From Acidobacteriota bacterium (GTDB taxonomy: Bacteria; Acidobacteriota; Terriglobia; Terriglobales; Acidobacteriaceae): DNA of 46,544 bases. A model generated the notes under the pieces. The model did not search any database and was not told the origin of the DNA. It saw only the letters and a program-made list of their open reading frames with translations. Position 1 is the first letter of the stretch; each line of letters opens with the position of its first letter. The DNA is taken from positions 1-46,544 of the forward strand of contig JAJXWS010000018.1 in NCBI GenBank assembly GCA_021781495.1, read 5' to 3'. Position numbers and translations under genes: made by a program. Positions 1 to 46,544 of this stretch are shown here, piece after piece.

Positions 1-792
1 AGGCTGGATAACGGCGACTTCGAGCAGCGAGTGCGCATCGATGAGGCACGCGTGCACGTGAGCCAATCGAACCTGGCGCTGAAGCTGGCAGGCACCCGCG
101 AGCAGGAACAGAAGGCCTCGCAGCAGAGCGTGCTGGACGCACAGGCTGACCTGGAGCAAAAGAAGCTGGACAACGCGAGAGCGCAGAGGCTGTTTGCCAA
201 GGACGAGATCTCCGCGCAGGATCGGGATCTGGCAGCAACCGCATTGAAGCGCTCAGAGGCCGTATACGAAGCGGCGCAACAGCGCTACAGCGAGCAACTG
301 GAGGGCACGCGCAAAGAAGAGATTGCGGTGGCTCGCGCAAATGTGAAAGAGGCCGATGCCAGCCTTGGATTGTCGCGCATCAACCTGGACTATACGATGC
401 TGCGCGCGCCGAATGCAGGCGTCATCACGGTGCGGCAGGCGGAGTTGGGCGAGGTGGTGGCGCCGGGCACACCCGTTGTGACGCTGGCGGATCTGGATCA
501 CGTGTGGCTGCGCGCGTATGTTGCAGAGACGGATCTTGGCCGCATTCGCTGGGGACAGGATGCAACCATCACGACGGATACGTATCCGGGGAAGCAGTAT
601 CACGGCCACATTTCGTTTATCTCCTCCAGCGCGGAGTTCACGCCGAAGAGCGTGCAGACCGACAAAGAGCGCGTTACGCTGGTCTACCGCATCAAGATCG
701 ATATCGACAATCCTGACCATGAGCTGAAGCCCGGCATGCCGGCCGATGCACATATTGCACTGGGAGGCTCAGCTCCCACTGCAAAGCCGTGA
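1..792 (+). CDS. HlyD/YbhG-like membrane fusion protein of an ABC exporter (5' end outside window)
   Basis: The frame is open from base 1, so the N-terminus, including signal or anchor, lies upstream; about 263 residues are visible. The visible part begins with a long Ala/Gln/Glu/Lys-rich region that should form the alpha-helical coiled-coil hairpin, followed by the lipoyl/barrel half with LRAPNAGVITVRQAELGEVV and the C-terminal beta-barrel ending in LKPGMPADAHI. These are typical of HlyD-family periplasmic adaptors and closest in style to E. coli YbhG (note TPKSVQT followed by a VYRIKI strand). It would link the inner-membrane ABC complex to an outer-membrane channel. The stop overlaps the start of the next ATPase by 4 bp (GTGA), so the genes form one operon. 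No TolC-like gene is adjacent in the visible part. Confidence 0.9.
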   Translation, partial: RLDNGDFEQRVRIDEARVHVSQSNLALKLAGTREQEQKASQQSVLDAQADLEQKKLDNARAQRLFAKDEISAQDRDLAATALKRSEAVYEAAQQRYSEQLEGTRKEEIAVARANVKEADASLGLSRINLDYTMLRAPNAGVITVRQAELGEVVAPGTPVVTLADLDHVWLRAYVAETDLGRIRWGQDATITTDTYPGKQYHGHISFISSSAEFTPKSVQTDKERVTLVYRIKIDIDNPDHELKPGMPADAHIALGGSAPTAKP

Positions 793-1736
793 ACGTCATG
801 CAGGACGCAGCGATTGCAGTGAATGGCCTGACGAAGCGCTTTCCCGGCGTGAGCGCTGTGGATGGCCTGAGCTTTGCGGTGCGCGCGGGCGAGATCTTCG
901 GGCTGGTGGGGCCGGATGGCGCGGGCAAGACCACGACACTGCGCATTCTGGCGGGCATTCTGGCTCCGGATGCTGGCACGGCCAACATTGCAGGCACGGA
1001 TGTGATTCGCCTGCCGGAGCGCGCCAAGCACGCGCTGAGCTACATGCCGCAGCGATTCGGGCTCTATGAGGACCTGACCGTTGAGGAGAACATCCGCTTC
1101 TATTCAGACTTGTTTGGCGTGAAGCGCGCCGAGCGAGAGGCGCGTGGAACGGAGCTGCTGCGCGCGGCGGGCATGCTTGAGTTTCGTAAGCGGCTGGCTG
1201 CCAATCTGTCCGGCGGCATGAAGCAGAAGTTGGGACTGGTGTGCGCGCTAATTCATCGCCCGAAGGTGATTCTGCTGGATGAGCCAACCACCGGCGTTGA
1301 CCCGGTATCGCGCAGGGATTTCTGGCGGATTTTGTATGAGCTGCTCGCCGAGGGCGTGGCGATTCTAACGTCTACCGCGTATCTGGATGAGGCCGAACGG
1401 TGCCATCGAGTGGCGCTGCTGCATCAGGGAAGGATGCTGTTCTGCGACACGCCGGCGAACCTGAAGACACGGATGCGGAAGAATGTGGTTTCAGTGGCGT
1501 CGACCAATCCGCGTTTGATTCGCATGCACCTGGAGCGCGCGCAGGGAATCTCAAGCCTGGTGATGAGCGGAGATGGTGTGCACATTGTTGTGGATGATGC
1601 GGCTACGAGGATTCCGCAGTTTACGGCGCAGCTGACTGCGGAGGGAGTTGCTTTCGAGAGCATCGTGCAGGTTCCGCCGACGATTGAGGACCTGTTTGTG
1701 GATGCCGTGGAGAGCAAGGGGGCGGCGCGTGGCTGA
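789..1736 (+). CDS. ABC transporter ATP-binding protein (like YbhF N-terminal half)
   Basis: A 315-residue ATPase starting with GTG at 789, overlapping the adaptor stop; an in-frame ATG at 798 is an alternative. Walker A is GPDGAGKTT at residues 41-49, the signature LSGGM at 140-144 and Walker B ILLDEP at 161-166. The GPDGAGKTT form of Walker A is typical of the first nucleotide-binding domain of YbhF/RbbA-type exporters. About 100 residues follow the ATPase core and may form a C-terminal accessory domain. It overlaps the second ATPase by 8 bp. It should pair with that ATPase as a heterodimer to drive the two permeases downstream. The substrate cannot be read from sequence; YbhGFSR-type systems are linked to drug or cation export. 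Confidence 0.93.
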   Translation: MNVMQDAAIAVNGLTKRFPGVSAVDGLSFAVRAGEIFGLVGPDGAGKTTTLRILAGILAPDAGTANIAGTDVIRLPERAKHALSYMPQRFGLYEDLTVEENIRFYSDLFGVKRAEREARGTELLRAAGMLEFRKRLAANLSGGMKQKLGLVCALIHRPKVILLDEPTTGVDPVSRRDFWRILYELLAEGVAILTSTAYLDEAERCHRVALLHQGRMLFCDTPANLKTRMRKNVVSVASTNPRLIRMHLERAQGISSLVMSGDGVHIVVDDAATRIPQFTAQLTAEGVAFESIVQVPPTIEDLFVDAVESKGAARG

Positions 1737-2700
1737 GGCTACTCCGAACACGGCCGACAACTCCGTTCTGCTGGAGGGATTGGTGAAGCGCTTCGGCAAG
1801 TTCACTGCGGTGGACGGCATCAGCCTGACAGTGCGGAGGGGCGAGGTGTTTGGATTTCTGGGGCCGAACGGTGCGGGAAAGTCCACCACGATTCGCATGC
1901 TGTGCGGACTGCTGAGACCCACGGCGGGCCGCGCTGTGGTGGCGGGCTATGATGTGGCGCGCGATCCGGAGGCAGTGCGACAGCACATCGGCTACATGTC
2001 GCAGCGATTTTCGCTCTACAACGATTTGAAAGTGATGGAAAACCTGCGGCTCTTTGCGGGGCTCTACAGCGTGCCGCAGCGCGTGCTGCGCGAGCGGATG
2101 GACTGGGCCCTTGCGATGGCCAACCTGGAAGGCAAGGAAGACCTGATCACCGGCACGCTACCGGGGGGATGGAAGCAGCGCCTGGCGCTGGGCTGCGCTG
2201 TGCTGCACAAGCCGCCGATACTCTTTCTGGATGAGCCGACCTCCGGCGTTGATCCGATTGCGCGGCGACAGTTCTGGGACCTGATTCACGCGATGGCCGC
2301 CGAGGGCGTAACCGTGTTTGTGACGACGCACTACATGGAGGAAGCAGAGTATTGCAATCGACTGTCGCTGATCTATCGCGGCAGGATGGTTGCGCTTGGA
2401 ACGCCCTCAGAGCTGAAGCGCGACGGCATGCACGGAGAATTGCTGCTGGTGGACTGTACGCCGCTTGGCCCGGCACTGGAGCTGCTGCAATCTGCACCGG
2501 CGGTGCTGGATGCGGCAATCTTTGGCAGCGCATTGCACCTGGTGGTGGAGGATGCGGCTTCGGCGATTCCGCTGCTGAAGCAATATCTTGCAGCCAACAA
2601 CGTAGATGTGCAGCGCATGGAGCGAATTCATCCAACGCTGGAAGATGTGTTTGTGTCGTTAACCACGGGGCACGGCGCGGCCGAGGAGCACAAGGCATGA
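1729..2700 (+). CDS. ABC transporter ATP-binding protein (like YbhF C-terminal half)
   Basis: I place the start at GTG 1729, 8 bp downstream of AAGGGGG (1715-1721), giving 323 residues; the frame is open further upstream, but that stretch is coding for the previous gene in another frame. Walker A is GPNGAGKST at residues 45-53 (Lys51) and Walker B ILFLDEP at 164-170. The ABC signature is LPGGW (144-148) rather than LSGGQ, a substitution reminiscent of the second ATPase half of RbbA/YbhF-type proteins. In E. coli the two halves are one protein (YbhF); here they are separate genes. The end overlaps the first permease by ATGA. Confidence 0.93.
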   Translation: MAEATPNTADNSVLLEGLVKRFGKFTAVDGISLTVRRGEVFGFLGPNGAGKSTTIRMLCGLLRPTAGRAVVAGYDVARDPEAVRQHIGYMSQRFSLYNDLKVMENLRLFAGLYSVPQRVLRERMDWALAMANLEGKEDLITGTLPGGWKQRLALGCAVLHKPPILFLDEPTSGVDPIARRQFWDLIHAMAAEGVTVFVTTHYMEEAEYCNRLSLIYRGRMVALGTPSELKRDGMHGELLLVDCTPLGPALELLQSAPAVLDAAIFGSALHLVVEDAASAIPLLKQYLAANNVDVQRMERIHPTLEDVFVSLTTGHGAAEEHKA

Positions 2701-3830
2701 ACTGGATGCGGATGCTGGTGATGGCGAAGAAAGAGGTGATGCAGATTCTGCGCGACTCGCGCAGCCTGATGATCGTCATCGTGATGCCCGCGATTCTTGT
2801 GCTGCTGTTTGGCTACGGCGTGAATCTGGATCAAAAGCGGATTCCTGTCTATGTGTGGAACCAGGATGGAAGCCAGCAGAGCCTCGACCTTGTGTGGCGA
2901 TTCAAGGCCAGCGAATACTTCAGGGTGGCGGCGGAAGTGGACAATGAGAAGGCCCTGGCGCGCGCGCTCGACAACGGCGACGCGCGCATCGCCATTGTCA
3001 TCCCGTGGAATTTTGATCACCGGCTGCAGACGGGAGGCCGCGTTGCCGTGCAGGCGCTGGTGGATGCCACGGACGACAACACGGCTAACCTGGCAATGGG
3101 CTATGCGCAGGCTGTTGTGCAGAGCTACTCCGCGAACGTGCAGGTGGCGTGGATGAATCAGCGCGGGCTTGCAATGCAGGCTGCTCCGGTGAGTGTGGAT
3201 ACGCGCACGTGGTACAACGAGGACCTTGAGAGCAGCGCATTCATCATTCCGGGAGTGCTGGCACTGGTGATGTCGGTGATCGGTGCGTTTTTAACATCGC
3301 TGACCATTGCGCGCGAGTGGGAGCGCGGCACCATGGAACAGTTGATATCGACGCCGGTGAGCGCGCTGGAGATCATGTTTGGCAAGCTGATTCCCTACTT
3401 TGTACTGGGCATGGGAGACACGGTTGTCGCGGCATTGATCGCCATTTACTGGTTTCACGTTCCCTTCCGCGGATCGTTTGGAACGCTGCTGGCAAGCTCA
3501 GCGATGTTCCTGGTGGTGGTGCTTTCGCTGGGATTTTTTATCTCAGTGATTGCCAAGAGCCAGTTTGCCGCAAGCCAGATAGCGCTGCTGGTAACGTTTC
3601 TGCCTGCATTTCTGCTATCAGGATTTCTGTTTGCGATTGAGCAGATGCCCAAGCCACTGCAGGTGATGACGCACATACTGCCGGCGCGCTACTACGTCTC
3701 AGTACTGAAGAAGATCTTTTTGAAGGGCACGCCTGCGCTGATGCTGTATGCAGACCTGATTCCGCTGGCTGTGTTCTCCGTGGTACTGGCACTGCTGGCA
3801 ACACGCAGCTTTCACAAGAGACTGATGTGA
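2697..3830 (+). CDS. ABC-2 type permease (YbhS-like)
   Basis: A 377-residue membrane protein. The ATG at 2697 overlaps the preceding stop (ATGA), which fixes the start although the frame is open far upstream. Topology is typical of ABC2_membrane_3 permeases: one N-terminal membrane segment (about residues 25-42), a large extracytoplasmic domain to about residue 180, then five hydrophobic segments in the C-terminal half. The EWERGTMEQLISTPVSALEI region is the cytoplasmic coupling loop characteristic of the family. It should form a heterodimer with the next gene product and be powered by the two upstream ATPases. Confidence 0.9.
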   Translation: MNWMRMLVMAKKEVMQILRDSRSLMIVIVMPAILVLLFGYGVNLDQKRIPVYVWNQDGSQQSLDLVWRFKASEYFRVAAEVDNEKALARALDNGDARIAIVIPWNFDHRLQTGGRVAVQALVDATDDNTANLAMGYAQAVVQSYSANVQVAWMNQRGLAMQAAPVSVDTRTWYNEDLESSAFIIPGVLALVMSVIGAFLTSLTIAREWERGTMEQLISTPVSALEIMFGKLIPYFVLGMGDTVVAALIAIYWFHVPFRGSFGTLLASSAMFLVVVLSLGFFISVIAKSQFAASQIALLVTFLPAFLLSGFLFAIEQMPKPLQVMTHILPARYYVSVLKKIFLKGTPALMLYADLIPLAVFSVVLALLATRSFHKRLM

Positions 3831-3842
3831 GGTAAGGACGCG

Positions 3843-4976
3843 ATGTGGTCACGCTTGAAACAGATGCTCATGAAAGAGTTCATCCAGGTGTTTCGCGACA
3901 AGCGTACACGCTTCATCCTCATCATTCCGCCTATTGTGCAGATGTTGGTGTTTGGGTATGCGGCGACGTATGAGATTCGTCATGTGCCGATGGCCGTCCT
4001 GGATCTGGACCAGAGCCAGGAGAGCCGGGATCTGATTTCGCGCTTCACCTCCAGTCCGTACTTTGACGTGGAGCGGCAGGTAACGTCTTCGCGGCAGCTG
4101 GACGATCTGATTGAGCAGGGCAATGCAACTGTAGCGATGGAGATTCATGCGGGCTTTGCACAGAAGCTGCGCAAGGGCGAGACCGCCCCGGTGCAGGTGA
4201 TTGTGGATGCGACCAACTCCAACACCGCACTGATTGCATCCGCATACATTACGCAGATTGCCCTGGGATTTGCCCGCAGCTATCAGCAGGACTGGATTGG
4301 CCGCGTTGCGCCGCAGATTACGCAGGTGGTGCCCAGCGTGGAGTTAGAGCCTAGGCCGTGGTACAACCCCAACCTGAGCAGTCGCTGGTTCTTTGTGCCC
4401 GGCGTTATCGGGAGCCTGACGCTGGTGCTGGTGATTACGCTGACGGCATTTGCCGTGGTCCGCGAGCGCGAACTGGGCACACTGGAGCAGATGATGGTGA
4501 CGCCTATTCGTCCAGTGGAATTCATCCTGGGCAAAACGCTGCCCTTCTTCCTTATCGGAGTATTTGATGTTTCGCTGATTGCGGCTGTGGGTTCGCTCTG
4601 GTTTCAAGTGCCTTTTCGGGGCAGCCTTGGTGTGCTGGCTTTGGGCGCAGTGCTCTTTCTGCTGTGCATGCTCGGCGTTGGTCTGCTGATTTCGACCGTG
4701 TCTTCCAATCAGCAGCAGGCCATGGTGACTGCGTTCTTCTTTATCATGCCGGCGGTGACCTTCTCCGGCTTCGGCTTTCCCATCAGCACCATGCCGATGT
4801 GGCTGCAGTATCTGACCTATCTGAGCCCGCTGCGATATTTTCTGGTGGTGCTGCGTGGAACCTATCTGAAGGGCGTTGGCATTGATGTGCTGTGGCCGCA
4901 GATGGCGGCCATGGGCGGCTTTAGCATCCTGCTGCTCACGGTGGCCATCCTACGCTTCCACAAGGCTCTAGATTGA
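3843..4976 (+). CDS. ABC-2 type permease (YbhR-like)
   Basis: A 377-residue paralogue of the preceding permease, starting at ATG 3843 shortly after a GAGGTAAGG ribosome-binding region. It has the same plan: an N-terminal membrane segment around residues 23-40, an extracytoplasmic domain, and C-terminal membrane segments, with the coupling motif ERELGTLEQMMVTPIRPVEF. It is the last gene of the exporter operon; only 22 bp separate it from the convergent amylase gene, leaving little room for a terminator. Identical length and topology to its neighbour suggest the pair arose by duplication and acts as a heterodimer. Confidence 0.9.
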   Translation: MWSRLKQMLMKEFIQVFRDKRTRFILIIPPIVQMLVFGYAATYEIRHVPMAVLDLDQSQESRDLISRFTSSPYFDVERQVTSSRQLDDLIEQGNATVAMEIHAGFAQKLRKGETAPVQVIVDATNSNTALIASAYITQIALGFARSYQQDWIGRVAPQITQVVPSVELEPRPWYNPNLSSRWFFVPGVIGSLTLVLVITLTAFAVVRERELGTLEQMMVTPIRPVEFILGKTLPFFLIGVFDVSLIAAVGSLWFQVPFRGSLGVLALGAVLFLLCMLGVGLLISTVSSNQQQAMVTAFFFIMPAVTFSGFGFPISTMPMWLQYLTYLSPLRYFLVVLRGTYLKGVGIDVLWPQMAAMGGFSILLLTVAILRFHKALD

Positions 4977-4998
4977 GGGCACTGTGCTCTTGCAGTGC

Positions 4999-7518
4999 TC
5001 AGTTCTGCCAGGCCACGGCGACTGCACCGACGCCGGAAGCCGGAACCGAGTACAGATGATTGGCGCCGTTTTCCCACGTTACGCTGCCGTCTGCATGCAG
5101 GATGAGGAATTTGAACTGCACTGCCGCGGACGTTGGAAGAGACACGGTCAACAACCCGCTTCCAGCGGATGGAATTGCTGCAGGGCCTTCTGCTCCGTTC
5201 CAGGTTGTTGACCAGTTGCCCAGTTCCGAAAGGTTTCCGGCAAGCATCAGCACGTCCGTGCTGGCCATGGATGGAACTCCGCTGACGCTAAAGTCCACGG
5301 GGATGAGCGGGGCTGTGCTTACCTGAAATGGAGCAGCATTCGAGGTGGCGGTTCCCTGCGTGACCGCTACGGTTGTCGCGCCGGGCGCGATGGACGGAAC
5401 AGAGACTGTTATCTGTCCATCCGTCCAGGCTGTGATCGTGGCTGGCACAGCAGTGGATCCTTCCATGAAGTTGACCGATCCGCTTGCGGAGCCAAAGCCG
5501 GCACCGCTGATGGTGACTGTGGCCCCGGGATTGGCGACCCGTGGCGTGACGCTGCCGATGGATGGCGGAACGCTGCCCGCTGACACCCAGACGGAGACGC
5601 TGCGATGCGGAAGCGTGAAGCTTGCAACGGCATTGTTGCCGCCGGCGACTCCGCCTACCGAGATGCCTGCGCCGCCCATGGTCTGCGCCAGATAATCCGC
5701 ATACGTGCCGGGAGGAAGATTGCTGTAGAGTCCGCTGATGGATTGGTCATTTGTGCTGCTTTTGTTGATGGCGATGAGAACGATGTTGGAACCAAGCTGA
5801 CGCTCATAGATGTACACATCATCGTTAATCCATCTCTGCTTCATGGTTCCGTACGCTATAGCTGGATTTGCAGCGCGCAGGGAGGCCAGGTATTGGATCA
5901 GCAGAACGGCATCGGTTGAAGCAAAGCTCGTCATCGCATTGCGATTGTAGGGATCCGCGCCGCCGTCTGTGTCGTTGTGCAGATATTGCTCGTCGCCGTA
6001 GTAAAGCACCGGCACACCGCGGCACGTAAGCAGAAAGCTGATGGCCTGCTTGATGGCCATGCGATCGGCTCCGATCGACTGGATGCGTGGATTGTCGTGA
6101 TTGTCAAAGAACGTGACGAGGTCGTTGGGCTGCAGAAAGGCCTCGGCATTCCCGCTAGAGGGGCCCGCATCTTCCAGTGTCAACTCGTTGTCAATTTCGT
6201 AGAAGCTCTTGTTCGAACCGAACACGTCGACGAGCTGGTAGTAGAGCGGGTAATCGAGCAGGTTCAACCCGCTTGCATTTGCGAATTTCACGGAGTCTGG
6301 ATAAAGCGTATCGCCCGAACCCTCTAGCCACTCGCCAAAGACGAATGGGCGGGATGAGGCTGTGGGAAGGCTTGCGGACGCCTGCCAGTTGGCTACCGCA
6401 TTTTCAAGGCTGTATTCCCAACCCCAGTTCACATGCTTTACGGCATCAAGACGGAATCCATCTGCGCCGTGCGCAAGAAACTGTGTCACGGCATTCTTCA
6501 GATACTGGTCAACCCATGGATTTGTCTGATCGAGATCGGCCAGCCCGAGAAGCGTGTCGTACTGCAACTGGTACCGATCGTTGTAGTCACTGATATTCGG
6601 ATTGTGATGGTAGTAGGGTGTTGCGCTCGTGTCGCCTGCATAGTTGGTAATGAACGTTCCATTGTCGTAGAGCGATCCGTTTTCGCCGGCAGCAATGGGA
6701 TTGGTGTGATTGGCCACGAAGTCGACGAAGACCTTGATGCCGACGGCATGCGCGGCGGTCACAAGATTGTCGAATGCCGTCCAGGAGTTTGTGTTGTCGC
6801 CGAAGTGCTCATCGATCTGCTTCATGTCGCGCGGCCAATAGCCGTGGTAGCCTGTCTCTCCGTTGCTGGAGCCTGCGTTGACGCGGATGTTGTCGACCGG
6901 AGGCGAGATCCAGATGCCTGCAACTCCCATGGATTTGAGGTAAGTGAGCTTCTGTTGAATGCCGGCTAGATCGCCACCCCAGTAAAGATGCCAGTCAGAG
7001 GGGTTCGTGAACCCATTGGGATCGAAGAGGCCCGGGCTCTCAGCGGGATCGTCGTTGGTTGTATCACCGTTGAAGAATCGATCGGTGACGATCTGGTAGA
7101 GGAACCCCTGATGAATATCGGCGATGGCCGCAATGGGTGGAGCCGCTGGAAAGTTGATGGTGTAATGAGCCTGCGCGATGCTGCTTGTGGTGTAGCCGCT
7201 GGCGATGGCAAGCGCCTGAATGGTAGTGGTGGCGGCGACGGGGATGGGCGCGGTGTACGTCTGAGAGGTCGTGGTTGGCGCGGATCCATCCGTGGTGTAG
7301 TGAATCTGTGCGCCGGGAGTGGCATCCGAAAGGGCAACACTCTGGAGCGTGGTGTACGTTCCTGCGCTCACGCTGAAAGTTGGCGTGGAGGCCTGCGGCG
7401 TGGGCGGGGGCGTGTTGCTGCCCGCGCCGCCACCTCCGCAGCCTGCAAGAAAGATTGCGGCAATGCTGAGCCATGAGAGAGCGTGGGAACGGTTGCTGCT
7501 GAGCATGCTCGCCAGCAT
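4999..7518 (-). CDS. GH13 alpha-amylase-family lipoprotein with cyclodextrin glucanotransferase-like architecture
   Basis: 839 residues; the ATG at 7518 sits 6 bp after AGGAGA. A lipoprotein signal with lipobox LAGC (Cys27) indicates export and lipid anchoring. Domains: a chitobiase/hexosaminidase-C-like Ig fold (about 45-122), GH13 barrel (about 135-560), a short all-beta domain C, an IPT/TIG domain (about 655-735) and a CBM20 starch-binding domain (about 740-839). The expected catalytic residues are present: Asp358 (GFRLDAVKH), Glu396 (FGEWLEG) and Asp475 (FFDNHD). YQIVTDRFFNGD, GYHGYWPRD and GLNLLDY resemble CGTases and maltogenic amylases, as does the order A/B-C-IPT-CBM20. It probably attacks starch outside the cell or at the surface; whether it cyclises or only hydrolyses cannot be decided from sequence. 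Confidence 0.9.
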   Translation of the reverse strand: MLASMLSSNRSHALSWLSIAAIFLAGCGGGGAGSNTPPPTPQASTPTFSVSAGTYTTLQSVALSDATPGAQIHYTTDGSAPTTTSQTYTAPIPVAATTTIQALAIASGYTTSSIAQAHYTINFPAAPPIAAIADIHQGFLYQIVTDRFFNGDTTNDDPAESPGLFDPNGFTNPSDWHLYWGGDLAGIQQKLTYLKSMGVAGIWISPPVDNIRVNAGSSNGETGYHGYWPRDMKQIDEHFGDNTNSWTAFDNLVTAAHAVGIKVFVDFVANHTNPIAAGENGSLYDNGTFITNYAGDTSATPYYHHNPNISDYNDRYQLQYDTLLGLADLDQTNPWVDQYLKNAVTQFLAHGADGFRLDAVKHVNWGWEYSLENAVANWQASASLPTASSRPFVFGEWLEGSGDTLYPDSVKFANASGLNLLDYPLYYQLVDVFGSNKSFYEIDNELTLEDAGPSSGNAEAFLQPNDLVTFFDNHDNPRIQSIGADRMAIKQAISFLLTCRGVPVLYYGDEQYLHNDTDGGADPYNRNAMTSFASTDAVLLIQYLASLRAANPAIAYGTMKQRWINDDVYIYERQLGSNIVLIAINKSSTNDQSISGLYSNLPPGTYADYLAQTMGGAGISVGGVAGGNNAVASFTLPHRSVSVWVSAGSVPPSIGSVTPRVANPGATVTISGAGFGSASGSVNFMEGSTAVPATITAWTDGQITVSVPSIAPGATTVAVTQGTATSNAAPFQVSTAPLIPVDFSVSGVPSMASTDVLMLAGNLSELGNWSTTWNGAEGPAAIPSAGSGLLTVSLPTSAAVQFKFLILHADGSVTWENGANHLYSVPASGVGAVAVAWQN

Positions 7519-7549
7519 TGCTTATCTCCTGAAGTGTTGGAACGGCTGG

Positions 7550-9400
7550 CTAACGTACGGAATACAGAGTGATGGACTCCGCAGGTTCTTCAATGTGCAC
7601 TTGATCGTTGCGGATGGCAGGTGCGCTTCCGTCGATCGGCGCGAGACGATGAAACTCCGTGCATCCGGCAAGAGCGGTCTGCTGCATGGGCAAATCGATC
7701 GGCGCGCTCTTCTCCGCTTTATTCGCAACGATGAGGACGCGCTCGCTGGAATGATCCGCGGAACATCCTGTGTCCACCGGCGTGCGAAGAAATGCGAATG
7801 TATTGTTGGTTGCCAGCAGATTCTGTTCGAGCCCGGATTGCAGCACCGGATTGCTGGATCGCAAGGCAAGCAGACTTGAAGTCCAGGTGAAAAGATCCTG
7901 CTCCGCGCGCGTGCGGCCGGATGCAGCGAAGGCGCTGTGCACATCTCCTGCGAAGCCGCCGGGAAAGTCATGACGGTTGTCCGGATCGGCGCCGCCGGTC
8001 ATGCCAATCTCGTCGCCGGAGTAGATTTGCGGCGTGCCGCGCAACGTGGCCAAAAGGCCGAGACCCAGCTTGAGCCTGGGAATCGATCCGTGGGCATCGG
8101 TGAGAAAGCGGGTGGTGTCGTGATTGCCAATGAAGAAAACGAGCCGCTCGGGATGCGGGTAAAGCGCATCCTGGCGAAGAACGGAGGCCAGTTCCGTCAT
8201 GGGCTTGTCCAGCGTGAGCACATCGCGCAGCGTGAAGTAGACGGGGAAATCAAAAGGCGTGTCGAGGCCCGTATCAATCCCTGCGTGTGCAACTCCGCCG
8301 GCAAAGAAGGATGTAATCTCCGGGTCGCGATGAAAGACTTCGCCAACCGTGGTGACGTGCGGATAGACGCGATGCAGAGTGGCGTGGAAGTCCTGCCAGA
8401 AGGAACGATCCACATAGGAGAATGTATCGAGCCGAACGCCGTCCACATTCGCAGTCTCAATCCACCACAGCGCATTCTGAATCAAGTACTGCGCTACGAG
8501 CGGATTTTGCTGGTTGAGGTCGGGCATGGCGTCAGTAAACCAGCCGTGCGTTATGTCATTCCAGGCACGCTGCGGAGCGTGCGGATCTACAAGCTGATAG
8601 AAGTCATGCTGCGCCTGCTGATGATGCTCGAGCGTGCCATGGAACCAGTCGGGCGCTGGCGGATCGAGCACCCACGGATGCTGCACACCGATGTGATTGG
8701 GAACGAGATCGAGGATGAGCTTGATGCCGCGCGCATGGAGCGCGTCTGATAGATGGCGGTAATCCTGCAGTGTGCCGAAGTGTGAATCGACGGCATAGAG
8801 GTCTGTTGCAGCGTAGCCGTGATAGGAGTCGTGCATGTTTGCGTTGGAGACGATGGGCGTGGTCCACAGCGCTGTGATGCCGAGTTGCTTCAGATAGTCG
8901 AGATGCTGCTCGATGCCGGCGAAGTCTCCGCCGTGCCAGCCACGCGATGCCGCGCGGTCATAGCCGGGCTGATTGTTGCCGGGGTCGCCGTCTGCAAAGC
9001 GATCGGTCATGATGAGATAGATGACGTCAGCGGAGGAGAAGCCGGCGTGCGCCTTTGGATCCTGCGAGCGAGCCTGAAGCGCGTAGCTATGCTGCGCCTG
9101 ACCGGCGTTGTTGCTGGCCGCGATCTGCAGGGTTTGCGGCGAGGCATTGGCAGTGCTGAGCCAGACGAAGGCCCAGTGGCCGTTTGGCGAAGACTGCGTG
9201 CGGACGATCGTTACATGCTTGCCCGTGATGCGGAAGCGTGCGTGATCCAGATGCTCACCGTGCAACAGCAGCATGGGATCGGGCATGCCGGCCCACCAGC
9301 CGGGCGGGTCGATCTTGTCAATGCGCGGCGCCTGTGCACATGCATCGGGCAGAAGAAAGCACAGACAGAAAAGCGCCAGAAAACGGGACAGCAACCGCAT
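7550..9400 (-). CDS. Exported GH13 cyclomaltodextrinase/neopullulanase-like enzyme
   Basis: I choose ATG 9400, which opens a clear signal peptide (MRLLSRFLALFCLCFLLPDA, cleavage near residue 23) and follows a GGAG site; an upstream extension in frame adds 24 residues that do not look like an export signal. The mature protein starts with a cyclomaltodextrinase N-terminal-type domain (PPGWWAGMPDPMLLLHG, residues 32-48), then a GH13 barrel. Catalytic residues: Asp325 (GVRLDTF), Glu354 (VGEVFH), Asp428 (GNHDTTRF). No starch-binding module is present and the Cys near the signal end lacks a proper lipobox, so a soluble periplasmic enzyme acting on imported cyclodextrins or malto-oligosaccharides is likely. 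Similar in role to SusA of Bacteroides. It lies 31 bp downstream of no gene but 31 bp before the upstream end of the next amylase. Confidence 0.88.
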   Translation of the reverse strand: MRLLSRFLALFCLCFLLPDACAQAPRIDKIDPPGWWAGMPDPMLLLHGEHLDHARFRITGKHVTIVRTQSSPNGHWAFVWLSTANASPQTLQIAASNNAGQAQHSYALQARSQDPKAHAGFSSADVIYLIMTDRFADGDPGNNQPGYDRAASRGWHGGDFAGIEQHLDYLKQLGITALWTTPIVSNANMHDSYHGYAATDLYAVDSHFGTLQDYRHLSDALHARGIKLILDLVPNHIGVQHPWVLDPPAPDWFHGTLEHHQQAQHDFYQLVDPHAPQRAWNDITHGWFTDAMPDLNQQNPLVAQYLIQNALWWIETANVDGVRLDTFSYVDRSFWQDFHATLHRVYPHVTTVGEVFHRDPEITSFFAGGVAHAGIDTGLDTPFDFPVYFTLRDVLTLDKPMTELASVLRQDALYPHPERLVFFIGNHDTTRFLTDAHGSIPRLKLGLGLLATLRGTPQIYSGDEIGMTGGADPDNRHDFPGGFAGDVHSAFAASGRTRAEQDLFTWTSSLLALRSSNPVLQSGLEQNLLATNNTFAFLRTPVDTGCSADHSSERVLIVANKAEKSAPIDLPMQQTALAGCTEFHRLAPIDGSAPAIRNDQVHIEEPAESITLYSVR

Positions 9401-9493
9401 GAGGATCTCCGAGAGAGAGCGAGCGTAGGTGCAGCGGACAGAGTACCGCTCCGGCACTTGACTCACAACCAAAACATTATCTTGTGGTGATGC

Positions 9494-9521
9494 CCCGCGG
9501 CAGCCAGGCGACTGCCGCGGG
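9494..9521 (-). terminator. Perfect 10-bp stem hairpin downstream of the TonB receptor gene
   Basis: CCCGCGGCAG (9494-9503) and CTGCCGCGGG (9512-9521) are perfect inverted arms with an 8-nt loop. It lies about 30 bp beyond the receptor stop and before the amylase start. There is no U-tract on the minus strand, so it may be an attenuating hairpin between receptor and enzyme genes or an mRNA 3'-end stabiliser rather than a classical intrinsic terminator. Confidence 0.5.
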
Positions 9522-9552
9522 TTGGTTCAGTGGCTTGTCCTTCGCCAGGAGA

Positions 9553-12500
9553 CTAGAACGTGAGACGTCCACCGAACTCGAGTTGGCGCTCAGTGTATTC
9601 GCGAGTTCCATCGATCGCGCCAAAGTTGCTTAGCGGGTTGGAGTTGTTCACGCCGGAGTCCAGGTAACCGTTGGGGTTGGTGAACTGCGGCGTGTTGAAG
9701 ACGTTGTAGGCCTGGAAGCGGAACTCGAACTTGATCTTCTCTGGCAGGGTGAAGCTCTTGAAGAGAGCAGCATCCATGCCGCGATAGCCAGGCCCGTGGA
9801 GCACGTTGCGATTCAGGCTGCCGGGACGAATGGGAATGCCAGCGGCCGTGACCGGCGGAGGCGTAAACGATCCGGTGGCGAACCACTGATGCAGCGTCTT
9901 GGGATAAGAGACTCCCTTGACGATGTCCACGCGGTTGGTAAACGTGGAGTTGATGATGTTGCCGTTGGGATCGGTTCCCTTGTTGGTGGTGAGATCGAAC
10001 GGCGTGCCGGTTTGCAGCGTGACCACGGTGTCGAACTGCCAGCCGCCTATGGCTTCATCCAGAGCGAGCGGGATGTTGGAGCCGAAGGCCTTGCCACGCC
10101 CGAAGGGCAGCTGTGCCAGCCCGCTGAAGCTGAAGGTCTGGCGCTGGTCCTGGTCGGCGCTGCCGTAGTTGGCGGCCATGTCGATGCCCGAGGCGGTGAT
10201 GAACATATTCTGCCCCGGGCCGTTGGCGCCGGTGGAGAAGGCACCGTTGGAGTTATCGAAGGTATGCGACCAGGTGTAGGCGGCCGTAAGCTGCACGCCC
10301 TGCAATGCGCGGCGATTGAGGAAGACCTGCAGAGCGTTGTAGTTGCCTGAGCCGATGTTCGCGCCCTCCGTGATGGAGCCGCGCTTGGGATAGAGTGTGG
10401 TGGTGCTGTTGAGCACGGGCCCGTTGATATTGAACCACGTGGAGAGACGATCGGACTTGTCGCCTACGTAGGCTGCGTTGATGGAGGTGTCCTTGTCGAG
10501 CTGGCGCTCCAACTGCAGGTTCCACTCCATGACGCGCGGGGTCTTGTTCGTAGGCAGAACCGCGAGCAGAGCTGCGTTGACCGGGTTGGAGCGATCGACC
10601 GTGGAGCCGAAGATCGGCAGCGGAAGCGCGCTGGTGGCGTTCAGATTGTTGTTGTCGCCCGCAGGGCCCTGACCGGTGAAGGTGATGCGGAAAGCATTGC
10701 CCGCCGTGTACTGCTCATAGCCGTTGAAGTCAGGATTGTTGGAGAGCTGGTTGCCCACGCCTCCACGGTCGAGGAAGTAGAAGATGCCGAAGCCGCCGCG
10801 CAGGGACGTCTTGCCATCACCGAGCAGATCGTAGGCAAAACCAAGGCGCGGAGCGAAGTTGGTCTTGTCTGTCTGGATGATGCTGCGGCTTACGCCATTG
10901 CTGCCGGCCACGACGAGGGTCTGCGTGTTGAGGTTGAAGTCAGACTGCTCGTTATGGATTTCGTAGGGGTTGGTATAGAGGTCATAGCGGATGCCAAGGT
11001 TGAGCGTGAGGCGACGATTGAGCTTCCAGTCGTCCTGCGCGTAGTAGCCCGTTTCCCAGTTGACGGTGTCGAAGTACTGGCTGGCAACGCCGATGGCGTA
11101 GTCTGTGAAGCCGGCCAGCAGCTCAGACTGTTCAAAGCCGGTGAAGCGGCCGGTGCCGGGATAGTTGAAGCCGCCGATGTTGAAGTAGCCCTTGGAGTCC
11201 GGCGTGTTGAAGAAGTCTACGCGGCGATGAATGATGGAGGCTCCAACCTTGAAGGAGTGGGCTCCACGCACGATGGAGACGGAGTCTGCGAACTGGTTGG
11301 TATGCTGCGGCACCTCGTACGGACCCCAGTCGCCGGTGTACTCCAGCTCATAGCCGTTGCCGCCGATGAGTGCGCCGCCGCCGAGAAGCGCGTTGCGGTT
11401 GGCATTCAGGATTCCAAGGTTCGCGGAGACCGCGGTCCCCTCCATGGGATTGATGTACGCGTAGAACGGCCGCACATAGCCGTAGCGGAACTCGTTGACG
11501 ATGTGCGGGCTGAAGGTGTGCGTCCAGCCGGCTGCCCCGCCGCGGGGATGGTTGACGTTGGCGCCTGTGCCGTAGCCGGCAGGCAGATTGGGAAATTCGC
11601 TGCTCTTGGGATTCTGGAACTGGCCGTAGCTGTAGCGGACGAAGAGCAGGTCACGGCTGCTGACGTTGGCGTCGAGACGGATGTCGAAGTCGGTCTCGTT
11701 CACCGTTTCTTTCTCGTGGGTCTGGTAGTTCTGCACAAGGCCGTTGTGCGCACCCAGGCCGGGCGTGGGCAGCGGGAAGGCCTGCAGGTACTTCAACGCA
11801 GCTGGATTGGCGCGGCTGGTGGGGATGATGTTGCCCTGGAACGGCGCGCACGTGAGGGGATCGTAGATGGCTCCCGGCACGGCGCCCGTAACCGTAGCGC
11901 AACCGGTGGTGGACGCATACTGCGCAGGCGTGGTGGTCAGCGGATTGGGGTCAGCGAGGAGCTCAGAGAAGTCGCCGGTACGCTCAAGCGCTGTGGGCAC
12001 CGTAACCATGCCGGAGTTGCCGGGTAGCGCTTCGCGCACGTCAGCCAAATCGCCGAAGGCGAAGAGCTTGTTGCGCAGAATGGGGCCACCGACGGCAAAG
12101 CCGTACTGATGCTTGCGGTAGGTCGTGGTCTTGCTGCCGGGATTGAAGTAGGCGTTCTGCGAGTTGTTAGCGTCGAAGGCCTGGTCGCGATAGAACTCGT
12201 AGGCCGAACCGTGAATGCTGTTGGTGCCGCTCTTGATGGATGTCTGAATGATAGCGCCGCCGGCCTTGCCGAACTCGGCGGGGGCCATGGTGGTGTTGAC
12301 GCGGAATTCCTGAGTGGCCTCAATGGGCGGAACGAAGACGATGGTGTTGACGAGGCCGTCGTTGTTGTCAACGCCGTCCAGCTCGTAGTTGTTGGCCTGC
12401 TGACGAAGACCGTTGGTGGAGAGGGCCGTGCCGCCCACATCGAAGAAGCGCGAGAACTCGACGTTGCCGTTGACACCGGAGACTGCCGAACCATACGCGC

Positions 12501-13032
12501 CGCGCGTCATGCCCGGAGCCAGCAGGGCAAGCTGCGTGAAGTTGCGGCCGTTGAGCGGAAGCTGCGTAATCTGGTCAGACTGGATGACGGCGCCGGTGGA
12601 GGACGTGGACAGATCGACGATGGGAGCAGCGTCCGTCACCATCACCGACTCATTGACCGCGCCGGGCTTGAGCTTGAAGGCAAGAGTTACGACCTGGGAG
12701 ACCTGAAGGACAAACGGCTGGTTGACGGTCTCAAATCCGGCCGCCTTGACGGTTGCCCGGTAGTTGCCGCGAGGCAGAGCCTCAAAGTGGAACAGGCCGG
12801 CAGCATCGACGGCGGCGGACCGGGTGAGGCCGGTGTCTGTATTTGTAATTTGAACAGAAGCGGTGGAGACTACCGCTCCCGTCGTGTCCTGTACGGTGCC
12901 GCGAATGCTGCCGAGATCAGACTGTGCGAACAGCCGGGGCAGCAACAGGCAGGACAGCAGAGCCACCAGGACCGCGGCCGAATAACGCAGGCGACGGTGC
13001 CCGGTTGGCATGGGCATGAATCCCTTGAACAT
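9553..13032 (-). CDS. Oar-like TonB-dependent outer-membrane receptor with carboxypeptidase-regulatory domain
   Basis: 1159 residues from ATG 13032, preceded by GGAGG at good spacing; a TTG 15 bases upstream overlaps that site and is unlikely. Signal peptide about residues 1-37 (LLPRLFAQ end). Residues about 40-125 form a carboxypeptidase-D regulatory-like fold (IRGTVQDTTGAVV start). A plug domain follows (LPLNGRNFTQLALLAPG; YELDGVDNND), and the rest is rich in alternating aromatic beta-barrel strands ending in LEFGGRLTF, the terminal aromatic signature of outer-membrane proteins. Such receptors are numerous in Acidobacteria. Position next to two GH13 enzymes suggests it takes up glucans or cyclodextrins, but no SusD-like partner is present. 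Energy would come from TonB-ExbBD, not encoded here. Confidence 0.92.
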   Translation of the reverse strand: MFKGFMPMPTGHRRLRYSAAVLVALLSCLLLPRLFAQSDLGSIRGTVQDTTGAVVSTASVQITNTDTGLTRSAAVDAAGLFHFEALPRGNYRATVKAAGFETVNQPFVLQVSQVVTLAFKLKPGAVNESVMVTDAAPIVDLSTSSTGAVIQSDQITQLPLNGRNFTQLALLAPGMTRGAYGSAVSGVNGNVEFSRFFDVGGTALSTNGLRQQANNYELDGVDNNDGLVNTIVFVPPIEATQEFRVNTTMAPAEFGKAGGAIIQTSIKSGTNSIHGSAYEFYRDQAFDANNSQNAYFNPGSKTTTYRKHQYGFAVGGPILRNKLFAFGDLADVREALPGNSGMVTVPTALERTGDFSELLADPNPLTTTPAQYASTTGCATVTGAVPGAIYDPLTCAPFQGNIIPTSRANPAALKYLQAFPLPTPGLGAHNGLVQNYQTHEKETVNETDFDIRLDANVSSRDLLFVRYSYGQFQNPKSSEFPNLPAGYGTGANVNHPRGGAAGWTHTFSPHIVNEFRYGYVRPFYAYINPMEGTAVSANLGILNANRNALLGGGALIGGNGYELEYTGDWGPYEVPQHTNQFADSVSIVRGAHSFKVGASIIHRRVDFFNTPDSKGYFNIGGFNYPGTGRFTGFEQSELLAGFTDYAIGVASQYFDTVNWETGYYAQDDWKLNRRLTLNLGIRYDLYTNPYEIHNEQSDFNLNTQTLVVAGSNGVSRSIIQTDKTNFAPRLGFAYDLLGDGKTSLRGGFGIFYFLDRGGVGNQLSNNPDFNGYEQYTAGNAFRITFTGQGPAGDNNNLNATSALPLPIFGSTVDRSNPVNAALLAVLPTNKTPRVMEWNLQLERQLDKDTSINAAYVGDKSDRLSTWFNINGPVLNSTTTLYPKRGSITEGANIGSGNYNALQVFLNRRALQGVQLTAAYTWSHTFDNSNGAFSTGANGPGQNMFITASGIDMAANYGSADQDQRQTFSFSGLAQLPFGRGKAFGSNIPLALDEAIGGWQFDTVVTLQTGTPFDLTTNKGTDPNGNIINSTFTNRVDIVKGVSYPKTLHQWFATGSFTPPPVTAAGIPIRPGSLNRNVLHGPGYRGMDAALFKSFTLPEKIKFEFRFQAYNVFNTPQFTNPNGYLDSGVNNSNPLSNFGAIDGTREYTERQLEFGGRLTF

Positions 13033-13337
13033 CACTGTTTCCTCCAAGAAATGCTTGATTGCTGGGTACGAATCGCGACTCCCGGATGCGACCGCTACGT
13101 GTCACTCCGGGTAGCCACAGACGAAGAAACGCTTCGGCGACAGGGATGGTCAATCAACAGCGGGCCAATTCGCGCTCAATTTACACTCATCGAATATTTC
13201 GTTTATTTTCATATTTTTATGGGTACATATCTCCTGCCGGATGGTGCCATTTGGGCGCCATCCATCCGTAGATGGAGAGGGAATACATTCCTTCTGGCTT
13301 ACACTACGGTGCAGGGATCAGTCAGGGCCCGGTGACC
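13033..13337. promoter_or_regulatory. Divergent intergenic region between TonB receptor and CadC-like regulator
   Basis: About 305 bp without a gene. The stretch 13175-13235 is strikingly AT-rich against a GC-rich background and should hold the divergent promoters, but I cannot assign convincing -35/-10 pairs. An imperfect inverted repeat, GGATGGTGCC (13239-13248) and GGCGCCATCC (13254-13263), forms a 10-bp stem with one G-U pair and a 5-nt loop, about 75 bp before the regulator start. It could be an operator or a leader hairpin. Confidence 0.5.
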
Positions 13338-15488
13338 ATGGAGCAGGACAACGGCGGCGCAAGACGGGTGCAGTTTGGCCTTTTTGAAGCTGACTTGAAG
13401 AGCGGCGAACTGCGGCGCTCCGGCGTACGAGTCCGCCTGCAAAGCCAGCCCTTCAAGCTGCTGGTGGCCCTGCTGGAGCATCCGGGCGAGGTGGTTTCCC
13501 GGGAGACGCTGCAACACCTGCTGTGGGGCAGCGACACCACGGTGGACTTTGACCATAGCCTGGGCATCGCGGTAAACAAGCTGCGCGATGCTCTGGGCGA
13601 CTCGGCCGAGAATCCGCGCTTTGTGGAGACTCTGGCCAAGCGCGGCTACCGGTTCATTGCCCCGGTCAAGACGATCGACCCATCCCCTGCGCCAGCTTCG
13701 GCCGAGGCGGCCACGCCGGATTTGCCCGCTGCCCCAACCAGCCGGAGCAACCGGAATCGATGGCGCTGGGTGGCGGGCGCGCTGGCGCTGGTGATTCTTG
13801 CCCTGGCGGCGATTCTGTTCCAGCGCCCGCAGGTGCTTAAACCCTATCGGATTGTGCAGGTTACGTACTCCGGGCATGTGCTGGCAAATGATCTGGACGT
13901 GCAGAGCGTCTCCAGCTCGGCCAGCGATGGCGCGCGGCTCTACTTTTCGCAGATGAACGGCGGCAACCCCGCGCTGGCGGTTGCGCTGGCGGCCAACGGC
14001 GAGATCAGCTATATCGATCTGCCGTCGGAGATTGGGGCTCCGCTGATTGGGTCGCTTTCTCCGGATGGGTCCAAGCTGATTGTTCACAGCCACTTGCAGG
14101 CCGACCCGGAGCAGCCGCTGTGGATTGTGCCCACACTGGGCGGGGACGCGCTGCGGGTGCCGAATGTGGTGGCGCACGATGCGACCTGGATGCCGGATGG
14201 GCGACATCTGCTGGTGGCCAACGGAAATGACCTGGCGATTGTGGGAACCGATGGGAGCGATCCACATAGCTTTTTGAAAACACAGGGATTGGGATTCTGG
14301 CTGCGCTGGTCGCCGGATGGCAGCCGCCTGCGCTTTACCGTGCGGGATACGAAGAACCTGACGCTGTCATTGTGGGAGGCGGATGCGGATGGAAGTCATC
14401 TGCATCCGCTGCTGCAGGGCTGGAGTCAGCCGGCCAGCGAGTGCTGCGGAAGCTGGACCCCGGACGGCGAATTCTATGTCTTCCAGTCGTGGCACTCGGG
14501 GCACAGCGAGATATGGGCGTTGCAGGAGCACCCCTGGTACAGGAAGGACCGCGAACCACGGCAGATTACGAATGGCCCGCTGGACTATGAGGCTCCCAGC
14601 ACGTCTCCGGGGAGCCACCGGATCCAGTTTATCGGGGTGGACTGGCAGATTGAGCTGCTGCGGGCGACGCCTAAATCAAATGCTTTCCTTGCGTTAGAGA
14701 GCAATTTGAGCACGGCGGCGCTGGCGGTTTATTCGGCGGATGGACAGTGGGTTGCGTGGCTGAACGCCTCGGACGGCTCGCTGTGGCGCAGCCGGGCCAA
14801 TGGCACGGAGCGGCTGGAGCTGACCACGCCGCCGTTTCGCATCTTCAATATGAAGTGGTCTCCTGACCACAGGCAACTGGCGCTGATGGGAGAGGAGCCG
14901 GGCAAGCCGTGGAGGGTGTATCTGATGGATGCAGACGGCGGCAAGCTGACGCCCGCGCTGAATGAGGACCGCAACGAGGCCGATCCGGACTGGGCTGCAG
15001 ACGGCCAGACGCTGGTCTTTGGGCGTCCGCCGGACCGCATGGATATGGGCCAGCCCAAGGCCATTCATTTGTTGAACCTGCAGACGCACCAGGTGACGGA
15101 GGTTCCGGGATCAGCCGGGTTGTTCAGCCCGCGATTCTCCCCGGATGGGCGGTATATCGCCGCAATTCGCCTTGACCAGAAGGCGCTGATGCTGTTTGAC
15201 CGGACAACGGAACGCTGGACCACGCTGGCGGTTCACGGCGTGGGCGACCCGACGTGGTCGCATGACAGCCGGTTTGTCTACTTCCAGGATTTTCTGGAAC
15301 AGGGGAAGCCGATCTACCGCGTGGCGATCCCGGCAGGGCCGGTGGAGCAGGTGGCAACCATCCGCAGCCTTCAGCCGATTGCCGCGACCGACTACCGGCT
15401 TATCGGGCTGGCTCCGGGCGACCTGCCCATGGTGAGCGCGCGCACCTCCAGCGTGAATCTGTATCGCGTGGACCTGGACGAGCACTAA
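13338..15488 (+). CDS. Membrane-anchored winged-helix (CadC-like) regulator with extracytoplasmic PD40 beta-propeller
   Basis: 716 residues from ATG 13338 (AGGG about 10 bp upstream); a longer in-frame start at 13272 adds 22 residues with no matching domain. Residues 10-110 are an OmpR/PhoB-type winged helix (VRLQSQPFKLLVALLEHPGE; VNKLRDALGD; GYRFIAPV). A Pro/Ala linker leads to one membrane segment (about 143-162), and residues about 200-710 contain repeated TolB/PD40-type blades (SPDGSKL, SPDGSRLRF, SPDHRQLAL, SPDGRYIAA). The plan is that of CadC/ToxR one-component regulators: cytoplasmic DNA binding, outside sensing. It is divergent from the TonB receptor, so it is the best candidate to regulate the glucan locus. 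Such fusions are common in Acidobacteria; ligands are unknown. Confidence 0.85.
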   Translation: MEQDNGGARRVQFGLFEADLKSGELRRSGVRVRLQSQPFKLLVALLEHPGEVVSRETLQHLLWGSDTTVDFDHSLGIAVNKLRDALGDSAENPRFVETLAKRGYRFIAPVKTIDPSPAPASAEAATPDLPAAPTSRSNRNRWRWVAGALALVILALAAILFQRPQVLKPYRIVQVTYSGHVLANDLDVQSVSSSASDGARLYFSQMNGGNPALAVALAANGEISYIDLPSEIGAPLIGSLSPDGSKLIVHSHLQADPEQPLWIVPTLGGDALRVPNVVAHDATWMPDGRHLLVANGNDLAIVGTDGSDPHSFLKTQGLGFWLRWSPDGSRLRFTVRDTKNLTLSLWEADADGSHLHPLLQGWSQPASECCGSWTPDGEFYVFQSWHSGHSEIWALQEHPWYRKDREPRQITNGPLDYEAPSTSPGSHRIQFIGVDWQIELLRATPKSNAFLALESNLSTAALAVYSADGQWVAWLNASDGSLWRSRANGTERLELTTPPFRIFNMKWSPDHRQLALMGEEPGKPWRVYLMDADGGKLTPALNEDRNEADPDWAADGQTLVFGRPPDRMDMGQPKAIHLLNLQTHQVTEVPGSAGLFSPRFSPDGRYIAAIRLDQKALMLFDRTTERWTTLAVHGVGDPTWSHDSRFVYFQDFLEQGKPIYRVAIPAGPVEQVATIRSLQPIAATDYRLIGLAPGDLPMVSARTSSVNLYRVDLDEH

Positions 15489-15767
15489 GCCGGGCAGCAC
15501 ATCCATGTATATTGATGGCCTGCGAGGAGCCGGCTCCTGGAGCGGTGCTCCCGCGCCTGCCTGGGCGATTCCGGGCCATCTCCGGGTTATTTTGGGGCAA
15601 TCCGGTTGCAATCCTTTTGGAATCCTCACAGTCGCGATTTGTGTTTTGGGGCATAATCTCCGGGGCGGTGCGGACAGGCTGAACCGGGGGGGTTCAAGCC
15701 CCGGGGAGCAGTGCTGCCGAAAAAATCCTGCGTCCTGTTGTAACGAATACCCGGCAAGGGGACTTTT
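15489..15767 (+). promoter_or_regulatory. Leader/promoter region of the RND operon
   Basis: 279 bp without a gene. It holds a 14-bp perfect palindrome AGGAGCCGGCTCCT (15525-15538) just after the regulator gene, perhaps part of its terminator. CATAAT at 15652-15657 could be a -10 box, but no good -35 is visible. A short hairpin CCGGGG...CCCCGG follows at about 15679-15698. The operator-like palindrome at 15731-15750 and the AAGGGG ribosome-binding site (15756-15761) end the region. Confidence 0.4.
15731..15750 (+). promoter_or_regulatory. Operator-like palindrome upstream of the RND operon (GTTRCAAC family)
   Basis: The minus-strand reading is GTATTCGTTACAACAGGACG. It matches the sites before pirin (44613-44632) and yceI (45343-45362) at most positions: shared consensus RTATTYGTTRCAACARG. 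It lies 17 bp before the start codon of the outer-membrane factor and just before its ribosome-binding site, a position suited to repression. The left half is less symmetric than in the other two copies. Confidence 0.55.
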
Positions 15768-17159
15768 ATGAGTTGCATGATCACCCCAAGGACACTTCTC
15801 CCGATGCGAATGCGCTTTCGTCGAACGCATGGTCTGGCCTTGATGCTATTGCTGGCCGGCTCGGCTGCCATTGCTCAGGAGCCGCTGACACTGCAGCAGG
15901 CCATCCAGCAGGCGCTGGGGCAGAGCCCGGATGCAGCCGTGGCTCGCGCCGACAGCGAAGAGGCAAAGGCCAATGCTTCCCTGGCCCGCACCCAACTGTT
16001 TCCACAAATGAACTTTACCGAGGATATGTCGCGGGGCAACGACCCCGTGTATGTCTTTGGCGCCAAGCTGCGGCAGCACCAGTTTACGCAGGCAGACTTT
16101 GCCGAGAATGCGCTGAACCGGCCGCTGCCGATTGGCAACTTTGCCACGCGCTTCTCCGGCTCGTGGATGGCCTTTGACACGTTCCGCACGCAGAAGACGA
16201 TTCGCAGCGCGGACCTGATGCGCAAGAGCGCGGACTCCTCAGCGAAGGCCGTGAACCAGAAGATCGTCTTCGATGTGGTGCAGGCGTACCAGTCCGTGCT
16301 GTACGCCGAGCGGCAGATTGCCGTTACGCAGCACGAGCAGGAGACGGCGGCGGCGCTGATGTCTTCCGTGCAGGACCGCGTGAAGGCGGGGCTGGCGGTG
16401 GAGTCGGACCTGATGTCGGCCCAGGTGAACGTGGCGGCGCGCAAGCAGGAGTTGATTGCCGCGCAGGGCGGGCTGGAGCTGGCCTGGGCGCAGTTGCGCG
16501 TGGCCATGGGCGCTCCCAACCTGGCAGAGACCCAGCTGAAGGCGATTGAGCCGCGTACATTTCCTGCGACAACGCTGGATGAGGAGCTGACGACAGCAGC
16601 CAGGACGCGCCCGGACCTGATGGCACTGGGGCAGGCGCAGTCGGCGCAGGCGGCGGCGGTGAGTGCGGCCAAGCTGAGCTTTGGCCCGCATGTGAGCGCC
16701 TACGGCAACTGGGAGGAAGACCGGCCCTCGTTTGGCAGCTCCGGCGGCAACAACTGGGTGGCCGGAGTGCAGGTGGGCATTGACATATTGCCCCTGGGCA
16801 AGCGCGCCCAGCTGGCGCGGGAGACTGCGGCCAAGCAGCGCGTGGATGCGCAGATGGCGTCGTATCAGCAGAACATCCGGCTGCAGGTGAGCCAGGCGCA
16901 CATTCAGCGGCAGACGGCGCAACTCTCACTGGAGACGGCGCGCGCCGCAATGGATCAGTCCGCGGAGAGCCTGCGCATCCTGCGCAATCGCTATGGCGCG
17001 GGGTTGGCGACGATGACGGACCTGCTGAGCGCGGAAGATGCACAGCGCCAGAGCCAGACCAACTATTGGCATGCGGTGTACGGCAATGCCGTGGCGTATG
17101 CCCAACTGTTATTCGCGACAGGGACACTGACTCCTGATGCGGCGGAGGTTTTGCAATGA
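15768..17159 (+). CDS. TolC/OprM-type outer membrane efflux protein
   Basis: 463 residues from ATG 15768, 6 bp after AAGGGG. An N-terminal signal peptide ends near SAAIAQ. Two outer-membrane-efflux repeats follow, starting with EPLTLQQAIQQALGQSPD, with long Ala/Gln-rich helices and the second repeat near residues 285-455 (RNRYGAGLATMTDLLSAEDA is the usual late motif). It should be the trimeric outer-membrane duct of the tripartite pump. It is the first gene of the operon and overlaps the adaptor gene by ATGA. A palindromic site directly upstream suggests the whole operon is repressor-controlled. Confidence 0.93.
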   Translation: MSCMITPRTLLPMRMRFRRTHGLALMLLLAGSAAIAQEPLTLQQAIQQALGQSPDAAVARADSEEAKANASLARTQLFPQMNFTEDMSRGNDPVYVFGAKLRQHQFTQADFAENALNRPLPIGNFATRFSGSWMAFDTFRTQKTIRSADLMRKSADSSAKAVNQKIVFDVVQAYQSVLYAERQIAVTQHEQETAAALMSSVQDRVKAGLAVESDLMSAQVNVAARKQELIAAQGGLELAWAQLRVAMGAPNLAETQLKAIEPRTFPATTLDEELTTAARTRPDLMALGQAQSAQAAAVSAAKLSFGPHVSAYGNWEEDRPSFGSSGGNNWVAGVQVGIDILPLGKRAQLARETAAKQRVDAQMASYQQNIRLQVSQAHIQRQTAQLSLETARAAMDQSAESLRILRNRYGAGLATMTDLLSAEDAQRQSQTNYWHAVYGNAVAYAQLLFATGTLTPDAAEVLQ

Positions 17160-18268
17160 AGATTGTTTTGTCGGTTTGTTTGATCGCCGCCTCTTCGGCG
17201 ATGCTGGCCGGATGCAACTCCGGGGATAAGAGCCAACCGGCCGCGACGCAGACGGCCCAGGCCCGCGTGGTGACGAGCCAGCAGCAGCAGGCGGCGGAGG
17301 CCATCCGCGCCACGGGCACGCTGCACGCGCATGAGACGGCGGTGGTGTCCGCGCAGGTGGTGGGCCGCATCCAGCAGGTGCTGGTGCATGAGGGCGACAG
17401 CGTGCGCGCCGGGCAAACGCTGGCGGTGCTGGATGACGCCACGCTGCGCGCAGCCGTGGAGCAGGCGCAATCTGGCGTGAAGGCCGCCGAGAACCAGCAG
17501 GCAGCAGCGCAGACCAATGCAGCACTGGCAGCCAGCACGCTGGCGCGCTACCAGCAGTTGCAGTCGCAGAAGAGCGTGAGCCCGCAGGAACTGGATGAAG
17601 TGACTCGCCGCTCTGAGGCAGCCTCGGCACAGGTGGATGCGATGCGCGCGCAGAGCAACGCCGCCAAGGCGCAGGCAACCAGCGCGCAGACCATGCTGAG
17701 CTACACACGCATTCGCGCTCCGTTTGCGGGCGTGGTGACGGCGCGCATGGCCGACCCCGGCACGCTTGCCTCGCCGGGCGTTCCGCTGCTGCAGGTGGAC
17801 AGCGCAGGGCCGCTGCAGTTGCAGGCCACGGTGGATGAGTCCGCCATCAACATGATTCACATGGGCATGAAGATTCCGGTGCGGGTGGATGCCGCGGGCG
17901 GAGCCGATTTGACAGGCACCGTAGCGGAGATTGTTCCCGCGGCGGACCCGGCAAGCCACAGCTTTACGGTGAAGATCAACCTTGCTCCCTCCAAGCTGTT
18001 GCGCGCGGGCATGTATGGCACTGCGGAGATTGCCACGGGCACGCGCCAGGCGATTCGTGTGCCGCGCTCGGCGATTGTCATTCGCGGCTCGCTGCCGTGC
18101 GCCTACGTGCTCGACGGCAACGGCATTGCGCAGATGCGCTACGTGACGCTGGGCGCCGCACAGGGCAACCTGGTGGAGGTGCTGTCGGGCATCTCTGCCG
18201 GAGAGAAGCTGGTGGATGATCCGGGAGATCGGGAACTGGCCGGCAAGCGCATCGAGGTCCAGCCATGA
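17156..18268 (+). CDS. RND efflux periplasmic adaptor lipoprotein
   Basis: 370 residues. The lipoprotein signal ends in lipobox LAGC (Cys20). HlyD/AcrA-type order: half lipoyl domain ([20 protein letters not shown], about 72-91), alpha-helical hairpin rich in Ala/Gln (about 95-175), second half lipoyl ([17 protein letters not shown]), beta-barrel and membrane-proximal domain ending with [17 protein letters not shown]. It bridges the RND pump to the outer-membrane duct. It overlaps both neighbours by 4 bp, indicating translational coupling. Confidence 0.93.
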
Positions 18269-21200
18269 CGACAGAGAATCCGAAACACGCCGGGCTGGGA
18301 CTGGCCGGACGGCTGGCCCATGCCTTTCTCAACTCCAAGCTGACGCCGCTGTTTGTTGTGGCGTCGCTGGCGCTGGGCGTCTTCTCCGTTGCGGTGATTC
18401 CGAGGGAAGAAGACCCGCAGATCCTTGTGCCGATGCTGGACATCACGACGGCGATGCCGGGTGCGTCGCCGGCTGAGGTGGAGCAGCGCGTCACCATGCC
18501 GATCGAGACGATGGTGCACGAGATCTCCGGCGTGGAGTATGTCTACTCGACATCGAGCCCGGGGCAGAGCCTGGTGATTGTGCGCTTCCTGGTAGGCACG
18601 CCGCAGGAAGATGCGCTGATCAAGGTTTACAGCAAGCTCTACTCCAACCTGGACCGCATGATTCCGGGCGTCTCTCAGCCCATCATCAAGGCTCGCTCGA
18701 TTGATGACGTGCCGATTCTGTCGCTCACGCTGTGGGGCGCGCACTACAACGGTTATCAGCTCCGCGCGATTGCGGATGAGGTGCAGCACAACATTCAGCA
18801 GACGCCGGACGTCTCAGAGAGCACGGTGATCGGCGGGCTGCCGCGCACCATGCGCGTGATGCTGAGCACGGCCAAGCTGAATGCCTACGGGCTTTCGCCG
18901 CTGGCGATTGTCGGTCATCTGCAGGCGGCCAACGCCAAGCTGCAGGCGGGCAGCTTTGCGGAGAACAACCAGGAGATCCGGGTGGATGCGGGCGACCTGT
19001 TCACCAGCCGCAAGGACCTGGAGTCCGTGGTGGTGGCGGTCGATCACGGGCGGCCTGTGTATCTGCGCGATGTTGCCGACCAGATACTTGATGGCCCATC
19101 AGACCCGGCCAATTACGTGCTCTTCGGCACGACGAACTCCAGCGCCGGACCGAACCAGGTTGCGCAGCAGTATCCCGCGGTGACCGTGACTGTGGCCAAG
19201 CGCAAGGGAACCAACGCAACCGACATTGCCAATGCCGTGCTGAAGCGCGTGCAGGAGATGAAGGGCGTCCAGATTCCCAACGACGTTACGGTTACGACGA
19301 CGCGCAACTACGGCGACACAGCCAAGGCCAAGTCCGATGAGTTGCTGGAGCACCTGCTGCTGGCCACGCTGTCGGTGACGTTTCTGATTGCGCTCTTTCT
19401 TGGCTGGCGCGAGTCCGGCGTGGTGCTGCTGGCCATTCCTGTAACGCTGGCGCTCACCATGTCCATCTTTTACTTTCTGGGCTACACCATCAATCGCGTC
19501 ACCCTGTTTGCGCTGATCTTCTCTATCGGCATCCTGGTGGACGACGCCATTGTGGTGGTGGAGAACATGGTGCGGCACTTCCGGCTGCCGGAGAATCAGC
19601 ATCGCCCGTGCAGCGACGTGACGGTGGAGGCGGTTGCCGAGGTGGGCAATCCCACCATTCTGGCCACCTTTGCCGTGATTGCGGCTGTGCTTCCCATGGC
19701 CTTTGTCCGCGGCCTGATGGGCCCGTACATGCGGCCCATTCCGGTGGGCGCGTCGGCGGCCATGCTGTTCTCGCTGATGGTGGCCTTTGTGGTGTCGCCG
19801 TGGGCTGCAATGCGGCTGCTGGGCAAGCACCTGGGCGGAGCGCGCACCCTGGAGCCAGAGCAGGAGAACTGGAGAACGCGGCTCTACCGGCGCGTGATGA
19901 CGCCGTTGATTGCTTCCGCCAGAAACCGCATGCTGTTTTTCATCGCCGTGATTGTGCTGCTGCTCATCTCGGTTGCGCTGGTTCCGCTGGGACTGGTGCG
20001 CGTGAAGATGCTGCCCTTCGACAACAAGAGCGAGCTGCAGGTGGTGGTGAACATGCCGGACGGCACGCCGCTGGAGCAGACGCTGCGCGTGGCGCAGGCG
20101 CTGGGCACCGAGCTGGCTCGCCAGCCGGAGGTGATCAACTACCAGGAGTATGCGGGGACATCGGGCCCGTACAACTTCAACGGCCTTGTGCGCCACTACT
20201 TCATGCGTCGCATGCCGAACCAGGCCGACATCCAGGTGAACCTGTTGCCTGCCAACAAGCGCAGTGCGCAGAGCCACGCCATTGCCAAGCGGCTGCGTCC
20301 GCTGCTGATTGCGATTGGCAACCAGTACGGCGCGCGCATCCAGGTGAGCGAGGTTCCGCCGGGACCGCCGGTGATCCAGACGCTGGTGGCCGAGGTGTAT
20401 GGGCCGGATCCGGACGGGCAGGTTCGCGTTGCCCAGCAGATCAAGTCCATCTTCCAGAGCACGCCGGGCGTGGTGGATACCGACTGGTATGTGGAGGACC
20501 CGCAGACCCAGCTGGCGATTCACGTGGACCAGGTGAAGGCCGCGCAGCATGGCATTGCGGTGGCGGACGTGGCCAAGGCGCTGACGCTTGCCACCTCGGG
20601 CATGGAGGTGGGCCTGCTGCACGACGGCAACTCGCGTGAGCCGATTCCGATGACGGTGCAGTTCACGCGTCCGGATCGCTCGTCCGAGCAGGCCCTAGAA
20701 AACATTCACCTGCCCGGAGCCGATGGCTCGATGGTCTCCCTGCGAGAGCTTGTGACCATCGATCACGAAACGATTCCGCGCAGCATCTACCACAAGAATC
20801 TGCGTCGCGTGGTGTACGTGACCGGCGATGTGGCCGGCGCGGAAGAGAGCCCCGTGTACGCGATTCTGAAGATGAACAAGCAGCTGGACAACCTGAAGCT
20901 GCCGGCCGGCTACACGCTCACGCGCTACAACGCGGAGATGCCTGAGTCGTCCGATCACTACTCGATGAAGTGGGACGGCGAATGGCAGATCACGATCGAG
21001 GTCTTCCGCGATCTGGGCCTTGCCTTTGCCGCAGTACTGGTGCTGATCTACGTGCTGGTGGTCGGCTGGTTCCGGTCCTTCATTGTGCCGCTGATCATCA
21101 TGGCGCCGATTCCGCTGACGCTGGTGGGCATTCTGCCCGCGCATGCGCTGATGGGCGCGTTCTTTACGGCAACGTCGATGATCGGCTTTATTGCCGGCGC

Positions 21201-21510
21201 CGGCATCATCGTGAGGAACTCGATCATCCTGGTGGACTTCATCGAGCTGCGACGCAGCCAGGGAGTGGAACTGGGTCAGGCAGTGATTGACGCAGGTGCG
21301 ATTCGCTTCCGCCCGATGCTGCTGACGGCAGCCGCCGTTGTGGTGGGCGCAAGCGTGATTCTGACGGACCCCATCTTCCAGGGACTTGCCGTATCGCTGA
21401 TTGCCGGGGCCATTGCATCCACGTTCCTTTCGTGGCCCACGATTCCGATTCTGTACTACATCGTTCACTCGCACACCAAGCAGGATATTTCCTGTGAATC
21501 TGAGAAATAA
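18265..21510 (+). CDS. RND-family efflux transporter permease (AcrB/CzcA superfamily)
   Basis: 1081 residues, standard length for the family. It has the two-fold RND plan: TM1, a large periplasmic loop, TM2-TM6, then TM7, a second loop and TM8-TM12. The TM4 proton-relay motif is [15 protein letters not shown] with Asp426 and Asp427, as in AcrB. The N-terminal region has PREEDPQI and [16 protein letters not shown], typical of the family. Proton-driven export of drugs or other small molecules is likely; the paired Asp and lack of CzcA-style metal motifs argue mildly against metal export. Followed after 14 bp by the DUF2892 gene in the same operon. Confidence 0.94.
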
Positions 21511-21524
21511 CAAGGAGAACTCTC

Positions 21525-21731
21525 ATGACCGTTGAACGCGCACTTCGCATGGCTGCAGGCATCGTGGTTCTGGTATCGCTTGCGCTGGCTCACTTTGTCT
21601 CACTGAACTGGCTGTGGCTGACAGCCTTTGTGGGCCTTAACCTGCTGCAGTCGGCCTTTACCAACTGGTGCCCCGCCATGATGATCTTCCGCGCGATAGG
21701 CCTGAAAGATGCAACCTGCGGGACCAAGTGA
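21525..21731 (+). CDS. DUF2892 (YgaP-like) small inner-membrane protein
   Basis: 68 residues after an AAGGAG site. The pattern is that of the DUF2892/YgaP transmembrane domain: MTVERALRMAAGIVVLVS, two hydrophobic segments (about 9-24 and 28-46), and the conserved NWCPAMMIFRAIGL ending. The family often carries this as the membrane half of a rhodanese (YgaP); here the rhodanese part is absent. It sits between an RND pump and a methyltransferase with tight spacing, so it is cotranscribed. Its role is unknown; the conserved Cys may be functional. Confidence 0.85.
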   Translation: MTVERALRMAAGIVVLVSLALAHFVSLNWLWLTAFVGLNLLQSAFTNWCPAMMIFRAIGLKDATCGTK

Positions 21732-21737
21732 GGACGC

Positions 21738-22322
21738 ATGACAGACAAGCGATTTGATGCGTCGCAGGCGCATCGGCTGGATGCGCCGGAACGGCTGACA
21801 TGGTTGCCTCCCGGCGAGGTGGTGCAGGCGCTGGGCATTCAGCCGGGCGACGTGATTGCCGACATCGGCGCGGGCACGGGATACTTTGCCCTGCCGATGG
21901 CAATCGCGGCGGGACCGCAAGGCAAGGTATTCGCCGTGGATGCGCAGGCGGAGATGCTGGGACATCTGCAGGAGAAGATCTCCAAGCACGAAGCAGAGGG
22001 CATTGAGCTGGTGCATGCGGAAGCGCACGCAACCGGCCTGCCCGCAGCAAGCTGCAACGTGGTCTTTCTGGCCAACGTGTGGCACGAGTTTGCCGATCGC
22101 GCCGCCGTGCTCGCCGAGGCCAAACGCATCCTGAAGCCCGCGGGACACATCGCCATTCTGGACTGGCGTCCGGATGTGGAGCGCGAGGCCGGACCGCCGC
22201 TCGATCACCGCATCCGCGCGGCAGATGCCGTGCAGGAACTCCAGGGCGCTGCGTTTGCAAAGGCAGGGCAGTGCAACATTGGCAAATATTCCTGGCTTGT
22301 CCAGGGGGAGTGGAAGGGATGA
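21738..22322 (+). CDS. Class I SAM-dependent methyltransferase
   Basis: 194 residues from ATG 21738, preceded by GTGAGGA. Motif I is ADIGAGTGYF (residues 41-50); an acidic residue of motif II is in FAVDAQAEML; the later VVFLANVWHEF and ILKPAGHIAILDW segments fit a UbiE/Methyltransf_11-like fold. The substrate is unknown. It follows the membrane protein by 6 bp and overlaps the next gene by 4 bp. Linkage to an RND pump might mean that it modifies a compound that the pump exports, or methylates a toxic metalloid; neither is shown by the sequence. Confidence 0.85.
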   Translation: MTDKRFDASQAHRLDAPERLTWLPPGEVVQALGIQPGDVIADIGAGTGYFALPMAIAAGPQGKVFAVDAQAEMLGHLQEKISKHEAEGIELVHAEAHATGLPAASCNVVFLANVWHEFADRAAVLAEAKRILKPAGHIAILDWRPDVEREAGPPLDHRIRAADAVQELQGAAFAKAGQCNIGKYSWLVQGEWKG

Positions 22323-22600
22323 CTGCCCGGAAACACTCCGCCGAGGCAGGGGCAACCCGGCCACGGCGGAGTGAGCAGGTGAAGGACGAGGTGTATCGCC
22401 AGATGTTTCGGCTGGAGGCGAGCCGTCCTGGCGCCGAGTTGGATCTAGCCCTTGCGCTGCTGCGCGCATGGATGGATGCGGAATCCAAACCCGAGAGCTG
22501 CGAGGAGCGGCAGTGGCTGCACAAGATTTGCCCCATATGCATTGCAATGATCGAGACTGCGATGCATCCGGGCAGCCCGTCGCGCTCCTGCGTGCAGTGA
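22319..22600 (+). CDS. Unknown 93-aa protein with CPIC motif
   Basis: Starts at ATG 22319 overlapping the methyltransferase stop (ATGA). The protein is charged at the N-terminus (KHSAEAGATRPRRSEQVKDE), mainly helical by composition, and holds four cysteines including C71-P-I-C74 within KICPICIAMIETA, plus C61 and C91. A small metal- or thiol-binding protein is possible. I recognise no family. Last gene of the RND operon; 96 bp separate it from the sigma gene. Confidence 0.7.
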   Translation: MTARKHSAEAGATRPRRSEQVKDEVYRQMFRLEASRPGAELDLALALLRAWMDAESKPESCEERQWLHKICPICIAMIETAMHPGSPSRSCVQ

Positions 22601-22667
22601 GCATGAAGACTGGCTCCGGCGTTCCGGCCCCAACCGGAGCAATGCGACGCGCGGCCAATGCAGCGAA

Positions 22668-22673
22668 TATACT
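22668..22673 (+). promoter_or_regulatory. Possible -10 box of the sigma factor gene
   Basis: TATACT at 22668-22673, 24 bp before the sigma ATG, would give a 5' leader of roughly 17 nt. No convincing -35 hexamer is visible at the standard distance, so this is tentative. Confidence 0.3.
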
Positions 22674-22696
22674 AGAGATGAGACGCACTTTTTCCC

Positions 22697-23614
22697 ATGC
22701 GCCCTGAACTGATACAAGCTGCAGAACTGTTGCAACGCAATACGCCCGAAGCTGTGGAAGAGGCGATCCGGTTGCTGCAGAACACGGTCTATTCCTTCAG
22801 CATGAAGGTCTGCGGGCATCCGGAGGATGCCGAGGACACCATGCAGGAGGTGCTGTACCGTTCGCTGGGCCATCTGGCCAAGATTCAGGACCCGCAGGCG
22901 CTGGCGGTGTGGCTTTACACGGTGACACGAAACCGCTGCTGGCGCATGCGCCGGAAACCGGCGAACACGCCGGCGCGCACGCTCTCACTGGATGAGCTGA
23001 TGCCGGATGATGCGGAGCTTGGCCGCCTGCTGCAGGATGCCGCGGAAGATCCGGAGGGCAACCTGCTGCACGCCGAGCGGCATCACCTGCTGCATGAAGC
23101 GGTGCTGCACATTCCGGCGCAGTTGCGGATTGTGCTGGTGCTGCACGACATGGAGGACCTGAACACGGACCAGGTTTCGCAGATACTCGATCTGCAGCCG
23201 GGAACGGTGCGGGTTCGGCTGCATCGCGCGCGACTGGCCGTGCGCAAGGAGATGGGCCGCGTGCTGGAAGGCGAAGCAGCGCAGGCGGAGGCACAGACCG
23301 CAACGAGCCGGAAGCGCGGCAAGACAAAGGCGGGCAAGCGCCCCACGGCGTGCAAGGAACTGTTCTCGAACCTCTCAGAGTATCTGGATGGGCGCGTGGA
23401 GCCGCGCACGTGCGAGGAGATGCAGGCGCACATTGAAGGATGTCCGTCCTGCGTGGCTTTTCTGCGCGACCTGCGCGCGGCCATTGACCGTTGCCGGGCG
23501 ATGGAGGTTCCGTGCGATCCGGCGGTGGCGCCGAGGCTTCGCTCCATTCTGACGCGCGAGTATCTGCGCATGCTGGGAATGGCGGTACCGGAGAGTACGC
23601 AGGCCGCGCTGTAA
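22697..23614 (+). CDS. ECF-type sigma-70 factor fused to a C-terminal zinc-finger (zf-HC2) anti-sigma-like domain
   Basis: 305 residues from ATG 22697. Sigma region 2 lies at about 20-88 (HPEDAEDTMQEVLYRSLGHL; AVWLYTVTRNRCWRMRR), region 4 at about 130-185 (LPGTVRVRLHRAR-like helix-turn-helix, here LQPGTVRVRLHRARLAVRKE). After a Lys/Arg/Thr-rich linker (195-216) comes CKELFSNLSEYLDGRVEPRT with Cys219, then Cys239, His245, Cys249 and Cys252, the HxxxCxxC zinc-binding pattern of ZAS-type anti-sigma factors. Normally the anti-sigma is a separate, often membrane, protein; here both functions appear in one soluble chain. It is followed by an osmC gene 49 bp downstream, so thiol or peroxide stress may be the signal. 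Confidence 0.88.
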   Translation: MRPELIQAAELLQRNTPEAVEEAIRLLQNTVYSFSMKVCGHPEDAEDTMQEVLYRSLGHLAKIQDPQALAVWLYTVTRNRCWRMRRKPANTPARTLSLDELMPDDAELGRLLQDAAEDPEGNLLHAERHHLLHEAVLHIPAQLRIVLVLHDMEDLNTDQVSQILDLQPGTVRVRLHRARLAVRKEMGRVLEGEAAQAEAQTATSRKRGKTKAGKRPTACKELFSNLSEYLDGRVEPRTCEEMQAHIEGCPSCVAFLRDLRAAIDRCRAMEVPCDPAVAPRLRSILTREYLRMLGMAVPESTQAAL

Positions 23615-23662
23615 CACAACGCCGGTCTTGTGGCTTTTAAGTAAGGAAGACTAAGGAGAAGC

Positions 23663-24073
23663 ATGGAAATTAAAGTCAAACATCTGGACCAGGTCCGGTT
23701 CGCGATTGAAGCGCGTTCGCACACGATCATCTGCGATCAGCCGACGGATAACGGCGGCGCGGATACGGGCATGACGCCACCCGAGTTTCTGCTGGCATCG
23801 CTGGGCTCTTGCGCGGCTTTTTATGCGGTGCAGTACCTGAGGACGCGGAACCTGGACCAGCAGAACGTGGAAGTGACGGTGACCGCAGAGAAGCTGAAGC
23901 CGCCGGCGCGGCTGGGCAACTTCCGCATCCAGGTGAATTGCCCGGTGCAACTTACGGAAGAGCAGACGCAGGGCCTGATCCGCTCTGTGCATCACTGCCT
24001 TGTGCACAACACGCTGCTGAATCCGCCGGAGATCAAGATTGAGCTGGCGATGGGCGAGCTTGCGGCGCAGTAA
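23663..24073 (+). CDS. OsmC family protein (peroxiredoxin-like)
   Basis: 136 residues from ATG 23663 with AAGGAG upstream. The two cysteines expected for OsmC/Ohr-type peroxide reductases are present: Cys50 in LASLGSCAAFYA and Cys112 in SVHHCLVHNTL. The sequence is closer to the YhfA-like OsmC branch than to Ohr. Such proteins reduce organic hydroperoxides or handle reactive sulfur species. Encoded right after the sigma/zinc-finger fusion and probably cotranscribed or controlled by it. Confidence 0.9.
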   Translation: MEIKVKHLDQVRFAIEARSHTIICDQPTDNGGADTGMTPPEFLLASLGSCAAFYAVQYLRTRNLDQQNVEVTVTAEKLKPPARLGNFRIQVNCPVQLTEEQTQGLIRSVHHCLVHNTLLNPPEIKIELAMGELAAQ

Positions 24074-24094
24074 AGTAGATTGAACGGCAGCGGA

Positions 24095-24142
24095 CGGCCT
24101 TGCTGCATCCGGCAGCACAGGACTGCGGATGCGGCAAGGCCG
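24095..24142. repeat. Long stem-loop between osmC and the LysR gene
   Basis: Arms CGGCCTTGCTGCATCCG (24095-24111) and CGGATGCGGCAAGGCCG (24126-24142) pair over 17 bp with one G-U or C-A position, around a 14-nt loop. No U-tract follows on either strand. It may end the osmC transcript or act in the LysR gene leader (42 bp before the start codon). Confidence 0.6.
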
Positions 24143-24184
24143 CGAGCTTCGCAATCGGAATCGCGGTAGAGGCCCGAGGATCGA

Positions 24185-25123
24185 ATGGCAAGCCTGGAAA
24201 ACTTTCGACTGGTCGTCTTCCGCACAGTCGCGGAGCAGTGCAGCTTTCGCAAAGCGGCGGAGGAACTCTACCTGACGCAGCCCGCGGTGAGCCTGCAGAT
24301 CAAGGCGCTGGAAGAGGACCTGGGCGTGCAACTGTTTGACCGCAGCGGGTCGCGCATTGCGCTGACGGCTGCGGGCAGAAAGCTGCTGGACTATGCGCAG
24401 CAGGTGAATGCGCTGCTGACCAGGGCCGAGCAGGAGGTGGCGGCGCTGAGCGGCGAGCATGCCGGGCACCTGGCGCTGGGCGCCTCCACCACGATTGCGC
24501 AGTATGTGCTGCCGAGACTGGTGAGCGAGTTTTGCCGCGAGCATACGCGCGTGCAGCCGACGCTGATCAGCGGCAACACGGAGCATATTGTGAGCGCCGT
24601 GGTGCAGCAGCAGATCGCGCTGGGGCTGATTGAGGGCCCTGCGCACAGCCGCGATGTGAAGACGGAGCCGTTCCTGCTGGATGAGCTTGTGCTGATTGCG
24701 CCGGCGGCGCATGAATGGGCGGAGCGCGGCACGATTCAGCCCGCGGAGATTCAAGAGACGCCTTTGCTGATGCGGGAGCGCGGCTCTGGAACGCGGCGCG
24801 TGATTGAGATTGCGCTGGAGCGGCACCACGTGAAGCGCTCTGCGCTGAAGATTGTGATGGAACTGGACTCCATTGAGGCCATCAAGTCCGCGGTGGAGGC
24901 GGGCCTGGGCGTGGGCTTTGTGTCCCGCTGGGCGCTGGCCAAGGATATGCGGCTGGGAAGCAGCTTCAAGATTGTCGAGATCGAAGGCTTGCGGATACGG
25001 CGCGATTTTCTGCTGGCGTATCTGTCCGGGCCGGGGCCGCAGGGGCTGGCGCAGGAGTTTCGCCGCTTTCTGTTTGCGCGCGCGGGTGCTCGCCGTGCGC
25101 AGCCCAAAAGCGCGCAGGCATAG
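24185..25123 (+). CDS. LysR family transcriptional regulator (YeiE/CysB-like)
   Basis: 312 residues from ATG 24185, with GAGG 6 bp upstream. The N-terminal winged helix-turn-helix is clear (FRTVAEQCSFRKAAEELYLT, then QPAVSLQIKALEEDLGVQLF, about residues 9-50), followed by a LysR substrate-binding domain (about 90-300). The pairing with a YeiH-type transporter gene 86 bp downstream mirrors yeiE-yeiH of enterobacteria, although there the two genes are usually divergent. It likely controls the transporter and may sense a sulfur oxyanion. Confidence 0.9.
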   Translation: MASLENFRLVVFRTVAEQCSFRKAAEELYLTQPAVSLQIKALEEDLGVQLFDRSGSRIALTAAGRKLLDYAQQVNALLTRAEQEVAALSGEHAGHLALGASTTIAQYVLPRLVSEFCREHTRVQPTLISGNTEHIVSAVVQQQIALGLIEGPAHSRDVKTEPFLLDELVLIAPAAHEWAERGTIQPAEIQETPLLMRERGSGTRRVIEIALERHHVKRSALKIVMELDSIEAIKSAVEAGLGVGFVSRWALAKDMRLGSSFKIVEIEGLRIRRDFLLAYLSGPGPQGLAQEFRRFLFARAGARRAQPKSAQA

Positions 25124-25209
25124 CGCCGCTCGCCTGCTGATAAAAACCGCAAATAGGCAATGAGGACTTCTGCTTGGACGCGCAGAATTTGCTGCGCCAT
25201 GCTTAAGTT

Positions 25210-26130
25210 GTGTCCAAGAATATTTTCTTTGCCGGATTGATCGTTGCTGCCAGCGGATTGCTTTCGCCGCCATTGGCGCTGGTGGCGGGGCTGGCCTACG
25301 GATTCACCTTTGCGCATCCCTACCATCTGGATGCGAAGCGCCTGTCGAAGCTGCTGCTGCAGGTTTCCGTGGTGGGTCTCGGCTTTGGCATGGATCTGCA
25401 CGAGGTGCTGCATGCCGGGCGCACAGGCTTTCTGTACACGGCGCTGAGCATCAGCTTTGCCATGCTGCTGGGCTGGGGGCTGGGCAAGGTGCTGCATGTG
25501 AAGCAGCGCATCTCGTTCCTCATCTCCACCGGCACGGCCATCTGCGGCGGTAGCGCCATTGCGGCGGTGGCTCCGGTGACGGACGCCAGCGAGGAAGAGA
25601 TTGCGGTTTCCCTGGGCACGGTGTTCGTGCTGAACTCGATTGCGCTGCTGGCCTTTCCGGCGATCGGCGTCATGCTGCACCTGACGCAGACACAGTTCGG
25701 GCTGTGGTCGGCGCTGGCCATCCACGACACCAGTTCCGTGGTGGGCGCGGCGGCCAAGTATGGCGCTGTGGCGCTGGCCGTGGGCACCACGGTCAAGCTG
25801 GCGCGCGCCTTGTGGATTGTGCCGATGTCGGTGGGGACATCGATGGTGCGCAAGAGCAAGGCAAAGATTCAGCTGCCGTGGTTCATCCTCTTCTTCTGCC
25901 TTGCCGCGGTGGCCAACACCTACCTGCCCGCGCTGCAACCGGCTTATGCGCAGATGAAGCATCTGGGCATCATCGGGCTGACGGTGACGCTATTCCTGAT
26001 CGGCACCGGACTCTCCGCAAAGACGCTGCGCGAGGTGGGTGTACGTCCTCTGCTGCAAGGAGTGCTGCTGTGGGTTGTGGTGGCTGCGGGCTCACTGGCG
26101 CTGATACGCGCCGGCTGGATCGCGCTGTAA
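25210..26130 (+). CDS. yeiH: YeiH/UPF0324 family putative sulfate exporter
   Basis: 306 residues. A TAA at 25204 closes the frame just upstream, so GTG 25210 is the first possible start; no ribosome-binding site is obvious, and the protein is slightly shorter than E. coli YeiH (about 350). It is a polytopic membrane protein with eight to ten hydrophobic segments. Family hallmarks are VSVVGLGFGMDL, ISTGTAICGGSAIAAVAPV, AIHDTSSVVGAA and GLTVTLFLIGTGLS. The Pfam family Cons_hypoth698 is annotated as putative sulfate exporter; experimental support is limited. It ends in a strong intrinsic terminator. Confidence 0.88.
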   Translation: MSKNIFFAGLIVAASGLLSPPLALVAGLAYGFTFAHPYHLDAKRLSKLLLQVSVVGLGFGMDLHEVLHAGRTGFLYTALSISFAMLLGWGLGKVLHVKQRISFLISTGTAICGGSAIAAVAPVTDASEEEIAVSLGTVFVLNSIALLAFPAIGVMLHLTQTQFGLWSALAIHDTSSVVGAAAKYGAVALAVGTTVKLARALWIVPMSVGTSMVRKSKAKIQLPWFILFFCLAAVANTYLPALQPAYAQMKHLGIIGLTVTLFLIGTGLSAKTLREVGVRPLLQGVLLWVVVAAGSLALIRAGWIAL

Positions 26131-26144
26131 ACCACGCGCGACAC

Positions 26145-26180
26145 GAGATACCCGGCCCCGGCGGCCGGGTATCTCTTTTT
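26145..26180 (+). terminator. Intrinsic terminator of the yeiH gene
   Basis: Perfect 13-bp stem GAGATACCCGGCC (26145-26157) and GGCCGGGTATCTC (26163-26175) with a 5-nt loop, followed at once by TTTTT (26176-26180). It lies 14 bp after the yeiH stop and points along the plus strand; the convergent gene gains no U-tract from it. Confidence 0.9.
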
Positions 26181-26203
26181 GCCCACCACTTTGCGCGCAG
26201 GCT

Positions 26204-26791
26204 TTAATTTGGCCCGGAGTCGCCCAGCAGATGCGACATGGTCTGGCTGTAGCCACGACGAAATGCCTCGCGATAGGCGCCCCACAGATCGCGCGGGACA
26301 TCATCGGGATGGCGAAACTCGTCGCGATTGTTCACATCCGGGCGGCGGTGATTGCCATAGTCCTTCCGCGCGCCCTCCATGCCATCGAGGAAGCCGCGAC
26401 GCTGGATCTGGTTGTAGGCGGAAGGGATCACGTCCCACCGGCCGGGCGCAGCGCCGCCGAGCAGGCGAGACATGGAAACGGTGTAGCCGCGACGAAAGCC
26501 CTCGCGATAGGGCTCCCAAAGCTCGGGCGGCATGTGCGGATTGAGATACTCCCAGCGGTTATTGACGTCCGGCTGGCGGTGATTGCCGTAGTCCTTGCGC
26601 GCGCCAATGAGCCCGTCGCGGAAGCCCTGGCGCTGCGCGTCGTTGTACCACCGGGGAGGCGCATCCGCGTCGTCGCGGCCGTACCCGGGTGGTGGAGGCC
26701 CATGCTGCGCGCTGGCCGGAACGGCGGCCACAAGCCCGCCCGCCAGCAACGCCACGAAAATCAGAAAGATGAGATAAGAAGTGCGTTTCAT
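26204..26791 (-). CDS. Exported protein with two tandem ~60-residue repeats (unknown function)
   Basis: 195 residues from ATG 26791, GAGG upstream; this start opens a signal peptide (MKRTSYLIFLIFVALLAGGL, cleavage near PASAQ, residue 29). After a Gly/Pro-rich segment come two homologous units: residues about 53-112 and 130-190. Both contain GF(R/L)DG, then GARKDYGNHR(Q/R)PDVNNR, a Pro-rich turn, (E/D)LW, YRE(G/A)FRRGY and a (M)S(R/H)LLG end. The units are about 70 percent identical by eye. The regular charged/aromatic spacing suggests a helical repeat facing the periplasm. I know no function for it. It is convergent with yeiH. Confidence 0.85.
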   Translation of the reverse strand: MKRTSYLIFLIFVALLAGGLVAAVPASAQHGPPPPGYGRDDADAPPRWYNDAQRQGFRDGLIGARKDYGNHRQPDVNNRWEYLNPHMPPELWEPYREGFRRGYTVSMSRLLGGAAPGRWDVIPSAYNQIQRRGFLDGMEGARKDYGNHRRPDVNNRDEFRHPDDVPRDLWGAYREAFRRGYSQTMSHLLGDSGPN

Positions 26792-27047
26792 AAGGAACCT
26801 CTTCGCGTGTGCATCCCGCGCGGCTGTCCGGCACGCAAGGATGTGACGCTGCGTGAATATCCACGGCCCGGCCAACCGGCTGATTTGGAAATCACGACGA
26901 TTGTATATAGCAACCCGGTTCGCAGGCATTTGTTCCCGGCACGGCGCAGGTATCGGGAGTAACCGGCGCCTGCCGCGTTGCCAGCGTTAAGCCGGCGTTT
27001 TACGGCTTGCCGGGAAGGCCGCGCGGCAGATGCTTTAGCATGGCCAC

Positions 27048-27917
27048 ATGGCGCCGCTGCTGGAAGTTCGCGACCTATGGATTCGGTTTGGCGGCAGCGA
27101 GGCTGTGCGCGACGTGAGCCTGCGCGTGGACGAGGGCGAGGTGCTGGGACTGGTGGGCGAGTCCGGCTCCGGCAAGAGCGTAACCTCGCTAGCCATTCTG
27201 GGGCTGCTGGGGCCTGCCGCGCGGGTGACGGGAGAGATTCGCTGGCATGGTGCGCCCGGTGCTGCGGCAGTGGACCTGCTGCGACAGCCGCCGGAGGCCA
27301 TGCGCCGCCTGCGCGGCAAAGAGATTGCCATGATCTTTCAGGAGCCGATGACGGCTCTGAATCCAGTGATGACCATTGGCCGCCAGGTGGCGGAGTGCGC
27401 CATGGCCCACGCACACGGCTGGAGCGGGCGCGAGGCGAAGCGGCGGGCCATCGCGGCGCTGGAGTCGGTGGCGATTCCCGAGGCGGCCAGCCGGTACGAT
27501 GACTATCCGCACCAGTTCTCCGGCGGCCAGCGGCAACGTATCCTTATCGCCATGGCGCTGATCAACCAGCCCCGCCTGCTGATTGCCGATGAGCCCACGA
27601 CGGCGCTGGATGTGACCGTGCAGGCGCAGATTCTGGCGCAGCTGGCCGAACTGCAGCGCGAGCGGGGACTGGCGATGCTCTTTATCTCCCACGACCTGGC
27701 GGTGGTGGGCCAGGTGGCCGAACGCGTGGCCGTGATGCGCGCCGGGCAGGTGCTGGAGACCGGGCCAGCGGCGGAGTTGCTGACCCGCCCTGTGCATGCC
27801 TACACGCGCAGCCTGCTGGCCGCCGTTCCCACGCTGCGGACGGACCGCAATCAACCGCTGGCCCGCGTGGAGGACACGACCGGGGAGACAGCACTATACT
27901 CACCGCAGGCGGAGTGA
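27048..27917 (+). CDS. ABC transporter ATP-binding protein, oligopeptide/dipeptide (DppD) type, orphan
   Basis: 289 residues. Walker A GESGSGKS at 37-44, Q-loop in [16 protein letters not shown], signature FSGGQ at 157-161, Walker B LLIADEP (Asp181, Glu182), and the switch His in [10 protein letters not shown]. The EPMTALNP and [16 protein letters not shown] segments are diagnostic of DppD/OppD-type peptide importer ATPases. The C-terminus keeps only the start of the oligopeptide-HPY region ([12 protein letters not shown]), and the protein is shorter than the usual 320-330 residues. No DppB, DppC, DppF or binding-protein gene is adjacent, so its partners must be encoded elsewhere. No clear ribosome-binding site precedes ATG 27048. 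Confidence 0.9.
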
Positions 27918-28034
27918 GGCTGACGCAGCTTCGCCGGGCCGGACAGGACGATTCCCTGACAAGCATTTCCTTGGACAATTCAAGAGCGGACAAGTGAAAG
28001 ACGCGCCCGCGCGCGCGATGGCGGAGGAGTGAAG

Positions 28035-28607
28035 ATGAGATGGCAACCGCTGAAGACCGCAGCAGGCATCTGCCTGGCGCTGCTGGTGGCCGTTGTACCC
28101 GCGTGTTCCGCGCAGAGCGTACGCCCCAGCGTGCGCGCGAAGAAGGCTGCCCCCAAGCCGGAGCCGACGGCGCAGGATGTGTTTGAGTACATTCGCGGAG
28201 CCCTGCTCTCCATGAGCCCGGACGACGGCATCAACGACAACCTGGATGTGAAGTTCAACGAAACAACCCGGACGCTGACCGTGACGCAGCCGGATGGGCA
28301 CTGCGATCAGTTCATGGGCTCGCTGGACTCAAACTACGTGGTGTGGGATGTGTTTGATCCCAGCTCCACCTACCAGAGCCGGGAGCGGCTGCTGAGGGTG
28401 ACGCTGGTATCTGTGAGCGACAAGACGGCGCGGACCTGCTACAACAAGCTGAACCTGGCGGACACGACCGTACCGGCCAATCGCGCGCGGCTCCTGTTTT
28501 CGCTGTCGAAGGTGCAGCAGGTGCCCGGCTTTCAGGACAAGATGACCAAGGCCCTGAAGAAGCTGATTGTGCTGAGCGGGGGCGCGCCGCCGAACACCGT
28601 ATTTTGA
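28035..28607 (+). CDS. Exported protein of unknown function
   Basis: 190 residues from ATG 28035, 7 bp after GGAGG (28023-28027); a GTG two codons earlier overlaps that site. Residues 1-28 are a signal peptide (LLVAVVPACSA end). A Lys/Pro/Ala linker leads to a compact domain starting at PTAQDVFEYIRGALLSMSPD. The domain has several beta-rich segments and two Cys (in DGHCDQF and ARTCYNKL) that could form a disulfide after export. No family recognised. It stands alone, 117 bp after the peptide-type ATPase, and converges on rplI. Confidence 0.8.
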   Translation: MRWQPLKTAAGICLALLVAVVPACSAQSVRPSVRAKKAAPKPEPTAQDVFEYIRGALLSMSPDDGINDNLDVKFNETTRTLTVTQPDGHCDQFMGSLDSNYVVWDVFDPSSTYQSRERLLRVTLVSVSDKTARTCYNKLNLADTTVPANRARLLFSLSKVQQVPGFQDKMTKALKKLIVLSGGAPPNTVF

Positions 28608-28709
28608 GCCGGCAGCGGATGGGATGCTGTGGGCAACCGGGGCTTCCCCGGAGACACGACCGCCCCCCGGCCGGGCCAGGAGGCGGAGTGGTGGAAATTG
28701 CTGGTATAG

Positions 28710-29198
28710 CTACTCGGCGACTGCGGCTTCAGCGACGGGCGCGGCTTCTTCGCCGGCCTCCGCGACCACCTGCACCTTGACGTGCGCGGTGACTTCGCGG
28801 TGCAGCTTGATGGCCACGGTGTACTCGCCCAGGCTCTTGAGCGGATCGGCGAGCTGGATCTTGCGGCGATCCAGTTCAAAGCCCTGCGTGGCGAGCTCGG
28901 CAGCGATATCCGCCGAGGTGACCGAACCGAAGAGCTGGCCGTTCTCGCCAGCCTTGCGGGTAAAGTTGAGCGCCAGCGGCTGCAGTTTGACGACGAGTTC
29001 CTCCGCCTGCGCCTTCTCCGTAGCGGAGCGGCGGGCGGCGGCGGCCTTCATCTGCTCGATCACAGCCTTGTTTGCCAGGGTGGCCTGCAGCGCCAACTTG
29101 CGGGGCAGCAGGAAGTTGCGGCCGTAGCCGTCGGCCACTTTCACCACATCTCCGCGGTGGCCCAGATTGGCTACGTCTTCCTTCAAAATGACTTCCAT
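28710..29198 (-). CDS. rplI: 50S ribosomal protein L9
   Basis: 162 residues from ATG 29198. The N-terminal domain carries the L9 signature GDVVKVADGYGRNFLLPRKLA, then the long connecting helix (KAVIEQMKAAAARRSATEKA) and the C-terminal RNA-binding domain (about 75-146). The last 16 residues are an Ala/Glu/Pro tail beyond the usual end. It binds 23S rRNA near the L1 stalk. Last gene of the ispE-to-rplI block; about 200 bp separate it from rpsR. Confidence 0.97.
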   Translation of the reverse strand: MEVILKEDVANLGHRGDVVKVADGYGRNFLLPRKLALQATLANKAVIEQMKAAAARRSATEKAQAEELVVKLQPLALNFTRKAGENGQLFGSVTSADIAAELATQGFELDRRKIQLADPLKSLGEYTVAIKLHREVTAHVKVQVVAEAGEEAAPVAEAAVAE

Positions 29199-29395
29199 CG
29201 GGAATTCTCCAGTGTTACAGGCGGCTCACCGTTCGGCCATCTTGTCTGTTAGACACAAATGCAGCCGAGGGGTTGTACCGCGCAGGATTCTACATCGGCC
29301 CCAGTCACGCTGTCGTCCACCGGCTGTGCATCTTTCCGGGCTGCGCGCTGCTACAAAAGCGTTAGCTCCGGATGAGCGGGCGGACGACGACGATC

Positions 29396-29740
29396 CTAGT
29401 GGCGCGTGGCAAAGGGCAGCAGGGCGATGTTCCGGGCCTGCTTGATGGCGCGGGTAAGGCGACGCTGGTGCGTGGTGCACACGCCGGTAAGCCGGCGGGG
29501 CACGATCTTGCCGCGCTCAGCCACGAACTGCTGCAACAGGCGCACATCGCGGTAAGGGATCGCGTCGATCTTCTCCGTGCAGAACTTGCACACCTTCTTG
29601 CGGCGGAAGAACTTGCCGCGGCCACCGGGTCCACCGGGGCGTCCGCCCGTGCGGGGAGCGGGACCTGTACCCGGGCCGGATGCGGCCTGGGGTGCTGCTG
29701 CGCCCGTCTCGGGCGCCTTGCCAGGAGTCTCTTCAGACAT
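29396..29740 (-). CDS. rpsR: 30S ribosomal protein S18
   Basis: 114 residues from ATG 29740, behind AGAGGAAAC. The S18 core ([11 protein letters not shown] to the end) is complete, with cysteines in VCKFC and GVCTTHQ. The first 40 residues are a Gly/Pro/Ala-rich extension not found in E. coli S18 (about 75 residues), probably disordered. S18 pairs with S6 on the 30S platform, and the genes are neighbours here as usual. Confidence 0.96.
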
Positions 29741-29862
29741 GGTGTTTCCTCTTCACTCTCTTCGCCATCCGGCCCGCGCAGGGGCATGGATGGGCAGTAT
29801 CTTGGCCGGAGCCGGCTGGCCCAGCAGGGGCGGGACCGGCGGCGGCGATTGACAGAAATGCC

Positions 29863-30279
29863 TTAGGCGCTGGCCTGGGCCGCCTCAGAGACCTCAGCGG
29901 CGGGCGCTGCCACGGGAGCCGGAGCCGCCTCGGCGCTCAGCTTGCGGCGGGTGCCGCGCAGGGCCTTGATCTTGGCCAGACGCTTCTCTTCCTCGTCGAT
30001 GCGCACGGTGATGAACTTGATCACCGGCTCGGAGACGCGCAGGCGGCGCTCCAGCTCAGCCACCACAGCGCCGTTCGCCTCCACGGTGAGCAGGATGTAG
30101 TTGCCGTCGGCAAACTTGCGCACCAGGTAGGCGAGCTTGCGCCGGCCCATCTTCTCGACAGACTTGACCACGCCGCCGCCATTGGTGACGGAGGTGGTGA
30201 AGCCGGCGATCAGCTTGTCGACATCTTCTTCAGCCGCATCGGGCCGAACGATAAACATAACCTCATACAAACGGGACAT
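29863..30279 (-). CDS. rpsF: 30S ribosomal protein S6
   Basis: 138 residues from ATG 30279 after AAGGAAA. N-terminus MSRLYEVMFIVRPDAAEEDV and the VEKMGRRKLAYLVRKFADGNYILL segment are typical of S6. The core ends near residue 98, followed by a basic stretch (RRKLSAEAA) and an Ala/Pro tail. No ssb gene lies between rpsF and rpsR, unlike in many Gram-positives. Confidence 0.97.
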   Translation of the reverse strand: MSRLYEVMFIVRPDAAEEDVDKLIAGFTTSVTNGGGVVKSVEKMGRRKLAYLVRKFADGNYILLTVEANGAVVAELERRLRVSEPVIKFITVRIDEEEKRLAKIKALRGTRRKLSAEAAPAPVAAPAAEVSEAAQASA

Positions 30280-30369
30280 CCGGTTTCCTTTTCCGCTGAA
30301 CTTCCGGGGATGGACCCCGGCTTTCAGCCTTGCCCGCCGGCAGTTGCCATGGCGGCTTGTTTCCCTTCC

Positions 30370-31020
30370 CTACTCCTCCGCCGGGCTGTTTCGCTCGCGG
30401 CGGTTGAACTCATTCATGGCGGCTGCCGGTCCCAGCTCAACGATGCGCCGTGTGGCGGTTGCCACGCGGTCCAGCACTTCGTCCAGCACCGTCAGATCCG
30501 CCTTGCGCATGGGCGACAGGAGGTAATCCCTGCCGTGCCGCCTGCCCCCGGCCGCTTTGGCCTCCGGTGGCAGGTCGAGCCCTACGCCAATCCGCAATCG
30601 CAGCCACTCCTGGCTGCCCAGGGCCGAGGTGATGCTACGGGCTCCGTTGTGCCCCGCCGGCGAACCGCGCTCCCTGATCTTGATCTTGCCCAGCGTCAGG
30701 TCCAGCTCGTCGTAGAGGACGAGCAGGTCCTGCGCCGGGTCGGCTTCAAACTCGCTGACCAGAGCCGCCACGGCGGCTCCGCTCAGGTTCATAAAGGTCT
30801 CCGGCTTGGCCAGGATCACCTCGCGGCCTGCCATGCGGCAGGTTGCGGTGAGGGCCCGGCAGCGCCGGTTCTGCACCACAACGCCCTCCTGCTGGGCGAT
30901 GCGGTCCACTGCCATGAACCCCGCGTTATGCGGCGTCCAAAGATACTCCAGGCCGGGGTTGCCGAGTCCCACCACCAGGAAGGGACTGCGGCGGCCACCG
31001 GTGTGGCTTGCCTCGGCCAA
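30370..31020 (-). CDS. pth: Peptidyl-tRNA hydrolase
   Basis: 216 residues if started at TTG 31020, the only candidate that keeps the whole fold; it lies 3 bp after the rplY stop. The active-site set is complete and evenly offset by 11 from E. coli Pth: Asn21 (GLGNPG), His31 (TPHNAGF), Asp104 (LYDELDL) and Asn125 (GHNGARS). The enzyme frees peptides from peptidyl-tRNA dropped by the ribosome. The C-terminal tail is slightly longer than in E. coli. The rplY-pth pairing is widely conserved. Confidence 0.95.
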   Translation of the reverse strand: MAEASHTGGRRSPFLVVGLGNPGLEYLWTPHNAGFMAVDRIAQQEGVVVQNRRCRALTATCRMAGREVILAKPETFMNLSGAAVAALVSEFEADPAQDLLVLYDELDLTLGKIKIRERGSPAGHNGARSITSALGSQEWLRLRIGVGLDLPPEAKAAGGRRHGRDYLLSPMRKADLTVLDEVLDRVATATRRIVELGPAAAMNEFNRRERNSPAEE

Positions 31021-31023
31021 AGC

Positions 31024-31695
31024 TTACTTCTTCGCCTCGGGCTTCTTGGCCTCGGTCTCGGCCTTGCCCTTCTTGGCTACTTCCGGCTCTGCCGGCGTTG
31101 CGGCCGCTTCGCCTTCCGCCGCCGGAGCCGCTTCCTCACGAATCGAAACCACGTGAGCCACGGTTGCATCTTCCGAGGTGAGGAACTTGAGCTTGCCGGA
31201 GTGGGGCAGGTCGCTGACGCGCACCACGCCGTGCAGATCCAGTTCGGTCACATCCACGTCGATGTGGCTGGGGATATCGGCAGGCAGGCACTCCACTTCC
31301 ACTTCGCGCAGAACGTGGTCGAGGATGCCGCCGTTGGTCTTGACGCCCACCGGGGTGCCCAGCAGCTTGACGCGAACGTACACGCGCAGGGTCTTGTCGA
31401 GGGCAATACGCTTCAGGTCGATGTGGATGAGCTGATCCTTGATGGGCTCGCGCTGCCAGTCGACGATCATGGCCTTGGCCGAGGTCTGGCCCGCCAGCTC
31501 GACATCGAAGATGGTGTTGTGTCCGGACTCAGAGTAGAGAATCCGGGAGATCTGCTTGGGATCGACCTCGATGGCCAGCGGCTCATGGCCGGCGCCATAC
31601 AGAACTGCGGGGATCTTTCCGGCGCGGCGCACGCGGCGCGCGGCATTCTTGTTGAATTTGCCCACTCGGGGCGAGGCTGCTACGACTTCAGGCAT
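31024..31695 (-). CDS. rplY: 50S ribosomal protein L25/Ctc (long form)
   Basis: 223 residues from ATG 31695, chosen because GAGAG lies at the right distance upstream; the frame can be extended to GTG 31722. An N-terminal L25 5S-rRNA-binding domain (about 5-95: RRAGKIPAVLYGAGHEP, then LIHIDLKRI) and the C-terminal TL5/Ctc beta domain (about 100-185: GVKTNGGILDHVLREVEVEC, LPADIPSHIDVDV) are both present. The last 40 residues are a Glu/Ala/Lys tail. Cotranscribed with prs and pth. Confidence 0.96.
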   Translation of the reverse strand: MPEVVAASPRVGKFNKNAARRVRRAGKIPAVLYGAGHEPLAIEVDPKQISRILYSESGHNTIFDVELAGQTSAKAMIVDWQREPIKDQLIHIDLKRIALDKTLRVYVRVKLLGTPVGVKTNGGILDHVLREVEVECLPADIPSHIDVDVTELDLHGVVRVSDLPHSGKLKFLTSEDATVAHVVSIREEAAPAAEGEAAATPAEPEVAKKGKAETEAKKPEAKK

Positions 31696-31785
31696 CGGTC
31701 TCTCGTTTCTTTTCTCGGGCACGGGCCTGTGGGGTCCGCTCCCTTTGTTCGCGGCTGCCGCTCTGCGCGACGGCCGGGGTGGGTC

Positions 31786-32877
31786 TTAACTGAACAGCGT
31801 GCTGACGCTGGTCTCCATATGGATGCTCTCAATGGCCGCGCCCAGCAGGCCGGCGATGGAGAGCACCTTAATCTTGGGCAACTTCTGCGCCGCTTCGCGC
31901 AGCGGGATGGTGTTGGTGACGACCACCTGCTCCAGGCGCGAGTTGGCGATGCGGTCAATCGCCGGGCCGGAGAGCACGGCGTGACTGGCGCAGGCGTAGA
32001 CTGCTGCCGCGCCGTTGGCGTAGAGGGCATCCACGGTCTTTACCAGGGTGCCCGCCGTATCAATAATGTCGTCGATGATGAGGCAGTTCTTGCCCTCCAC
32101 ATCGCCCACCACGTTCATCACTTCCGCCACGTTGATATCCGTGCGGCGTTTGTCCACGATGGCGAGCGGGGCTCCCACCTTCTGCGCGAAGAAGCGCGCG
32201 CGCTCCACGCCGCCGGCATCCGGCGAAACCACGGTAAGGTTGGGCAGGTTGAGCTCGCGGAAGTAGCTGACGAGCACGGGGCTGGCAAACAGGTGATCGA
32301 CGGGGATGTTGAAGAAGCCCTGGATCTGCGCCGCGTGCAGGTCCACGAACAGGGCGCGGTTGGCCCCGGCCGTGGTGAGCAGGTCGGCGATAAGCTTGGC
32401 GCTGATGGCCACGCGGGGGCGGTCCTTGCGGTCCTGGCGGGCGTAGCCATAGTACGGCACGACCACCGTGATGCGGGCCGCCGAGGCGCGCTTGAGCGCA
32501 TCGATCATGACCAGCAGCTCCACCAGGTGCTGATCCACCGGGTAGCAGGTGGGCTGCACGACGAAGACATCCACGCCGCGCACGTTCTCCAGCAGCTGGA
32601 AGTAGACCTCGCCGTCGGCAAAGCGCTGCAGCTTGGCCTCGCCCACGGGGACGCCGATGTGACGGCCGATCTCCTCGGCGAGCGGCCGGTTGGCCGAGCC
32701 GGAGAATAGCTTGAAGCGCTTATCCTCACTCAGGCTGCGGGCGCGCTTGCGCTCGGCGGCCGGCTTGGCCTCCCTGGCGCGGGCCGCTGCATCCAGCGCC
32801 GAGCCCTCGCGGGGCGCGCCTGTTACGCCTGCCTGCTGCTTGTCTTCCAACGTTGCCGTCACTGTTCCTGCTTCCAT
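31786..32877 (-). CDS. prs: Ribose-phosphate pyrophosphokinase
   Basis: 363 residues from ATG 32877, behind GGAGG (spacing 10); the open frame runs further upstream but through the tRNA gene, so it cannot be coding there. The Prs core begins at about Phe55 (RFKLFSGSANRPLAEEIG) and has YYGYARQDRKDRPR, the catalytic flexible loop, and the PRPP-binding DDIIDTAGT at 269-277. It makes PRPP from ribose 5-phosphate and ATP. The first 50 residues are an extra charged Ala/Arg/Glu extension absent from ordinary bacterial Prs (about 315 residues). Confidence 0.95.
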   Translation of the reverse strand: MEAGTVTATLEDKQQAGVTGAPREGSALDAAARAREAKPAAERKRARSLSEDKRFKLFSGSANRPLAEEIGRHIGVPVGEAKLQRFADGEVYFQLLENVRGVDVFVVQPTCYPVDQHLVELLVMIDALKRASAARITVVVPYYGYARQDRKDRPRVAISAKLIADLLTTAGANRALFVDLHAAQIQGFFNIPVDHLFASPVLVSYFRELNLPNLTVVSPDAGGVERARFFAQKVGAPLAIVDKRRTDINVAEVMNVVGDVEGKNCLIIDDIIDTAGTLVKTVDALYANGAAAVYACASHAVLSGPAIDRIANSRLEQVVVTNTIPLREAAQKLPKIKVLSIAGLLGAAIESIHMETSVSTLFS

Positions 32878-32942
32878 CTGAAGAGCACCTCCAAGCTGGT
32901 TGGCTTTGGCTGCGTTCCGGGATAAATCCCTTAAAAAAACTT

Positions 32943-33016
32943 TGGCTGGGCGACTAGGATTCGAACCTAGACAAGTGCCTCCAAAGGGCACTGTCCTACC
33001 ATTAGACGATCGCCCA
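32943..33016 (-). tRNA. tRNA-Gln (anticodon UUG)
   Basis: Read on the minus strand, a complete 74-nt cloverleaf: acceptor TGGGCGA pairs with TCGCCCA, discriminator G, CCA encoded at 32943-32945. D arm contains AATGGTAGGA, anticodon stem GTGCC/GGCAC with loop CTTTGGA giving anticodon UUG, and T arm CTAGG-TTCGAAT-CCTAG. It lies between ispE and prs, a position seen in many bacteria. Confidence 0.97.
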
Positions 33017-33104
33017 ACTTGGCGAATCTCCAGGTCCTCCCTGGAAACCGCCTCTGACAGCCGTCCGCGAGTCTCTCTCTCGCCCGGCACAACTGTCAAC
33101 ACAC

Positions 33105-34142
33105 TTACGGCTGAAGCATTTCGCCCCAGTAGGCCGATCGCGGCAGGGTACGCGTCCGATGACTCTGGACGCCGGCTGCCTGCAACCGCTGCTGGGCTGC
33201 TTCCGCATCTCCGCGGGCCAGGTACAGCCCGAAGAGTGCCGAACCGGACCCGGACAGCGAGGCATGGAGGGCTGCCTCCGGCGTGCCGTGAGCTGCAAGA
33301 AGACGCTTGATTTCAGCAAGGGAAGGATGCTGGGAGAAGACGACGCGTTCGAAGTCGTTTTGAATCCAGCTCGTGATCCCGGTGCGGACAAGCGCGGACT
33401 CTTGAGGTCCGGCCAGGTCCCCTCCCGCGGAGAGGACACCGGAGGAGCCGACTCCCGGCCGACCCTGGGGGATTGCTCCCGCAAAGGCGCTGGCATAGGC
33501 GCGGCTCAACTCATTTAGTTTAACGGCACTGGTCTCGGCGGTCAAACCTTCTGTGAGGCAGAGGGCATCCCAGTCGCGAAAGGCCTGCGGGGTGGAGACG
33601 CCGACGGCGGGGGTGGCGACGACGCACCAGACCGGCTCGATATCCGGCAAGGGATAGACCTGCTGGCCGCGGTCGAGGCCCAACACAGTTCCGCCGATGA
33701 GGAACAGCGGCACATCCGAGCCGACCTGCTCGGCGATCTGGAGTCGTCGGGCGGGCCAGAGCTCGCCGGCCTGCGCGGCCAGGTCCAGCTCCACCTCCAG
33801 CCCGATGAGGGCGGCAACCGCGTTGGCCGAGCCCGCGCCCAGGCCACCCTGCACTGGCAGGCGCTTCTCAATATGGATTTCGACCTCGGCCGCGATGCCG
33901 AGCGTCTGCAGCGCGAGGGCGGTCATCTTCCAGGCGGTGTTGCGGGCGTCGCCGGGCACGCGCCGGTCGTTGGAGGTGAGGCGCAACGCCGTTTTTGCCG
34001 CACGACGGGCCGTAACCGTTACCAGATCATAGAGTTCCAGGGTCTGGTAGACGGTGGCCAGGGCGTGGAAGCCGTCAGAGCGCGGAGCTCCGATGCCCAG
34101 GCCAAGGTTGATCTTTGCGTGCGAGCGGACGGCGGTTGGCAT
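33105..34142 (-). CDS. ispE: 4-diphosphocytidyl-2-C-methyl-D-erythritol kinase
   Basis: 345 residues from ATG 34142. GHMP kinase of the MEP isoprenoid pathway: Lys10 in SHAKINLGLGI, the ATP loop PVQGGLGAGSAN at 96-107, catalytic Asp143 in GSDVPLF, and SLSGSGSALFGL near the end. It is longer than E. coli IspE (283 residues), mainly from a Gly/Pro/Ser-rich insertion around residues 225-255. It phosphorylates CDP-methylerythritol. First of the ispE-tRNA-prs block. Confidence 0.95.
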   Translation of the reverse strand: MPTAVRSHAKINLGLGIGAPRSDGFHALATVYQTLELYDLVTVTARRAAKTALRLTSNDRRVPGDARNTAWKMTALALQTLGIAAEVEIHIEKRLPVQGGLGAGSANAVAALIGLEVELDLAAQAGELWPARRLQIAEQVGSDVPLFLIGGTVLGLDRGQQVYPLPDIEPVWCVVATPAVGVSTPQAFRDWDALCLTEGLTAETSAVKLNELSRAYASAFAGAIPQGRPGVGSSGVLSAGGDLAGPQESALVRTGITSWIQNDFERVVFSQHPSLAEIKRLLAAHGTPEAALHASLSGSGSALFGLYLARGDAEAAQQRLQAAGVQSHRTRTLPRSAYWGEMLQP

Positions 34143-34172
34143 ACCGAACCATTGTAGAACCAGCCGGTTTGC

Positions 34173-35090
34173 CTAAACGGAAAGGGCGCCGCGCACCATG
34201 ACGGCTGCATCGCGCAGGGTGGCTACCGGGTCGCCGGTGGGCAGGAACTCCATGGCCACGGTGTGGCGATAGCCGAGCTGAGCCAGCTTGCGGTAGATGC
34301 TGGCATAGTTGATTTCTCCGGTGCCGGGCTGGTGGCGGCCGGGCACGTCGGCCACGTGAATGAGGCCGATGACGTCGATGTGCTTCTCCAGCTTCTCGAT
34401 GAGGTTGCCTTCCGCAATCTGCTCGTGGAAGAGGTCGTAGAGGAACTGGACCTGGGGGTGATTGACGGCGCGCACAATCTGGATGGCCTCGGCCGCGGAG
34501 GGGAGAAAGTAGTGGGGATTCTCCTCGGGGTCGATGCACTCCAGCAGCAGGCGGACGGGCTGGCCGTTGATCTGGCGGCCCTGGACGAGGGCGGCGGCCT
34601 GCCTGAGCGTCTCCACTGCGGCCTGGTGCTGCTGCTCGCGCGTGAGGCCGGGCACTGCGTTGCCGGTGAGCACAATCATCGCCGGGCACTCGAGGGTCTG
34701 CATGGGCACGAGCGCCTGCTGCAGTTCGGCCAGAAACGCCTGCCGGGTGGCGGGGTTGGCGACACCGTTGGCGAGGCCGGCGGTGGCGTCGAACTGGAGG
34801 TTGAGGCGGCGGCGGGCGGCGTTGACGCGGGCGAAGTCGGCGGCCGACCAGTGCTCGCGCTGATACTCGCCGACCAGCTCGACGTTAGTGTAGCCAGCCT
34901 CGGCGATCTTCTGCAGGCGCTGCTCAAACGGCAGATCGCGATAGACCGTCCAGAGCATGACGGAGAGCGGAAAGGGCGAGGTCCGGGGCAGAACCTTGCC
35001 CGCAGCAGCGGAGGGCAGCGCGCGCGATGCGGGAGCCACGGCACCTGCCATGGCGGCGGCCACGGCCTGCGAAAACGTACGACGATTCAT
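34173..35090 (-). CDS. Tat-exported hydroxypyruvate isomerase-like TIM-barrel protein
   Basis: 305 residues from ATG 35090, 6 bp after AGGAG. The N-terminus NRRTFSQ plus an Ala-rich segment is a twin-arginine signal. The barrel is of the sugar phosphate isomerase/epimerase type (AP_endonuc_2). Metal-ligand candidates in family order are Glu184 (LLLECID), Asp219 (FLYDLFHEQ), His245 (LIHVADVPGRHQPGTGEI) and Glu281 (AMEF). HYFLPSAAEAI and the DLFHEQ segment resemble hydroxypyruvate isomerase Hyi most. Being exported it may act on another substrate in the periplasm. 30 bp downstream lies ispE, possibly cotranscribed. Confidence 0.85.
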   Translation of the reverse strand: MNRRTFSQAVAAAMAGAVAPASRALPSAAAGKVLPRTSPFPLSVMLWTVYRDLPFEQRLQKIAEAGYTNVELVGEYQREHWSAADFARVNAARRRLNLQFDATAGLANGVANPATRQAFLAELQQALVPMQTLECPAMIVLTGNAVPGLTREQQHQAAVETLRQAAALVQGRQINGQPVRLLLECIDPEENPHYFLPSAAEAIQIVRAVNHPQVQFLYDLFHEQIAEGNLIEKLEKHIDVIGLIHVADVPGRHQPGTGEINYASIYRKLAQLGYRHTVAMEFLPTGDPVATLRDAAVMVRGALSV

Positions 35091-35134
35091 GCACATCTCC
35101 TGTAGAGCAGACGAATGGCCCGGGAAGGCCTTCT

Positions 35135-36457
35135 TCAACTTTGTACCTTGCCGGAACGGCGGAGCGCCTGCCAGTCCTTCTCGGTCTGGTCGGCGTAGAG
35201 GACGCCGAAGCGGCCCAGCGAATCGGCAAAGCCGTCGCCTGCGCCGAGATAGCCGGAGAGGGCCAGCGGGTCACTGGAGCGGGCATGGCCGCGCGCGAGC
35301 AGTTCCCCGCAGATCTCAGCAAATGCCGCCAGTCCGCTGCCGGCCAGATCTTCGATTGCGATGGAGCCCTTGTGATCGTTCAACTGGCGGACGAGAAAAT
35401 GGCGGCCGTCCATGTGCGTCCAACCAAGGAAGGGGTCTGACTGCACCTGCATGGCGCGCTGGCCCTCCACCACGCGCTGGCCGTTGTGGTGGGCGGGATG
35501 CGCGTCTGGCAGATAGGGGCTGTAGGCGGAGACCGCCTCCTCTTTCATCTGCAGGAAGAGCGGATCCTGCGGGCCGTTGCCCTCAAAGTAGATGCAGTAG
35601 TCGCGCAGGCCTACGGAGCCGGTGCCCACCACTTTGAAGGCAACATCCATGGGGCGATAGAGCGAGAGCAGGTGACGGCGCTGCGGCTCCAGCATCTCGC
35701 GATAAGGCCCGAGGGCGGCCAGCACCTTGCGCTGCTGCGCGCTGGTGATGTGGGTAAGCGTGGGCTTGATCTGCTGGAAGCGGCGCGGTGCGCCGGGCTT
35801 GCCGCCGGCGGGCTCGGTGAGCTGCTCCAGTGTGTGCGGCGGGGTGGCGCGCTCGGCCTTCAGCAGCGCATCGTGCACGGGCTGCACGGAGCCGATGCGG
35901 TGCACCTGGAAGCGGGCCACCTCAAGGGTGGGCATGGCGGCGAACTTGTGCATCAGCGTGCAGTAGCTCTCGATGCAGGTTTCCACGGCCTGGCGGGCGG
36001 TGGCGTCCTTGTGGCCGGACTCGCGGCCGGCGAGCACCAGCGACGCGGCCATGCGCTTGAGGTCCCACTCAAACGGGCCGTGGATGGTCTCGTCGAAGTC
36101 GTTGATGTCGAAGACGAGGCGGCCGTCGGGCGCGGCGAAGGCACCGAGATTGCGCACGTGGGCGTCTCCGCAGAGCTGGCTGAGGAGGCCGGTGTTGGGA
36201 ATGAGGGCGAGGTCTGCCGCCATGACCGGAGCGGCCCCGCGAAAGTAGCCGAAGGGCGACTGGGCCATGAGCTGATGCTTGAGCTTGACGAGCGCAGGGA
36301 CGCGGCCGCGCTCCACGCGCGCCAGCAGCGCCAGCGGCACGGCCGTGCGCGCCTTCAGGTTGAGCTCGCCGTGCTGCTGCCGGCCGAGCTGCTTGCGCCG
36401 CGCCTGGCCCAGGCTGCGACGCTCTTCCGGTGTGGCCACATGCATGTCCGGGAACAT
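35135..36457 (-). CDS. DUF2252 family protein (kinase-like fold)
   Basis: 440 residues from ATG 36457; a second ATG at 36445 is equally possible and neither has a strong ribosome-binding site. Conserved motifs are GDAHVRN (97-103), FDINDFDE (116-123) and PFEWDLKR (128-135), which recall the catalytic HxDxxxxN and metal-binding DFG-like elements of aminoglycoside phosphotransferases, so a small-molecule kinase fold is plausible. No signal peptide. The activity is unknown. Divergent from the S9 peptidase gene, 44 bp upstream of the isomerase-like gene on the same strand. Confidence 0.85.
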   Translation of the reverse strand: MFPDMHVATPEERRSLGQARRKQLGRQQHGELNLKARTAVPLALLARVERGRVPALVKLKHQLMAQSPFGYFRGAAPVMAADLALIPNTGLLSQLCGDAHVRNLGAFAAPDGRLVFDINDFDETIHGPFEWDLKRMAASLVLAGRESGHKDATARQAVETCIESYCTLMHKFAAMPTLEVARFQVHRIGSVQPVHDALLKAERATPPHTLEQLTEPAGGKPGAPRRFQQIKPTLTHITSAQQRKVLAALGPYREMLEPQRRHLLSLYRPMDVAFKVVGTGSVGLRDYCIYFEGNGPQDPLFLQMKEEAVSAYSPYLPDAHPAHHNGQRVVEGQRAMQVQSDPFLGWTHMDGRHFLVRQLNDHKGSIAIEDLAGSGLAAFAEICGELLARGHARSSDPLALSGYLGAGDGFADSLGRFGVLYADQTEKDWQALRRSGKVQS

Positions 36458-36613
36458 ACACCGTTGCCCCGGAGGACGCAACTGCCTTTGAGTCAGGCCG
36501 AAAGCACAAACGCGAGAGAAATCCCGGTTGCGGTACACTGCTCAAAATGTGCCCGGCAGGGGAGCGACCAGCCCACACAACGGATCGGGCCATGACCACG
36601 GAGGAGTCCCCCA

Positions 36614-38824
36614 TTGAAGCCTGCAGCCGCAATCCTTCTTCCGGCAGTTCTCGTCTCGTGTTGGCTTACAGTTCCGGTGGTTGCGCAAGCGCCCGCCGTT
36701 CCTCTTACGGTGGAGAAGATCTACGGGCATGGCCCGCTGATCGGGAATCTGCCGGAGAATCTGACCTGGTCGCCGGACGGAAACCATCTGAGCTATCTGG
36801 ACGGCGGGGCGCTGATTGATCTGAACCCAGGCACGGGCCGGCCGCACATCCTGGTAAGCCGGGCCAAGATGGCTCCGCTGGCTGGCACGGCGGACACGGA
36901 GCAGGATCGCGACCATCGCAGCCGGTATGGGATGTCCAGCTACATTTGGGCGCCGGACTCGCGGCACCTGCTGTTCGACTCGCACGGCAGGCTGTGGCTC
37001 TATGACCTGAGCAACGGGACGGGCGTGGAGATTGGGTTTACGAGCATGGCCTCGGGCGACGATCCCAAGTTCTCGCCCAACGGCGAGGCCATCTCGTTCA
37101 TCCGCAATCACGGGCTGGCGGTGGTGCATCTGCACGAGCCGGGAACGCCGATCCGCATGCTGGCGCCCGCGCCGAATGAAGCGACACTCAACGGCGAAGT
37201 GGACTGGGTGTATGAAGAGGAGCTGGGAACGCGGACCAACTACGTGTGGGCGCCGGACTCGAAAGGCGTGGCGTTTCTGCAGTCGAACGAGGCCGAGGTG
37301 CCGATCTATCCCATCACGGACTGGATTCCGACGCACACGACGGTGTATTTGCAACGCTATCCGCAGGCGGGTGACCCCAACCCGGATGTGCGCGTGGGCG
37401 TGGTGACCGCGCAGGGCGGGCATCCGCTGTGGGTGAAGCTGCCCATGCGCCAGGGCGAGGACTATATTCCGCGCTTTGGATGGGTGGATCGCAAGACGCT
37501 TTGGATCGAGGTGCTGTCGCGCGATCACAAGCACAGGACGATCTACTTCACCGACCTGGGAACCATGTTGTCGCACTCTGTGCTGCAGATAGACGACGAC
37601 AAATTCCTGGACCAGAACTACGACGTGTTTGTGCAGGACGGCAACCTTGTGCTCTCCAACTGGAGCAGCGGGCACAACCACCTGTGCCTCTACAGCTACA
37701 ACCCGGCGAAGCTGAGCGAGACCACGGCCAAGCTGGAGCGGCAACTGACCAGCGGCGACTTTGAGGTGGGCGACATCTACCGCGTGGACAGCAAGCACAA
37801 GCTGGTGCAGTACGCCTCCAACGAAGGCAATCCGCTGGAGCAGCAGATCTGGCAGGTGAGCTTTGCGGGCGAGCGCAAGCCGCTGAGCACGGACCACGGT
37901 GGCCACGATGCGAACTTTGCGCCGGACGGCAATTACTTTGTGGACAAGTTCTCCACGCGCATGACTGCGCCGACGCTGCAATTATGCAAGACGGGAGGCG
38001 CGTGCCACGTCTTCTGGGCAACGCGCGCGCTGGATCCGTACGGGCTTCGTCCGCCGGAGCAGATGGAGGTGAAGGCGCAGGACGGCACCACGCTCTACGC
38101 CACGCTGCTGCTGCCCGCCAATAAGGACCTGCCGGCAAGCGTGCCGCTGATTCTGAATCCCTACGGCGGGCCGGGAGCGCAGACCGTCGCCAACCACTGG
38201 GGGGACGGCCTGCTGTTTGACGAGCTGCTGGCCGAGCATGGATTTGCCGTGCTGCATACAGACAACCGCGGCATGGCGGGGCGCGGGCGCGCCTTTGCCC
38301 AGGCGGCCTACCACAACTTTGGCCCGGTACAGATGGAGGATCAGCTGACGGCGCTGGACGCTGCGTTGAACAAGTATCCGCAGCTGGACCCGAAGCGCGT
38401 GGGCTGGTGGGGCTGGAGCTGGGGCGGCACGTTCACGCTGTACGCCATGACGCACTCGGACCGCTTCCGCGCGGGAGTCTCGGTGGCGCCGGTGACGGAC
38501 TGGCGCAACTACGACTCTGTGTACACGGAGCGCTATATGAGCCTGCCGACGGAGTTTGCGCAGGGGTACCACGACTTCTCCGTGGTGAACTCGGCGGCCA
38601 AGCTGCACGGGCGGCTGCTGCTGGTGCACGGCACGGGCGATGACAATGTGCACATGGAGAACTCCGTGCAGTTTTTGCAACGGCTGATTGAGGCGGGGAT
38701 TCCGTATGACCTGCAGCTCTATCCGCGCAAGACGCACTCCATTGCTGGGCCGGACGTGCGGACGCACCTGTACAACCGCATCCTGAGCCAATTTGAGCAG
38801 TATCTGAAGCCGCCGGCGGAGTAG
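36614..38824 (+). CDS. Exported S9 family (dipeptidyl-peptidase IV-like) serine peptidase
   Basis: 736 residues from TTG 36614, supported by GGAGGAG (36600-36606) 7 bp upstream and by the signal peptide it opens (KPAAAILLPAVLVSCWL, end near VVAQA); no ATG fits. An N-terminal eight-bladed propeller (DPPIV_N; SPDGNHLSYL, APDSRHLLF, SPNGEAISF) is followed by the alpha/beta-hydrolase domain. Catalytic triad: Ser602 (GWSWGG), Asp676 (GTGDDNVH), His708 (KTHSI), with the same 32-residue Asp-His spacing as human DPP4. The DWVYEEEL segment is the DPP4-type double-Glu motif that binds the substrate N-terminus. It should cut dipeptides from peptides in the periplasm. Confidence 0.93.
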   Translation: MKPAAAILLPAVLVSCWLTVPVVAQAPAVPLTVEKIYGHGPLIGNLPENLTWSPDGNHLSYLDGGALIDLNPGTGRPHILVSRAKMAPLAGTADTEQDRDHRSRYGMSSYIWAPDSRHLLFDSHGRLWLYDLSNGTGVEIGFTSMASGDDPKFSPNGEAISFIRNHGLAVVHLHEPGTPIRMLAPAPNEATLNGEVDWVYEEELGTRTNYVWAPDSKGVAFLQSNEAEVPIYPITDWIPTHTTVYLQRYPQAGDPNPDVRVGVVTAQGGHPLWVKLPMRQGEDYIPRFGWVDRKTLWIEVLSRDHKHRTIYFTDLGTMLSHSVLQIDDDKFLDQNYDVFVQDGNLVLSNWSSGHNHLCLYSYNPAKLSETTAKLERQLTSGDFEVGDIYRVDSKHKLVQYASNEGNPLEQQIWQVSFAGERKPLSTDHGGHDANFAPDGNYFVDKFSTRMTAPTLQLCKTGGACHVFWATRALDPYGLRPPEQMEVKAQDGTTLYATLLLPANKDLPASVPLILNPYGGPGAQTVANHWGDGLLFDELLAEHGFAVLHTDNRGMAGRGRAFAQAAYHNFGPVQMEDQLTALDAALNKYPQLDPKRVGWWGWSWGGTFTLYAMTHSDRFRAGVSVAPVTDWRNYDSVYTERYMSLPTEFAQGYHDFSVVNSAAKLHGRLLLVHGTGDDNVHMENSVQFLQRLIEAGIPYDLQLYPRKTHSIAGPDVRTHLYNRILSQFEQYLKPPAE

Positions 38825-38980
38825 GCAGGAGAGAGAGCGATGGCGCAGCGGCCTTCCGCGTGGAAGCGCGCGCTGCGGCTCGTGGGCACACGTCCGCGCT
38901 TGCGGGACAGGCTGGGAATTAAGACAGGAAGGACTTCGCCGGGGTTTGCGCGCGAATCCTGAGCCGCCACGCCGGAAGCG

Positions 38981-39148
38981 CTAAACCTGGTGGTGGCGGA
39001 AGATATCGTCCTTGTCGCGGCACGGGCACTTTGTGCACTCAAGGCAGCAGACGAGTAGCACCGCAACACCCACCGTGACGAGGATGGCGAGGATATTCGC
39101 GAACTGCGCAAACCAATGTGCGACGCTGTGCATGAGCCAGGACAGCAT
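38981..39148 (-). CDS. 55-aa cysteine-rich single-pass membrane protein
   Basis: ATG 39148 follows GGAG at 7 bp and opens a 55-residue frame ending at TAG (38981-38983). The N-terminus is amphipathic (MLSWLMHSVAHWFAQF), a membrane segment covers about residues 17-35, and the tail is CCLECTKCPCRDKDDIFRHH with five cysteines in nine residues, then charged residues and two His. Five cysteines right at the membrane boundary suggest metal binding or palmitoyl-like anchoring, but no family is known to me. It lies alone between the S9 peptidase and the polymerase gene. Confidence 0.6.
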   Translation of the reverse strand: MLSWLMHSVAHWFAQFANILAILVTVGVAVLLVCCLECTKCPCRDKDDIFRHHQV

Positions 39149-39309
39149 AATCCTACTCCAAAAGCTGCCGCGAGATAGCCGGCGTTGGGGGCAACAGATC
39201 GAGCCTTGGAGCGCCGGTATTCCGGCGAAACAAGTCTATCACCGGATTTTGGGCACCGCCATAGGGATTCCGTTGCGCTCAAGAGAAGAAAGGGCGAAAA
39301 TGAATCGGT

Positions 39310-40689
39310 ATGTCCACCGGGGCCAACACGGCAGCCAATCAGCCACCTGAAGAGTGGCCGGAGGAGCTGCGCCTGCCGGCAAAGGCAGCGGCGGAACCAG
39401 CGCGGGAGGCAGCGCAGGGGCCGTGCCTGAACTGGCTGTTTGTGGACCTGAACTCCTACTTTGCCTCAGTGGAGCAGGAGGTGCACCCAGAGCTGCGGGG
39501 GCGTCCGGTGGGCGTGGTGCCCATGATGGCGGACACAACCTGCTGCATTGCCGCCAGTTATGAGGCGAAGGCGCACGGCGTAAAGACGGGCACGAACGTG
39601 GGCGATGCCAAACGGATGTGTCCGGGGCTGGTGCTGGTGGAGGCGGACCACGAGCTGTATGTGAAGTACCACCACCGGATTGTGGAGGCCGTGGAGAGCT
39701 GCCTGCCGGTGTCTGCCGTACTCTCAATTGACGAGATGGCCTGCCGCCTGATTGGCCGGGAGCGTCCGCTGCTGGCGGCGATGGAGCTGGGCCGCAAGGT
39801 GAAGGCGACGATTCGCGAGAAGGTGGGCACCATGCTGCGCAGCTCGGTGGGGCTGGCCACCAATCGCTACCTGGCCAAGGTGGCCAGCGACATGGAGAAG
39901 CCGGACGGGCTGACCGCGCTGCCGCTGGACATTCTGCCGGAGGCACTGCGGCAACTTGTGCTGCGCGATCTGCCCGGCATTGGCGCGCGGACGGAGAAGC
40001 GGCTGAACGCCCGGGGTATCCACACCATGGAGCAGTTGCTGGCGCTGAGCAGCGAACAGACCGGCGAGCTATGGGGCTCCGTGTGGGGCGAGCGGCTGTG
40101 GCACTGGCTGCAGGGCGAGGACTTTGAGATGGCGGAGACCGAGCATCTGAAGTCCATCAGCCACTCGCACGTGCTGGCGCCGGAGATGCGTACCCCGGAG
40201 AAGGCCTGGGCGGTGGCGCACAAGCTGCTGCACAAGGCGGCCATGCGCCTGCGCACAAACCGGTTGTGGGCCGGCAGCGTGGGGCTGGCGGTGGGCTTTG
40301 CCGTGCCGCGCGGACAGAACATGCCGGTTAGCCGATTTGGGGTGCCCACGCGCGGCTGGCGCGCGGAGCTGCGCCTGATTGAGTGCCAGGACAACCAGAC
40401 GCTGATTGCGGCGCTGCAGCGGCTGTGGGCCGGCCGTCCGGCAGGCGCGGAGTATGACCAGCCGTACTTTATCGGCGTGCAGCTGAACGGGCTGGTGCCG
40501 GAGCATCTGCACTCGCTGAACCTGTTTGACGCGCAGGACGGAGCGCAACGGCGCAGCCGGCTGAACGCCGCGATGGACGCGCTGAACCGGAAGTACGGCA
40601 TGAGCGCACTGGCTCCGGCGGCCATGCTGACGGCATATAAAGCCGCGCCGACGCGGATTGCCTTCCACAGCATTCCGGACCTGTTCTAG
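39310..40689 (+). CDS. Y-family DNA polymerase (DinB/UmuC-like)
   Basis: 459 residues from ATG 39310; no clear ribosome-binding site. After a 35-residue Pro/Ala-rich leader the catalytic palm starts with FVDLNSYFASVEQ (first Asp), and SIDEMA provides the second acidic pair. The finger domain, the helix-hairpin-helix (LRDLPGIGARTEKRLNARGI) and the little-finger domain follow. It should perform translesion synthesis. It differs from ordinary Pol IV in its extra N-terminal segment and in a long C-terminal part with no recognisable beta-clamp peptide, so it may be a separate DinB branch. No lexA-type box is evident upstream. Confidence 0.9.
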   Translation: MSTGANTAANQPPEEWPEELRLPAKAAAEPAREAAQGPCLNWLFVDLNSYFASVEQEVHPELRGRPVGVVPMMADTTCCIAASYEAKAHGVKTGTNVGDAKRMCPGLVLVEADHELYVKYHHRIVEAVESCLPVSAVLSIDEMACRLIGRERPLLAAMELGRKVKATIREKVGTMLRSSVGLATNRYLAKVASDMEKPDGLTALPLDILPEALRQLVLRDLPGIGARTEKRLNARGIHTMEQLLALSSEQTGELWGSVWGERLWHWLQGEDFEMAETEHLKSISHSHVLAPEMRTPEKAWAVAHKLLHKAAMRLRTNRLWAGSVGLAVGFAVPRGQNMPVSRFGVPTRGWRAELRLIECQDNQTLIAALQRLWAGRPAGAEYDQPYFIGVQLNGLVPEHLHSLNLFDAQDGAQRRSRLNAAMDALNRKYGMSALAPAAMLTAYKAAPTRIAFHSIPDLF

Positions 40690-40751
40690 ACGGCGGGCCA
40701 GGCTGCTTTTGAAAGCCGTGCGGGGAGTGGGCTGGCTACACTGGGGACAGC

Positions 40752-41630
40752 ATGACTGCATCGCCCTCATCCAACTATCGCGGAAGGCTTGCGCCGTCGC
40801 CGACGGGCTATCTGCATGCGGGGCACGCGCGCACGTTCTGGACGGCGTTTGAGCGGGCGCGGGCGGCGGGCGGCACGCTGGTGATGCGCATGGAGGACCT
40901 GGACCCGGACCGCAGCCGCGCGGAGTATGCCGAGGCCGCTCTCGAAGATCTGCGCTGGCTGGGCATCCGCTGGCAGGAGGGTCCGGATGTGGGCGGGCCG
41001 TGCGGGCCGTACACGCAGAGCGAGCGGCGGGCGGTGTATGTGGCGGCGTGGCGCAGGCTGCTGGAGGGCGGATTTCTGTATCCCTGCCGGTGCTCGCGGA
41101 AGGACCTGGCCGCGGCGGTGAGCGCTCCGCATGAGAGCGCCACGGCGGAGCAGGATGCGCTGGACGACGAGCCGGTGTATCCGGGGACGTGCCGGCCGGC
41201 GCCGGGCACGGTGTTTGAGGCGCGCGAGCCGGCGGGCGTGAACTGGCGGTTTCGCGTGCCGGAGGGCGAGGCGGTGGAGTTTGTGGACGGGAACCTGTGG
41301 CCGCAGCGCTTTGTTGCGGGGCGCGACTTTGGCGACTTTGTGGTGTGGAGGCGCGACGATGTGCCGAGCTACCAGCTGGCGTGCGTGGCCGACGATGCGG
41401 CGATGCGCATTACGGAGGTGGTGCGCGGAGCGGATCTGCTGAAGTCCACGGCGCGGCAGATGCTGCTGAACCGCGCGCTGGGCTTTGCGGATCCGGCGTG
41501 GTTCCACTGCCGGCTGATGACGGACGCGAAGGGGAGACGGCTGGCCAAGCGGCACGACGCGCTGAGCCTGCGCGCACTGCGCGAGCGCGGCCGCCTGCCG
41601 GAGGAGATTTTGACGGCGGAGATGGGCTAA
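40752..41630 (+). CDS. gluQ: Glutamyl-Q tRNA(Asp) synthetase
   Basis: 292 residues from ATG 40752 after GGGGAC. Class I signature SPTGYLHAGHA in place of HIGH, the QSERRAVYVAAW segment, and KGRRLAKRHDA in place of KMSKS. A zinc-binding CRC...YPGTC arrangement is present, with a longer spacer than in E. coli. The tRNA-anticodon-binding domain of true GluRS is missing, as expected for GluQRS, which adds Glu to queuosine of tRNA-Asp. A TACACT box lies only 10 bp before the start, so a very short leader is possible. Confidence 0.92.
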   Translation: MTASPSSNYRGRLAPSPTGYLHAGHARTFWTAFERARAAGGTLVMRMEDLDPDRSRAEYAEAALEDLRWLGIRWQEGPDVGGPCGPYTQSERRAVYVAAWRRLLEGGFLYPCRCSRKDLAAAVSAPHESATAEQDALDDEPVYPGTCRPAPGTVFEAREPAGVNWRFRVPEGEAVEFVDGNLWPQRFVAGRDFGDFVVWRRDDVPSYQLACVADDAAMRITEVVRGADLLKSTARQMLLNRALGFADPAWFHCRLMTDAKGRRLAKRHDALSLRALRERGRLPEEILTAEMG

Positions 41631-41700
41631 GCGGACTGGATGAGTCCGGATTATGGTGCGTAATTTTTCGCACGATTTTCTGTGGAAAACAAAATTTTCA

Positions 41701-41723
41701 GGGGGGGGGGGGGGGGGCCCCCC
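41701..41723 (+). repeat. G17 C6 homopolymer tract
   Basis: Seventeen consecutive G (41701-41717) directly followed by six C (41718-41723). It lies outside any gene, 71 bp after gluQ. Such tracts are prone to slippage and to sequencing error; the exact length should be treated with caution. Confidence 0.9.
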
Positions 41724-41908
41724 TTGCGGGCTTTCGCTCGCGGCCCCCGGCACCGGCCGGCGGTGCTGGATGTGGCTGCGTGGTTCGGCATACTTCAAGG
41801 TTAGCGAAATGGCGGGAAATTCTTCGCATAGGACGGCGCAGGAATTTTCGCTTTGTTTTGAGTAGGTTAGAGGCGGGGTGCGGATTTTTGGGGTTGACAG
41901 GGGTGAGG

Positions 41909-41945
41909 CTCCCACCCTGTCCTGCGGACAAGGGTGGGGCAACCG
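41909..41945. repeat. Hairpin repeat, copy A (CCCACCCTGTC type)
   Basis: Stem CCCACCCTGTC with GACAAGGGTGGG (one bulged A), loop CTGCG, followed by GGCAACCG. Same stem root as copy E. Confidence 0.75.
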
Positions 41946-42001
41946 CTGGGATTGACAGGGGTGGTTGGAGGATGCGGCGGGGCTGGGGTCGGGTTTGTGG
42001 T

Positions 42002-42045
42002 TTCCCACCCATGCCGCAAACGGCGCGGCATGAATGGGGCACCCG
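42002..42045. repeat. Hairpin repeat, copy B (CCCACCCATGCCGC type)
   Basis: Stem CCCACCCATGCCGC with GCGGCATGAATGGG (two mismatches), loop AAACGGC, followed by GGCACCCGG. Nearly identical to copy C. Confidence 0.75.
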
Positions 42046-42203
42046 GCGACGACCCGCCAACAAAAACTGCTTGTTGGAAATAGGGGCCTCACGGTATCGT
42101 CCTTCTTGCTCTTCTCAATCCCCGTTTCCTCACCCCACCGAATCTGGCCTGCAAGTGAAGTGTGTTCGGCCAGCCCGAGAGCCTCTATCAGGAAGGATGA
42201 CCG

Positions 42204-43043
42204 ATGACGACTGCGAAGGCAGACTATGTAATGGGCCATACGGATCGCGAACGACGCAGACTTGCTTTGCAAGCTTCCATCCTCAACCCATTGACGGACA
42301 GTTTTCTCCGTCGCGCCGGGATCTCTGCCGGGATGAGCGTTTTGGAACTGGGGTGCGGAATCGGTGAGGTTTCGTTGATTGCGGCGCGTCTTGTTGGGCC
42401 ACACGGTCGCCTGCATGGACTTGATCTGGACCCCGCCGCGCTTGAGACCGCACGAGCCAGGATCGCCTCCGCAGGTCATGATCACGTGACGTTTGAAAAC
42501 GTGGATGTGGCCGAACATGTTCCGGCTGAAAAGTACGACGCGGTCATTGGCCGGCACATTCTGGTCCATACAAAAGATGCGTTGTCCATCCTGAAAAGGG
42601 GCGTTGCGATGGTCCGCGACGGAGGTGTGGTTGCATTCCAGGAGTACGACCTCTCGAGATTTCCGACGGGTTATCCAGAATTGCCGCTCATGTTCAAAGT
42701 AGAGGAACAGATCATTGAGTTTTTTCGACGGGCTGTTCCGAGGCCAGACGTTGGAATTCAGCTATTTCACCTGATGCAGGAAGCCGGACTGCCTCCGCCG
42801 GAATGCCGGGCGGAGTGCATTATGGACGGCGGGCCACACAGTCCCGTGTATGAGTGGCTGGCAGAGACAGTGATCAGTTTGTCCGCTAAATTCGAGTCTG
42901 TCGGCATGGCGCCCCTGGAGAATGCCGATGGTGTGAGTCTCGCCCTGCAATTGCGTGAAGAGGCCCTGCAAAAACGAGGCGTGGTTGTTGCACCCATGAT
43001 GGTCGGAGCATTTGCGAGAAAGAAAGGTGCCTCGACGAACTAA
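42204..43043 (+). CDS. Class I SAM-dependent methyltransferase (Methyltransf_25/UbiE-like)
   Basis: 279 residues from ATG 42204 after AGGAAGG. Motif I is VLELGCGIGEVSL, motif II has LHGLDLDP, then FENVDVAEHVP and the post-motif region HILVHTKDALSILKRGVAMV. The substrate is unknown. Base composition is visibly less GC-rich than the flanking genes, and codon choice includes AAA, TTT, GTT and CAA more often. It sits alone between two blocks of hairpin repeats, which together point to recent acquisition. No partner gene is adjacent. Confidence 0.88.
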   Translation: MTTAKADYVMGHTDRERRRLALQASILNPLTDSFLRRAGISAGMSVLELGCGIGEVSLIAARLVGPHGRLHGLDLDPAALETARARIASAGHDHVTFENVDVAEHVPAEKYDAVIGRHILVHTKDALSILKRGVAMVRDGGVVAFQEYDLSRFPTGYPELPLMFKVEEQIIEFFRRAVPRPDVGIQLFHLMQEAGLPPPECRAECIMDGGPHSPVYEWLAETVISLSAKFESVGMAPLENADGVSLALQLREEALQKRGVVVAPMMVGAFARKKGASTN

Positions 43044-43317
43044 GTTTGCCGCCCTCGCAGATGAGTAGAGGAGCCATTCGCGATCACAGGCGAGTCACCG
43101 CCAACCCGGAAGTTACTCTTTGGTTAACAGGTCAGAAGTTCAGGCGCGGATTCTTCGCTCGCAATCCGCATTTGTCCCGAAAAGTCGGCTTAGTGCCTGT
43201 TGATCGGCTCTTCGTTATGAGTTTCGAATCATGGGTTGCGCCCTCGGGCAGGGGGCTGCGGCGAGGGCGCGGAGGGTGTGATTGGATGACGCGGACGAGG
43301 CTGGGTTGGAGCTGTGG

Positions 43318-43362
43318 TTTCCCACCCATGCCGCAAAAGGCGCGGCATGGATGGGCACCCGG
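43318..43362. repeat. Hairpin repeat, copy C (CCCACCCATGCCGC type)
   Basis: Stem CCCACCCATGCCGC with GCGGCATGGATGGG (one mismatch), loop AAAAGGC, followed by CACCCGG. Preceded by GTGGTTT as in copy B. Confidence 0.8.
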
Positions 43363-43390
43363 CTGGCTGTGGCGGGGACGGGGTGTTGCT

Positions 43391-43425
43391 TTCCCAGGTC
43401 TCAGAATCGAGACCTGGGGCACCCG
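43391..43425. repeat. Hairpin repeat, copy D (CCCAGGTCTC type)
   Basis: Perfect 10-bp stem CCCAGGTCTC with GAGACCTGGG, loop AGAATC, followed by GCACCCGG. Confidence 0.8.
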
Positions 43426-43582
43426 GCACCCGGCGGACGATGAGTTCCAGAAGAACAACCGCGGATCTTTCGACTCGCTGCGCTCGCTCAAGAGGACAGC
43501 GTTTGGATGGGTGCGGGTGGATGCGTGTTGGTGGATGGGTGTGGAGGTGGATGGAACCCGGCTGGCCTTTAGCTGCTCGCTA

Positions 43583-43629
43583 TCCCACCCTGTCGTTTCC
43601 TGGCGGAAACGACAAGGGTGGGGCAACCG
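43583..43629. repeat. Hairpin repeat, copy E (CCCACCCTGTC type, extended)
   Basis: Stem CCCACCCTGTCGTTTCC with GGAAACGACAAGGGTGGG (one bulged A), loop TGGC, followed by GGCAACCG. Confidence 0.8.
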
Positions 43630-43662
43630 CGAGGGCGCGGGCGGTGCGGGCTGACTTAGTGC

Positions 43663-44568
43663 TCAGGCGTGTTTGATGAAGGAGCCGTTGTGGAGTTCGC
43701 GCATGGCGGTTTCGAGTTCGGCCTGGGTGTTCATGACGATGGGGCCGTACCAGGCTACGGGCTCCTCGAGGGGCTTTCCGGAGACGAGCAGGAAGCGGAT
43801 GCCCTCGGGGCCGGCCTGCACGACGATCTCATCGCCGCGGTCGAAGAGGACGAGCGAGTGGTTTTTCGCGTCGTACTGGGGCGCGGCGTTGGGGTCGATG
43901 GCCGACTCGGTTAGGACGGCCTGCGGCTGGGAGGCGTCGCGGAAGGTGCCGGAGCCGGCGAAGACGTAGGCGAAGGCGTTGCGGGTGACGTCGATCTGGA
44001 TGCGGCGGCGGGTGTTGGGCGGCACGGAGATATCGACGTAGCTGGGGTCGGCCGCGACGCCCTCGACGGGGCCGCGCTTGCCCCAGAACTGGCCGCAGAT
44101 GATGCGGGCGTGGGTGCCGTCATCCTCAGTGACCTCGGGGATGGCGCCGGAGGGGATGTCCTGATAGCGCGGGTGAGTCATTTTGAGCGAGGCGGGCAGG
44201 TTGGCCCAGAGCTGGAAGCCGTGCATGCGTCCGTTGGCGTCGCCTTTGGGCATCTCCTGGTGGAGGATGCCGCTGCCGGCGGTCATCCACTGGACGTCGC
44301 CGGCGGTCATGCGGCCCTTGTTGCCGAGGGAGTCGCCGTGGGCGACCTCGCCGGCGAGGACGTAGGTGATGGTCTCAATGCCGCGATGGGGATGCCAGGG
44401 GAATCCGGCGATGTAGTCGGCGGGATTCTCATTGCGGAAGTCATCGAACAGGAGGAAGGGATCGAACTCCTTCGTCTTGCCGAAACCGAAGGCGCGCTGC
44501 AACTTAACGCCGGCGCCCTCGAGGGTGGGCCTGGTCTCAAGCATCTGTTTTACGGCACGAAGCGACAT
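43663..44568 (-). CDS. Pirin family protein
   Basis: 301 residues from ATG 44568 with AAGGAG 7 bp upstream. Bicupin. The N-terminal metal site is complete: His59, His61 (WHPHRGIET), His103 and Glu105 (GILHQEMP), matching His56, His58, His101 and Glu103 of human pirin. A C-terminal cupin follows. Bacterial pirins are linked to quercetin dioxygenase activity or to redox and metabolic regulation. A 20-bp palindrome lies 44 bp upstream, shared with yceI and the RND operon. The yceI gene lies 192 bp upstream on the same strand but with hairpin repeats between, so pirin probably has its own promoter. Confidence 0.94.
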   Translation of the reverse strand: MSLRAVKQMLETRPTLEGAGVKLQRAFGFGKTKEFDPFLLFDDFRNENPADYIAGFPWHPHRGIETITYVLAGEVAHGDSLGNKGRMTAGDVQWMTAGSGILHQEMPKGDANGRMHGFQLWANLPASLKMTHPRYQDIPSGAIPEVTEDDGTHARIICGQFWGKRGPVEGVAADPSYVDISVPPNTRRRIQIDVTRNAFAYVFAGSGTFRDASQPQAVLTESAIDPNAAPQYDAKNHSLVLFDRGDEIVVQAGPEGIRFLLVSGKPLEEPVAWYGPIVMNTQAELETAMRELHNGSFIKHA

Positions 44569-44612
44569 GGTGGAACTCCTTTGCCTTGCTGCCTATTGGA
44601 TGCGCGAGGACG

Positions 44613-44632
44613 ATATTTGTTGCAACAGGCAT
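44613..44632 (-). promoter_or_regulatory. Operator-like palindrome upstream of pirin
   Basis: ATATTTGTTGCAACAGGCAT on the plus strand; the core TGTTGCAACA (44618-44627) is a perfect palindrome. It agrees with the yceI site at 16 of 20 positions. It ends 44 bp before the pirin start codon. A -35/-10 pair is not clear here. Confidence 0.65.
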
Positions 44633-44650
44633 TGCAGGCTGGGGATCGAT

Positions 44651-44683
44651 CTCCCAGGTCTCGTTGAGACCCGGGGCACCCGG
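44651..44683. repeat. Hairpin repeat, copy F (CCCAGGTCTC type)
   Basis: Stem CCCAGGTCTC with GAGACCCGGG (one A-C mismatch), loop GTT, followed by GCACCCGG. In the pirin-yceI gap. Confidence 0.75.
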
Positions 44684-44715
44684 CGTGCAGCATCCGATGA
44701 GTTTGGGGCGCGGCT

Positions 44716-44752
44716 TCTCCCAGGCCTCGACGGCGAGACCTGGGGCACGCGG
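44716..44752. repeat. Hairpin repeat, copy G (CCCAGGCCTC type)
   Basis: Stem CCCAGGCCTC with GAGACCTGGG (one mismatch), loop about GACGGC, followed by GCACGCGG. Ends 8 bp from the yceI stop, so it may also serve in its 3' end. Confidence 0.75.
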
Positions 44753-44760
44753 CCGTTGGA

Positions 44761-45300
44761 TCAGGCCTTGATGAACTGCACGTCGAGGGTGATGGCGACG
44801 TCTTCTCCGACGAGGACACCGCCAGTCTCCAGCGCTGCGTTCCAGACCAGGCCGAAGTCCTTGCGGTTGATCTTGGTGGTGGCGGAGAGGCCGATGCGCA
44901 GGTTGCCCCAGGGATCCTTGCCGGGCGCGCTGGGCCCTTCCACGGCGAAGGTGACGGACTGGGTGACGCCGTGCATGGTGAGGTTGCCGGTGACGGCGTA
45001 CTCGCCCGCGCCGGTGGCCTTGACGGCGGTGGACTGGAAGGTGAGCGTGGGGAACTTTTCGGCGTCGAAGAAGTCGGCGCTCTTGAGGTGCGCGTCGCGC
45101 TGGTCGTCGGCGGTGCTGAGGCTGGCGACGGGGATGGTGGCCTGCACGGTGGAGGCGGAGGGGTCACCCTCGTTGAGCGAGAGGACGCCGCTGAGTCCGC
45201 TGAACTTGCCTTTTACGTTGGAGATCATCATGTGCTTGACCTTGAACTCGGCGGCCGAGTGGGCGGGGTCGATGTTCCAGGTGGTGGCTGAGGTGGTCAT
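44761..45300 (-). CDS. YceI family lipid-binding-like protein (cytoplasmic form)
   Basis: 179 residues from ATG 45300; upstream in the same frame lies the operator, so the longer reading is not coding. The YceI lipocalin-like fold is clear: WNIDPAHSAAEFKVKHMMIS start, GVLSLNEGD, SADFFDAEKFPTLTFQST, NLTMHGVTQSVTF and INRKDFGLVWNAALETGGVLVG (the last is the family hallmark). It binds isoprenoid quinones or other hydrophobic ligands in characterised members. There is no signal peptide, unlike in E. coli YceI. An AAAGGAG lies 11 bp before the start. Promoter and operator are visible upstream. Confidence 0.93.
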   Translation of the reverse strand: MTTSATTWNIDPAHSAAEFKVKHMMISNVKGKFSGLSGVLSLNEGDPSASTVQATIPVASLSTADDQRDAHLKSADFFDAEKFPTLTFQSTAVKATGAGEYAVTGNLTMHGVTQSVTFAVEGPSAPGKDPWGNLRIGLSATTKINRKDFGLVWNAALETGGVLVGEDVAITLDVQFIKA

Positions 45301-45342
45301 GGGTGGTATTGCTCCTTTCCCTTGTTTGGATGCAGCAGGGAG

Positions 45343-45362
45343 ATATTCGTTGCAACAAGTAT
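45343..45362 (-). promoter_or_regulatory. Operator-like palindrome upstream of yceI
   Basis: ATATTCGTTGCAACAAGTAT on the plus strand, an imperfect 20-bp inverted repeat in which 16 of 20 positions are symmetric. It overlaps the predicted -10 box, so a bound protein would block transcription. Same site family as before pirin and the RND operon. Confidence 0.7.
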
Positions 45363-45387
45363 TTTTCTGAAAGCGGCTCGGTGTCAA
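45358..45387 (-). promoter_or_regulatory. Predicted yceI promoter
   Basis: On the minus strand TTGACA (plus 45382-45387), 18-bp spacer, AATACT (plus 45358-45363). The -35 is a perfect consensus. The -10 overlaps the palindrome at 45343-45362. Confidence 0.65.
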
Positions 45388-45447
45388 GGATTTCAGCATT
45401 TTGACGCAGAAGCGGTGCAGATGGCGGGCGCGGCGGGGCGGGTTGGG

Positions 45448-46544
45448 CTAGGGCTCCATGCGGAGGTAGAAGGCGTTGTTGCCGGAGCGGAGATCCTTGC
45501 CGTAGGAGAAGGCGACGGTGGTGCCGAAGACGCGCAGGCGGGCCTCGGCGCCGGTGTCAAAGAGCCACTTGTGGGAGCCGAGCGCGGTAGCGGGGTCGGT
45601 GATGTTGCCGATGTCGAGGAAGGGGCCGAGGGAGACGGTCATCAGGCCGTTGCTGTAGAGGTTTTTGCCGGTTTGCCAGTTGGCCAGCAGGTAGTCACGG
45701 CCGAGCGGGGCGCTGCCCTTGCGGCCGTCGCGGGTGCCGATGTGGGCGCGCATGGGGAGGTCGTTGTCGCGCTCCAGGCCGAGGATGAAGAGCTCGTCAA
45801 AGGGAACCTGGCCGATGGTTTTGCCGACGCGCAGCTGCTGGCTGGTCTGGTAGTCGTCGCCGGTGGGCTGCGGAAGCCAGCGCCAGCCGAGGGAGCCCTG
45901 AAGTTTTTCAAACGACTGGCCGGGGCTGGACCAGATGCGGGCGGCCTGCGAGGAGGCCGACGCGCTGAGGGTGAAACGATGCTCGGGGATGCGCCAGAGC
46001 GTGCCGGCGACGCCGAGTTGCTGCTTGAGCTGGTAGCCGGAGGCGAGCATGGCGGGGGTGAGCACAGAGCCGGGGACGACGCCGCCGTAGTCGCGATGCG
46101 AGAGCTGCGCGCCGGCGGACCAGCGGAAGCGGTGGCTGGAGAAGGAGGCTAGCTGGAAGCCGAAGACAGCGGTGCGGAGGTTGAGGCTGGCGAGCGTGGT
46201 GGCCGGGCCGGTGAAGGAGGTGACGAGCGCCCAGTTCTCATTGCGCAGGTCGGCGGTGAGCGCGTAGCGGTAGCGGGCGCTGCGATGGAAGGGCGCGGAG
46301 TACTGCGCAAAGGCGCGACGCTTCTGCGGGTCCCAGCGGAAGAGGGATGTGATGTTGATGGCCTGCCGGTGGAGGTTGTCGTACTCCGGCGTGACGCCCT
46401 GGAACGGGATTCCTCGCAGAAAGAGAAAGACGGATTCGAGGCGGGTGTCGCCGAAGCCGTTGCGCTCGCGGTTGCGGAAGACGACGTTGAAGTTGCCGTC
46501 GGGCCGGGCGCGGAGGTCGAACTGATGCTGGGGAAAGATGCCCA
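45448..46544 (-). CDS. Outer-membrane beta-barrel protein, C-terminal part (Omp85/surface-antigen-like)
   Basis: The frame is open to the window edge, so the N-terminus is missing; about 365 residues are seen. The sequence is a series of alternating aromatic beta-strands with turns (FRNRERNGFGDTRLESVFLFL; RYALTADLRNENWALV; VFGFQLASFSSHRFRWSAGA). The C-terminal part has GPFLDIGNI and FDTGAEARLRVFGTTVAFSYGKDL, the strand pair typical of BamA/TamA-type and phospholipase-activating surface antigens. The end is AFYLRMEP rather than a terminal aromatic. The function cannot be set; a barrel of a two-domain enzyme or receptor is possible. Confidence 0.7.
   Translation of the reverse strand, partial: GIFPQHQFDLRARPDGNFNVVFRNRERNGFGDTRLESVFLFLRGIPFQGVTPEYDNLHRQAINITSLFRWDPQKRRAFAQYSAPFHRSARYRYALTADLRNENWALVTSFTGPATTLASLNLRTAVFGFQLASFSSHRFRWSAGAQLSHRDYGGVVPGSVLTPAMLASGYQLKQQLGVAGTLWRIPEHRFTLSASASSQAARIWSSPGQSFEKLQGSLGWRWLPQPTGDDYQTSQQLRVGKTIGQVPFDELFILGLERDNDLPMRAHIGTRDGRKGSAPLGRDYLLANWQTGKNLYSNGLMTVSLGPFLDIGNITDPATALGSHKWLFDTGAEARLRVFGTTVAFSYGKDLRSGNNAFYLRMEP

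Follow-up and report, generated by a model that had tools for sequence, protein, structure and literature searches.

In a stretch of 46,544 nucleotides from an Acidobacteriaceae-related genome (the window), four neighbouring genes, here termed REG, P3, P2, and P1, look like a starch/maltodextrin uptake locus without SusD, judging by their predicted products. The model regarded as probable is that of a Sus-like utilisation locus of Acidobacteriaceae, in which the enzyme P1, tethered to starch by its CBM20, would cut alpha-1,4-glucan extracellularly, most likely hydrolysing it to linear malto-oligosaccharides. These would be imported by the TonB-dependent receptor P3 and cleaved in the periplasm by P2, which may open rings as well. 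An inner-membrane step would presumably follow (no sugar importer of the inner membrane is among the four locus genes), and the breakdown could be completed by GH31 and GH13 enzymes that the genome encodes elsewhere. The divergently transcribed REG probably serves as substrate sensor and controls the operon. The initial annotation of this DNA had proposed one SusD-less route composed of an extracytoplasmic amylase-type enzyme, a TonB receptor, and a periplasmic GH13 enzyme, which is supported, and cyclodextrin as the substrate, which is not supported.

Acidobacteria are abundant in soil, and we know of no assigned cargo for most of their TonB receptors. A receptor lineage located beside one GH13 enzyme in many genomes suggests maltodextrin as a specific cargo that can be tested, within a design that parallels Sus but lacks SusD. 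Uptake of cyclodextrin or maltodextrin by acidobacterial TonB receptors is not treated in the literature found, judged by titles and abstract openings.

The three neighbouring minus-strand genes described earlier are present as ORFs (P1, 4999-7518; P2, 7550-9472; P3, 9553-13047) and are borne out by the Pfam domains of their products. The ORFs of P3 and P2 are open up to TTG codons at 13047 and 9472 (640 aa for P2); ATG codons at 13032 and 9400 give genes of 9553-13032 and 7550-9400, the latter encoding a signal peptide (read by eye). The fourth gene of the locus, absent from the initial annotation, is REG (13272-15488, plus strand, probable start near 13338), whose product shows an OmpR-type DNA-binding domain (Trans_reg_C) and a PD40 beta-propeller in Pfam. 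The intergenic region between the divergent P3 and REG genes (13033-13337) is presumed, from the gene order, to be the promoter region. No operator motif shared among loci was found in this region: the five closest loci, as cut, have no 9-mer in common, a weak negative given the short stretch for locus L002 and the differing cuts.

SusD was sought with PF07980 and PF14322, and these two families gave zero matches in the whole genome (95.75% complete), with a positive Bacteroides control; for both families, the missing SusD homologue noted before is thus confirmed genome-wide. PF10566 (GH97) likewise gave no match in the genome. The host encodes TonB_C proteins (profile matches), and GH31 is represented by five matches over the cut-off; a weak PF00128 match (31.8 bits) lies on C123, where the Pfam scan was limited to 1e-8.

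P3 (9553-13032, minus strand) comprises CarboxypepD_reg and OMP_b-brl_4 (PF25183, E 6.4e-212), which we take to mark an Oar-like receptor. Its AlphaFold model (mean pLDDT 84.5) displays the plug and beta-barrel fold of TonB-dependent receptors, to which its Foldseek matches belong, in agreement with the earlier description. The top match is FusA (E 1.7e-29, TM 0.50 over the query, rmsd 8.6), and a SusC ranks 21st. In the tree, P3 and all 49 further P2-linked receptors examined share a single branch, and this lineage is separated from 17 additional receptors of the host genome with an SH-aLRT of 100. P3 is 40-55% identical to the P2-linked receptors, 90% to that of locus L001, and 23-32% to the 17 other own-genome receptors. 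An uptake route without SusD is supported; the lineage of the receptor is one associated with a P2-type GH13 enzyme. It is very improbable that P3 serves another nutrient and adjoins the enzymes by chance: PF25183 receptors are indeed abundant in the genome (31 matched stretches, 19 near full length, including that of the window), but the tree sets this lineage apart from the 17 others of the genome, and 49 of the 64 P2 loci carry a P3-type receptor immediately upstream of P2 (missing there in 15).

A divergent REG homologue is found beside the receptor in 35 of these 64 loci, and REG-P3-P2 forms a recurrent core. The full order REG-P3-P2-P1 was seen in four loci only, those of the window, L001, L002, and L009. 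The stretches of 46 of the 50 P2-linked receptors harbor no P1-type gene, and in 52 of 60 family genomes with P2 no P1 homologue appears at E<=1e-100, a count that compares two match lists and includes some incomplete genomes. Greedy gene calls misplace some genes; P1 of L002 and P2 of L003 were lost there and recovered by BLAST. Among 20 flanking genes scanned, 13 are neither glycoside hydrolases nor sugar transporters, and the locus-adjoining genes include GH31 (L009, L055, L066) and another GH13 (L046, L090). A divergent 422-aa gene at L101 has no Pfam match. For the P1-only loci (L104-L114), neighbours were compared with the four window proteins only. Five neighbours of L012, a P1-type locus of the Lysobacteraceae, comprise one beta-lactamase, one CarboxypepD_reg protein, and three without a Pfam match at 1e-8, in greedy ORFs with possibly wrong frames.

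P2 (7550-9400, minus strand) is a neopullulanase/cyclomaltodextrinase-like GH13 enzyme with the N domain Cyc-maltodext_N (PF09087) followed by GH13. Its PDB matches are 9DCQ (368 bits), the Flavobacterium CDase 1H3G (362 bits), and SusA (334 bits), which, along with the domains and the signal peptide read by eye, fits the periplasmic cyclomaltodextrinase-like enzyme proposed before. As far as the available text of PMC9781549 characterizes GH13_46 (Flavobacterium CDase, SusA), P2 itself shares the N domain, MPDLN in CSR-V, and the adjacent WW; among 65 sequences (P2 and relatives), CSR-V reads MPDLN in 7 and LPDLN in 40. P2 differs from this group in CSR-II, which ends in FSY rather than Tyr-x-Tyr, and in the main marker, a Glu right after the catalytic acid in CSR-III, which occurs in none of the 65; P2 has GEV at this site, as does 9DCQ.

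P1 (4999-7518, minus strand, 839 aa) starts with a lipoprotein signal (7438-7518; lipobox LAGC with Cys27, read by eye) and would be exposed at the surface. N-termini inspected in the same way show similar lipoboxes in L001 and L009 and a weaker one in L002. The Pfam order is CHB_HEX_C_1/Fn3_assoc, GH13 catalytic, Alpha-amylase_C, TIG, and CBM20 (5026-5304; PF00686, E 1.1e-12). According to Pfam and the model, this is the five-domain A-B-C-D-E order of CGTases (GH13_2), preceded by an additional N-terminal domain, with the catalytic A/B part at residues 142-521, TIG as domain D, and CBM20 as domain E. The earlier description as a lipoprotein with CGTase-like domain order and CBM20 is supported. 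The GH13 catalytic set is present in P1 (Asp358, Glu396, Asp475, Arg356).

Cyclodextrin as the substrate is weakly founded at the level of the active site. Three determinants of cyclisation are named in the accessible part of PMC8760340, an aromatic residue at position 195 and a +2 pair (Phe/Trp/Tyr) and (Phe/Tyr/Met). P1 keeps one of them, the H1 aromatic Tyr312, which fits the pair. Two are missing by alignment: Leu324 (6547-6549, minus strand) is found at position 195, where the initial annotation had pointed to the aromatic residue of CGTases, and Leu398 (6325-6327, minus strand) takes the place of Phe259. The P1 homologue of L003 (Terriglobia SRVP_26) retains aromatic residues at 183, 195, and 259. 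Position 195 is variable in the cassette clade, with Glu in two and Asp in one of the three other members. It is consequently unlikely that P1 is a CGTase making rings (with Leu195, gamma or larger ones) that P3 imports whole and P2 opens, a route examined by active-site alignment, tree, and distribution (residues 130-839 of P1 in the VIA-align examination) and disfavoured also by the absence of P1 from most loci. It is retained as a rival with regard to the CGTase domain order of P1, its lack of the Novamyl insertion (see below), and the proximity of P2 to the cyclodextrin-opening enzymes 1H3G and SusA. Moreover, engineered CGTases with Leu195 are described, in the portion of PMC6562119 at hand, as cyclising to a reduced but real extent, with CD8 and larger rings as products. 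In Bacteroides, growth on alpha-cyclodextrin does not depend on surface SusG; the authors infer entry via SusC, and both alpha- and beta-cyclodextrin are degraded by SusA (PMC11633381, in excerpt).

Regarding the preferred linear products of P1, Novamyl (the maltogenic amylase of Bacillus stearothermophilus, 1QHO) shares the five-domain layout. It ranks first among PDB entries in the sequence comparison, with 582 bits against 477 for the highest-scoring CGTase, and likewise in the comparison with the model, with Z 45.5 (rmsd 1.6) against Z 42.8. This says little about P1, because Novamyl is also the top match of L012 (581 versus 569 bits), which keeps Phe195, and of L011. A loop insertion before CSR-V is important for Novamyl-type maltogenic amylase; these five residues are present in 1QHO and absent in P1 and 25 relatives aligned there. 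P1 further differs from Novamyl by its lipid anchor and extra N-terminal domain, and the tree places Novamyl together with two CGTases and L010/L011 (100/100), apart from the four cassette P1 proteins on their long stem (0.9 changes per column).

This stem could point to a P1 drifting towards a starch-binding surface protein of weak catalysis, with a holding job like that of SusD/E/F. Changed equivalents of the acceptor-site residues Ala230, Lys232, and His233 in P1 of L009 (alignment) would agree with such a drift, as would the lipid anchor and N-terminal extension, which are seen in this four-member clade and absent from the remaining P1-type N-termini that were inspected visually. It is nevertheless quite improbable, as the equivalents of the catalytic Asp229, Glu257, Asp328, and Arg227 are kept in all four proteins (alignment). 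P1 and P2 look maintained, with a rough dN/dS, at synonymous sites near saturation, of 0.07-0.14 for P1 and 0.07-0.19 for both together.

Among known systems, the Bacteroides Sus is similar in its surface GH13 enzyme, TonB-type outer-membrane importer, and periplasmic neopullulanase, as far as outlined in PMC11633381. The window locus differs by the lack of PF07980/PF14322 and PF10566 (GH97) matches, a PF25183 receptor, a P1 of GH13_2 layout, and a Trans_reg_C-propeller regulator. The Xanthomonas XCC2469 CUT locus, likened here by its description in the available text of PMC1790865, harbors a TonB receptor beside starch enzymes, one of them annotated as CGTase, and SusD was not found according to that text; unlike the window locus, it includes alpha-glucosidases, a sugar transporter, and a repressor. 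XCC2469 is induced by maltose, and Caulobacter MalA is reported to take up maltodextrins (same source). The cym system of Klebsiella oxytoca also couples an extracellular enzyme of CGTase layout to downstream uptake, but there uptake runs through the porin CymA and an ABC importer (PMC8760340, in part), neither of which is among the four genes of the present locus. The earlier claim that a TonB/periplasmic version would be distinct is too strong in view of the Xanthomonas locus and the growth of Bacteroides on alpha-cyclodextrin.

The receptor slot is evidently exchanged between otherwise similar loci: of 33 pairs of loci that resemble each other in regulator and enzyme, 16 (three groups of loci) have receptors with no more than 52% identity. 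In the remaining 17 pairs (P3 >52%), the identity of P3 equals or exceeds that of REG in 12, counted from rounded values with one tie, and the five exceptions show P3 identities of 57-62%. Fast receptor evolution as the source of the mismatch is disfavoured because of these 12 pairs and because receptors are alike across loci (L009-L061, 77%; L044-L065, 82%; L002-L046, 68%). Between the window and L001, pS is 0.53 for P3, 0.70 for P1, 0.66 for P2, and 0.61 for REG (with an overlapping interval); the lower P3 value could be due to codon bias. Tentatively, the slot might act as an exchange cassette, in which regulator and enzymes stay constant and the TonB receptor is repeatedly replaced from one lineage, the allele setting per strain which alpha-glucan pieces are importable (by chain length, branched ones, or large rings from a Leu195-type GH13_2 enzyme). 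No paper on receptor exchange in such loci was found, judged by title. A fructan PUL of Bacteroides thetaiotaomicron is comparable, as its substrate use is determined by the divergent receptor pair that the locus carries; there, following the part of PMC5967196 at hand, SusC/SusD pairs differ between strains of one species and transfer experiments were performed, whereas here a single SusD-less receptor varies across the genera of a family, as known from sequence. Such exchanges represent natural swap experiments, with similar enzymes and regulator and a different receptor in related strains.

The window is one entire contig (C8) of a 3.6-Mb genome, and the three minus-strand genes described in the initial annotation were recovered at the positions given there (ORFs, Pfam). 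P1 (4999-7518) is, as had been proposed, a lipoprotein with CGTase-like domain order and a CBM20: it harbors a LAGC lipobox (recognized by eye) and the order A-B-C-D-CBM20 of CGTases and Novamyl (Pfam), preceded by an extra N-terminal domain (CHB_HEX_C_1/Fn3_assoc, Pfam). P2 (7550-9400, within an ORF reaching to 9472) starts with a signal peptide, recognized by eye, which is followed by the N domain of cyclomaltodextrinases and a GH13 barrel; P3 (9553-13032) comprises a CarboxypepD_reg domain and a PF25183 outer-membrane barrel. A regulator gene (REG, 13272-15488, plus strand; Trans_reg_C and PD40 propeller), absent from the initial annotation, was found as divergent neighbor of P3. By Pfam, plus-strand genes on either side of the locus (2700-4976 and 15768-21510) encode two permeases of the ABC-2 type and an outer-membrane efflux protein (OEP); the OEP gene is followed by 370-aa and 1081-aa ORFs, sizes that would suit an RND efflux set. 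Most likely, P1 cuts starch outside the cell, P3 imports the presumed cargo, malto-oligosaccharides, in a TonB-powered manner, P2, in the periplasm, degrades these further, enzymes of GH31 and GH13 complete the breakdown, and REG controls the locus; the export side and the inner-membrane step of the uptake route we infer.

The identity of P3 as a TonB-dependent receptor is supported by its AlphaFold model (58 sequences, mean pLDDT 84.5), whose structural matches are TonB receptors. FusA, which takes up ferredoxin, leads the list with a TM of 0.50 over the query, and a SusC ranks 21st. The genome contains 31 stretches matching PF25183, 19 of them near full length, and encodes TonB_C proteins. 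SusD had been declared absent, and neither PF07980 nor PF14322 gives a match across the genome. TonB carbohydrate loci lacking SusD are known from Xanthomonas and Caulobacter (PMC1790865); among the matches listed by searches of an open-access library, judged by titles and the beginnings of abstracts, no description of such a locus in Acidobacteria was found.

Sequence comparisons indicate that the TonB receptor, encoded between a similar regulator and a similar GH13 enzyme, is exchanged among loci, namely the window (9553-13032) and the related loci L001, L002, L009, L044, L046, L060, L061, L065, L070, L071, L078, and L085. Among the window, L001, L002, L009, and L044, REG is 70-78% and P2 67-75% identical, as is P1 (67-78%) among the four loci having it (all except L044); their receptors share 42-51% identity, apart from the window-L001 pair (90%). 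The receptors of L009 and L061 share 77% identity and those of L044 and L065 82%, with REG and P2 at just 52-54% in both comparisons; the L002 receptor shares 68% with that of L046 (REG 44%, P2 67%). A single clade for the receptors of the window, L001, L002, and L009 was rejected (24 receptors; lnL 1176 worse, AU p 1.7e-108). Where REG, P2, and P3 are all present (36 loci), pairwise identities correlate with r of 0.73 for REG-P2, 0.32 for REG-P3, and 0.41 for P2-P3, each exceeding 999 permutations, so that the receptor retains some shared history. REG-P2 linkage is imperfect too (exceptions L046 and L077). Among 33 pairs with REG at ≥65% and P2 at ≥60%, receptors are ≤52% identical in 16; these 16 pairs stem from three locus groups (nine from the window's group, six from L060/L061/L065/L070/L071, one being the pair L078-L085) and are not independent. 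A functional precedent is the fructan locus of B. thetaiotaomicron, where a divergent susC/susD pair alters substrate use (PMC5967196).

P1 is not a standard CGTase. Among PDB entries, Novamyl scores highest against both its sequence (582 bits; CGTases 477 bits) and its model (Z 45.5, rmsd 1.6; CGTases Z ≤42.8, rmsd ≥1.8). Alone this proves little, because Novamyl is also the top PDB match for L011 and for L012, which keeps Phe195, and because in the tree Novamyl groups with two CGTases, L010, and L011 (100/100), with P1 apart. When P1 and 25 relatives were aligned together with three reference enzymes, the Novamyl loop insertion occurred in none of the 26 proteins, and position 195 (CGTase numbering) was Phe or Tyr in 11 of them (two identical pairs counted twice). 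The aromatic residue expected there under the proposed CGTase-like role is missing in P1, where both 195 and 259 are Leu; in the cassette proteins of the three loci L001, L002, and L009, the residues are Glu, Glu, Asp at 195 and Leu, Asp, Asp at 259. PMC8760340 regards the aromatic residue at 195 as essential for cyclisation, together with the pair at +2. Against this, CGTases with Leu at 195 are reported to cyclise still, to a reduced extent and shifted to rings of ≥8 (PMC6562119), so that cyclisation by P1 is unlikely. The four cassette proteins retain complete catalytic residues and group together with 100/100 support, their shared stem being long (0.9). Their dN/dS, roughly 0.07-0.14 with synonymous changes close to saturation, suggests that they are maintained. 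In the acidobacterial P1-like enzymes of L019, L021, and L022, the conserved His that precedes the third catalytic Asp is replaced by Gln. Cyclodextrin formation would more likely be met with in L003 (Terriglobia), where receptor, P1-like, and P2-like genes lie in a row (6311-14143) and the P1-like enzyme keeps the equivalents of Trp183, Tyr195, and Tyr259 in the alignment.

Ring-only cargo for the receptor is likewise unlikely, because one and the same P1/P2 pair is served by three receptor lineages, whose nearest relatives (L055/L067/L075, L046/L071, and L061) lie in loci with no P1-type gene observed. In the tree, one branch (SH-aLRT 100) sets the 50 receptors examined that are linked to P2 apart from 17 others encoded in the window's genome, and 46 of the 50 come from stretches lacking a P1-type gene (some incomplete, e.g. 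L044), which ties the receptor to the substrate of P2, not to P1.

The nearest solved structures to P2 are 9DCQ (368 bits), the Flavobacterium cyclomaltodextrinase 1H3G (362), and SusA (334). The initial view of P2 as periplasmic and cyclomaltodextrinase-like stands; a specific pointer to cyclodextrin does not, since SusA-type enzymes degrade cyclodextrins and linear malto-oligosaccharides alike (PMC11633381). P2 is near GH13_46 and at most a candidate member, because it has MPDLN and WW but lacks a Glu next to the catalytic acid; PMC9781549 gives this Glu as the clearest hallmark of the subfamily, and none of P2 and its 64 relatives has it. Within these 65, LPDLN occurs in CSR-V of 40, WW in all, and FPY at the end of CSR-II in 56; they perhaps represent an unnamed GH13 subfamily. 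Genome-wide, PF00128 has five matches: P1, P2, a weak match, and two TreC/TreS- and glucosidase-like proteins scoring below the curated NCBIfam cut-offs (one model at 0.98 of its cut-off).

Among 200 family genomes, P2 homologues occur in 60 (E≤1e-60), P1 homologues in 13 (E≤1e-100), and both in eight (lists compared); wider sampling found P1 in 16 of 398 family and 6 of 396 phylum-drawn genomes, the window's own counted in each. For 64 P2 loci besides the window (60 fetched, four named), the gene immediately upstream of P2 encodes a P3-type receptor in 49 and not in 15, a divergent REG is present in 35, and a P1-type gene occurs in five (L001, L002, L003, L009, L076). The order REG-P3-P2-P1 is found in the window and its closest counterparts L001, L002, and L009. 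The 20 flanking genes scanned comprise three GH31 (L009, L055, L066), two GH13 (L046, L090), one MFS transporter, one GH44, and 13 other or unmatched genes, including a PfkB sugar kinase. In L101 (14740-17371), a divergent 422-aa gene lacking a Pfam match occupies the usual place of REG, adjoined by an MFS sugar transporter gene.
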